Of a stretch of DNA of 64,000 nucleotides, positions 1 through 64,000 are shown one piece after another (position 1 is the stretch's first letter; each line of letters begins with the position of its first letter). The position numbers and the translations under genes were made by a program. The DNA comes from Thunnus maccoyii (lineage: Eukaryota; Chordata; Actinopteri; Scombriformes; Scombridae): assembly GCF_910596095.1 (NCBI RefSeq), contig NC_056540.1, forward strand, positions 17,386,501-17,450,500, written 5' to 3'. The notes under the pieces were generated by a model, which saw nothing but the letters and a program-made list of their open reading frames with translations, ran no database searches and was not told where the DNA came from.

Positions 1-199
1 TATTTGTGAAAAGTTTTTAACACACACGGTAGAAAAGTCTTCACTAAAAGTATTGCTTATGTACAATTTGTAATTTATCCCCATTTGTGGCCATGCCTTT
101 ATTCAATCACTTTTTAACAGATGACATTATAGCTACAATAAACATTATATTTTGCTCATAAATTAACCTACAAGATGTGTCCTCTGTTTGTCTTTGTAG

Positions 200-3100
200 C
201 CAGTTCTTATGTCGGTCTTGACGATTTTGTTGAGATGACGAAGAAGTACGCTCAGGGTATCGCACCGTCAACAGTCATGGCTGCTGCAGGAGGCACTGAC
301 GACGACGATGACGATGATGACGTAGTTGTGAAACATCCAGATGAACTGCCCCTGCACCAAAAGGTGGGAAGTTCTCAGACTTTGTATGTCAAGAAAAATG
401 ATTTCTTCTGCATTTTATGTCTTTTATTGGAAGGTGATGAGCAGAGAGATGGAGAACAATATGCAACCAAGATCCTGAAAATGTGGAAATTGGGGCTCAC
501 GGTTGGCACATTAACCCTCAGGTCACCAGAGTGCCCCCATTTTATCTTTTTCTATTTATGTTCTTTGTCTTGTATTAATCCCATTATGTATAATGTCAGT
601 CTTTCAATTTTCTGTCCCACCTGCACCTGTACTTATACCACATATCTTTGAAGTAGCATCTTTCCCTCAGTCTGTTGGATCAAACACACATGAGATGCAT
701 AGTTTGTCCTCATCAGCTGGAATCTGTATATGTGCCTGATGATTGACATGTTTGAAAAATGAGAGCCATCCAACAGCAGTGCCCAAACATTAGCTGAAGA
801 GTTATATGTTAATTGTTGTCATAGCAAGTAGTTGCCCACATTTAACAAGAGTCTTATTTACATACCAAACATAATGTAAATAGCCCTGCTGTCAGCCACT
901 TTAGATCATGTAATTTCTAGGCTTACACAAAATTAGCTTGTTAAGTGATGCTATTTGTGGTATTTAGATCATCATGTCGCTATTTTGATTGTATTGATTG
1001 CACACTGCTGCTGATCCGTCACTCTCAAATGAGAATTTCAATCTTTGCTGAGAATGTGTGGAAGAAGCACAAGTCATTTTCTGTGGTAGGAGTGATATAT
1101 AGTGCCATAGGGACAGGGCTTACCAAACGCTCTTCTTATATAATCAGATTTTTGGACCTCGGTGATGTTTTGACCCTTCTTCTTCATTTGCTTCCACCAG
1201 CTGCTGAAGTTCCCCTTGTACGCTCTGCTGGAGATCAAGGAGCACCTCATCGACTGGGCGTCGCGAGCTGGCATGCAGTGGCTCAGTGCCCTGATCCCCA
1301 CGCACCATGTCAATGCACTCATCTTCTTTTTCATTATCTCCAACCTCACCATTGAGTTCTTCATCTTCCTCATCCCTTTGCTGGTTTTCTACCTCTCATT
1401 CTTCTCCATGGTCATCTGCACACTGCGTGTTTTCCAGGTTGGTGACTTCTTCTTCTGCTATTAAATGCACATTTAATAGTAGCAAATTTGTGCATTTAAT
1501 AGTAAACTAAATGCACATTTTGTATAGAGCTCAGTTACAGATAATATTTATTCTCACAACCATGTAAAAGAACACTTTTTGTTTTGCCGAAAGACCTGCT
1601 GGAGATGTGGACCAGAAGGCTACTTATCAACAAGACAGAAATTAACGAGTATCTTTTTCTACAGAATTCAAAAGCGTGGGAAAATTTCCGGGCTCTGACA
1701 GACCTGCTGACTCACTTTGAACCTGGTCTTGATCTGGAGCAGGCTGAGACCAACTTTGGATGGACACACCTGGAGCCCTATCTGTAAGCGTGCCTCTATT
1801 TACCTTCATCTATGTGTAAACATCCATTTCTTCGCTCAGTTGATCACTTTTGTGATTTTTATTCTGTTGCGTTTGCAAATGTTGAATTTAGTGTCGTTCA
1901 GGTTTTACTAGTTTGACCACAAAATCATTTTATCATTGTCATGTAGATGCATTCATTAAGTTTTTGCTTGGTTCAGGCAGGTTTTTAGTTTTTGTTGGTA
2001 ATGATAAAGTAACTAATAATTTTACTTATAATTTCCCAGACAGGATGAATTAAGCTTTTAATCTAATTCCTTTAACCTAATTATTATATATAATAAATAA
2101 CCCTAACCTAATAATTATATATAATTAATAAACAATCATTTATATGTACACAAGATGGAAAAAATAACATTTGTAAAAGTGAAGAATTAACCTCAAAATA
2201 AACAATAAAACTAAAGTGAATGCAGTCAAGATCACAAAGACATGTTTGTAAAATTGTCTAAATGCTTGTTCAGAAAAATGATCAAGTTCTGTTTCTTTTC
2301 TAAGGTACTTCCTGCTCTCAGTGATCTTTGTGGTTTTCTCCTTCCCCGTGGCCGACAAGTCCTGGATCCCCTGCTCGGAGCTGGCCACCATAGCTCTCTT
2401 CTTCACCGTCACCGCCTTCCTCAGCCTTCATGCCTCTGCTCAGCTCTTTGCTCGTAAAGCGCTCCTCACAGAAGTCCTCTCTGGGGCCTGCTCCCTCGCT
2501 TACCTCCTGCCAGACTCCCTCTGGTTCCTCAAGATCTTTGGGAAGACGTTCATCACCGTGCCTCTTGGGGACATAGTGGTGTTAAACCTGGGGGTGCCCT
2601 GTCTTCTATACGGCCACCTTTTCTATCTGCTGTTCCGTATGGCCCAGCTGAGAGGCTTCAAGGGTACCTACCTGTGCCTGGTGCCGTACCTGGTTTGTTT
2701 CACTTGGTGCGAGCTCTGTTTAGTGTTCCTTAATAACGCCTCCACAATAGGACTCATTCGTACCTGCGTTGGCTACTTCCTCTTCCTGTTCGCCCTACCT
2801 GTACTCTCACTGGGCATGGCTGCAATGCTCATGGTCCAGTTACTGCAGTGGTTCCTCGCTCTGGAAGTAATTAAGATGGTGGTCACACTGACTATTTGTT
2901 TTGTGCCAGTAGTCCTGAGGCTTTGGACCCGCTTCAGTCTCAACCCCATCGTGGTTTTTCGGTCATTGTCCAGGAGTAGCATCGTCAAGCTCATCCTGGT
3001 TTGGCTCAGTGCAGTGGTACTCTTCTGCTGGATGTATGTCTACAGGTCTGAAGGCATGAAGGTGTATAACTCCACCCTGACGTGGCCTGAGTACAGCAAC

Positions 3101-3853
3101 CTCTGCGGCCCACAGGCCTGGAGAGAGGCTAACATGGCCCAAACCCAGATTCTGTGTTCCCATCTCGAAGGTCATCGTGTCACCTGGACTGGACGCTTCA
3201 AATACGTCCGTGTGACGGACATTGAGAACGGGCCGCAGTCGGTTATCAACCTGCTGCCTGTATTTGTAGGGAACTGGATGCGCTGTCTTTACGGTGAGCC
3301 GTATCCTTTGTGTGACGAGGTGAAGAATGTCACAGCGGAGCCTCAACCCCTGCCTGCCCCGGCGCCTCCCCGAGAAGATCCACTCTGTAAACTTAAAAAA
3401 CTAGCCAAGCACGAATGCCACATCAAACGCTTTGATCGATACAAATTTGAAGTCACAATGGGCATGCCGCTGGAGAGGAAGACCAAGAACGGGACGATCA
3501 TAGAGGACGAAGATGCGACTAAGGACATTGTCCTGCGGGCGAGCAACGAGTTCAAGTTTGTGCTTTTAAAGTTGAACACAGGAAGCCTGGTGGAGTTCAG
3601 TACTATTCTGGAGGGACGTTTAGGCTCGAAGTGGCCCGTGTTTGAACTGAAAGCCATTCACTGCATCTCGTGCGGCGACACCCTCGTTCAAAGCCGCAGA
3701 CAGTACAAGATTGAACACGACTGGAGGCGCACGGCTCAGAACGCCCTGCAGTTTGGCTTTGACTTCTTCTTCAACCCCTTCCTGACCGCTCAGCTCGAGC
3801 AACACCCCGAAACAGAGACTGAAACAGAGATTGCGACACAGGAGGAGGAATAG
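200..3853 (+). CDS. wfs1: Wolframin, 3' part of gene (four exons)
   Basis: Wolframin is a multi-pass ER membrane glycoprotein involved in ER calcium handling and the unfolded protein response. Visible coding exons are 200-363, 1201-1437, 1665-1783 and 2305-3853 (stop TAG 3851-3853), all with GT-AG borders and matching phases. Recognisable blocks are [13 protein letters not shown]-like residues in the first exon, SRAGMQWLS and [19 protein letters not shown] in the second, and the hydrophobic membrane region followed by the lumenal tail with [29 protein letters not shown] and [20 protein letters not shown] in the last. The first exon holds a run of eight Asp. The 5' exons are outside the window. 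As I recall, human WFS1 encodes everything from the PTHH region to the stop in one exon, whereas here two introns (227 and 521 bp) interrupt it. I cannot tell whether this is the a or b paralogue. The family call is firm; splice points are inferred. Confidence 0.95.
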
Positions 3854-5764
3854 ACAGAGACAGAGTCAACAAGTACACTCGTACAAGACATGAAATGTCT
3901 TAACATGCTGTTAAGATGTGTGATAATGATAATAGAACCTTCACTTGAAGAACATCGATTGTACTCAACTACTCTTAACAGAATCTAATAGTAAAATTGG
4001 CAAATTACTTGTCAATACTGTTAGAGGACAGATATTTAGTGTTTCATCGGTCCTGTTGTAAATCTGAACGTGAGCAAGTGTGTGTTTGCATTCTTGTAAC
4101 TGTTGAGCCAAAATGTGAGAATACATAATATAATTAAATTAAGTTTGAAAGGAGGAGAAACACAAGGTAGTAAGGTTTTTAGATTAAGTTTACAATTTAT
4201 TGATTAACACTAAAAGAAGAAACACACAATCTCCTCAGCTGTGGTCAGCTGTGCATTTGTTGTAAACATTTCATCACCGTACAAACACTATCTTTCGTAT
4301 CCAATTTTATGTATGTTTGTCAGTATCATGACACATTTTTGTGGTCAATCATCAGTATTTACATTTTACAGTTTAATTATTGGACTGTACTCTCACTACA
4401 TTTGTTGTCTGTGTCCCACAAAGAAGTATGAAAGGAGAGGTTAGATCATTTATTTTAAACAAAAGGTTGCAAGTATGAAGTCAATTTGTAAGCTTTAATT
4501 ATTTAATATTATACAGAATAAGTCCAGTATGTCCGTTTTGGAGTGGTTGGTATTGGAAATGATCTTCAAGTGCCTTATAAAACTTAGTCTCACTTTAAAG
4601 ATAATTTGGGAGAAAATACTAAATTGTGTCTGCAGTCATTTACCTTTCTCCTCCCTCACTCGTCTTCATGCCTGCTGTGCAGGGATTTAATATATTGAAC
4701 ATTTTCAGTCCCTGAGTGATGATGTGTTTTAAGTTAGGATGTCACTACTGTTTTCTATTCTGTGACCCATAAATATGATGAAAACATTTGTTTGTCGCAG
4801 TTTTTATTTTTAACAATAATTGCCTTTTATCAGTTCAGATCAGCACATTTTGAGATTTGAATCAAGCATTAATTCAAGGGCTAATTGTTTATTTTACTTG
4901 TGTACATTAGAGATCACCACTTCAATACTCTATGACACAAATAACCAGGTGAAATATGTGGAGTGTAACTGAAGTTGACCTTTTACAGCATTTTGACTCG
5001 TCAAACACAGGTGTGATTAATAACATTACTGATTGCTGCATTTAAATGGAGCATGGAAATGTAATCAGTTTCCAGCTGTGTCTTTCCTGCTATGACATAT
5101 ATATCTTGAAAAACAAGATTTATGTTAGCAAGATTGATTCAGAGAGCAAAGGAGGTAAAGAGCAAGATGTTTAGGCTTGGCAGGGAAGAAGAGAATGATT
5201 TGTGATGGATTTACTTTTCTCTTGAAGTCCCTCGTATGAGAAGCACCTGATTCAGCTGCACATCGCTGGAAGACGCACATAGTGATGCTCAACAAGCAAA
5301 CGAGTCAAATCTAAAATATGAAAAAGTCTAGTTCACTACAAACTCAGACAGTTTGGGCAAACCTTTGTGATTTGTGAAGAAACATGCAGTTTATGTTCTT
5401 GGGAATGTAATTTCAATAAAATTCGACTTGGCTCCCGTCACTACCAGATCCTCCAGTTACCGGTAGTTAAATATGCAAAAACAGAGGCTTGAAATTGAAT
5501 CTGCTTCAAATGGGAGTCACGACAGAAAACATTTGGGAACCATTGCATTAGTGTGTGCAAGTTATTTTGTCTACAGATGTAATGAGTGTGTAAGAACACT
5601 AGGTGGTGCCTCAGACCACATGACTTTGCTGATATCACAGACTAATGATGACCCCTTGTAGAGCAGTATAAACTGAAGCTATAAACTGCACACATTAACA
5701 TAATAGCTTATAATGGTTTATATCGCTACACTGCAATAAAAACCACAGCTGTACGCTCATTGGA
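3854..5764 (+). other. wfs1: wfs1 3' UTR and end of gene
   Basis: AT-rich stretch without a credible coding frame between the wfs1 stop codon and the ppp2r2c 3' end. AATAAA matches on the plus strand lie at 5415-5420 and 5735-5740, so the 3' UTR is probably 1.6-1.9 kb. I see no RNA gene here. A CTCF-like string, CACTAGGTGGTGCC, begins near 5597. Confidence 0.55.
5735..5740 (+). terminator. Candidate wfs1 poly(A) signal
   Basis: AATAAA on the plus strand, the last one before the opposing gene's own signal. An alternative lies at 5415-5420. Which one is used cannot be told from sequence. Confidence 0.45.
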
Positions 5765-7577
5765 TGCAATTTCGTTGAAATCTTTATTCAGAAAAAAACA
5801 TATTAACATTATTTATAACTGTCCATTTGACAATTTTGTCATCAACATACATTAACACAAAAATATGTGAATCGACATTAGTTTGGTCAGGAGGTGGAGT
5901 AAAACTGACACGTTTTCAAAAAAAGGACAAATAAAAGAATAAACTGTTCTCTAAAAATAAAAGATTCTGCACATCAGCAAAGTAATCAGTGAGGAAGGCT
6001 GAAGAGATTCTGCTGTAGCTTTGGAGGCAACCATCGATACAGATGATCGAGTCCACAGTCCGTTTATGGATTAAAAAAAACTAAACCTCATACATGTCAA
6101 AAAACAGAGTTTATATATACAGACACCATTTAGGCCCTTTGATTTTTTTTGTTCTTTTTTCTTTTAGAGTACAACATTAATCAGAAACATTCCCCATTCT
6201 TCTTGGTTCTCAGTTTCACCGAGTAGAAACTGATTCTTGGACGGCTTCATTCAAAATGTACATGTAAGTGTATGAACCGAACACTGGTAAACATGCTTCA
6301 GTGCCCGAAGACACAAATAAAGGTAGGAGAGCTCGGTCATCTATGGTTACTCGTGCTGCACGGGGCCTCCCGGGGCCCCTGAAGCCTTTGTACAGCTGGG
6401 TCTAAATGGTTAAGAAGGCAGCCAAGTCAGTCAGTCAGTCAATTTATAAACACCTAGACTAAATGTGTTTGACATGCAGCATCTTTTTGCTTGATTGTTG
6501 AAATTGTTTTGTTTGTTTTTTAACAGTTTTTTTTTTTTTTTTGCTTGATTTGAGTCGTATTTAACGGCAAAGTAGCACATGACGTGGCCCCCGGACCAGA
6601 AGCAGAATCCACAATCAGAGAAGTTGGAGGTCCTGTTTCAACACTGAGACTGAAACACAAACTGTGTGGAGCAGATATGAGTGTGTCTCCTCATATTTGG
6701 CTATTAAATTCTGCTTCTATCTGAAAGGACTGTTGATGTTTTACCTCACTGAACAGTTGTTCATTGTCTCGTCCTGAATCAGAGAGAGAGAGAGAGAGCT
6801 CAGAGGTCGTCTGGGTGCGCTGGGTTAAGGGGAGGGTCCCGAGTTCATCCTCGCACATCACACATATCAATAATTATCATTATCATCATAATTACCATCA
6901 TTAAGATCATTTAACAAGAAGTTACAAAAACAAAAACTGGGGTAGTTGATCTGAAATCAAACAAACAGCCAGTTACATAAATGCCCCATTTTTTCATCAC
7001 TGCTGCTGGTAGACACGAAGGGTTTTGTTACACAAAACAGTGGGCTAGGGATAAGAATAGGCTTCGCTCGAGCACACAAACGGCCAAATACAGAGAGGAG
7101 GAGGCGGAGGAGGAGGTGGAGAAAGAAAAAGAGCCTGAAGAACCAAAATAAAGACAAACATGTAAACGTCTCTCCAGTCTGAGGTGGGAGGGAGGGGGGG
7201 TGGGGGGGGGGTTCATCCCCCTCAGAAGCTGAGCAATCGACACACCATCAAGCACAATCCAGAGGTTAACAATCGAGAAATCCACAGTTCGGACAATTTT
7301 GCAATCCATATAATCCAGTGCGTAATCCAGCCTGTTCCCGTTCTAGCCCTCTCTAGGTCTTTTCAGTTTCTGGGAGGCTGGGGAGGAGGTGAGGGAGAGT
7401 ATCAGTGAGTAGACCTAGATGTGTGTATGTTTTCAGATCGTGCGTGTTTGCCTTCCTGCCTCTTTAGGCATATTCCTGGTGCGTGAGAGAGAGTGTGTGT
7501 TTGTGAATGTGTACATTCTGGCATAGTTGTGTGTTCAGGTGTAAACTCGTAATGTATCCGCCGGCGACATCTGTTCA
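5765..7577 (-). other. ppp2r2c: ppp2r2c 3' UTR
   Basis: Non-coding sequence between the ppp2r2c stop codon and the candidate minus-strand poly(A) signal. It contains a T-run near 6529-6541, a short GA run near 6781-6798 and a G-rich run at about 7190-7211. Short open frames here have no recognisable protein. Confidence 0.5.
5782..5787 (-). terminator. Candidate ppp2r2c poly(A) signal
   Basis: TTTATT on the plus strand reads AATAAA on the minus strand. It would give a 3' UTR of about 1.8 kb for ppp2r2c and lies only some 40 bp from the candidate wfs1 signal. Confidence 0.45.
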
Positions 7578-8848
7578 TTAATGCATCTCAGAGTTGAGTT
7601 TGTCTTGGAAGATGTACAGGTTGTTGGTGGCAGCGATGGCGATGATGTTCTCGGTCGGGTGCCAGGCTGTGTGGAGGATCTTCTTGGTGAAGTCCAGACT
7701 GTCCACACTGATGTCGTCCTTCCGGCGCTTTCCTCCGGCGGCGCAGACCCTCCGCGGTTTAAGGACGGCTCGGGGTTTGCTGCTTTCTCTGGAGGCTTCA
7801 AGGGTCACGTCACGTTTGGTGTTCCGGTCAAACATGCGGAAGAAGTTGTTGTAGGCGCCGGTCATGATCACGCTGGACAGAGGAGGAGAGGAAGCATCTT
7901 GTTATCTCAGTCTGGACACTTCTTTCATTTTACTGGATACACTCATATCCCAACCTAACCTCACATATCCGTTACTACAGGCCCAAAGTTCAAGTGTCAG
8001 TTCATCCAAATTACAAAAAGACATTTTTCTACACACATTCACTCAACTACTGAGGAACCTGTACTAGTGTTTGTTTGATTCTTCTTTATGTTTCTACTTC
8101 ACTAAACTTTAGACAAAGGGAAATATTGTACATTCCACTACATATCAAATAGTAATAATCCAATACATTAGTGTATTTGTACTTTTACTTAGGTACCTTT
8201 TCAACCACAGAATTTTCTACTTACCCAGTGGCATCTCTAGCTATGTATAGTTTCAGTTTTATATACAGAGGTTTTGAGATATTCGTCTCTGCTGCCACTC
8301 CAATACACAGTGGAGGTAAATAAAATACAATTTTATGGTGCTCACAGTGCTAAAATTACTTTTGCAAAACTCAAGCATCTTGTCCTCCAAAAGAACACAA
8401 TGTTGGTTACTCTACTCTGGATAATCCATGAAACATCCTGTCAGCTACTTTCTACTGAACAAATTATTCCTGTGAAAATGTGAGGTCTGTGGGGATTATC
8501 TGGAGCAAAAAGGACGCTATTTCTGGGAATATGTTGCCGTTGAATCTTTCAAATGTAATATCACAACGCTTTAAAGAGCACTGCAGGCAGAGACACCCAA
8601 AATATCTCAAAACTTGGGCACATAAAACTGAAACTGTCAGTATGGCAAGAAACCACCAGGTGGAAGTAGAAAATACATTTTTAAATTTAGGTGAACTGAC
8701 TGAACTTTTTCATAATTACAATAATATACTAAAATAATTATAAAAATACCTGTCCGAGCCGTTCCAGGCACACTCAAACTTGTCAAAGATGCAGTCGTTT
8801 TCGTAAAGGGAGCACAACTTGCTGCGGAGGTAATCATGAACCTGGAGG

Positions 8849-8891
<43 letters not shown>

Positions 8892-9218
8892 CTATGATTA
8901 AAAATGAATGTAACACACAGCTGCCTCACTCTCAGGTATAGTCTCCATGTAAACTATAAATAGAGGACTGAGCAGAAGAGGAACACAAATACACACACAC
9001 ACAAAGCTTGGCACAGACAAAACACATTAAATGCAGGCAAGTTGTAACACAAACCTCCCCGAAGGCCACACTAATAAGACACAACACCAGCCCCTCAGCA
9101 ATCTGAGGACCAGGAGTACATTTTAATATAAACTCCTTTTCCATATCAATAAAATCCATTAACATCTGGCTCTCTATTATCAAACCTACCGAGGGCATGA
9201 TAATAGAGACACACGTGA

Positions 9219-9274
<56 letters not shown>

Positions 9275-12200
9275 TTACTGACTAATAACTGTTTTCCCTT
9301 GTGCTTTCATTCGACCTGCATGTGTCAGCACTGTGTCCACTACAGTGATGCAATGGGCTGAAATCTACACCTTCTCCAGCCACCGTGCTCCGCATTAAGC
9401 TCCCTGTTTTCACTTTCTGCATAAAGTCAGCAGTCAACAGTCGCCTCCTCAATCAATAAACGGTCAAGCTGAGGTCGGCTCATGGTTGTACATCAAACCT
9501 GGTGACATTTTTGTTTTCCCCTTTGGGTCTATCTGCACGGGGTGAAATGACAGTGTCAGCTGGGGTTGAATATATACTCTTTTTATTTTTATTTTCTTCC
9601 GGTCTACAGGTTTGATTTAGAGTACAGTGCCATATTCCTCATGGATTTATGCATATTTTTCATGCTCCAAGAGGAATAAAGGTGTAAATTTACCAAAACA
9701 AGGAGGTGTTTGACCCTGAAAACCCCTTTTCTCCCCTCTGTTTCTCCCACCTTCCTCCATTCACCCACATCCCCTCTTTCTCATCCTCATCCGTAAACCT
9801 TTTTTTTTCCCCAACTCCTCATTCTTCTCTCCTCCTCTCATCACACCATCCTCACTCTCCCAGCCAAACCCTCACCCTTCTCCTCCCTCTCCTCTCTCTC
9901 CTCTCCTCTCCTCCCTCCCTCCTTCCTTCTCCGTGCTGCATTGCAGATCTATGTGTCGGGCGCTGTGTAAGGTATCCCTCCTTCCTGCTTCACTTTATGA
10001 GTGGAGGCTCGCAGCCTATAAATAGCTCCAGTGCGTCTTTTAGCCTCCCACTCCTGGCGGCCTCATAGGCCCTTACACGTCAAGCAGACACACACACACA
10101 CGTTCACCCACACGCCCGTGGCACGAATACTAAACACACACTGAAAAAAAAGGAGTTGATAAATACTTCTACAGCGCATAAATACATAAACAGAAGATGT
10201 TGGGGCCTATTGTAAACACTTAGAAGTGACATTACACATTTATTTGGGGACACATTGAGTGAGGATGTGTTAAAGCACACAGAAATAGAAAAAAGCTTCT
10301 TTTTTTATCTGCTTAGTGCAAAGAATGTCTTCTCTCAAACACACTGTATGTTTACATTTTTTCACAGCATGTTAGGCCCACTTACAGTAATCTCTCATCC
10401 CACATACACAGCATAAAGATAAAGTACTGTTTATCTCACACATTGGTTAATCTGCCAAACATGCAGATTCACATCTACAGATTAAAGTCCAAAGTTAAAA
10501 AGCCACAGCGAGGATTTCTGGTGATTCTGCACTGATGAGAAGAAGTGCATTTTCTGGCGAGTAATCAATCCAATTATCCTTAAAAGGGTTTTGGAAAAAT
10601 CCAATCGCCAGTAAGTACGGTGATTCTGAGAGGAAACCTTCTTCCCATGATATATTTCTGTTGAGAATTATCCATATTTTCCAGGATGATAATATCCTCT
10701 TTCAGTAAAGAGAGAGTTAAATGTCCACCAGTGTGGAAGACAACAGAGATTTCAACCAGAAACACTTCCGTCAACAAAGTGAACATTTAATACAAACAGT
10801 TCGATAGTTTGATTCGGTAAAAGAGGCTGTGCTCTTTGAGGGAGCTCTCAAAGGATTCAAGCAGCAACGAGGACACTGCTGGAAGAACTAAACCCCCACA
10901 CATTTTAAATAATGCACGTCCATTTCCGTCCCTTTCACTTTGTGTTCAACTTCTGTGGAAGTTGTTGACAGCTTTGAGTATCTGAGAACATAAGTTAATG
11001 ATACATCTAATTTCACAGCATGTGGATGCTAAATGTAAGAAAGCCAGTCAGAGATCATTTCTTCTTCTAAAGAATCTTGGAGTATGCAGCCTCAGTCTGG
11101 GATGGTGATCTGACTGTCGCAAACACAAATAGGCTTGCTGAGGTTGTTAAAGCAGGCAGGAAAATTGTGAGTTGCCAACAAGAGTAATTAGATGCTCTGT
11201 ATTACATTGCTGTATAGAGGAAAGCTCTGTCTGTTATTAACAACACTGAACATCACGAAATTACACAAAATTCGATACAACGCCTTCTAAATGATGTTAT
11301 ACGACACTCCTGGTAAAGAAAAAGGGGCTCTGTTGTTGTACTGACTGCAATCAGTACAAAGAACAAATACACAACAAACAACTTAGACAACTTAGCAAAT
11401 ACTGGTGAGGCATGAATGAAGCAACCAATCAGCAGGTGCGACGGTGACCTTTCTGAACTAACATGATGACTAGTTATGAATTCCAGATTATACTAGGGTT
11501 ATTTCCTGTAAAAAACTGCTGATTACTTAGCATCACCGTATTTGTCGTGACCTGAAATTATCCCTGTAGCCTGATGTGGATTAATGCTTCCTTGACTACT
11601 GATTGGTTCAACTGAGTAAAGCGTCAGAGCAACTTTCAATAGAGACAATCCTGAGGGAGGAAAATATTCACTCTGGTGTTTCTTGCATTTAAATACTATC
11701 TCATGCTTTTCACACATGGGCCGTCACACACCTGGTATGTCTCCAGGGGCTTGCTCTCCATGTTGAGGTCCCAGACTTTGGCAGTCAGGTAGTCTCTGGT
11801 GAGCAGGTAGCGACCGCTGTGGCTGAACTTGACATCCGACACCGAAGAGATAATCTCGGAGAAGAAGGAGCGAGCGCTGGGGTCCTCGGGCTCCTCGAAC
11901 ACTGGAGAGGAAGAGAGAGGGAGGTGGGAGGGGGGGGTGAGTGGTGTTAAGTAGAGTGTGATAAAGGAGGGGACTGTGGAAGTCTGGAGGTTTCTCAGTG
12001 CAAGTGTTACACGCTACACAAAAGGTGATGAGTGTGTACTTGCAGACAGATGACTACAATACACAAATACCACTACTACTGTGTGTTCATAAACATACTG
12101 TTGCTGTCTGACTGTATTACTGTAACAGCGAGACATTTCTCTTTGAATATGACACAACTTATATCCCCCGCTGCTTTGTGGAGTGCTACAGCTCCACTGA

Positions 12201-14543
12201 ATGAAGTTCAAGTGTTCGCTGCACTAGTGACTCCTACTTGATGAAGCTGCAGATCATGTGGGAATTTCAACTTGAAAGTAATAGGGTGCAAACTAAGAGA
12301 AAAAAAAAAAGGTTGGGAAACTACGCATGGTCAGTATAAAAAGTGTCACATGAGTTGTTGTCCCTTAAGGAAAGCAGATTTATGGGGGAAACTGACTCTG
12401 ACATTAAACTAATAGCCTTGAAGTTAAAAAGAAATATTACTACATGATGAAAAAATGCTCCAAAAGAAATATATTGTGGTCCTAAAGTGTGATAAAATCA
12501 GTTAGATCATGTATAGTAAATGAAAATACTTGATGTTTTGCAGGTAAGAAGAAAAAGTAGGATGTTAATCTAAAAACTTCTACCTGGGTTATACTTTGGA
12601 AATGTTTCAGCAGCAGTGTTAAGTTTATGTGATTTGTAGTTCATGGACAAAACCACCTGTATCAGACATTTAGAGACTTTATAAGAGATGGTGTCTCCAT
12701 CCCGGCTCCTGGCAGGGGGTTTACTCACATTTGGAGTGTTTGTCGCACAGCGCTGATTCCCGCATGTCACAGAGGCGCAGGGTGCCTTTGCTGCTGCTGT
12801 AGACAAACAAGTTACAGTGGTGGGGGTGAAACTCAGCCGCTGTGATCACCTCTGTCAGATCCTCCATGTTGGCAGGCTTGATGTCCACAATGTCTGAGAG
12901 AAAGAGGCTTCACTCAGGAAAACATCAGAGAGAGTCAGCTTCCCGGCACCAGCACTTTGTCTCACTCTATGAACTGTTTTTACGCACAGAAATCTACTAT
13001 ACTGTATGTACACATTCATTCATTCATTCATTCATTCATCCTTTTATCACTTCTATCCACTAACTGACTCCACTAAGTAGATTGCGTTTGAATTCATGTG
13101 TAAATCCACACAGGCCTGTAATCCACACACAAAACCAAAACATAAGCATATGTAAATGTATACATAAGCAACACAATGTAAATAATTTACAGCAGAAATA
13201 AAGCAAACCAATATAAATATATCTTGGGGGGGAGGGGTTGCTGGGAGAAAGGTTATTCCATATTCAGATAAATTGTAATATTATAAATCCTGTCTGGGTC
13301 GGGGATGTGACTGTACTGTGTCCTATTGAGCTGGATTAAAACTCAGAAAGGGGGCTGAAATATTTATGCAGCTTTTGAATTATTCATTACGCTACATTTT
13401 CACTCCTCAAGAATAATATTCCCCCTCCCCCAACACTGTGTGTCTTTGTGCATTTCTTTATACAACAAAGTGGGATTTAAAGTGCAGGAGTTCAGCGTGT
13501 GTGTATGTGTGTGTGTGTGTGGGATTTATTATTGTGCATGTACATGTTAATATATGCATTAATTATCTGTATCCTTGTGCTTTAATAAATCTAGTCTTGC
13601 TTTTATATGTGTTGGTGCATGTGTGTTCACGCCTACATGTTGGCACGAATGGTTGTTTTTTTGTCTTCATCTCTTCTCCTCACTCCGCATGCGTACTAGA
13701 ACCCACTAAGGATACTGAAGCTGCGGTCGGTGATGTCCAGATGCCAGAGGTTGATCCTCAGGTCGTCAGCTGACATGTAGGTCTCGTAGTCAGAGTTGAC
13801 GGAGATGGAGTTGACGTGGTAGGTGTGGGCGTTGGCAAACACTCGCCGCGGGCTCACCTCCACCATCAGGTCCATCGGCTTCAACACCGGCACCTTGGAA
13901 AGACGATTAGAGCCGTTTAAGATCCCATGTCACCGATTAGGAGAAGAAAAAATGCAAAAATACAGACAGTAGATTCCATTTAAATCATTTTATTGTATCA
14001 TGAATTAATATTTAATAAACTACTTCATTTGGCATCAATAATCCATTTCATGCTGGGACCCAAATTCACTCGTTTGATAGCTTGATCAAGTGCCAATTCA
14101 CTGAACTTAGCAGAGCTCATTTGGCATTTGCATCGACACACAATTTCTTTTGTTGATACGCGATTTACATTTTTATGGACTGCTTAGATATGTGTTCTTA
14201 TTTGCATACAGCACAGCGGGAGCACCACCACCGTACACGCACATGTTCTCAGACCTCTAAAGAGACACTACTGATCGCCCAGAATTCACTACAAATAGAA
14301 ACACTGATGCGTTGACTAGTTTAGATCCAGTCCAGATGTTCTGTTGCTGTTCTCTGCAGCTGGAAGTAGTGGATTTCTCCACCCCCACACACCCACACAC
14401 CCACACATACACACATGTACCTTTGTGCCAGTGACCCATTTTTGCACATGCAAACACATCTGTACCCACTGACCCAGTTATGTAGCCCAACCTACTATTT
14501 ATGAATGTTTTAGTGTCTCTGTATTCACATGTGTATAGATAGA

Positions 14544-14575
<32 letters not shown>

Positions 14576-17500
14576 TAGATAGATAATTACCTGTAGAGAG
14601 GTGACAGTGGAGATGTCCTTGATGCGACCCTCCTCATCCTTCAGGTTGTATCCCTCCGGCCGTTTATCTCTTTCACTCACCTTCCACAACTTAATGGTCT
14701 TATCTGGGAGACAAAACAGGAACATTAGCCAATCAGGTAAGAACGGAGATCATTTGGATGTGTAACTCATGAATAATAGGTGCATGGTGATATGCTGTCT
14801 GGAGATCTCAGATTAGATGTGATTAAGTAGGCTAAATATATATTTTTATCTCCAACTTTTAAAACGTACAATAGTTAAACCTAAAAGAAAATGTTGTCCC
14901 GTAGCTTTTTAAGGATTGTAGTATAAAGAGAAGTCAACAGAGGCACTTGAATCCAGCAGAAAATACTTAAAAAGACGAGATAATCCACTCAAAGCTGTCA
15001 GTTCTGACAGCTTGGACTCTGAAACTCTAAATGAGCTAACAGCGAGGCTTTGTCTCATCAACACTGACAGACACAGAAGTTCTCTGTATTATATTGAAAA
15101 AATGACAGCAAGCATCCCAGCAGCAGCATTAGCTAACTGCTGAGGCAGGCCTTACATTTTTCATACCCTTAATCATAAATAATATAGTACTTAAATAAAT
15201 CAATAACTGTGTGCTCAGGGAAAATCTATAGGTCTCCCAATATAGCCATAAATTCAGAATGTATATTAATGATGGGACCTCTCTTCCAAGGCGAACAAAC
15301 TCAGATCCCAACGCAGCACAGAGATGTGATGCAACACTCGCAGAAAAGCCCCCTGCACATTGCAAACTTAATAAATCTCTTTATCCGAGAGAAAATCTAC
15401 TTTACTCTAGTGCCTCAAATTTAAATGTGAGCGTAATTCCCTTAATCGCTTTAATGCCCCGCCATGCCCTTCACTTTGTCACACACCTCTTAAGGGGAAA
15501 ACACTGGTAACTCAGACACGAGAGCACAAACAAAGCCACATTTTTACAAACTGAAATGGATTATCTTTTATACGTCTCTACTGATAAATTGGAGCGTGAA
15601 CACCTTGTGAAAGCGAAATTGTTCAAGTACGTCACGTGCAAAGTATCAACCGAGCGCGTCCCCGCCTTTGTGACATCCTGGATCCTTTGAAAAACTCACC
15701 ATTGGTGGAGAGGAGGAAGTGTGCAGCGTTCTGCTGAGGCAGCCATCGGATCTTATTGATCTTCTCCTCGATCTCCAGACTCTTAAGGTAGTCGAACTCG
15801 GGCTCATGGCTCTGGAAAGTGCTGTAGACATTGTATTCACCCTGGGAGAATGGCTCAGACTTGCTCTGTTGGAAAGAAAAGGAGTGTGAGAACACGGTGA
15901 GGGGAAGAGAGCCAAAATTTCAGTGAGGACCTCCTCATATGTAACACCCAGAGGGCCTGAAGCAGTCACCTTCACCTGGATCATCTGAAGAAACGGCACG
16001 GCACAGACTCTGCACAGCTATAATGATACACTCTCTGACACAGCAGGGGCATCAACTATTTATCAATCAATCTAGACTGTAGCTGGAGGGGAACAGTGTT
16101 CCTTCATCACTGCACTCACAGCTGGGATGAAAAAACGGTCTATTTGTGTGTATGAGTGTAAAGTGTGCGTCTACCTCAGGTTCCCTCTGAAAGATGACCA
16201 CTCGGCCCCCCTTGTCCCCTGTGGCCAGGAGCTCTCCTGTGTGGTTGAACTCAACAGTGGAGATGATATCAGCTGCGGAGAGAGAGAGAGAGAGAGAGAG
16301 AGAGACAAAGATGGAGAAGGAGACAGAGAGGGAGATGTAGCATGAGAGCGGGGAAAGAGAGAGCAGCCATTAGCTAATTGACCACACATCATCATTCATC
16401 ATCATAATCTGTTTATGTTCACCTGCGTCTAAATTATCCCACGGAGCCAACAGTCAACGCATTAACATGTAAGTGGATTAAAATATGCAAATGAATGTGT
16501 AGGTTTAAAATATATCTAATCAACAATTCAAATATTCTGCAATGGTGCGCAAGTTGAAAATAAATATATTAGCCTGTCAAAATACACAGAAAATCAAAGA
16601 CGTACACACACACAGCTGTTTCGCATTAGGCACAGGTGTTATCTGTTTTTCAGTATGACACATAGACAATGACGCACACTGTGACTGCACACAGTGTCAC
16701 TTGAGTTCATCGCGTGTATGTATAGTAGTAATTATGTACTCTAAGATCTCTGTAGTGTTTTAAAGTGTACATACAACTCTTGAGTGTATTTGCATTTGTG
16801 ATTAAATATGATTCAAATATTATTTTTCAGTACAATAATTTGCCGTGAGATTAATTACAGTCTGACTCACTGACACACTGTAAGCATGTTATTAACCACT
16901 TAGCATTTATCAACTCAATGGACCTTCCCTGCATCACACTGTACACAGAATCTGAAAAGCACTCGGTTGTGTTGTCTAACGAAGGACACGCCGGCATCAC
17001 ATCTGAGGCTTGAATCTGTTTGAACGTAATCTCCTCCTCTGTCCTTCTGTCTACTTATCCTCCTCTCACTTCTCCTTTGTGTTACAGATCGAGCTTTAAG
17101 TTATAAACATTTATTTAGAGAGTGAGAGCTGCTCTGGAGGCAGAGAAAAATCTCAGTGGTTAAATCTCTTTCGAAGCAACAAGAGACGGAGGCTCAATGA
17201 AAAAGAGGTGGTGAGAGAAGATGGAACTGACCTGGCATGAAGCCATATAAAGCTATCGTTTGGTTATCTAACCCTCAAAATTAGACATACTGGCTAAGCT
17301 ATGCTGCTGTCCATCCAAAATAAAGAATGCCATGGTGAATGCATGAATTTAAAAAGTCATCAGGGCTCCGAGCTGCCTCATTTTTTCATGTTTTTGAACA
17401 AAACAAGTAGACAAGTAGAGTCTTTTTGCCAGCAGAAGTGAACTGAATGTTCAGTTTGGTTGTGAAATTTCAAGTCTGTGCTCTGTGAAGTTTTCACACT

Positions 17501-18295
17501 TGTAAACACAAAGGCCGTGTTAAGGAGAGACGCTGGTGATGCTGATTGCCATGGCGATTACTTCCATGCTGACTGGATAATCTTCAAAATGTTCATAATC
17601 ACATAATCCTCACAACAACCTCACAGATTCTCAAGTTTTCTTTATCAAACTCCAGTTTTCACCATGACACCAACTGTACATCAAGATACATCCATTCAGT
17701 TCATCAGTTCGATCAGTGAACAACCAAACAATCACATACTATCTTTAAAAACATCACAGATTGGCTTTAAAATGAAGACTCGTTTCAGATATTAGATCCC
17801 ACCAAGCCTTCAACAAAGGAGTCCACTGAGCTCCGATTTTGATAGAAAAGAACACGGGCTTCAATAAGCATTAAATGTAATAAAAAAGAACATGGAAAGT
17901 GTATTTATTGAGAGTCGGAGCGATTCAAAGCTGTAGCCTTGCCTATTTTGTGGTGGCCTTGAGAGAGACAGATTTTATGATGAGGGGAGGCAGGGACTGC
18001 TCTGCCACAACACAACCTTATTCATCCTGTTCCTCACACAATCCATGTATTACTGGGTGCCTCTTTATCTCTTTCTTCCTGCTTTACACTAGTCATTGTG
18101 CTGTTTCTTCATTTCTCAGCCGCTGCAGTACATCCTTTATTTCTCAGTTTCAATTTCTTTCCTCTATTTCAGGCTTTCTCTGTCCTTCTCCCCCACTCGT
18201 TCGTTTCTCATCTTGTCATCTCTTGCTCCCCAATCTCTCTCTTTTGCCCCCTTTCACTCTCTCGTTTTCTTCATGGTTTGTCTATCCACTTTCAA

Positions 18296-18345
<50 letters not shown>

Positions 18346-21300
18346 CCTCCCCCACAGCACTCTGCTGCCTGGCTGTATGTTAGCATGTACGTTTGTGGTG
18401 GTGATGCTGGTGGTGGAGGAATGGGAAGGATGGAGAGGGAGGTGGAGGTAAGAGGCGCCGGGGCGGAGGCGGTGGAGGGGTCCTCCGGTGAGCAGGGGTT
18501 GCCATGGTAACAGGCTGAGCCAACCAGTAGCAGCGGTACTCGTAACGGTTAGCCGTATATGGCAGTGTGGTGGAAGGAGGAAGTGGGATTCATCAATCCA
18601 ATCCTCGTAGGAAGAAGGAACGTGGTAAAATAATTATGCCGCTGCAGTTTTGTCCACTAACAAACAATACTGAATTAATACCAGGAGATAGATCAGACAC
18701 TGTGATGCAAACTGAGAATATGAAGATAATTAAAGCATACACACACACGATGGTACTCATACAAACACAGACCCCTACGTATGCAGGCAAATTCACAAAC
18801 ACACGTATGTACATGAGGGTGTTTTGAATCCTCACAGTCACATAATGATGCATAGCAAATGTGTGTGCTTGATTCTACAGTATGTGTGTGAGTGAGTGTG
18901 TGCACACTTACAGAGACAACTGTGTCTTCATTCCAGTCACACGGAGAAAGAGCTAAGCTAAGCAAAACTACGGGAGCGGCACACAATATAACTGAATAAA
19001 ATATGGAGCACACACTCTCCTCTCTCATCGTCTATCTGTTTCTCAACAATCCTCTTCATCTGTCTGAGCTTCTCTCTGCCTCACATACACGTCTCATCTG
19101 TCTCTTTCACTCTCTTTATTAGAAAAGCACTACAGAGAAATAAACCAGTAAGAATACAAACAACCACCGCAGAAACAGGCAGCATCATGAGCATCATGGC
19201 TCTCCTCCAAGATGCACCACTGGCCATGGTGTTCATTTAAAACACTGAGTGTGTATGTGACTGTCTGTTTGACTTACAGCTTGACAAACCTATGTCTTAT
19301 AGTGTAGAAGTGTGTGTGTGTGTGTGTGCTATAGCAAGCTAGCTGTGTCTGTCTCCCACAGACAGTCCATTAGCATCAGCGGGCCTGTCTGACTCATCGC
19401 CACACTGCAGGAGCTGGGGGAACACACTGTGACTGCGAGTGCATGCGCCCACACATACAGTACATATCAACACAAAACAACACTCAAACATGAATGAACC
19501 CAATGACACAGAGAGGCACAAAAAAAAAAAAACATGCACAAATGATAAACAGCCAACACACAAAAACTTGAATGCACTGTGAGGTGTTTGACAAGGACAA
19601 GAGGCCCTCACAGATCAAAGAAATGTTGTACAGAGTCTGCATTAGCTCTGAAACAATTTGTCGATCCACAGAAAATGAATCGACAACAATTTCGGCGATT
19701 CATTAATTGTTTAAGTCGTCTATAAAGCAGAAATACCAAACATTTACTAATTCAAACTTCTCAAATGCTGCTTTTCTATGTTTTAAATCACTGCAAGTTG
19801 TACATCTTTGAAAATGTTGGTTGTCGGTTGAACAAAACTATTTGAAAAATGCCAAAAGGGGCATTTTTTCACCTTTTTCTGACAAGTTAAATATAAAATA
19901 AATAAGAGATAATTAACATGCAACCCTAGTCTGTATTGTACATATTCAGAGTAGTGCTCATCTGTGGCTTGGAACTTGGACAAGGCAGGCACTCTGGAGA
20001 TGAGAGGAGAGGAACAAATGGAGGAAAGCAATGGTTTGTGGGAGAGATGGGGGGTGGTAGTGTAGTTAGAGGGAGGGGGAATTCCTTTTTTTTTTTTTGG
20101 TAACGCTACTATAGGGACAGAGAGGGGAGCAGACGTCCTACAGTCACAATTATAGATATCTTAAGTCTGGGTAAACATGGACCATTAAAGCCCAGCCAAA
20201 AACACACACTCCTTAAAAGCAAGGACAAGCCACCACTCAGCAGGAGACGTGTGTGCATGTGTGTTGGCGAGTGTGTGTGTGTGCTGCAGCTCAAGCACCC
20301 CGCATTTCCTGTGTACGTGCACACAAGTGTGTGTACTCAATTACCCCGTAGAGAAATATACGGGTTGGAGGGAGAGAAGGAGACAAGAGGGGAGAGACTG
20401 CCTGAGGGAGACGTTAAATTGATCCCTGTCCTGCAGTTTTGGAGTTATCTGGAAGAAAAAAAAACAAAAAACTGGTGCATGTGATTGTGTTAGAAGTGCA
20501 CATGTGTGGAGAGGAGTGATTTAAGCCCGGCACAGCAGGGAATATGCCATTTCTCCAAACACACACCGGCACAATGGAGCAGAGCTGGTGTGAGCCTAAT
20601 GGTTATAGACACAAACAATTAGAATCACAAACCAAAGCCAGCTTCAGCATTTCTGAAATACACCTGTAATCCTGCTTTGCCTACCTGCAAAAACATCTTC
20701 TGCCTGCATGAATTGTCAAAGCTGCAAAGTGTGATTTTTTTTCTCTGTTTTGATAAAAAACAGATTTGTGAGACTGTAACATAAAAAAAGATTAGGAGCT
20801 TAGCTGGTTTACACCCAATCTAACCCCAGTAATATTGAAAACTCAGATTATGCCTCATAAATAGTGAAATGTAATCTTATATTCAGAAAACTCTCACTCT
20901 TTTTTTCATGCTGCCCCTCTGATAGTATCTTTCTTTGTGCGTGTGAGTGAATGTATGAATGCCTGTATTTCCATATATTTGCAGTACATGAATGTGTGTG
21001 CAGAGGTTTAGAGAGTGTGTCTGTGTATGCGTGTGTGTGTCTTACTCAACATTAGATAGAAGTAGAAGTAAGACAGATCTGCTTTGAAGGAGACGAGGGG
21101 CATCGTCTGGTCAAACTATTTAAGGAAATCAATCACACACGCTCACACACAATCTACATCGCAGCGCGGCAGACAGTCTGGGACAAAAATAAAGAGGAAT
21201 GTACAGAAATAGAGACACATGAAAAGGATGAGGCTGACAGACAGAGACAAAGTGATGTTCGAGATATTTATAACTCTCAGACTCACGTGAGAATTCACCT

Positions 21301-23692
21301 CGATTCTTACACACTTAATGGCGCGCACTCCATGTGAAAACGCACACACACACACACACATAGTCTCACATCCACCGCCCACGCACATGCGCACGCACAC
21401 ACACACAGACTCTCATGTCTCAGACTGGGGTCATGTGGCGCAATTGTGCGGCATAGATACTATGACCTTCGGGATAGAAGAGGATAGAGCACACACCTTC
21501 AGTGTAAGAGGCAAACGGCTCGGGCTCCAGAGAAAGGGTAGTGATGTCGGAGCACAGGACCTGGATGGGGCTCAACATCCTGGGGGAGGACTCCAGGGTG
21601 GAGAGGGGTGGACAGGATGGGCGGAGCTCTTCAGGCTATAGCCAGGAGCAGCCCTGCAAGAGGAGCAAGGATGGAGGGGAGGGGAGGGGAGGCAAGGGGG
21701 GGGGGGCAACAGGGAGGAGCAGAGGGTTAGGATCAGGAAGGAAGGAAGGAGGATCGGGCAGGGTGGGGTTGGGGTTGGTTAGGGAAGGGACCACATTTGG
21801 CCATGAGTACTCACCAAAGACAACCAACTGGTGGTGTATTCATAATCATACTGTATCTATGTACCATGATGGGTCTTTATGTTGGGTTTGGCAGGAAGGG
21901 TAGAAACACATGCAAGGTGGAAACAGATAAACAGCTAAAAGGATAAAGTCTTGTCAGGTCTCTTATCAGCAGGGAGGAGAAGAAAGCAAGACGTGCAGAT
22001 AGCTCTCTCACATTGACAATGACAGATAATTAGAGGTTGGTGAAGCTCATTTACAAGTGCATTTTTGCCTGTGACTAACAATAATTGTTTCTATTATTGC
22101 TTTATCAGTAGGTTTTTTGATACATCATTAATCAACAATAAAATGTCAAATATAATGAAGTCGGCTTACAAATGAGTCCAAAGCACTTCCTTTTAATTGT
22201 TAATCTACCGTTCAAATACCCAATATTCAATTTAAAACTGTATAAAATGAAGGAAAGCAAGTATATATTCAAGTCTGAGATGTTGTGATCAGGATGTATT
22301 AGGTATTTTAACTTTAAGAGTTACATATACGATTATCATATCGATTTGTTGATTTTATTTTGTATGTTTGTATTTATATCACTTATTTTGCTTTAATTAC
22401 ATCTGTAGTGGTTCTTCCTCCTGGGTTGTTGTAGTATTGCATCCATGTGCATGTTAGTGTCAAGAGCTTGTAATTTCCATGATGTGAGTTTTAACATCCT
22501 CTCGAAACTGAGAGATTCTGTTTCTCTTTCTAAAGCAAACTGGATTCTGTCAAAAACACACAAATCTAAAAATTAAGCTGTTTTCTTAGGTGATTACAGT
22601 GTAACATGAGTAATATGTTGGGGTTTTCACTCCACAACATTGATATGTAGACACTTTTGTACATTATATGCAACAGTAGTGGGATTTATGTGCTTTTGTT
22701 ATTTGTTAAATGTAATAAATCATGAATAATTTACTAACAGAAGTCTAAAAAAAATGCCAAAGCATTGATTTTTGCTGCAAATGCATAATTGTTATTATTT
22801 CATGAGTATTTAAAGCAAAGCTCATCCATTCTTGAACCCAATGCCACTCCAATAAGAGGTGGGATTGTAGCAAAAGGAGATATTGAGGAGGGCAAAGGAG
22901 ATGACAAGAAGGGAGTACGAGATGGAGGGAAGACGGGAGGGGAGGAACATTAAGGTAGAGGGAGGTTAAGCGTCCCTACCCTGTAGGAGTCAAAGGGCAG
23001 GGGAATCCCCACAGGAAGATCTACAGACACCCTGTTATGTATGCGCACGCACACACACACACACATATACACACACACAAACACTTGCAGACACACACCC
23101 ATACATATACACAGACCTGAACGAACAAAAAAAAAACACACAGTATGTGCTCAAAGACACAGACATGAATATGAATGCAACACAGGCAAAAAAAAAAAAG
23201 GGAAGGTGGAGACACACTGGAGCTAAAAAATACACCCAAGCATAAAATCACATGCACCACTTCTCTCTCTCTCTCTGTATCTACCACCCTCTGTCTTCCT
23301 CTTTAACACACACATACAGAGGCACATTGTGTTTGAGCAGCCTTTAGAGCACTGTTGGATAATTGTTTGGCAGACGTGCCACTTCAGCACCGGGCAATGC
23401 TGCGAGTTGCATTAGAGGACCGATGGGGAAAAAAGAGAGAGGGAGGGAGGGAGAAGAGAGTGGGGGATGGAAATGGGGTGGAGGACGGGGGATGGGGTGA
23501 ACATGGAGGTAAGGTGGAGGGGGTTGGAGTGGTTGAAGAAGAAGAGGCAGGTAATGAATCATATTGTTTATTTGTGACAGAAAATGACTGATTTTTAAAG
23601 CAGAATTTGTACTTATTCTTCTGCAACTATCAGGCTTTCATCCATGTGTTGCACAATCCTTTCACACCAATAGTGTTCAGTGTGGGTGTGTA

Positions 23693-23724
<32 letters not shown>

Positions 23725-25142
23725 TGTTGTTCACCTTGGTGTGGGCTCATAAGCAATTCACCCTGAATAATGTCTGTGTCCGCCTGAGATGTGTGGAATA
23801 ATTAATACTGCTATTATTGGTGGGTGGAGACGACCTGTCAATCATATCGGCCAAGCATGAAAAGCAGCGTGTTTATCATCACGGACTGTTGCTATGGCAA
23901 TAATGGATGGTTGCTGATGGATGTTAAGACTTATTTTCTGCCACTCACTCATCAAAATCCTTTTCTGAAATGGACAAGACACATATTGCTCATGGACGTA
24001 CGTTTAAGAGAGATATAAGACAGACACGCTTACTTGCACAAACACACACAACAAAGACAAACAAAGACACACGTAGATATTCTTCAATCCTCTCAGCAGT
24101 ACAATGTGTTGAATGCACACACAAGCATCAACAGGCAGCATTACAGGTCTCCTCTTGACTATAGTACGTGGGTCTGTGCAAGGGAAATTATATTACAGTG
24201 CAGACACAAGAAACATAATTCCCTTTCTGCAGTGATACCAGGATCACAAATGAGCTTGCGACACGTTCGTGACCCTCAAATCATAATCCGTTGTTCTGGT
24301 CTAAGACGTGGGGTGAACAATGAGCTGTGTGTAAGAAACAGATTGGGGACATACAGACAGGCAGGAGGGCAAACATGGAAGCTAATGTGCAGGTGAGATT
24401 AGTGGTGTAATTGAGATTAGCAGAAGGTGGGGGGAGCAGAGATTGTCAAGGGTTATAATCCATCTGGTTTATGAAACAAACCAAAGGAATTTAATGGTTT
24501 GCATGGTTTTTGTGCTGCTGGACTTTCTAATATTCCCCCCAGCCTCAAATCTGGCATATATTCAGTTATTACACTCTAGTACGATGAGAGAGATGACATG
24601 CAGTCCCATGAGCATATAACAATGTGTTAGAGATTTCCTGCAGGAAAAAAAAAAAATCACTCCCTCTCTGTCACTGACATACAGACTACAGACACAAACA
24701 GACACACATACACACACAGATCAATTCTTCCCTGCAGGGAAACAAATAGCTCTGTTACACAAGGTAAGAAAAGTGGTTACAAAAGCAGAAACAAACAAAA
24801 AGAGAGAAACGAAAGGTGCGGGACAAAACAGAAGAAATGAGAGCGGATTGAGACGAGGGAAGGAGGAGAGGAAAACTTGCCTAAGACTGTTTAAATATGC
24901 AGAGAGGAGAGAGTGTTTTACTCCCTGGTTCACTGCTCTGTCTGCAGCTCTACACTGATCAACACAGCTTATAGAAGATTAGGAGGCCGTGCTGAGCTTG
25001 ATTTGTCGGACAGACGAGCATACACACACACACATGGACACACTCTCTCTCCAAAAGTCTGCTTACCTTCAGTCACATAGTTGTGGTCGGGGAGGAAGCC
25101 GCGGTGGTTGAGCGTCGGGGTGGCGTCAGTGTCTTCGCCCAT
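7578..25142 (-). CDS. ppp2r2c: PP2A 55 kDa regulatory subunit B, gamma isoform
   Basis: B55 subunits are seven-bladed WD40 propellers that direct the PP2A core enzyme to substrates; the gamma form is mainly neuronal in mammals. Coding exons in gene order: 25142-25067, 16272-16175, 15865-15700, 14703-14591, 13893-13716, 12893-12729, 11901-11732, 8841-8750, 7872-7578. All have GT-AG borders, phases agree, and they sum to 1353 bases, or 450 residues (human about 447). Signature strings in order: [145 protein letters not shown], and a C-terminal [11 protein letters not shown]. The MGED N-terminus separates it from the alpha subunit; PPP2R2B begins MEED in one isoform. The convergent wfs1 neighbour supports the C paralogue. 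Intron 1 is 8.8 kb. Confidence 0.96.
8851..8891. repeat. (CA)n microsatellite
   Basis: About 20 CA units in the polypyrimidine side of the acceptor just upstream of ppp2r2c exon 8 (acceptor border at 8841/8842 on the minus strand). Confidence 0.95.
8954..8963. promoter_or_regulatory. MEF2-type site CTATAAATAG
   Basis: Exact match to the MEF2 consensus CTA(A/T)4TAG. A second identical decamer lies at 10016-10025 in the same intron. Function is inferred from the motif alone. Confidence 0.3.
9222..9270. repeat. (CA)n microsatellite
   Basis: About 24 uninterrupted AC units in the same ppp2r2c intron. Confidence 0.95.
10016..10025. promoter_or_regulatory. MEF2-type site CTATAAATAG
   Basis: Second exact copy of the decamer found at 8954-8963, just after a pyrimidine-rich tract. 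Confidence 0.3.
13013..13039. repeat. (ATTC)n microsatellite
   Basis: Six to seven tetranucleotide units in the ppp2r2c intron between the exons at 12893 and 13716. Confidence 0.9.
14535..14585. repeat. (GATA)n/(GACA)n microsatellite
   Basis: Tandem GATA units with a short GACA block, ending directly before the splice donor of the ppp2r2c exon at 14591-14703. Confidence 0.95.
16277..16305. repeat. (GA)n microsatellite
   Basis: About 14 GA units forming the polypyrimidine tract (minus strand) of the acceptor of the ppp2r2c exon at 16175-16272. Confidence 0.9.
18308..18342. repeat. (TC)n microsatellite
   Basis: About 17 TC units inside a wider pyrimidine-rich stretch (about 18170-18360) of ppp2r2c intron 1. 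Confidence 0.9.
18498..18511. promoter_or_regulatory. X-box-like RFX site
   Basis: GTTGCCATGGTAAC matches the imperfect inverted repeat bound by RFX factors at every informative position. It lies in a locally GC-richer patch of ppp2r2c intron 1. Binding is inferred. Confidence 0.4.
19644..19929. repeat. hAT-like non-autonomous element relic
   Basis: Opens with AGCTCTGAAAC and closes with TGCAACCCTAG, an imperfect inverted pair, with ATTAAT/CGATT-rich ends. This resembles the common teleost short element with AGGGCTGCAAC-type ends. Family assignment is from memory; the copy is diverged. Confidence 0.5.
21497..21578 (-). CDS. ppp2r2c: Proposed alternative first coding exon of ppp2r2c
   Basis: Inside intron 1, the minus strand has an ATG at 21578 with A at -3, then 27 in-frame codons beginning [20 protein letters not shown] and ending PFASYTE, then one G and a donor (GAAG, then gtgtgt). 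Joined to the exon at 16272 it gives [13 protein letters not shown], the same phase and the same T-E-A junction as the main first exon (YVTE-ADIIS). B55 genes are known to use alternative first exons with unrelated N-termini. The joining and expression are inferred; I do not recall this N-terminus from another species. Confidence 0.6.
23683..23727. repeat. (TG)n microsatellite
   Basis: About 20 TG units, slightly interrupted, in ppp2r2c intron 1. Confidence 0.9.
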
Positions 25143-25401
25143 CAGCGGGGCTGGGGGGAGCGCCCGTCTTGGGGGGGCAGCGTGGTGGTGGCAGATCGGT
25201 GGTGGAGGGGGTGGTGGGGATGCCGGCCAGCACAGCGCCCATACTGCTGCCCGCTGACGCCTCCTCAGCACAGGGGCGCAGAGCCGGGCATCCTATCCTT
25301 GATGAGGATGAGGGGCAGTTAGGGAGGGAGTGGGCCGGTCCCGAAGGAGGGATGGATGGGTGATGGGAGTCCACACAACTGCTTCTGAGCCAGATGTAAA
25401 C
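25143..25401 (-). other. ppp2r2c: 5' UTR part of the main ppp2r2c first coding exon
   Basis: On the minus strand an acceptor-like string (cctctgtgcag) precedes position 25401, and the frame upstream of the MGED start is GC-rich and Pro/His-rich without homology. This segment is probably the untranslated part of the exon that carries the start codon. The exon's 5' limit is inferred. Confidence 0.4.
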
Positions 25402-25772
25402 CTGCACAGAGGAGGGCTATTTGAATACAGTTTCAAGGATTTAAAAACTACTGCTGGTGTAGGCTTGATTTGTGCCTCACCAGCAACCGGCGCGCATCAC
25501 TCGTGAGGCGAGAAAAATCAAGCGCACCTCATGTCCGCCCCGCAGCTGATGTGCCCAGGTGTGGCCAAACACATAACAATCACAACCGTGTCTTTTCAGA
25601 AATGGGTGAAGTCCCTACTTCTATGTGGAGGCTCCAAGAGAAGAAGAGGAGAGGAGATGAAGAGGAGGGTGGGGGGAGGGGGAAGAGGGACGAGCGGAGC
25701 CCCTAGTCGGTGTATCTGCAGTGCTGATGCTTCTGCAGTGAACTCACGCATGGACACACATATACAGTGGGA

Positions 25773-25808
25773 CAAACACACACACACACATACACACACA
25801 CACACACT
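25773..25808. repeat. (CA)n microsatellite
   Basis: About 17 CA units directly after (in gene direction) the proposed donor of the non-coding ppp2r2c exon at about 25812. Confidence 0.9.
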
Positions 25809-25811
25809 CAC

Positions 25812-25990
25812 CTACACACTCGGCAGCTTGTGGGTCAGGTACTCCTCGGTGGATCCTCCATGAATAACGTCTTTCCCCCCTCCTCAGCGAGTAACCGTCT
25901 CTCTCTCGTTTCTCGGCTGTTGTAGTATGAGGAGGAAAATCCTACTGGCCCTGCGTTCTGCTGCAGTGTGCGCTCTGGCGTATATATGAA
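25812..25990 (-). promoter_or_regulatory. ppp2r2c: Proposed ppp2r2c core promoter and non-coding exon 1
   Basis: On the minus strand a TATATA string at about 25980-25987 could place transcription start near 25950. A strong donor (GTGTAG, then gtgagt) ends the non-coding exon at 25812. A short frame beginning MEDPPRST then stopping would be an upstream ORF. Everything here is inferred from motifs. Confidence 0.35.
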
Positions 25991-26017
25991 AGGCAGAGTG
26001 AGAGGTAGAGAGAGGGG

Positions 26018-26027
<10 letters not shown>

Positions 26028-26084
<57 letters not shown>
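26028..26084. repeat. (GA)n microsatellite next to the ppp2r2c promoter
   Basis: About 28 uninterrupted GA units, CT on the gene strand, some 50 bp upstream of the proposed TATA-like element. Length variation here could alter promoter activity; that is inference. Confidence 0.9.
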
Positions 26085-26087
<3 letters not shown>

Positions 26088-28866
26088 CGGTCCTGCTGCG
26101 CTGGTACGTGTGTGTGATGCATCGGAGCAGGACCCGCCCACTCTTCAGCGCAGCCAATCGTGACAGAGCCGAGATCTGCCTGACCACTGACTGCAGGTGA
26201 TTAAATATGAGGAAGAAACAGAGATGAGGATGGAAGAGTGGGCGGCAGAGCGGAAGTGGCTGAGTGTCTTATAAGGTGGTGATTAAAGAGAGGGAAAGCA
26301 GAGAGAGAGAGAGAGCAAAGGGGGAAGCGGGGTTTCACTTGACTGAGAGCAGAATATGAGCCACGATACAGTGACTACTAGAGGATTCACCTGGAGACAT
26401 AAATCCATTAACACAGAGACGACTAACACACCACTGACACACACACACAGATTTTAATACACACATGGATCCCCTCTATACAACTTAGCATAAAGGTAGG
26501 GATTAGCAATAATTCAACATTATTATTTATTGACTTTCAGCAGAACCTTATCTTGATATGATCTTATGTTATCATTCTGAAAATGTATGACTCTGAACAA
26601 GCTATCATTAAAAAGTTTTAGTTTTACTGTACACTGTACTGAGGGCCAATACCACAAAATTTGATTTTAGTTTGATTCCAGGTGATACTGAGGCCAGAAT
26701 TACGAATATTGATACTTTTTACTCTTAAAAAGAGAAACAACTAATGATTATTTTCATTAACAAGTAATCTGCCGATTATTTTCTTGAATAATCAATATGT
26801 CTATGAAATATGAGAAGACTGTGAAAAATATGCATCATAATTTCCCGGAACCAAAGGAGGGATTATGATTAGGTTTGGTTTGCCAACACTCCAATATATT
26901 TTAAAACAAAAGCAATTAACATTTAGAGCATTTTGAGACCATTGATCCCCCTATCTTGATGTCCAACCTACTTAGTTTAGACTTTGATCCAAACAAGATA
27001 GATTCTGCTACCTAAGTGTAAAAGAAGTCTGTTATCAGTCAATCAGTATCTTATTCTATTTAACTCATCAACTAATACCTGCTGCACTTTCTCTCTTTGG
27101 GACTCCAGATGATGCTGAGTCGTGCGACTGCCTTGTGGCTCGTCACAGGTGAGAGCTTCAGAGAGGAATCCACCAACCTCAACCTGCTGGTCCCTGACAG
27201 ATAAGGTGCTGCCCTGCTAAGAGATGCATCATTCATGCCAAGTGCCTTCAACAAGTAATACCAGACCACACATATTAACAGAGTTAAATTCTCTTCTTAT
27301 TAGATCAGTAGAAGTAGTGATGCCTTCAAATTTCTTATTTTGTCCAACAAACACTATGAAACTTATATATATTCAGTTTACAATGATATAAAACAGAAAA
27401 AAAGCAGAAAATTCTCACATCTAAGGGTACCTCTGGTACCAGAACATGTTTGGCATTTTTGCATGAAAAGTGACTCAATTAAGCAATTACCTGATTGCTG
27501 ATAACTTCTGACAATTAATTCATCAACTAATCGGCTACTTGTTTCAGCGCTACAGTTAAAAGTTACTAATGTACTATCGCATATTTCCATTTTTATTACC
27601 ACCAAATGATTTGCCAAACATCCGAGTGTTTTCTTTTACTATTCTCTGTTAATAATCTACATGTTAAAACACATGACAGTATATGTGTAATGTGTTAATT
27701 TTCTGAACTAACAAACAAAATAATCAGTACAGGCATGCACACAACATTCGGTCCTCCCACTCCGAACATCAATTTTATTGTCTTATGTGTGATTTTGCAA
27801 TAATTTGCTATATCATCATATAAATCAACAACTAAAAATGTCCTTATTCCTATCATGATAATGACTTCAACCATACCGCAGGAATGACCACTGAATGAAT
27901 GTGAAACACACCAACACACACACACAGAGGCTTCAGTCTACGTGGCAGCAGAGAGTGAGGGGCTGCCAGTGACAGTTGGTACCATCACTGGTGTTGGCTG
28001 TTTGCCACCAGGCTTTAAAACCCCCCACAGCAGGGAACAAGACGAGCTGTTTATCTGACTTACTCCAAGACTGCCAACATCACCCTCCCCCACCTACCAT
28101 TTACCAGTGATGGGCAACGCTCCACACACCGCTGCCATATCTGCCCTTCTAACTGCCCCCCGCCAGCCTAACATCCACCACAAAGCTTCCCTAAGCCCAC
28201 CCACTGTTTCCCATATATAGCTACTGTTCTACCTGCGCTCCTCCACCTATTCACCCTGACCATATGCCACCAAAATCCCCCTCTGGTTAAATCCATAAAC
28301 CCATAAGGTTTGGTGTTCAGGCCCCTCATCAGTGTAAGATCTGAATCTTAATGCCATCCCCCAAACAGAGAGAGTGAGAGGTGAGAAAAATACAAATGTT
28401 TTATAGTTTTCAATATTCTTTGAAGCACTTTTATGTCTATCAGTATATCTATGTTGATTGGCAAAAACTATAAATAAACATTTCTATATTTAATACGATA
28501 TATATACTGTATATTTTTGATATTGCACTATCTTGGTTCAAAAATGTGTTAATTTATTGAAAAAAGACAAAAAATTGACTGATTTCACTTTGACAGCCTA
28601 AATAAACAGTTAGATAAATACAGCATCATTACAACAGTATCTAGCATTAACGAAGTAGGAACAATTTCACAATTTACAGTCCCTAAAGTGCCTTTAAAAA
28701 CAGGCAGATGTATACTTATATTGCATAATATATATATATATTGTGCACAGTGTAAAGAAATCTATTTTGTTCAAATGTAATACATCTTTTTTAAAAACCG
28801 ATTCATGAATTGTTGTGTCACTTCTCTCCTCATGTTCTCCACTGGTTTTTTCTTTGACGGTTAATT

Positions 28867-29673
28867 AGGGCTGCGACTACCAATTATTTGCATTATCCAT
28901 TATGTTCTTAATTGATCGATTAGTTGTTTGGCCTATTAAATATCAGAAAATGGTGAAAAATGTCCATCACTGATCTCAAAGCCCAAGATGACGTCCTCAA
29001 ATGCAACTCAGATATTCAGTTTATTGTCAAAGATGAAAGACACTAGGAAATATTCACACTTGAGAAGCTGGAATCAGAGAATTTGGTCCAGTTTTCTTAA
29101 AAAATGACTCCAAACGATTAATCGATTATCAAAATAGTTGGCAATTAATTTAATAGTTGAATGAATAAATGAACTTTATTTATCCAAGGAGGGTTGAATT
29201 AAGGGAAACTGGACTTCCTGGTTGTAGATACTTGAAGACATTTCACCTCCCATCCCTCAGTTCTAACTGGCTTAATGCTCCTGGCTGTTGTAACAACAGT
29301 CGTTGGAGTCGCTGCAGTCACCTGAGGCCAAATGTGAATGTTTGTTAAGTCTACTGGGATGAGAGAAGAAACATCTTCAAGTATCTACAACCAAGAAGTC
29401 CAGTTACCCTCGATTCAAGCCTCCTTAGAGAACCAATGACCTGAATGACTGAGAATCCTCACAGAGAACTTTATTTATAGCACCTTTGATGCACAGGATG
29501 AAGCTCAAAGTGTTTTACAACTCAGCAGCACGTTTAAGAAAAACACAAGTTTAAAACCCATACACACGGAGGCAGGGAGAAAATAAGAGTAATGAGTGTT
29601 ACTATTGATAAAATAGCATTTACACAGTTTCTTTGGACAACTAATTAATTAATCGACTAATTGTTGCAGCTCT
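28867..29673. mobile_element. hAT-like non-autonomous element, interrupted
   Basis: Left end AGGGCTGCGAC (28867-28877) and right end GTTGCAGCTCT (29663-29673) form an imperfect 11-bp inverted pair (9 of 11 match). The body has the CGATTA/ATTAATCG-rich ends and the GCCCAAGATGACGTCCTCAA core I recall from an abundant teleost repeat. The element is split: its sequence stops at about 29160 and resumes at about 29637, with 476 bp inserted. Confidence 0.6.
29185..29426. mobile_element. MITE-like palindromic element nested in the hAT-like element
   Basis: The two ends are long imperfect inverted repeats of nearly 60 bp (29185-29244 and 29368-29426). Both contain the string GTAGATACTTGAAGA on opposite strands. 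There is no coding frame between them. GAACTTTATTTAT occurs on both sides (29171-29183 and 29466-29478) and may be a duplicated target or a shared repeat fragment. The element type is inferred from the inverted ends. Confidence 0.6.
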
Positions 29674-30544
29674 ATAGTTGATTGGAAACACCTGCTGTGA
29701 CGTCACTGAATACAATTTGGTCAGAAGCAGCATGTTGGAAAAAATCCAACCTATATAGTACAGTACAACTATAATTCAACTACAACAAAGCTGTATTGAC
29801 TATATTTAACCATTTTAATCCATTTTAGGGACCGTAACTCTAAAACAAGCGGACAAACTCACATCCCTGTAGACTAAAGTATGTTAGCATGTATGCTAAC
29901 ATTGCTAATGCTAACGTGTTAGCAAACGGCTGCGCACTTACATTCAACAGAAACTTCGTGTTTCTGGACACCTGGTTAATCAAAGTCCAATATTCACTGA
30001 CCTTGTTCGCTCCACTAACACAGGAGAAGAAAAATATCCAGTATTCAGTTTTTTACGTGTCAGATTTTTCTCACCAGCTAGCTAGTCACTAACTTGAGGC
30101 TGAGCTGGAAAACAAATGCTGTTATTGGAGAAAAACATTGATGTGTTCAGACTCTGAACCAAAGAGTAAACCTGTGGACTGAAAAAAATACAAAATAATA
30201 ATATTCAGCCAAAAAAGCTGAGCAGAGGCAATAATTCTCTCTTTCATCGCAACCCATGTTTTATATAATACTTTGATTAAAATGTTGATTATGCAGCTTT
30301 AAAAAAAAAGTGTGTTTTAAGATCTGGAACTTGTTTTGCCAATTATTTATGTTGGTTATGATAACATTTAAATTGAACTGCATATAATTTACACCTACAT
30401 CCATAACAACTCTCATAAGCTTACATTTGCACATCTGTGATTTAGTATGGAACCTTACATTAATGCAACCTGTATTATTATTAATGTTGTTGTTGTTGTT
30501 GTTGTTGTTTGTTTGTTTGTTTGTTTTATTTTTGATATTATTAT

Positions 30545-30810
30545 TAATTGCACACTGCACATACTGTTTACACTATGAACATTTGCACATTCCTGGTCAA
30601 TATTTTGCACAATATTCAATATTTTGTCAAATTTAAAGCTGTAGCAGCTCCTCTCACTTAGAATATATTTTACACATTTTTTTTTTATTTTAAATTTCTT
30701 TGTTTCTTTTTTTTATATTATTTAGGATTACTTAACTTTTTTATTTTTGACTATTATGCACCACAACACCAAGGCAAATTCCTTATATGCGCAAACTTAT
30801 TCTGATTCTG
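30545..30810. repeat. Retroposon 3' tail-like repeat
   Basis: Runs from TTGCACACTGCACATACTG through a T-rich middle to CACCAAGGCAAATTCCTTAT and ends TTCTGATTCTGAC. I recall this pattern from the 3' ends of teleost LINE-derived repeats. No reverse transcriptase remains; family uncertain. Confidence 0.4.
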
Positions 30811-32949
30811 ACTGTAGCTGAAAGGTTTTGCCCCTAAAACACATATTGAAAAAAAATACATTTCCAAAATTCAACAGCAGGAATTTCCAAAATGTCTATC
30901 TCAAAACCTTTGCAAATAAAAACTGTCTGCATGTCTTGATACTACTATTGGCAGGTGAAGCAACATGTTTTTTGGCGGGTTTGTTTGTCTGTTTGTTGTT
31001 TGTTTGTTTTTTTTGAGTGAAAGTACCCTTTAGAAGCATCAGTTTTTTTATTGTAACATGTTGATGTAATCCTTATATCAGGAAAAAATAAGTCACAGAC
31101 AGTAGATAGACAGACAAGCACACACACGCAGCTCAACTGTCCTCACTCACACACTGCTAAATCCTCCTCCTCATAATAATCACCATAATACGGTAATCAT
31201 CATAGTCATCATCATCATCATCATCATTACCCCAGTGTGTTGCTGGTTTGTTTGGGTACAGTAAGTCCAGTTCAGCTTGTCCTTGTTAACCTGCCATGCC
31301 TGACCCCGGGCCTGTGTGACAGCAGCCTCGGGTCTGTCTCCCGTAGCAACCGTGCCATTCAGCCATGAAGCCTTGGCCTCGGACCTTTACCCATTACCTT
31401 GGTGACAGTGGAGCGTAAACCACCCACCATCCCCACTGTCAGTTGGACCCGTTGCTCTGTGGTGAATCTGAGCTGTGTCCTTACATCATCTCCTTCAGCA
31501 GCAATGGTTGGGTCGCTGGCAGAGGATCATTTATTTGGTCTTTTACGCTTAACCAGAACAAATCTGCATGCATCGAAACAGATGAGGTAATTTTTGGGGG
31601 GAAGACACAACACTCTGCTGATGAAACAAGGCTGCACTGTCTGGATTCCTGGGGTTGAGCCTCACCACAGCATACATCAGCTTTCGGAGCATCTCTCGAC
31701 CTAAGCTGACTTATTTATGAAAAGATTTCAGAGACTTTAAACCAGAAAGACCTTTAAGCAACAAAAAAAAAAACAGTCCAAATAAAATTTAAAAAGCGGT
31801 GATTCATAGCTGATCTGCTGAATCACTGATGACTCAGGTTTAGTTCACAGGTCATAATTATGTAAAAGAGCAAATAGCTCTGAACCAAAGCATGTACAAA
31901 TTATTCTAACGCCTGTTTATCACTGAACTTTACTGAAAAATAATAATCTGTGCACAGGAGAGACTGAATCTCACACACAGCTTCTGACACAGATAAATGG
32001 ACTTTAGAGGGAAGGAGTGGACTTTAAGACCCCGACACTACACCCAGCCAACACGATAATGATCAACATCATTCATCAGGAGCATCTTTGTGTCCAATCA
32101 GACGCAGCGATGCTTGTGTGACTGTCTGTGTTGACCTGGTGCTTCTTTCCCTTCCCACCCCCACTCCACTGTGCAGACACAGGGTTGCTTAGCAACCCAA
32201 GAGCAGCCAATGGAGAACACACACTCGTTTGTGCAGACACTCACACACAGTTGGAAAATCCAGGAACTCTGAAGGAGGAAGATAATGTACTCCCACTCCA
32301 TCCCTCCATCACGTTCTGTGACCCCCAAAATGTGAAGAGAAACACCGGGAAGGGAAAAGCACAAGTGTAACCCGGCTGCCTGGAGGAGATCCAAGCCAGA
32401 AACTGCTCTTCACTGCATTGGATGCACACACATGACAGCAAACTATCCCTGCAATCAACTGTAGGCGTCATAAACACATCCAACATAACAGTGAAGCAAT
32501 CCAATCAGTGTCTTGATAAAAAAAAGCCCTTGTCATGTCTTATCTACATCCAAAAGCCTAAATAATATTTTGTGATTGTGACTGATTATCAATGGAGTTA
32601 AGCCCAGCTGCCATGAAATCAGCATTTCCAGCAGACAAAGGACTTTACAAGATGAAAGTTAAAAGCTCTGCAGCATCTCCCCAGTCTAACACTATTAGCA
32701 CATTAAGTGAGTGCTTAAATACAGTCAGCAGACGATGGATCAACTCACTGCCTTAAGCGAGGAGACAGCACTGTAATCCCCTAAAGGGGGGTTCCACTAC
32801 AGTAATGGCAACCCGCATGAAACCGCAGCCCCTAGGGAATGGTGGGACTGGGTAGATTATGAGCAGCCTTGGGGCAACCCTAAACCCCTTAGCCCCCCCT
32901 GCTTGTGGAGGCTCATGACACACACACACATAAAGGTTTACTTAAGTCA

Positions 32950-33130
32950 CTATTGGGGTATTTACATAGACTTACATTAATTTCCTGGACACTTACCCTA
33001 ACCTACTTGCCTAAACCTAACCATTACTCTAACCATAACTTACCCAAAAGTTACCAGATGGGGAAATGGCTTTTGTGCCAATTGCACAAGCTGTCCCCAA
33101 TCAACTGGTCTTAAGGCTGGTGTATGTCCC
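32950..33130. repeat. Short interspersed repeat relic with CTAACC runs
   Basis: Contains repeated CCTAACC/CTAACCAT strings flanked by CATAGACTTACATTAATTTCC and GTCCCCAATCAAC, a combination I recall from a widespread fish repeat. It is not a true telomeric array because the units are irregular. Confidence 0.35.
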
Positions 33131-33275
33131 TGAAAGTGACTCAAGTCATAGACACACGCACATGCATGGAAAGACGCTGATAAGTGTGTATACAAGTAAA
33201 CACAACCATGAAATGCATGAAAACAGATGAGCATGACTGAAACTGGAAAATATAAAGACAGAGAAGTGCAGGCAG

Positions 33276-33276
<1 letters not shown>

Positions 33277-33314
<38 letters not shown>
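33277..33314. repeat. (CA)n microsatellite
   Basis: About 19 CA units in the spacer upstream of ppp2r2c. Confidence 0.95.
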
Positions 33315-33315
<1 letters not shown>

Positions 33316-35132
33316 CATCCAAGTAATTTGACTGATTCCTCACATACACAAATCTCATGGGGAGTGGGGAGTAAATATTTCCTCTCTTTTTACTCTTATA
33401 TGACATGTTTTGGGAGGGGGGGTTGCAGTAACTGGGTGTCAGGGGGATAATTTTACTCCTGGAGGATTATGTGATGGTGATGGAATGACTCTTTGGGCCG
33501 AGGGCAGGGAAGTGGCAGGAGGTTGAAAGTGTTTTTTTCGTCCTGGAAAATTAAAGCAGCAGCCTGAGGGGCAGGAGAAATAAACGGAAACATGGTGACA
33601 TAAAAAAAAGAGGACATAATAGCCTGCTACAACACAGTATGATAACACTATCGCCTGGTGATAAACACCAAGAAGAACATGCTTACCTGACAGAGATATA
33701 GGATACTATATATATATTATTATATACCAAACCAAATCACTGGAGGAACAGACTGAGGGGCCATTAGACTTGGCCTATTAGGGTCAAATCATTTTATCTC
33801 TTACCCAATGCCTGAGGACAAAACATGGGTAAAACACACAGTTTTGAGTGGTTGCATTGATAAAATCTCTACATACGTCCCACCTTTATGTACTGCCTTG
33901 CAATGCTTTTATCACACACTCAGAGCATGGTCCTTTCAGCCCGGTCAACTGTTCATTTGTTGCCTTTCCCCCCGTGGCAAAGCTGCTTAGAGCAGAAAGG
34001 AGATTACACATCGCCAAATATAAAAACAGAAAACACTGCAAAGCCTTTGTGACCCCTGCCTATGAATACACACACTCATACCTATTCTGAGTCCCAAATC
34101 TCTGTATAGATTTGGGTCTCGATCTGACCCGAAGCTTTCATCCTCACATAAATACAGTACTTACACAGTACATGCACGTAAAAGGTCTGTAAGAGCCTGC
34201 AGCTGTACTCAGTGGTGAATTCAATCCTCTCCCATCAACAGTAGTGCACTCACATAATAAAGAGCACACACACATGTTGCCCTGATATGACTCATAAATC
34301 CATAAAAAAGAAATTCTATAGACATTCCTATTCTGCATTAGGGTTGGCCTTTGCTTGTGCACTGTTGAAACTGTTTCATTTTTGTAAAAGGGAGCGTAAA
34401 AAAGCCCAGAGGGAGAGACAGACACAGGTGACCTTCGGGGGAGGGGAGGTCACTGGAGGGGGGGGTCACTGAATGTAATACTTCAATGATCAAAACAAGG
34501 ACTCAGCAGCCTGGGGAATACATACACACAGCTTGCCCTGCTCAGCAGTTGAGATTGTAATGTGTGTGTGTGTGAGAGAGAGTGAGAGACAGGGACAAAT
34601 GTCCTATCAACCTCCACACATCCCACATGCTCACAGCATTTGTATATAGGCCTTATGGGGAAGTAGAGCAGTCACAGCTGAAAACTGCTTACGATTAGGT
34701 GAGAAATCCCTAGACTGGAGCAACATATTGGCCATGCCTTGAGGAAAAAGGGTGGAGGTAAAGCATGTTGTACTGTTAAAAAGATTTCTATGTAGGGAGA
34801 AATATCATGAAACTGGTAACATATGAGCTATGACTTCCATACAAGTCAAACTGCAGGAGAGAATTTAGGTTTTGTGCAGATTTTGTGCCCAGTAACCCAA
34901 ATCTCAAGGACTCACACAGTATACTCATATTCTGATTTTGCCTTATAAGCACATGCTCACAGACCAGACTCCATGAGAGCCATGGCATGATGACACAAGT
35001 GCATACATCAGGGAAAAAGATCACACAATATAGGGCACATGGTAAAATATGCTGAGGGCAACACTTGTATCGGAAAAATCTATTTGCAATGATGTCCGAA
35101 GCAGCCTCGGCAATTATCTGTTGTATGTTAAC

Positions 35133-35151
35133 ACTGCCCCCTGGTGTCTGG
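35133..35151 (-). promoter_or_regulatory. CTCF-like site
   Basis: On the minus strand the sequence reads CCAGACACCAGGGGGCAGT, close to the vertebrate CTCF core (CCASYAGRKGGCA-type and its CACCAGGGGGC form). It sits in the spacer between ppp2r2c and the zinc-finger cluster. Binding is inferred. Confidence 0.35.
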
Positions 35152-35739
35152 CAGATAGTAGTGCAACAATATTAGATCACGTTGTACAATGTTTGAGGCT
35201 GAGGAGAACAAATAGTTTGCACGAGTATATTCTTTAATTTCACTTGGCAAAAACGGGATGTCAAATAAAAGCTCAGTTCCTCGTTAACGACACAGTTATG
35301 TACTTGTTTCAATAACACGTTTCCATTTTACAACACAGTCAAAATAAAAGTTTGAGGAGATGGTTGGTACGTAAGCACAATTTTGAAGGAAGAGACGTGC
35401 TATCCTACCTCTGCATGCCACATGTCTAAATCTAATACCAACTAGGCTTTCTTTATTGGCTTAATGTTATTTTGCAGTTTTTTTTTACTTCAAGTAATGA
35501 AAAGTTACTCCACTGATAAGAAAGAATGTCATTGGAAGATCCTGGAGGTAAGTTATTTTCTTTACAACAATAGCCAATATTTCTTAATTATGGGTGATCA
35601 TATTTAGTAATTTACAATTCAGTGAAAAATGTCCTAAATATCTGCAAGATTCACAATTGAAAACACAATTAGGACACTGAAATCAAACGTACTTTGACTT
35701 TGTTTGTTATCAGATACATATAATAAAATTTGACAGTTA

Positions 35740-35745
35740 TTTATT
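35740..35745 (-). terminator. Candidate poly(A) signal of zinc-finger gene A
   Basis: TTTATT on the plus strand (AATAAA on minus), about 165 bp past the stop codon of the gene ending at 35910. Other TTTATT strings lie further on, so the end is uncertain. Confidence 0.35.
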
Positions 35746-35909
35746 TTTTCCCCACATCAAATCTGGAAAAAAAACAAAAAAATCAGAAACATTAAACGCT
35801 TCCTAATCCTTCGAAGTAGTCAGTAATAAGGTCGAGTGGGACACAATAGGCAATTCTGAAACGAGTTCCTCGGGTTTAAGTGCATGACCATTATTTAAAC
35901 AAAATGTTT

Positions 35910-37858
35910 TCAAATGGGATTAGGGCCTATGTCTGGCTCCTGCTGATCATCCATGTAGTAGGGATCCCCTTGGTGGACTCTGTGATTGTGCACCCTGAGG
36001 TTCCCTCTGTGGGCAAACCTCTTCCCACACTCTGTGCAAGCAAACGGCCTCTTCCCCATGTGAACGTCCCGTTGGTGGGCTCTCAAGTTCCCGCTGCGTG
36101 CAAAACGTTTACCGCACTGTGCGCAGCCAAAAGGCCGCTCACCTGTGTGCGTGCGAGTGTGAACAGTGAGCTCAGAGGGAGTGAGGAAGCTCTTGTCACA
36201 GAACTGACAGGGATGCAGTCTGACTCCTGTGTGGCGTAAAAGGTGTCTGCGCTGATGGGAGGGGTAGGTGAAACACTTGGTGCAGTACGGGCAGGTGTAA
36301 GGTCGTCCGTTCCCTCCGCTGGGAGCTGGTGGGTGGCTGAGAGTGTTTGCATGTCGTAGCGTGAGCGACTGTGAATTGGACTGCGGTCGGAGAGGGTCTC
36401 TGTTGCCAAAAGTTGCGACCCGCCTTGTGTGATTGATGGGGCCTCTCCCTCCCCTATCATCTCTGGGTCTCCATGGTGACTCACCAGATGGAGCCTGTGG
36501 CTGATCCTGTTGAGCCTCCCTTTGCGCCACCCCCTGATCCTGCACTGAGTTCTGGTTGGCGCTCTGGTTCTCAGGCTCCTGGTCCAGGAAAGGGAAAGAA
36601 CTATCCTCATCTTCGTTGCTGGTTTCGTCAGAGCCAAAGCCAGGTCGGAAGCAGGGTGTGTCTGTGCCGGTGCTGCTGCTGGCTGGACCAGAACAGCTGG
36701 TGCCATCTGCCTGCAAGTTCTCTAGACCGGGCACCCCACCTCTGGTGGCGTCTAACCCCGGTAACCACTCCCCAGGCTGAGCTAGGCTTGGGTCAGGCCT
36801 TGGCGAGCAGCGTCCGCTCTGGGAGATGGAGAGAAAAGGAGTGGAAGCTTGATCCTGGAGGGGTCGGTGGTCTGCACTTCGACTGCCTTGATCCCAGTGA
36901 GACACTGCAGACAAATTGGGGGGAAAAAAACAACTGATGCACTTTTATACTCAAAGAGTTTCAAGGTCATCTGGCTACAGCTTTGAAAAAGCTAAACAGT
37001 CAGTAACTGGACAAAGAATGTGCTGACTTCTTACATTTGGCCTTTGCTTGTGTGGCAGCCAGAGGATCTATCTGCCTCTGGTGCTCAGCAACAAGGCTTC
37101 CCTCTGGGGCTTGGACTGCGACAGACTCCATAGTAGGTCGTGATCCAGCATGCTGTGGAGAATAACAGGTCAGACAGGGCATGGTGCAAATGTAAGTACA
37201 TTTCTGGTTGTTCAGAAATTACAAATGCTTTATGTTTCATTGATTGGACAGCCAACATTTGTATTTGTGGAGAGAGTCTGACCTCATGTTTTATTGAATC
37301 TCCATCTTGGCCTGTGCCCTCCTCTTTTAGCCCACTGAGGCTGTGACTGAGCCCTGCTGCTGGGTCTGAATGAGGAGACACATCCTTTCCTGTGCAAGAA
37401 AAGTGTAGGTCAGTCTGAGTAATGCCTCTAGTGCTACTTCTGTAGTGAATATAGGTAAGAACAAAAATGGGTTTGGATACGAGATTATCCTGAACATTTA
37501 CTGAGTTCATATTATGCTTGAGTCTTTCCACAATGATAATAAACAAGATAAATAAAGTCAGTGCCCAAAGCTGTGTATTACCTGATCCTGTCAGGGTCTT
37601 CTGCCTCAAGCTGTCCTCTCTGTCTCCTATTGACATCTCCCCTTCCTCGCTCCCTCCACCCTTCGCCCTTTGCCTCCTCTCCACTTTCTCCAGCCTGCCT
37701 CTGAGGATGGAGATCTCCTGCGTTTTCTGCGCCAGCTCCGCCTGCTGCTCACACAGGCTGCTCTCAAAAATCTTGGCGATCTCGCACACGGCGGCTGCCA
37801 GCAGCGAGTCCATGACGGTGGCCAGCTGAGCGTGGAAAGCACCCCTCACAGACTCCAT
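35910..37858 (-). CDS. C2H2 zinc-finger protein (gene A), 4 fingers
   Basis: Probable nuclear DNA-binding protein; I cannot name the orthologue. Coding exons in gene order are 37858-37582, 37389-37283, 37152-37035 and 36904-35910 with GT-AG borders and intron phases 1, 0, 1, giving 498 residues. Exon 1 encodes a helical, likely coiled-coil module (MESVRGAFHAQLATVMDSLL, then EIAKIFESSL, then a Glu/Arg-rich heptad-like stretch). Exon 2 ends in IKHE, a SUMO-type consensus. Exon 4 has an acidic, Gln/Pro-rich linker and four C-terminal C2H2 fingers with HTGERPF-type linkers. Start choice: the Met at 37858 aligns with the starts of the two related genes. An in-frame Met at 38005 exists, and I treat that upstream part as untranslated. 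The true 5' limit of exon 2 is uncertain. Confidence 0.85.
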
Positions 37859-38358
37859 CGTCCTTTGTTTCAGGGACGATGTTTTAATGTCACCTACCAA
37901 TTGACACCGCTGTTTTCTTCGATGGTTGGCCGCCAGAGGCAGTTGAGGGACGATGTGGCTGCTACCACTGTACACTCGTCTGCTCTGGCATCCCTGAACT
38001 GCCATCAGATTGTGCCATGCTAACTAGCTACGCCATTTAACTTTTACATTCCTTGTGGTTGAATAACTCTTGATAATTAACTTGTGCGACAGCTTTTTTT
38101 AAACGACCTCACTGAAGTTAAGGTGTCAATCTGCTCTATCTTGTAAGGTTTCGGTACTGTTACATTACATACAGTGATGACAAGCTATGCGGTGTAATGC
38201 AGAGATTCAGTTTGCTTATTACAACGATATAAACACCATCAATTTGTAGCTAGCAACGAGAAAACAGCCATAATGTTAGTGTTTTAGTGCGTGCTAGCTA
38301 ATGTTACCTATGGCTAACGTGTAAACAAGGCAGCCAACGAAGCGTAACCTGTACTGAC

Positions 38359-38590
38359 CCGCAGCAGCTCGTACTAAAGCCGGCTGTAAATGCAGTAAAG
38401 ACGATCAAATAAGCACATCAGCAACGACTCGTCACTGTCGATGGACATTTATCAATATTGGCTTTCATCAAATCCAAAGGAAACACTCCGCACACTTGCA
38501 AATCACATTCAGGGATGCGGCGACCAGTCGGCCAGCTAGCAGGTTGGTGGTATCCGTGATGTGACAGTCATGGCAAATCTCGCGAGAACA
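38359..38590 (-). promoter_or_regulatory. Promoter and non-coding exon 1 of zinc-finger gene A
   Basis: The minus strand has a donor-like CTGCGG, then gtcagt, ending a probable untranslated exon at 38359. The palindrome TCTCGCGAGA lies at 38578-38587. That 10-mer is the motif bound by BANP at CpG-rich promoters of essential vertebrate genes. Transcription probably starts near 38560; that is inference. Confidence 0.5.
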
Positions 38591-38727
38591 CAGCTGAAGC
38601 CACTGCAGAGTGTAGAATCACAAAATACAGTCTCGTACATTTTAAGAAAGTAGGTAATACTACAACTTCACACATTACTGGAATTAAAGAAAGAAACTCT
38701 ATGCAAGACACAGTGTAAAATATGGAT

Positions 38728-38733
38728 TTTATT
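38728..38733 (-). terminator. Candidate poly(A) signal of zinc-finger gene B
   Basis: TTTATT on the plus strand, AATAAA on minus, giving gene B a 3' UTR of about 1.3 kb. It lies about 150 bp upstream of the gene A promoter motif, so the two genes are tightly packed head to tail. Confidence 0.45.
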
Positions 38734-40063
38734 GGGGTAATGATCTAACAACACCACTGACACTTTTTATGATGACAAGAGAACAGTCGTAGTAAACCTT
38801 TTCCATCATGTCCATGTGGATCAATGAAAAACAATACAACCCACACAAAGTTTGGAACATTTTAAAACAGTAAAATACAGTACATTCACATTTGTTCTGA
38901 ACTCAAGCATCAAATAACATAACTTTGAATGTAACAAGTCCTAAAAAATTGTAATGTTTTCAGATATCCTTCAACTAACAGTAGGTGGATTAACAGGATA
39001 ACCAATTACATTTTCCTCCAGCAAATACAGTCATCAGGACATCTCAAAGCCATGTCCAGAAGTCTTGACACTACAAGCAAGCACATCTCCAGACACCACA
39101 GGGTGAGCTGAAAGAGTGTCTGAGTGAGTTTCTCAACTTGTGCTAAAACTTGTAGAGTTCATATCAAACAGCACCGACTGTGAATAAGGCGAACAAACAC
39201 ATTCATACATATAACTGAACATTAACTTTCCTTAAATACAAAAATAAGATTAGTTGATTTGTTTATATACTGTATACCACAAGGCAGCAAAGATTTTTCA
39301 ACAGGTAGAGATTTTGCTATACACTTTCTACCGAGGTAGCTTTTCTTTTGGTGTGGTTTTTTTTGGGGCCAATATCATTGTCAAAGAGCAGGTTTGCTGT
39401 AAGGCAATCTTGGATTTACATAGTTTTTGCATCACTTTAATGTACTGTGGTGCTAACTGTTCTTTTTTTTTCTTGGGATATATGTTTTCATCATTTTAAG
39501 GGATTTTTTTTAGATATGTATCTTTATCCTTTCTGTTATTGCACTGCTGTGGGCTGGAAAGAAGAGCATTTTGTTTTTTATGTATGCAGGTACACAAGAA
39601 AATTAAAATAAACTAAGTCTTGAATATGATGAAGTACCCCGATTTGCCAGGTATTTCACAAAGTTGCACATTCCCATATTTTTTTTCTAACAATGCTTTC
39701 TTCATTGAATTTTCCTGGAAAATATTAGTTTACCACAATATGTGTTTATTTTTATCCATTGCCCACCCCATACACATCATTCTTCATCCAATCTGTGAAA
39801 AGATCCTTAACACTTTTAAGGAAATGTCTGGGTAAAACTTTAAAACAAGTTACATGTGATGATGGTGGAACAAGAATACTTGGTGGTGGACCCCTCAGTA
39901 CATGGACAGACACACTCATGTTTTACCTCTGTGCGTAAAAGTGTGATGTAAAACGAGTCATTCAAAAACCCGTAGCATTCAGGAAAACCCATCCATCAAC
40001 CCGGAAGAGCATAAATAACAACATCTAATATTTTTAGACAGGAGATGCTAACTGCATACCAGC
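38734..40063 (-). other. 3' UTR of zinc-finger gene B
   Basis: AT-rich sequence following the gene B stop codon. Contains poly-T runs around 39460-39510 and no convincing coding frame or RNA gene. Confidence 0.45.
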
Positions 40064-43000
40064 TTACTTGTGGAAACGTTGAATATGGTTCTTGAGGCGT
40101 CCCTCGGTGAGGAAGCCTTTCCCACAATCCTGGCAGATATTAGGCCAGTCCCTGTGAAAATCAAACACATGCCTATTTAACTCCCTTGGTGTGGGGAATA
40201 TCTTCCCACATTCCCGACACGGGATCTTTTTCAGAGAAATACGGCATCTTTTTCTGTGTTTGTATAGCTGCGCACTGGAATTAAATTTTTTAGGGCACTT
40301 CTCACATTTGATGGGCTTCTCTCCTGTGTGGATGCGATAGTGTTCAATCAACAAGCCTTTGCTTTTCACAAGCTTCAGACACGTTAAGCAGCTGTAACCA
40401 TTGGGGCGCCGTGTGCCCATTGTTTGCCATTTTTTCCTCTTGTCTGAACTGTGTTCTTTCTGAACATTGTTAAAGTTAGCTGCTCCGCTTGTGTCTTTGC
40501 TGGAAGCAATCAAACTCTCTCCGTTTTCTTCAGGCTCCTCTAAAGGCTTGGTCCATCCGAGGTCTCCGTTTGTCTCTTTTGATGTAATTTGATCTTTGTG
40601 CCTTCTCGATGACGCACTGCAGCTGTCAGAGGAAGGTGTGCTTTCCTTCCTAACAGTTTCCTGTTTTTTGCCCGGCGTGGACAGTTTTTCTTGGTCACAT
40701 GACTGAGATTCTTTTGCAAACGATTTCTTGAGTTTTCGGCAAGATATTTTATGATTAATGAGAGCGCTTGGAAAAGGGAACTCTTTTTTGCATGCTCGGC
40801 ATTTCTTGTGTGACCGTATATGTACATTTAGGCCAAACTCTGTATCAAACACCTTACAGCAAAACTTACATGTGTACATTTTTCCATCATTTTGCACCGT
40901 CTCTTTTTGTTTAGACACAGACTCAGTTGCTGTGTTTTTTCTTCCCTCGTTTTTGCTCTTTGTAACATTTTCTTGCTCTTTTCCTGTTAAATTTCGCCCT
41001 CTTCTTCTTTGACCTGTGGGGACTGCTGAGCCAGAATATTCCTGTTTGATCTCTCGGAGCAAACGTTTCATGTCATTTCTTACTAGTGATCGTCTGGCGG
41101 TTGTTGTTGGTGAGATTTTGTCCTGAGTGGGTTTGTCGCTCTCCTTTAATGAGGAACCTGTGGGAGAAAATATCGCAAAAAATTAAAATGTAACCCTGAG
41201 AAAAAGGGAAAAAGCCATATTTAATTCTATAATACTATTACTACTAGGAATTCTCATTTGAAGGGTCAGTTCACCAAAATTAAAAAAAACCTTTCTCACT
41301 TTCGCCACCTGGTATCTAGACAATTTTGGTTGTATTTGGCCACATTATTAAATATTCATCCCTGGGTTTTCTGTTGTTACCCGAATACAACGGAGGAGAA
41401 TAAAATTTGTAGTGCTCACAGCATTGAAAAATGACATTTAATGAATTTAACTGCAACACATCTTTTCAGAATCATTGTCCTTATGAGAGTGCGGATATAC
41501 CTGTAGTTCAACCTTTTACCTGACAAGTTGACAAAATCAGCATTTTTATTTACATAGAGAGCCTTAGAAATCATAAAATAATCGTGTTAATGTGTGTATG
41601 TAAGTGAATGTAAATGTGGATGTGAGAAAGGAAATACATTCCTCATTCTGACGATCATTTACAGCACAGAACAATAAATGAAATTAAGAATTAAACCAAC
41701 CTCTCTTGGATTTCCTGCCTGCCTTTGTTGGCTGGTGAGACTCTATGTCATGGTTGACCACCTAAAATAAAAATGTTCTTGGTTATATCTCCAATGATTT
41801 GCAATGCAAATTTCAGAAAACAGTTTCATGCAGAGCTGTGTCAGCATACACGGATATTACGGAGATGAACTCTCTGGATGTTCTGAGTCGTTCAATCATT
41901 TTGCCAAAATGTGAAAAAGTGGATGTAGAAGCACTTTTTAAACACTTTACACCTGAAGAATACACAATAAATCCTGTAAGGGCAAATCAGTGCTTCAGCT
42001 CAATTCCTGCAAACTTTTGTACCTGAGCCTCTGCACATCTGCCAAATACCTCCACAAGTGTCAGAAGAAAAAAAAAGTGCCCCCCCCCTCCCCAAAGCAC
42101 AACCCTCTTAAGAGATTTTGTCACCCCATGGAAAGTGTTTGTTTTGAGGCCTAACTGACTGCCTGTGTTGGTCTGAAATGTTCACAAACACATTAACACC
42201 TACCTGATCCCCATGGAGAGTTGGGTTAAATTTTTATCAAAAGATGGACATGTGTAAAAATTTCACCCGATTTCATCAGTTAGCAGAATATCCCAGTGAG
42301 CTCTGAGAGGATCTTCACATTGCTTTGAAGAAACTACGGTCATGAAGTATTGAAGTTTCTCTTCTTTTTTAGGTTTTATCATAATCTGACATGACACAGG
42401 GATATCTTGTCCACTGGCAGCACTGATATATTCAGAGTGCCATATAATGTTTCCAGCCTACCATTAAGGATGCGCATTCATTAAAATGAAGCATGTGGGC
42501 TTCAGTGGTCGGTTATCAAATTTGCAACTGCCCGTCTCAGCAATTATCCTATCCTATGCACACCATTGCTCCCCCTCCCTCTGAACCTCTTGTGTTACTT
42601 ATCACTGCACCACTGTAATGCTAAGCCATCCAAACATCCGCTCCTCCATCACACACCTCTTTCTTGATGATCGGAACGTGCCACAGTGGGATGGACAGCC
42701 GTCGCAGTCTTACGCTGGGACACACGCCATCGTTTTGCTTGGTCAAGTTCTCGTAGCCCAGAGGGGCACACCAGTCATCAGGTACTGCACAAACCCAAAA
42801 AAACATGGGTGATCTTCAACTGGTGATGCACTAAAAAACATCTGGCTACACCAGTGATGCTTTAGGTGTGTCCTAGTAAAGGGTGAGGGTACTTGTGCAT
42901 CACTTATTTTGTGTAGTGTATGCACATGTACTTAAACTATTTGTAAATATTAGTTTTCACTATGACGCTTTTCGGTTTGTTTCTGTTTGTCAGTTTAATT

Positions 43001-43495
43001 CAGAATAATTCAATGTTCAGTGTAACGTCCAGGGGGAATGAATACTAAAATGGCCTTAGAAGCATCGCCTGTTAAGGTAATAATTCTCTCTGTAATGACA
43101 GCCGTCTAAAAACAGTGACTATAGTCAAACATAAAATGTCTTTCACAGAAGAAAGCAAGTTATTTCAATCATTTAAACACTATACCTTCAAAATCAACCT
43201 CAGGATCATGAGACGTTTGTTTGGAGGCGTTCTCAGGCTCTCTTTGTGTTTCAACAACTTGAATTTGATCCTTCTCCGCTCTTGTGTGACAGTCATTTTG
43301 ACTTTCTTTCAGCTTGAGCTCTGCTTTCTGTAACTTCATTTTAAGTTGAAGTATCTCTTCTCCTTTCTGTGCCAGCTCCATTTGATGGTCGTGTAGCGTG
43401 TTCTCAAAGATCTTCGCTATCTCTATCATCGCTGTCCTCAGGACTGAGTCCATGGCCACCTGGGCCCTGAAATCTCTTGTCCGATAGTCTGTCAT
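40064..43495 (-). CDS. C2H2 zinc-finger protein (gene B), 6 divergent fingers
   Basis: Probable nuclear protein of the same family as the genes at 35910-37858 and 50935-55903; orthologue not recognised. Coding exons in gene order: 43495-43186, 42784-42657, 41761-41701, 41157-40064; phases 1, 0, 1; 530 residues. Exon 1 gives the shared helical module (MTDYRTRD, then AMDSVLRTAMIEIAKIFENT, then a Lys/Glu-rich coiled coil). Exon 2 encodes a compact DDWCAPLGYE block and ends in IIKKE. Exon 4 holds a Lys/Ser-rich linker between two finger groups: two fingers near the N-terminal end of the exon and four at the C-terminus. Two of the six end in Cys instead of the second His (C2HC), and only one HTGEKP linker is present. 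A likely 5' UTR acceptor lies at 43578/43579. Confidence 0.85.
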
Positions 43496-44719
43496 CTTTG
43501 AAGGCAACTGCTTACAGATGTCCTCCCTTGTAAAGTCTTGTGTGATGCTGTTCTGGTCCTCAGAAAGTCACTGACCCCCTAAAAAGAGAGATAAGAGACT
43601 AAATTAATGACAGCTATAAAACAGCAACCTTGGTGGTTCCTAGGTATACACTCAATGGCCACTTTATCATGTATGGGGTGGACAAAATATTTATGTTTCG
43701 TGAAATAAGGTCACTTTTAGCAGGTTTGCTGAAATGGGCATCTAACACCAAATCAACTGGGAGAAGGACGATCTCCCTTCAAAGTACCACACTCAACTTC
43801 TAATGGCCTTCAAGTATGCAATACCTCTGGAAGTCAAGGATGTACTACTACTATGTAAACAAAAAACAGAAAGTTCAACGGACTGTCAATTTATTAATTT
43901 TACCAGGAAAATTTCACATCCATAAATTCAACTTCTCGCCCATCGTTTGAACTTTTCATGATTGAATACAGACAGTATTTTGAGTCTATCCAACTTATAA
44001 ACAATAAGACATATGCACATATGCGTTAGTATGCTCCAAGAATGTTTTAAAGAAATCTGATTTTATAGCCTGCCTTTTCTGTTAAGTTATTTTTCTCTTT
44101 TTTATAATTATTACTTTTACTTTTTGTCCTGTTACAATGTTGACTGTATCAACAAACTGAAAGAGAAGTCATGTCCTGTTATGTTATCTTTATTTCAATA
44201 TTATGTTGTTCAGTATGAATTGTTTTCTGTTATTGTATTAATGTCACACATATTGTAACTTAAGTGATGCTTTCTATAAATAAAGTAATGGCGGGAGTAT
44301 GCAATATCCAGGTAGAGATGATACAGTTTCCATCATGTGAATGTGGACCACAATGTTTTATCTTGTGGAGTAGACACACACACACATTCAACAGTTACAT
44401 CACATAGCGTTTAGCTGCTATAACATGACAAAAGTCAGGGATGAACTTCTCTGATAATGTTGGTCCACTGGTTAAGAATGAGTAGTAGTTTTTATAAGAT
44501 CACTCATCTCTTTAAAACCACATCACCGTTAGCTAACGTTAGCCAACTTATGATACTGACTGTGCGTTTAAATAGATCAGCTTTCGCTTTCCACGTAAGA
44601 ACAGCAGACCAAAAATTAACTTTAAATATCAGGAGCTTGGTAATGACTGACAACAGGCAGACCATTTAACTACATGTGGAGGGCAACTGATCATCTAACG
44701 TTATGCAAAAAATACTGAC

Positions 44720-45095
44720 CGCTCTGCAGAAGGATGAACGCCAGTTACTGTATGAGATGATAACTCCGTTTGTAACCGAGGAAGGTCCTAATGCATGAAA
44801 TGTAAGCTGTGGCGCCCGCTGACAACAAAATATTACATTAGCAGCATTTGTTTCTCATGAGGTATCCTTAACTAACGTGTAAAAGTCACACTGTCAAACA
44901 TAATTCGGCCATTTTTACTAGGATACCCAGGAGAGAAGAATAACGTTTTTATTCCCACCCGCATTCTACGAAGACCCGCCCCTACTCTACCTCTGATTGG
45001 CTCTTTTTACGCTAACCAAATAAGAACTGGAAGCTAATTGGTCGTTCCATTTAACGTCACTGCGCTAGCTACACCTCCGCCATTTTGGACTGAAA
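44720..45095 (-). promoter_or_regulatory. Promoter region of zinc-finger gene B
   Basis: On the minus strand, in order: a YY1-type AAAATGGCGG (45077-45086), CCAAT motifs near 45030 and 44997, a GGGGCGGG box near 44985, then a likely untranslated exon ending in a GCG, then gtcagt, donor near 44719. This is typical of a housekeeping-type promoter without a TATA box. Motif calls are direct; start site is inferred. Confidence 0.5.
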
Positions 45096-45099
45096 GCGA

Positions 45100-47960
45100 C
45101 TTTTTTTTTCCTCTTTATTGAACATTATGAACATTCAGACATTCAGCTGGTGGACATGGCACGGACATTATTGTACAGTTCAATATTCCAATTGGTGGAA
45201 AAAAGTAGATATCAATCAAATGAGTTAACAAATTTAATTAAAAAAAATAAGTTATCTAAACATAATATAAATAAACAATAACACCGCAATCAGGTTTTAC
45301 AGAAAAAAAATCTTTAAATATAACAGTGTCCGTTCATTTTTTTGTTCGTCATAATGTATCATGGGTTAATGTATCTATGTACAAATTGAATTCAACCAGA
45401 AAAATATTAAGATTTTGGAGGGATTTTTGGAAATTTACCAACTACAAGACTTGTCATGTAACTCAAAGGCTTATTAATACATTTATCATTACAGGTTAAT
45501 TACATTGTTATTATATTCATACATATATTGCATTCAAACGCAGCAACAAGCCTGAAATCTTTTCAATTATGGCAGTTGTTGAGGGGTTAATTTGTTTATT
45601 TGTTTATTTGATTTCTTCCTTTAACCTAATTAACAGCACAGTAATATTGCAAGAGAAACAACAGTACAGGGAGTATTGGGGGTAAAACACAAGCAGAAAT
45701 AAAATTGTACAATGTAAAAGATATATATTACAGAAATTAAAAGAAAAAAATAAATAAACATAACTTTTTAAAAAAAATGAATTAGCAATATTGAAAACCA
45801 ACAATTAATTAATCAAAATATGATTACATGCCAACCATTTTTCTTCTTCTGTTTTTAAAAAAAAAAAAAAGCGCAGGCTGATTTCTTAAATTACTGTCAC
45901 ATTAGCTGCTGTAACAGGGCAGTTCTCTCTTTTTTCCAATAAACAATAATCCAATGTTTGTGACTTTCAAATATTGTACACGAACCCCTCTATAAACTAT
46001 TGTGGTAAATATTCTCTTTTTAAGGTGGATGAATTTTACTTCTTCCTTAAAAAAAAGCGTTTCCTCTTTCTTTTCACAACTGATGGACAAAGACCTCTAT
46101 TTTTCTTCAGATATTACAACCTGGCCTGGGACAAGCTGAACACTAAATATGTCAGGATACAGCATTGCAGTTACATGGTAGCATTATCTTAATTATTTAG
46201 ACCAGGATTACAAACTGTTTTAATAATTTTAATAAACGGATGGTGTGCTCATTTATGTCACAAATTAAAACAATGTGTGATTTACTAATAAGCAGTCAGT
46301 AATTCACACAATTAAAGCATTTAGATTGAAAAACTATTTAGGTTTTACCTTACTTACACATACAGGTCATTGTTACCGCAAACTCCTACATAGTTCAAAC
46401 TTCCAAAAACCAAAAGAAAGTAGGCAAGTGGGGTCAATGGTTTGTACAGTCACTACAGAAGCAGGAAACAAACAAACAAACAAAAAATGTAGCCACAAAC
46501 ACAAACCTTACCCAGTTATAGCAGAGAAGCTCAGGCCCGCTGAGCAGCACTCTGTGCTCATGTAGAGGGTCAGAGAAGGACAATAGTAGAAAGAACACTG
46601 GTGTCTTCGGTCATGTATTTTAGGCTAAATTAATACAAGATATTCCTTCATTTGCCAAATGATGGAAACCTACAGTTTCATATTGCATCTAAAACAACAC
46701 TGGGAGCCCCACATAAGCTTTAATTTGCAATTTGAAAAGGCCATCGGACCGTAGCTCCCACTAACAGCCACTTCAGCAAGAGATATTAATGCATGCGTGT
46801 AATTTGTAGCAGGGAAAGTGCTTGTTATTGATTTCACACAGTTGTGTGTTAATCTGATGCCTGGTCTTGCTCAGCAACACTATTGTTTGATGTTTATTTG
46901 AGTTACAGAATTTGATTAACAGAGATAGATAGTGTACAGAAATACATGCTGCATTCGCTGACTCCTCAGGTTCAGTGGTGGATATGTGGTAGATTATTTC
47001 ATCTCCAACAATATAATGTCCTGTCTCATGTTAGTCATTTTCAAGTGAAAATTAAACTAAAAGTTTTTTTATCAGGATATGTTGTTATATTGCTTATTAT
47101 CCCATCCCTACCGTGAGCGTTCACTGTATATAAACACATGCGCCAGCTGTTAAAACAAACTGTACAATATAGGACTGTTAACACTGAAACACATAACACT
47201 GGAAGTATAAAATGTGTATCTCGTATGCATACTTACTGTATATGATGTGTTTACAAAAATAACAGTATATGTGCAGTTCACTGAAGAACAAAATTATGGC
47301 GTCCCCTCAAGAAATCAACGAGGCAAATAAATCTGAACAGTATGTGAACACTTTCCACTTTGTCTACAGATACCTGACAAACCTGAGTTTCATAATATCA
47401 GCATACACTTGGCTCACTGTGGTCAAACAAAAATCAATAAACTTTCACTTGGGACAGACATAGTTTCAAGCAGGGTGTGCAGTAGATAATTGACAGCAGT
47501 ACAGTAGATAATTACTTCAATTGAGTGCGTCAATGCAGTATTCACTGGGCTGTTTTCTCATTGCCTCCGATTTCAAACTGTAAAACATGGCTGATATTAG
47601 GGGGAAAAAAGTGTTTTTATTTCTTCTAAACTAGCCACAAAAACTGTTTAAATTTGGGCTTTTTTGTCTGAGAATATTTCTTCATTTTATTGTTTTAGCT
47701 TATTTTAAATAGCTGTTCACAAAGTTCATAAGCTGCAAGGAGGTGGCTTAAACAAAGCCTTTGCCTTTCCTACTACGGTCAAAATGTCTGCTGTGAAAAG
47801 ACACTATTTATGTTATTAATTACACATCTGCTTGTCTGCAGTTAAAAAGATACATTTTTTCTCACTGGGTGTTTTCCAGGTTTGAATCTAATACCCAAAG
47901 CTTGTAAAAAAAAGTGTGTTTGTGAGAATAAACAATCAAGGAAAACAGAGATTCATTTAC
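45100..47960. other. AT-rich spacer between zinc-finger gene B and mif
   Basis: No supportable gene. Contains poly-A/T runs and a possible retroposon tail at about 45590-45780. The remaining sequence looks unique and non-coding. Confidence 0.5.
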
Positions 47961-47976
47961 ATTCTACAAGATTTGC

Positions 47977-47982
47977 TTTATT
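47977..47982 (-). terminator. Candidate mif poly(A) signal
   Basis: TTTATT on the plus strand (AATAAA on minus), about 185 bp past the mif stop codon, a plausible 3' UTR length for this short gene. Confidence 0.6.
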
Positions 47983-48164
47983 GTAACAAGAAAGGATCAG
48001 TGCAAAGCTTTAGGGTCTAGATAAGTGCGTTTAGGAGAGTCGTACAGTATGTTAAGAGCGGATCACCGAGTGTCTCTACTTCTCCATTCTGCCGGTTTTA
48101 ACTACGTTCATTCATGTCGTAAAATACTGGAATGAGCTTCGGTTTCAGCGTGTTGACCTCCATC

Positions 48165-49609
48165 TCAGCCAAATGTAGTGTTGTTCCAGGCCACGTTGGC
48201 TGCATCCATGTCCACGAAGTTAACATAAATCCTGAAATAGACACAGAGAGAAATAGGTTAATGAGATTGGACATTAACAGTGAGCGAGGTATATGAGATA
48301 CAAGGGTATCTGAGTCTGTATTTCTGGCACCATCAATTGCTTATCAGATTCAGTGCAGTGATTGTACTGATTGTTGTGTGTGTGTGTGTTATTTACCTGT
48401 CAGCAGAGATGCCCAGGTGTTTGTTGAGCATCCCGCACAGTAGTTTTGAGTATTGCTTGTTGTGAGCACCGCTGATCTTGCCAATACTGTGGAGGGAGCA
48501 GAGTGCGCAGGGGTCTCCCTTTCCTCCAAACATCATCATTTGGTCAGGGTTGATATGCACAGCAATGTACTGTGTTCACAAGACAGACACACAAAATTGA
48601 TGTCAGGCAACAACACTGGCTGGATCCGCTGAGCCCCAATGTCACATTGTAGTATCCACATTGCATTAAAAAGGCCGGCACATACTAAATATAGACTACA
48701 GTTAGAGTTGTAGTGAGGATTTTTGAACTACTGAAGTCATGAATCCAAAATATCCCATTGCAGCCCCACCCATACATGATATTTCATATGATTCTGGCAA
48801 AGAAATAATGATTCCCTTTCATAAAACAAACACATTTAAAGATATTTGGTCTAAGAAATGTCAGATTTAGCCTCCAACATTAATTAACAGAATGTAAACT
48901 GCTCATTAAGATCCCCAAAGTCCCAAAGGCAATAGCCTCGATCAGTGGCGGCTATCGACACACATATATTATATATAAGTCTGTATTCTAGTTCATTTAA
49001 TGCTATACTTTTATGCACATGCTAGTTAAAGCCATGCCTATTAATGTTATGAAGCGACATAAAGATCACTAATACAAATTGAACATTTTAATGGCAAAGT
49101 ATTTACATTATATTTTCACAGCTATAGGCCTTTGGGCCTTCTGAAAGGATGTTGATCTGAGCCCTTTCAAAAACATCCCAGGTTATGATAGATTTGCTTT
49201 TAACTTGTTGGTTTAGTGAACTGACTCCACTAATCAATCATCTACCCATGCTGACTCAGTGCAGTCAGTGGTGAGTTTGCGTTGCACAAGAGTCGTATTC
49301 ATCCGGTAGAGAGGCTGATACTGTATCTACTGTTAGCTACAGTTACACAGAAATCAGGCTTCAAGTGCTGATCTACACTCAACAGAGAAGTTAAATCCAC
49401 CAAGATGATCCAGATAGGTAATAATGAGGGCGGATAGTCCCCTCAGTTTCACAGTGAGACCCAGGTGAGATCATGCAGGAAATAGCGTGGCCCGGACCCA
49501 CCTGTGCAGGTTTGCCCATAGCTTTGGCGAGCTCCTCGGTGGCCTCAGACAGCAGAGCCGCCGGTACGTCGCTTTTGGCCACGTTAGTGTTCACCACGAA
49601 CATCGGCAT
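48165..49609 (-). CDS. mif: Macrophage migration inhibitory factor
   Basis: MIF is a small cytokine-like trimeric protein with keto-enol tautomerase activity and CD74 receptor binding in mammals. Three coding exons: 49609-49502 (108 bases), 48569-48397 (173) and 48231-48165 (67 with stop), giving 115 residues, the exact family length; the first two exon sizes match those I recall for human MIF. Visible features are the N-terminal [10 protein letters not shown] with the catalytic Pro2 exposed after Met removal, [14 protein letters not shown], the CALC motif of the redox site, and the C-terminal VAWNNTTFG. There is no signal peptide, as expected, since MIF is secreted by a non-classical route. 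It lies between two zinc-finger paralogues, transcribed away from the plus-strand one. Nothing appears broken. Confidence 0.98.
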
Positions 49610-50260
49610 GATTATTCTTTGAAGTGCTCTCTTTCTGCTCCTCGGAAAGCTGTGAACGCTGCATAAAACTGTCCAGCAGGCGGAAGAATGAAGCAAAGAC
49701 CCGTTTACCTCTTTCAGAGAATCACGTGGCAAAAGGACCACAGCGCCCCCCTCAGTCTGGAGGGTACAACAACAACCAAGTGGAGGCTACAGTAGGTATT
49801 TTTCTGGTATTATTTTCTTATTTCTTAGAAAAATCAATCATCAAAGCTTTACGAAGTTTGGTCTAATTTTCTTGTATATAAAGGAAGAAATAAATATTCC
49901 TACAATTTGTTTTTGTTGTTGTTTTTAAGGAAAATGTCTTACTCCATTTATTGAGACAAGGTGCCCCCTTATTTTATTTTATTTTTTAAATTTGTCTCCA
50001 CAGTTAACTGTTTTTTTCTTACTGTACTTATAGCTAATTTAACTTGTAGCTGATTTATTATGTGTTGTTTTCCTCTGTTTGATCTGTTAATTATTTCTCA
50101 TTGGTTTACTGTAATAAGTGGTCTTGTGTTTCAGTATGTTTGTATATATTGATTAAAAAAAACTTAAATTACAACAAAAATTTAAAATAAAAACAATCAT
50201 CACCTCTACTGTTGAGATCACACAGAAGCAGAAAGTGATGTGTGAAATAATCCCGAGTTT
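49610..50260. other. Spacer between mif and zinc-finger gene C
   Basis: Divergent intergenic region. The mif 5' UTR and promoter are expected in the first 150 bp (a GC-richer patch with a CAGCGCCCCCCTCA string near 49741); the rest is AT-rich and featureless. Confidence 0.45.
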
Positions 50261-50304
50261 TTTCCAGGGTGCGGCTGCTCTTGAGTGTAGGGTAATTACG
50301 GTAC

Positions 50305-50316
50305 TGCGCATGCGCA
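50305..50316. promoter_or_regulatory. NRF1 site in the zinc-finger gene C promoter
   Basis: TGCGCATGCGCA is the perfect palindromic NRF1 motif. It lies just upstream of a GC-rich stretch ending in a donor-like AACG, then gtacgt, at 50520/50521, the probable untranslated exon 1 of the zinc-finger gene that follows. Confidence 0.55.
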
Positions 50317-50934
50317 CTTTCCTCAAGCATCAGTAAGCAGAGCTGAAGGAGGCGAGGAGGAAACAGAGACAGAGAGAGAGAGGGGAGAAGTTGGATGGTA
50401 CTTTCCTTTGTCGCCGTGCCTCTGATCTTACGATTAACGAACAGCATTATCCGTGATCCGTGAAATCACACGGTGTGTCGCCGGTTAACGTCTACTCCTC
50501 CTGATTTCACCTAACAAACGGTACGTATGGAAAGCTAAATTAGCCAGGCTGCTAACACGATCACTTTCCAACGTTACGGAGGGGCTGGTGACCCTCTTCT
50601 ACTTCAGTATTATTGTGTGTCGACCAGTATTACAAGTTTACTAGCAGGTCTTGTTTTTAGTATATATCAAACTGCAATACCGCCTTTGTACTTCTTAATA
50701 AACCGACAATATATACTGTTTACTAAATGATAACACAGATGTTTATTAGCGATAAATAAAGTATTTCTGTGACTGATATTGATGACTAGGACCAGATTTA
50801 GCCATCAGATCGATAAGACAATGCGAAACTTTTGTGATCCCAGTGGGAAAAACTTGTTAAATGTTTACATGGTTGTGACGTGCTGGCATGATAAACTGTT
50901 ATTGATCCGTCCTCAGGTCAAACCTGTGGCCAGG

Positions 50935-51773
50935 ATGATGGAGGAATCGGTGAGCACGTTTGAGACGCATCTGACGGCTGTCATGGACAGTCTGATCCGA
51001 GCCTCGGTGTGTGAGATCACTAAACTCTTCCAGGAGACGGTGAACGACTACCTGGTGGAGCTGTCCCTCAACAGGAAGGAGAACGAGGCTCTCAAACTGA
51101 GGCTGAGGCTCACGGAGAGCAAGCTGAGGACCGAGCGAGTGTACGGGCTGGGCTGGGCTGCCCACCGCCGCAACGCTGGCCTGGCGGCGGCGGAGGAAGG
51201 GCCCGGAGGGCGGCAGAAACGAAAAGTTGTGGGGGCCCGTAAGTATTTCTGGCGTTTCCTCTCAGACAAGGAGCCTACGTCACATTTAGTTTGTGTCAGG
51301 TATGAAGCTGTCATTACTATTAAGTGGCACCTTGCTAAAATGCGTGATTGTGTTGTTTAATGTGAGAAACAGGGCTCTTGCTATGCAGTCAGGGCTTATG
51401 AGAAGACGCACTTGTTTTGTTGGAAACCATCTGGCAAGAGCTGATCTCTCCCTCCCTCCCTCCTCCCTTCCTCCTCCCTTCCTCCTCCGCCTCCTCTTCA
51501 TGTTCGCTCCCTCTGTCCTTCACCTCCCCCTCTCCTCTCTCTCTCTCCGCTGCATTCTGTCCCTCCCACTCCTCTGTGCTTTTGCACACTCTGTCTCTCT
51601 CCCTCCCTGCCTGCCTTGCTCCTCTCCCTCCACTTCTCTCTGTCTCTCTCCAACTCCACCTCCTCCCCTTCCCGCTCCTCTCTCCTTCACGCCCTCTCCT
51701 CCTCCCTGCCTCTCTCCCTGCCCCCACCTCCTCCAACGCTATTCTCCTGCTCTGTTCTCTCCTTCATCACGTT

Positions 51774-51843
<70 letters not shown>

Positions 51844-54800
51844 CCCCCTTCCTCTCCTCCCCCTTTCCCCACCTCCTTCACTCCACTCCTCTCCCGCTCC
51901 TCTCCACTGCCACCATAATTACACACTCCCTCTCCACTTCCACTTCTCTCTCTGTCTGTGTCTCTCTCTCTCTCCTCTTTCCACCTCTTCCCCCCCCCCC
52001 ACCACCCTTCTGTCTCCTTCAACATGTTCTCCCATTCCTCCTCCTCCTCCTCTCTCCCCTGCGGCCCCTGCCAACTCCACTTCTCTCTCTCTCCTCTCCT
52101 CCCTGTCACGTGTTTTTCTCTCCTTCGCTCCCTCTCGTCTGTCATTCTACGCCCCCTCTCTCCTCACTCATTCATCATGCTCACTCCTCCTCCTCCTCCT
52201 CCTCCTCCTCACCATGCTCCTCTTCCTCTCTCCCTTCCCCCAACCTCCCTTCTACTCCTGTTCCCCTCTGCCTCTCAAACCCCCTCCTCCTCTTCCTCAT
52301 CTCCCACTTCTCCACCCTCTTTTCTTCTTCATCTCTCGCTCCTGGCCCTCCAATCATCTCCTCCCACTTATCTCACTCCCCCTCATGTTTCATTCTCTCT
52401 CCTTCCTGTCTCCCCTCTCTCCTGCCCCCCTCCTCCTCACCTCACTTTCTCCTTCCTCTCTCACCTCCCTCCCACCCTTCCTTCATCTTCCTCTCTTCTC
52501 CCCAGGAGGCAAGTCAAAGAGGGGCCCGGCAGCAGCCTATGGCAAAGGCTGGCCTGGAGGTGTGTGGGAGGAAGGAGGAGGTGGCGGTGGCGGCGGCTGT
52601 GGTGGGGGAGGAGGAGGAGGAGGAGGAGGAGGAAGTGGAGGAGCTGTGGGGATGGTAGCAGGAGCAGGAGGAAGAGGGGGGAAGGAGGCCAGGGAGATGT
52701 ACCTCATCCAGTTCCCCGGGGGCGAAGAGGATGAGGGAGGGATGGTGGAGGACGATGAAGGGGAGGGCAGCCTCAGCGGTGAGGGGGAGGAGACGGCCAA
52801 CATCAAAGAGGAGGTGAGGGAGACGTGCTTTCTCAGAGGAGGAGGAGTAGGAGGAGAAAGTGGCACAGCATCTCTGCATCACTCAGCAGCTCCATATAGA
52901 ATGAGAAAGAACGCAGACAGAAAAAGAGAGAGATAACACAGTGAGACAGAGTTTTGCTTGTGTTTTTCAGTCATCAAATCACTGCAGAGATGTAGTGGAT
53001 AAAGGGAACGTTATTGATTTGATATTTAGCTTCCCTGAAGAGCCCTTTGAGTAGAGCTCTTCACATCACAAGTGCAGCAAGCTTTCAGGTGGAAATACTA
53101 TTAGAGGTGAAAAGCGGCTTGCTGTTCCACCACATGGCCAAATGGCAGGAGCACAAATCCACTCTTCACTTTTCTTATGCGTTTGAATACTCAACGCATG
53201 CAGAATGTCTCCCTGTCAAGTCATTTCAAAGTGTTTTTGGTGGCTAATAAAATAGCTGTAAAGAATTATAAGCACAGAATCCCAACAGGACAATGATATA
53301 GCTTTTTCTCATGTACTTTGTAAACATATATTGAGGTAAGGTAATGATGTGTGGCTGTGATGAGGGTTGCATGTAAGTTAACAGAAAAGTTTTACAAAAC
53401 TAATCAAATCCACCTTTGAAATTGCAGATCCTGCTTTACAAACAGTCCAGGATACATGCACAGCACAGGGGTAGAAAACACTTCGCCACACTGTAATGAT
53501 ATCATATATATGGATGTTTTCAGTATTTTGAAATGAAGCTGCTTGCTGGAAACCGGTCAAAATACAATTTTAGAGTAAATCTGTTTCCAGGACACGTCTG
53601 TCTCAGCCTGTCGTCTATGGCTGGCTAACATGATGTGTGGAATTCCAGTGAGAAAATGGCAGCTAGTAGCAATGATAATGCTCACGGAGACTGTATACAA
53701 AGATATTGCCGCAGATAGTGAGAAATTAACTGTGAGTGTCCCAAAAGATCAACAGGCAGCACAGGTTAAAAGCACAGAAGTCCTTAGTATAAAGAAACAT
53801 TAGCACATGTAGTATGAAATTCCTGCGTTTTGCCTGTTGCACAAGTTCAGAGCACAGAACCTCTCTCATTCTGGATATTAATAACGTTGGCATGTATGAA
53901 AACCTTTCATGTCTCCTGAAAGTGTACCAGACACTATAAATATGCCAGATGTGTTATGTTGTGCAAAAACTCATAACATACTGAGACAATACAGATTTTG
54001 AAGTATTATTTATCAGCCACACAGGATCATAAAAAGAGACTCTGCACACCTGTTTGATTTTATTCTTCTGGGAAAAATTCTAAGTGTAATAACGTGATGC
54101 ATTTTCCACTCAAAGCCGTCAGTCTGCACCTTTATCAGCTGTCACCAAGTCGCATACTGAAACTCTAAACGCATGTCAAACTGATCATTTAAGCATTGAT
54201 CGCAGAGCCAAATGATTCATTTAACAGCCATAAACACACAAGAACAGTGTGAGCTGTCTTACCTTAGAACAAAGTGTTTTTTCCCTCACCAAGTTCTGTG
54301 CAAAACTATCCGTCACCTTCCAGTAATTTGTATCATAATAAAAGGCTCTGACAAGATCGCTAGAGTTAATAGCCAATTCTGCACTCTAACAAGCAAGTTT
54401 CCTTCTTGAAATAATGAACATTTCCTACTCGTTACTGTTGTGATTCATGCAGTTCAAGTCATAAAAACAACTTCAAGTTGATCTACCCTAAAGCTCTCGT
54501 TCATTTTGGTTTGTTTTCTACCCCTATCATGTGAGCTCACTGATGACGTTGCTTGGAAACCCATCTATAATCCTCTGTGCTTCTTTGTGCAGTTTTCTCA
54601 AACAGAGGGCTATCAACCTGCCTCTCTCAAGCTAATCAAGGAGGCTTTGAAGATGGACCTGCCCAACCAGAACCTCCACACTGGCTCCAGAGCCCAAAGC
54701 GAAGGTAAGGAGCCCTGAACACACTGATTGAGGGAGGGGAAGTTAGTAAAATGTTCAAAGAGCAATAGTTTGAAAGAAAGTGGGAACGGTTGCTCACGTC

Positions 54801-55903
54801 AGCTCTCCCTCTCTCCTCCACACGTCTCCTCCTCTCTCTGTATCTTCTCAGGAGACCTGTCAGATCATCCCCCAACCCTTCATCCAGGAGAGAGAGATGA
54901 GGAGGAGGACTGGGAGGTGGGCTCAGCGGAGCCATCAGAGGGAGGCATGACCATGGATGAGCTGAGGGGTTTGGAGTCCGCGCTGAGGGCTGAGAGAGGT
55001 CGTGAGCAGGGCGCCATGACGGCCTCCCAGCCTGTCAGCCCTGACTCAGAGGCGGCACCAGGTAGCGAGATCAGCTTGGCTCCCAAGTACATTGGTCTTG
55101 ATGGAATGGAGCAAGACGAAGAGCTGGAGCCTCAGCCGCCCACCCTGCAGAGAGAAGACCATATAGGGCAAAGCAGGGTGAAAGACCGTGTGCGAGCCGC
55201 AGGGTTCGGGGTAGCAGAGCTGAAGTCAGGCTGGTCGAAGAAGTTGAGAGAGGGCGACTCAACTGCGGTCATGACCGGAGAGGATTTGTTGGAGCAGGGA
55301 GAGTCCGAGCACCTGCCTCACCTGTCTGCTCCAGGGAGTGTCGGGGAGAGCGGAGGAGAAGAGGAGGCTGGTGGAGACCTGCTTCACTTCTGCCCACAGT
55401 GTGGAGGAGGCTTCAACACAGAGGCTGAGATGGAGGAGCATCCCTGTCCACTAGGTGGCGCCCTTTTACAGAGCAGCGGAGCAGAGGAGAGTCTTTTCCC
55501 TTGCGCCCACTGCGGCAACACGTTCAGCCACGCCTGGGCGCTTAAGAACCACGAGTGCGCCTGTGCTGCTGAGCGACCGCACTGTTGCGAAATCTGCGGG
55601 AAGCGCTTTACACACTCTCGCTCCCTGGAACGCCATCATCTGGTGCACACAGGCGAGAGACCGCATCGGTGCCCGCAGTGTGGGCGCAGCTTCAGTCGTC
55701 TTGGCAACTTGGAACGTCACCAGCGGATCCACACGGGTGAACGCCCGTACGGGTGCGAGGCGTGCGGAAAACGTTTCAGTCGTGTGGAGTATTTAAAAAG
55801 ACACCAACTCATACACAACAGTGAAAAGGCGACACTCCAGTGCTCCAACTGTGGAACGGGTTTCAGTGATGTGGAGCAACTGAAAAGCCACCAGTGTTTT
55901 TAG
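50935..55903 (+). CDS. C2H2 zinc-finger protein (gene C), 6 fingers
   Basis: Third member of the local family; orthologue not recognised. Coding exons: 50935-51238 (exon from acceptor at 50917), 52506-52813, 54593-54704, 54852-55903; phases 1, 0, 1; 591 residues. Exon 1 has the shared module ([20 protein letters not shown], then [10 protein letters not shown], then a coiled coil). Exon 2 encodes a poly-Gly run, an acidic stretch and a terminal NIKEE. Exon 4 begins with an acidic linker and ends in six zinc fingers: three canonical in the middle (HTGERPH and HTGERPY linkers) and degenerate ones on both sides. The last finger stops at HQCF, with Cys where the second His should be. Intron 1 is 1.27 kb and strongly pyrimidine-rich. 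The gene converges on the nuclease array. Confidence 0.85.
51430..52505 (+). repeat. Long pyrimidine-rich intronic tract
   Basis: Over 1 kb in which the plus strand is nearly all C and T (CTC, TCC and CCT runs), broken by a (CA)n array at 51775-51836. It fills most of intron 1 of gene C up to the acceptor at 52505. It gives long spurious Ser/Pro/Leu-rich open frames. Confidence 0.85.
51775..51836. repeat. (CA)n microsatellite
   Basis: About 30 CA units inside the pyrimidine-rich intron of zinc-finger gene C; the longest CA array in the window. Confidence 0.95.
52814..54592 (+). other. Intron 2 of zinc-finger gene C
   Basis: 1.8 kb of AT-rich intronic sequence between the exon ending in IKEE and the exon starting FSQTEGYQ. 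No repeat or gene recognised. Confidence 0.55.
55448..55459 (+). promoter_or_regulatory. CTCF-core match inside a coding exon
   Basis: CCACTAGGTGGC fits the CTCF core CCASYAGRKGGC exactly. It lies in the zinc-finger exon of gene C, between two degenerate fingers. Binding is inferred. Confidence 0.3.
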
Positions 55904-56267
55904 AGCCTGTACTTCAAAATCTCCGATAGAACTGGAAAGAAAGAGCAGCTTTAATTGAATGTGGTAGAATTTAGGTGATGAATGTGACTGATAGACGCTC
56001 CCGTTATTCTCAGTGATTTGGAGTTGCCTTTCTTACAAAAAACTGACAGGATGAGAAGTTAAATTGACTTCAGGATAAAGAAGCACATGCGTGTGTGGAT
56101 GATAGTTGTCGAGTAAACAGAGACGGCAAATGTCCAAAGTTGATGGGAAGTCAATTATACATGTCGTTTCTCTGTAAGAGGAGAGATGGAATCAATCTCA
56201 GATGTTCAGCCATTTTAACTGGAGGTGTTCTCATTTGTACAAAGCTTGTACTTATTTATGATGATCA

Positions 56268-56273
56268 ATAAAA
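56268..56273 (+). terminator. Candidate poly(A) signal of zinc-finger gene C
   Basis: AATAAA 365 bp past the stop codon. A second plus-strand AATAAA lies near 56399. The opposing nuclease gene has its own signal near 56450-56455, so the two 3' ends nearly touch. Confidence 0.5.
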
Positions 56274-56449
56274 TGTACATGTTTGTGTTTTTATCAATAA
56301 TTCACTCATTTTAAAGCTGATGGCCTTGTTTTTTTTTTCCCTCCGATAATAGAACTGACAGCTTGGTGTTTTGTATGTTTGTGTTTTGGTCATATAAAGA
56401 AATAAACATGTCAGTTGATCAGAAGGCTCTCCTCCCGCTTTAGTCTTGT

Positions 56450-56455
56450 TTTATT
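56450..56455 (-). terminator. Candidate poly(A) signal of nuclease copy 1
   Basis: TTTATT on the plus strand (AATAAA on minus), about 185 bp past the stop codon. The matching string in copy 2 is at 60345-60350. Confidence 0.45.
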
Positions 56456-56638
56456 GGAAAATTATGGGGTTGCAAAATGACACTGAAACATGATTTTTGG
56501 AAGATCGTACTCATTAGACATATAACAAACACTTTAAACAGACACAAGACAAGACAGCCTTTTAGTCAAATATTCATTCAGTAATGAAGAAATAAAGGAT
56601 GTGCTGTATTTAATGACTACTGCACACCTATAAGAGTG

Positions 56639-58519
56639 TCATTCTTTGTTCTTACAGTGCCCCTTAAACAGACTGACAGGCATTCTTAGCCGTGTGATTA
56701 GGATACCCTCTAGGGTCTCCAGGGACATCCGCCTCACATCATAGCCCTGCTCCTCAGCATTCGCATCGGGATCCATTGGCACAATTTCCTCTCCACTGTT
56801 AGGGTCATTTCTCCCGACTGCAGCATATGTGGGGAAAAATGGTTTCATGTACCCAGGAAGGTCAGATCTGTAAGAAGGGCAGCAGTAAGCTGACCACATG
56901 TACTCAGGAACAGACACCCTCTTATTGATCCGGTGAGCTCCAGACCTATAAGGCATGGTCCCGGTGATCACGTACATCTTCCCTCTGCAGAAGGCCTTTC
57001 TTCTTAGCACCTCCCTCTCCAGTGAATTCCAGGTGCCTGCGTTGGAGCCCTTCCGCTGAGGGACAATGTTTGTCAAGGTGAAGGTGGCCGTACGGTCATT
57101 CATTGTCCTCTGGTGCATGCTGGGATTGAGATGGCCTCTGGTGTAGCCAGAGTCTTTGTAGTCCGCAAACACCGCCTGGCTCACCTTCACTTTCCGGTAG
57201 AGGGGTTGTGGGATCAGAAAAGGCTTCATATTTGGATCGGCTGTGCGAGACTCCAGCTTAATGACAGAGAGAGAGGACAAGATATCACTTTTTTAGAGTA
57301 TGTAGAGTGTTTTGCTGCTTATTCATCCTTATTGTTGAGTTGAACTGTGAGTGTTTGTCTGCTGTGATGTGTGACTGACTCAGAGATAAAATGTAAAATG
57401 CTATTTTTTTCTGAGAAAAGAATAACATGTATGACAGCAGAGTTTGAGACAGGCTGCTTCCGCTTCAATGTGTTTGCAAAAACTTGCACGAACTCACACA
57501 TTGACCACAATGAGACTAAAAGTATTGAGCAGGAACTGCAAGAGTTCTCTGTCACGTCCACGATCACCACCTAAACACTTGTTATTTTAAGATCTGATCT
57601 CAGTTAGTATATAACCTACCAAACAAAACACAGTTTATATAACCTACCTGCTGCTACCTGCCCATTTTGCGCTATTACATGTTGTATATTTTGTATGTTT
57701 TAAATGTTGTATACGTCGTGTATTTATTTTGCTGCACTTTGGGAGAAGTCAAAGACAAATTTCCACTGAGGTGGACAATAAACTCAATCAATCAATCAAT
57801 CAAACACAAAAAAAACTAGTAGATCTTCATGCAAATGCTGTGTTTTCATTTATCCATGAGATTTTCCAATTCATGTGGACACACTTAACTCCACAATAGT
57901 AGAACAATAGAAAAATTTGCAGTGAAACTTAAGAATGTGGGTTGCAGAATCTCCATATCAACAAAAAGTGTTGTTCAAATTCTCTCACCTGTAATCTCAG
58001 TATGTAAATTAACACATTATGTCTGACACAGCCCCACTGTGCTGTCAGTCTTTAAAGGAAATGGCTGATCATTCAATGCTCATAAGAGCTTTGCTTTACT
58101 TTTCCTTTGTCAGGACACTAGTTTTTCCCTATAAATCTATATAATTACAGAATATAATCATGTTCAAACACGTCATATCTGACAAAGTCTAATTCAACAG
58201 AGTTGTTGCACCACATCGTGTTACTTACCTGTGGTTCATACATCCAGCTGACATCGGGCCGGTTGCCATCTGCAGGACTGAGTTTGTACGCAGAGTATAA
58301 AGGTGCACGATGCTGACGCTGATACAGGCTGGCAAAGCGGTACCGGTTTTTGTAGCGCTGGCATATTGGATCATATCCAGCTGCAGTGATACCCTGTGGT
58401 GGAGTTCTCTTATAGAAGAAATCAAGACACTGGGAGAAGTCTTTGCTGATCTCTCCAATGGCCAGTCCAGCAAACCAGAGTGGAAGAAGAAGCAGAGCTC
58501 CCATAGAGAATTGCAGCAT
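56639..58519 (-). CDS. ENDOD1-like secreted endonuclease, copy 1
   Basis: Member of the DNA/RNA non-specific endonuclease (beta-beta-alpha metal) family of the ENDOD1 type. Two coding exons: 58519-58229 (97 codons) and 57256-56639 (205 codons plus stop), giving 302 residues; the junction is in phase 0. Residues 1-22 form a signal peptide (MLQFSMGALLLLPLW, then AGLAIGE), so it is likely secreted or vesicular. The active-site segment TRGHLNPSMHQ places the catalytic His at about residue 139, with a metal-binding Asn at about 160 in FTLTNIVPQ. WSAYCCPS and PFFPTYAAVGRND follow. A 5' non-coding exon ending at 58646 (donor gtaag) and an acceptor at 58528/58529 are inferred. The intron is 972 bp. 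It appears intact. Confidence 0.88.
57690..57800. repeat. Retroposon tail-like repeat in the intron of nuclease copy 1
   Basis: Reads TTTATTTTGCTGCACTTTGG, then AAGACAAATTTCCACTG and GTGGACAATAAACTC, ending in (AATC)n. I recall this type of end from teleost LINE-derived repeats. It is absent from the matching intron of copy 2. Confidence 0.4.
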
Positions 58520-58645
58520 CTTCCTTTCCTGCACAACAGATAAGCAGGACAGATGTGTATTATACACCTGTGCTGAAGAAAGAGATGTTCATTAGCAGAC
58601 AATTAACTCAGACTTTGCTCAAGAACTCCTCTAAGACAAACTTAC

Positions 58646-58740
58646 CAAGATCTTTTCCTCCAAGCGATGAATGTGAATTTGTAGCTGTGTATCAAGTCCC
58701 AGACTATAAAACCTCCTTGCAGCTTTTCTTAGAAACTCTC
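58646..58740 (-). promoter_or_regulatory. Core promoter and non-coding exon of nuclease copy 1
   Basis: On the minus strand a STAT-type TTCTAAGAA (58726-58734) is followed by a TATA-like TTTTATAG (58704-58711). Next comes a short candidate exon ending in the donor CTTG, then gtaagt (exon end 58646). The arrangement is repeated in copy 2. Use as a promoter is inferred. Confidence 0.35.
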
Positions 58741-59452
58741 TGTTCAGGTCTTGAGGTGGGTGGGGTAATATTTCTTGTATCAGCCCACAAACCACCACAT
58801 GACAAAGTGACAAACCGGGTCCAGACTCCACTCTTCACTTCTGCATTTTTTTTCTCAGAGAGGGCTACAAAAAGTGTAACAAGAAGGGAGTCCATGCAAG
58901 AGATACACCCAAACAAATGTTTTATTTATTGAACTTACCACAGTAAACAATATAGTCTGCAAAATAACAGAAAACCATGGAAACTAGCCAACTAAAGCCA
59001 GATATTGGTGAGGACAATCTATGCATTGATTTTGGTAGAAAACCTTAATATATTGCAGGTGACGAAAGTCTGGTAGATGCTTGTATTACTGCACTGATGT
59101 AAACACTCTCTATGAGGATGAGATGTAGAGTTGAGTTAAACTGCAGGTGAATATGTTGTTTTTACTGACCTCCAGTGGTTCAACTTCTCACCTCACTGCA
59201 GTGAGCTACAGTGGTGAAGTTAATACAGCCTCAACTATCAGTGATGGGTGTGCTCAGAGGTGAAACACTGTTCTTTTTTTGTGTGATATAACCTTTACTT
59301 GACAGCTTGAAAGTGCAGAAATACAGGAAACATGTAATTCTTTCTAACTTTCTTTGCTTTACTTCTTTAGTTCTTTAGTGTAAAACAAAGAGACAGACAC
59401 ACATGTAAATAATTCTTCTTGAGTAAACACATGTTCAAAGTTTGCAGTTGCT

Positions 59453-59760
59453 CATGTAATTTCTCTATAAGAGGAGAAATAAAACTCAAACTCAGACGTT
59501 CAGCCATTTAATTTGAGGTTTTTCTCGTCTGTATGTACAAACTTGTTCTTATTTATTATTAAATTAATTTAAATGAAATTAAATGTATGTTTTTATGTTT
59601 TCAATAATTCACTTATGTTAAAACCAATGATTTTTTTATTTTTTTTATTTTTTTTTTTTCTGAAAATGTAATTGACAGCTTGGTGTTTTGTATGCTTTAT
59701 TTTTGGTCATATTGAGGGAAAAAAACATTGAAATTCACCAGAATGGTCTTTATTTAATCA
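59453..59760 (+). repeat. Copy of the zinc-finger gene C 3' UTR (relic 1)
   Basis: Matches the gene C 3' UTR and flank at about 56150-56400: TCTCTATAAGAGGAGA against TCTCTGTAAGAGGAGA, then AGACGTTCAGCCATTTAA against AGATGTTCAGCCATTTTAA, and TGACAGCTTGGTGTTTTGTA in both. It is followed by sequence like the 3' flank of a nuclease gene. The same relic recurs in the second unit near 63050-63300. Confidence 0.75.
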
Positions 59761-59995
59761 ATTTCAATTTTAGTTCATTGGAAAATCACTGGCTTAATGA
59801 ACACATTTTAATACGACACTGACAAAAGGGGAAAATATTGATTTTGCCGAATCATTTTCATCAGAAACATTAACTTTAAATGAACATGAGACAACATTTT
59901 AAATAGAGAGGGAGTCTACAAAGTAACTCGGGATAAGAGATAAGGACTTTAAGTCTGATGACACTTCTGTCTCTGTCACTCTTTCTCGCCCACCT

Positions 59996-60190
59996 AGAGC
60001 CCGGTTCTGCTTGAGGTTTCTTCCTGTTAAAGGGGAGTTCTTCCTTGCTGCTGTGCTAAGTGCTTGCTCATGGGGGAATGTTGGGTCTCTGTAAAATAAA
60101 GAGTATGGTCTAGACCTACTCTATGTGAAAAGTGCCCTGAGATAACTTATGTTTTGATTTGGCGCTATATAAATACAACTGAATTTAATT
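59996..60190. repeat. Retroposon 3' tail-like repeat, unit 1
   Basis: Contains TGAGGTTTCTTCCTGTTAAA, GTGCTTGCTCATGGGGGAAT, TATGGTCTAGACCTACTCTA and TTTGGCGCTATATAAATACA, ending in an AATTGAATTT tail. This is a very common teleost interspersed repeat that I recall as a LINE/SINE 3' end; exact family uncertain. Confidence 0.6.
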
Positions 60191-60194
60191 GAAT

Positions 60195-60335
60195 TTGTAT
60201 GAACAAAGTTAGTATTTATTTATGATGCTCAATAAAATGTACATTTCTATGTTATCAATAATGAACTTGTGATAACTCATGTTATTTTTTCTGAAAACAT
60301 AACTGACAGCTTGGTGTTTTGTTTGTTTCACCCAT
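60195..60335 (+). repeat. Copy of the zinc-finger gene C 3' UTR (relic 2)
   Basis: TTTATGATGCTCAATAAAAT parallels TTTATGATGATCAATAAAAT at 56254-56273, and TGACAGCTTGGTGTTTTGT recurs. It directly precedes (on plus) the 3' end of nuclease copy 2, as the original precedes copy 1. Repeated near 63770-63900. Confidence 0.75.
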
Positions 60336-60618
60336 TTCATTTGTTTTATTTGAAAATCATTAGTGAACATGTTTAAAGATGACACTGAAAAGAGGGGAAA
60401 ACATTTATTTAAAAAAAACATAATCATCGGAAAAATTCATTTCAAACCATCATGAGACATTATCATATTCTGGTTAATCAAACAATCATTCAGTATTACA
60501 AAGAGGGGGGTTTATGAAGAACAGGGGACAAAGACTCTGGCTCAGACTTCTTGAGTCTGGCCAGGCAGGAGGGATATTAACACATGATTTCAGTAAGAAT
60601 CTAAAGCTTTGATCTTTG

Positions 60619-62129
60619 TTACTGACACTGTCCATCAAACAGACTGATGGACATGGCCAGCCTTTGTGCGAGGATACTCTCCAGGGTCTCTAAAGACATC
60701 CGCCTCACATCATAGCCCCGCACACAGGCCTTCGCCCTGGGATTAACTGGCACAATCTCCTCTCCGCTGTTGCGGTCATTTCTCCCCACTGCTGCGTATG
60801 TGGGGAAAAATGGCTGCATAGACTCAGGAAGGTTGTCATTGTAAGATGGGCAGCAGTAAGCAGACCACATGTACTCAGGAACAGACACCCTCTTATTGAT
60901 CCAGTGAGCTCCAGACTCATAAGGCAGGACCCCAGTGATCACGTACATAGGCCCTCTGCAGAAGGCCTTGAATTTTCTTAACATATCATTTTCCAGTGAA
61001 TTCCAGGGGCCAGAGTTGGAGCCTGCCCACTGAGGAACAATGTTTGTGAGGGTGAAGGTGGCCACACGGTCTTCTTTTGTCTTCTGGTGCATGCTGGGAT
61101 TGAGATGGCCTTTGGTGTAGGTGGAGTACTTATAGTCCTGAAGCACTGCCTGGCTCTCAATCACATTCTGGTCGGGGGGGATGAAGAAAGATTTCATCTC
61201 CGGGCTGGCACGGGAAAATGCCAACTTAATAACCAAGAGAGAAGGAGATGTCACTTTTTGGGTGTATTTATACTTTGTGAATGGGTGTGTGACTGACCCA
61301 CTCATGTAGTTTGTGAAATAAAAATGAAAAATAAACTGATGAAATGCAAATTCCCTTTTCTCTGTAATGATAATATGTGTGATAGCATTGCTCTTCTTAC
61401 AGTTAGTAAGAAGCCACTTCTGCTTCTGTTTAAAGTTAAAGGCAAAAACCTCATATGCACCACACCAGCTACAATGACACTTCAATTAAATATCACTCCG
61501 TGTTACATCTGGTCTTGTTGCCTTAACACATAAACACAAATGTTCATTAGATCTACATGAGAATGTAGAATTTAGAACAAATAAAAGGATATTTTTGTGA
61601 AATCTTGTGAGTTACTACATTTAACTCTACATTTAAACAATAATGCATTGATAGAAAAACAGTGGACCAAAGGTAGAGATAATTTATTGTAGAATTACCA
61701 CAATCAAGAAAGAGCTTTGTCAGGACACTAGTTTTTCCCTATAAATCTATATAATTACAGAATATAATCATGTTTAAACACATCATATCTGACAAAGTCT
61801 AATTCAACAGAGTTGTTGCACCACATCGTGTTACTTACCTGTGGTTCATACATCCCGCTGACATCGGGTCGTTTGCCATCTGCAGGACTGAGTATGTACG
61901 CAGAGTATAAAGGTGCACGATGCTGACGCTGATACAGGCTGGCAAAGCGGTACTGGTTTTTGTAGCGCTGGCATATTGGCTGATACACCTCTGCAGTGAT
62001 ACCCTGTGGTGGAGTTCTGTTGTAGAAGAAATCAAGACACTGGGAGAAGTTTTTGCTGATCTCTCCGATGGCCAGTCCACCAAACCAGAGTGGAAGAAGA
62101 AGCAGAGCTCCCATAGAGAATTGCAGCAT
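60619..62129 (-). CDS. ENDOD1-like secreted endonuclease, copy 2
   Basis: Tandem paralogue of the gene at 56639-58519. Coding exons are 62129-61839 (97 codons) and 61224-60619 (201 codons plus stop), giving 298 residues; the intron is 614 bp. It has the same signal peptide (one change, AGLA to GGLA). The active site reads TKGHLNPSMHQ (His at about 137, Lys in place of the preceding Arg), with Asn at about 158 in FTLTNIVPQ and the same WSAYCCPS and PFFPTYAAVGRND blocks. Exon 1 differs from copy 1 at about 10 of 97 residues; exon 2 is much more diverged, and the C-terminus ends DGQCQ instead of GHCKNKE. The catalytic core looks intact. Confidence 0.88.
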
Positions 62130-62255
62130 CTTCCTTTCCTGCACAACAGATAAGCAGGACAGATGTGTATTATACACCTGTGCTGAAGAAAGAGATGTTC
62201 ATTAGCAGACAATTAACTCAGACTTTGCTCAAGAACTCCTCTAAGACAAACTTAC

Positions 62256-62350
62256 CAAGATCTTTTCCTCCAAGCGATGAATGTGAATTTGTAGCTGTGT
62301 ATCAAGTCCCAGACTATAAAACCTCCTTGCAGCTTTTCTTAGAAACTCTC
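62256..62350 (-). promoter_or_regulatory. Core promoter and non-coding exon of nuclease copy 2
   Basis: Same arrangement as copy 1: TTCTAAGAA at 62336-62344, TTTTATAG at about 62314-62321 and the CTTG, then gtaagt, donor (exon end 62256), all on the minus strand. Inferred from motifs. Confidence 0.35.
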
Positions 62351-63574
62351 TGTTCAGGTCTTGAGGTGGGTGGGGTAATATTTCATGTCCACAAACCACC
62401 ACATGACAAACTGACAAACCAGGTCCAGACTTCACTTCTGCATTTTTTTTCTCAGAGAGGGCTACAAAAAGTGTAACAAGAAGGGAGTCCATGCAAGAGA
62501 TACACCCAAACAAATGTTTTATTTATTGAACTTACCACAGTAAACAATATAGTCTGCAAAATAACAGAAAACCATGGAAACTAGCCAACTAAAGCCAGAT
62601 ATTGGTGAGGACAATCTATGCATTGATTTTGGTAGAAAACCTTAATATATTGCAGGTGACGAAAGTCTGGTAGATGCTTGTATTACTGCACTGATGTAAA
62701 CACTCTCTATGAGGATGAGATGTAGAGTTGAGTTAAACTGCAGATGAATATGTTGTTTTTATTGACCTCCAGTGGTTCAACTTCTCACCTCACTGCAGTG
62801 AGCTACAGTGGTGAAGTTAATACAGCCTCAACTATCAGTGATGGGTGTGCTCAGAGGTGAAACACTGTTCTTTTTTTGTGTGATATAACCTTTACTTGAC
62901 AGCTTGAAAGTGCAGAAATACAGGAAACATGTAATTCTTTCTAACTTTCTTTGCTTTACTTCTTTAGTTCTTTAGTGTAAAACAAAGAGACAGACACACA
63001 TGTAAATAATTCTTCTTGAGTAAACACATGTTCAAAGTTTGCAGTTGCTCATGTAATTTCTCTATAAGAGGAGAAATAAAACTCAAACTCAGACGTTCAG
63101 CCATTTAATTTGAGGTTTTTCTCATCTGTATGTACAAACTTGTTCTTATTTATTATTAAATTAATTTAAATGAAATTAAATGTATGTTTTTATGTTTTCA
63201 ATAATTCACTTATGTTAAAACCAATGATTTTTTTTTCTGAAAATGTACTTGACAGCTTGGTATTTTGTATGCTTTATTTTTGGTCATATTGAGGGAAAAA
63301 AACATTGAAATTCACCAGAATGGTCTTTATTTAATCAATTTCAATTTTAGTTCATTGGAAAATCACTGGCTTAATGAACACATTTTAATACGACACTGAC
63401 AAAAGGGGAAAATATTGATTTTGCCGAATCATTTTCATCAGAAACATTAACTTTAAATGAACATGAGACAACATTGTAAATAGAGAGGGAGTCTACAAAG
63501 TAACTCTGGATAAGAGATAAGGACTTTAAGTCTGATGACACTTCTGTCTCTGTCGCTCTTTCTCGCCCACCTAG

Positions 63575-63768
63575 AGCCCGGTTCTGCTTGAGGTTTCTTC
63601 CTGTTAAAGGGGAGTTCTTCCTTGCTGCTGTGCTAAGTGCTTGCTCATGGGGGAATGTTGGGTCTCTGTAAAATAAAGAGTATGGTCTAGACCTACTCTA
63701 TGTGAAAAGTGCCCTGAGATAACTTATGTTTTGATTTGGCGCTATATAAATACAACTGAATTTAATTG
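63575..63768. repeat. Retroposon 3' tail-like repeat, unit 2
   Basis: Near-identical second copy of the repeat at 59996-60190, carried along by the tandem duplication. Confidence 0.6.
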
Positions 63769-64000
63769 AATTTGTATGAACAAAGTTAGTATTTATTTAT
63801 GATGCTCAATAAAATGTACATTTCTATGTTATCAATAATGAACTTGTGATAACTCATGTTATTTTTTCTGAAAACATAACTGACAGCTTGGTGTTTTGTT
63901 TGTTTCACCCATTTCATTTGTTTTATTTGAAAATCATTAGTGAACATGTTTAAAGATGACACTGAAAAGAGGGGAAAACATTTATTTAAAAAAACCATAA

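Follow-up and report, generated by a model that had tools for sequence, protein, structure and literature searches.

Three zinc-finger genes of Thunnus maccoyii share an exon 1 module and a SUMO-type motif in their linkers

Gene models and the shared exon 1 module

The window, that is, the whole stretch of DNA analyzed here, comprises 64,000 nucleotides of Thunnus maccoyii (positions 17,386,501–17,450,500 of contig C8; the genome consists of 782 Mb in 54 contigs). All coordinates below are those of the window. It contains three zinc-finger genes, labeled A, B and C, whose models we rebuilt from the sequence. Each predicted model has four coding exons with intron phases 1-0-1, all nine introns are GT-AG, and the predicted products are 498 (A), 530 (B) and 591 (C) residues long. 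In gene A (reverse strand), exon 1 (37582–37858) codes for the N-terminal module and ends at a phase-1 donor, exon 2 (37283–37389, phase 1 to 0) ends with the SUMO-type motif IKHE (37283–37294), exon 3 (37035–37152) runs from phase 0 to 1, and exon 4 (35910–36904) codes for a linker and four C2H2 fingers. Gene B, also on the reverse strand, is built of exon 1 with the module and a phase-1 donor (43186–43495), exon 2 (42657–42784, phase 1 to 0) ending with IKKE (42657–42668), exon 3 (41701–41761, phase 0 to 1) and exon 4 (40064–41157). The latter codes for a linker with a second SUMO-type motif and for C2H2/C2HC-type fingers; it begins at residue 167, and its extra motifs are IKQE (residue 203) and IKCE, which is located at a finger. 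Gene C lies on the forward strand: exon 1 (50935–51238) again carries the module and a phase-1 donor, the glycine-rich exon 2 (52506–52813, phase 1 to 0) ends with IKEE (52802–52813), exon 3 (54593–54704) runs from phase 0 to 1, and exon 4 (54852–55903) provides a linker and C2H2 fingers. Besides the gene models, these assignments draw on module alignment for exon 1, on a junction shuffle test for the motifs, and on Pfam and a comparison of fingers for exon 4. Exon number, phases and the positions of IKHE, IKKE and IKEE agree exactly with those proposed in a first-pass annotation. A consensus SUMO-type lysine between the N-terminal module and the fingers is present in all three genes. Two donors look weak, those of gene A exon 2 (gtcaga) and gene B exon 3 (gttggt), and intron 1 of gene A (192 nt) is open in frame.

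The exon 1 modules are clearly homologous. Pairwise alignments gave z-scores of 20.1 (A–B), 17.1 (A–C) and 14.6 (B–C), and none of 2,000 shuffles reached the real score in any pair. Exon 2, exon 3 and the first 150 residues of exon 4 gave no alignment among the three genes (z from −1.1 to 1.7), and the contact residues of the fingers also differ from gene to gene. The earlier proposal of a common front module followed by unrelated linkers and fingers is thus borne out, except for one detail: the shared start given as AxxMDS is exact in gene A only, and gene B lacks the two residues before MDS.

The module spans about 60 residues and consists of an amphipathic segment (roughly F-x2-QL-x2-[IV]M-x2-L-x3-AV-x-E-[IT]-x-K) followed by a charged tail. 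In all three genes the hydrophobic moment of the first segment peaks at 90–120 degrees, as in an amphipathic helix, and that of the tail peaks at 155 degrees, not near 100. Heptads in the tail have 70–78% hydrophobic residues at positions a/d when the best of seven registers is chosen. Given the 155-degree peak and this choice of register, a coiled coil in the tail is weakly founded.

The module in the genome and in databases

Module matches are numerous in the same genome. With the module of gene A as query we obtained at least 30 matches (all at E up to 10), and two further queries gave at least 28 and at least 24; as scoring was confined to the best candidates, the numbers are minimum estimates for what is a large family, and hits at E of about 1 or above are doubtful. 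The matches of the three queries fall mostly at the same places on contigs C2, C8, C12, C18 and C20. For 20 of the 27 loci outside the window we fetched 9.9 kb, so that 23 loci, including the three of the window, were available for scanning. Of the 20 fetched stretches, 19 show the start of the module clearly, the doubtful one being L050, and L024 and L025 show it as well. It was not visible in L026 and L027, as examined in a set in which minus-strand loci were read unturned. L028–L030 have a more distant form of the module (LTAAAEEIF), and the two of them included in the module tree, L028 and L029, split off with full support.

Fingers were found within the stretch in 15 of the 20 fetched loci. 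Where one best acceptor before the first finger could be singled out (12 loci), it is of phase 1 in 10; three further loci have ties. Most of the other finger-bearing relatives therefore seem to consist of exon 1 and a finger exon, connected by a phase-1 junction. In genes A, B and C themselves, fingers likewise follow the homologous module of exon 1, and the zinc-finger family with a shared N-terminal module that had been proposed from the window alone is indeed found across this genome.

Pfam searches identified tandem C2H2 fingers (PF00096) in all three proteins (E = 1.8e-18, 5.3e-17 and 6.4e-22). Over the module no Pfam family reached its cut-off; in these proteins, zinc-finger families alone did so. 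No match to KRAB, SCAN or DUF3669 was reported for A, B and C up to E = 1, with search filters that drop most matches above about 0.1. A separate KRAB search of the tuna genome returned nothing, but as its controls also matched nowhere, it carries no weight. We rejected Fez1 as a relative of the module: its matches, which touch the tail with E = 0.023 in A and E = 0.0063 in B, are below the family cut-off. Searches of the PDB with the module produced nothing convincing (the best E was 0.37 in one search and 0.028, to a ribosomal protein, in another), and scans of viral contigs and genome contigs revealed no module relative. In the excerpts of the literature searched, no description of this module was found.

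The exon 2 motif and the linkers of relatives

The resemblance of genes A, B and C at the exon 2/3 junction goes beyond what chance can explain. Three identical columns within four are found there, which none of 200,000 shuffles of exon 2 and exon 3 residues reached, and chance is ruled out on this basis as the origin of the shared I-K-x-E. Two identical columns were reached in 157 of the 200,000 shuffles. Exon 2 terminates in GAG in every case, with GT directly after. Since the donor site favors the final E, the composition-based chance of I-K-x-E at the junction was computed with P(E) = 0.2; multiplied for A, B and C it comes to 1.2e-10, uncorrected for the choice of motif.

We scanned the 23 loci for this type of exon, defined as phase 1 in and phase 0 out, with [IV]KxE before GT, a length of 38–420 and a pyrimidine-rich acceptor; exons outside these limits are missed. 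Five loci have it: the three window genes and two loci on contig C2, L038 and L039, in which the exon ends with VKKE and is 167 nt long. The latter are near-copies (96% identity over a 76-residue query) and therefore count as one independent confirmation. On the antisense strand, 213,539 bases contained no exon of this type, and each of eleven control patterns run through the same scan was found in 0 to 3 loci, the matches of [IV].KE in L038, L039 and gene B being the same VKKE and IKKE sites. Scan matches in L041 and L048 were not counted as junctions, as their GT sites are weak and lie within the open finger exon. A VKEE|GTAAAC site in L048 was not counted because the distance to its acceptor is incompatible with phase 1 in. 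L038 also has a candidate third exon, running from phase 0 to 1, and after it a phase-1 acceptor, which together complete the 1-0-1 pattern. Beyond this candidate exon a very long coding stretch follows and fingers lie much farther away, so the later exons of L038 differ from those of the window genes.

The motif at the end of exon 2 is therefore not conserved family-wide. Together with the 1-0-1 phases it had been put forward as a trait of the whole family, which has to be withdrawn: it occurs in five of 23 loci, two of them near-copies; several relatives have [IV]KxE in the finger exon, and others have none. For three of the 18 other loci (L035, L042 and L044) the stretch contains no finger exon, and these genes may extend further, so that coverage is partial. 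On the module tree the trait needs two changes, as opposed to a mean of 4.7 for shuffled labels; one of 500 shuffles was as low, and the near-copies contribute to this result. The tree itself is poorly resolved. The five loci form one clade in 1% of the bootstrap trees, and L024 and L045, both without the trait, are closer to gene C than gene B is. As judged from the predicted exons, [IV]KxE at the end of exon 2 is a mark of one branch of the family, formed by genes A, B and C and the C2 pair.

A different picture emerged from the linkers. In the finger-exon linkers of 13 other relatives we counted seven [IV]KxE motifs in six genes compared to 0.57 expected, a number that none of 20,000 shuffles reached. 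Eight control patterns, [IV]KxD and [IV]RxE among them, were not enriched in the same linkers (4,000 shuffles each). The motif was widened from I-K-x-E to [IV]KxE only after VKxE had been seen in the sequences of relatives; the strict form gives a weaker result, two motifs versus 0.17 expected (132 of 10,000 shuffles). No [LM]KxE is present, and [IVLM]KxE accordingly occurs seven times versus 1.13 expected (2 of 10,000 shuffles). After L041, a sister of L036, was removed and a fourteenth relative located inside L049 was added, five motifs remained versus 0.55 expected (2 of 10,000 shuffles); the linker of this fourteenth relative has no [IV]KxE. The motif is likewise missing from seven of the 13 linkers. 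Where it is present, its first occurrence is 31–65 residues into the exon in five of six genes, and IKQE of gene B lies at a similar distance. The count excludes five loci with no finger exon within the stretch (L035, L038, L039, L042 and L044), L037, for which no phase-1 acceptor was usable, and L050, whose match to the module is weak. L045 was counted from the open frame, as its acceptor is not resolved, and the acceptors of L034 and L049 were picked among ties. A SUMO-type motif in the linker thus seems to be more widespread in the family, and selection plausibly maintains it although its position shifts. Of the idea that a SUMO motif is kept in the family, the enrichment in linkers outside A, B and C speaks in favor, and what did not hold up is a fixed position; the strict form of the motif is also the weaker one.

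Possible repressor function and alternative explanations

Our best explanation has two parts, namely that genes A, B and C are old paralogues within a C2H2 zinc-finger family defined by the exon 1 module, and that they act as SUMO-dependent repressors by means of the N-terminal module, the fingers and the linker lysine. Based on sequence comparison and analogy, we give the two parts jointly an even chance of being right. The module would self-associate, the fingers would select DNA targets, and the linker lysine would take SUMO, which in turn would recruit corepressors. The genes would then repress in a SUMO-dependent way within a lineage that has no KRAB zinc fingers, and would resemble human DUF3669-KRAB zinc-finger proteins, which pair an oligomerization domain with a linker lysine required for repression.

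Published systems are compared here as described in excerpts of the cited papers. By analogy, we trust most the functional parallel with DUF3669 of ZNF746 and ZNF777, an N-terminal oligomerization domain with weak repression (PMC6923878). In ZNF746, the K189R substitution at the SUMO acceptor lysine in the linker strongly reduced or abolished repression, sumoylation not being formally shown in that system (PMC6923878). As in the window genes, an N-terminal module (oligomerizing in their case) is followed by a linker with a SUMO-type lysine and by C-terminal fingers (PMC6923878). However, these proteins have DUF3669 and KRAB of their own, neither of which was reported for A, B or C up to E = 1, and the group is placed in amniote evolution (PMC6923878). 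The KRAB and SCAN families similarly have an N-terminal effector or oligomerization module before the finger exon, but neither domain was reported in the three proteins at the same threshold. The FiNZ domain carries an IKEE string. FiNZ genes, too, code for fish zinc-finger proteins in which an N-terminal segment is conserved (PMC10547256), yet this segment is described as 28 residues encoded by one exon that precedes the finger exon, and as confined to cyprinids (PMC10547256), as opposed to a module of about 60 residues and four coding exons. By description, therefore, FiNZ stands apart, as the first-pass annotation had assumed. Derepression of transposable elements was reported upon FiNZ knockdown, the authors calling the repression mechanism unanswered (PMC10547256). 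The actinopterygian KRAB-like zinc-finger proteins of Carotti et al. also combine an N-terminal domain with fingers in ray-finned fish (PMC9101882, PMC11603059); the comparison with them is one of published descriptions. As a background for such a role, fish are plausible: the reported poly-zinc-finger sets of zebrafish (405 proteins) and Takifugu (364) include no KRAB and no SCAN (PMC2604467), and FiNZ and KRAB-like proteins have been proposed as KRAB substitutes in fish (PMC10547256, PMC11603059, PMC9101882).

A further-reaching proposal sees these genes as a repressor class of their own among the zinc-finger genes of fish, in which an unnamed self-associating module and a SUMO-recruiting linker motif have been kept while the motif moved between exons. 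We advance it tentatively, as its chances seem somewhat below even from the sequences at hand. If true, ray-finned fish, which are reported to lack KRAB zinc-finger genes, would have a KRAB-independent way of giving zinc-finger genes repressor function. Coupled to the enriched SUMO-type motif, the module without a Pfam family is a concrete, testable candidate for the effector in some fish zinc-finger genes.

It might be argued that the shared end of exon 2 goes back to a single ancestral gene and has been preserved mainly through splice-site constraint, the motif having no SUMO function and the module being a plain helix. GAG|GT in all three genes fits a donor, and in the module tree the nearest rows to A and to B by path are the other four junction-motif loci. 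However, donor constraint covers the final E alone and not I/V-K, and in the relatives [IV]KxE is found inside the finger exon and not at any proposed donor; variants with K replaced by R or E by D are not enriched in linkers. The position of L024 and L045 in the tree also disagrees with simple descent, and we consider this account unlikely. The enrichment of [IV]KxE could instead be a general property of C2H2 zinc-finger linkers that has nothing to do with the module. Zinc-finger proteins are often SUMO targets. The counts cover module-bearing zinc-finger genes alone, the expectation having been derived from shuffles of these relatives, so the enrichment may be general to zinc-finger linkers. 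In our judgment this, too, is on the improbable side.

The remaining alternative concerns the module, which might bind a TRIM33-type corepressor instead of dimerizing, as proposed for the actinopterygian KRAB-like domain; the linker motif may repress in this case as well. Co-immunoprecipitation results for KRAB-like and FiNZ proteins were reported to be consistent with a possible TRIM33 interaction (PMC11603059), and KRAB-ZNF and TRIM28 are reported missing from ray-finned fish. On the other hand, the Pfam search up to E = 1, with its filters against most matches above about 0.1, reported no KRAB in A, B and C. We assign TRIM33 binding a low probability.

A minor observation concerns L050, the locus with the doubtful module start: its finger frame contains both VKKE and IKIE.

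First introns of genes A and C

The first intron of gene A, a minus-strand zinc-finger gene, is 192 nt long (37390-37581) and open in frame, so that its retention would preserve the reading frame. In gene C, the plus-strand zinc-finger gene, the 3' end of intron 1 is a stretch of ~1.07 kb (51439-52506) in which 84% of the bases are C or T and which contains a long CA repeat. This C/T-rich end precedes the glycine-rich exon 2.

Relatives outside the window

Ten finger matches lie downstream of the exon 1-type N-terminal module at L034, the relative on contig C20. Despite these, the L034 module (392-619, oriented) may be a decayed copy, because it continues into a CA-repeat frame (HTHTHT) and is devoid of the usual charged tail. 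In the relative on contig C2 (L038 joined to L051), the finger-bearing frame (~13804-15400) carries repeated SPRR/SPKK-type segments upstream of the fingers, as well as two additional matches to the SUMO-type I-K-x-E consensus, IKRE and IKKE.

Other exons in the window

Domain matches identified a Wolframin exon with WC-rich and WCOB domains (2282-3853) and, between genes B and C, a minus-strand MIF-family exon (49391-49786). They also placed one Endonuclease_NS exon in each of two nearby minus-strand stretches (56639-58588 and 60619-62198). Two blocks are common to both stretches: one of 996 bases, at 96.6%, and another of 571 bases, at 81%.
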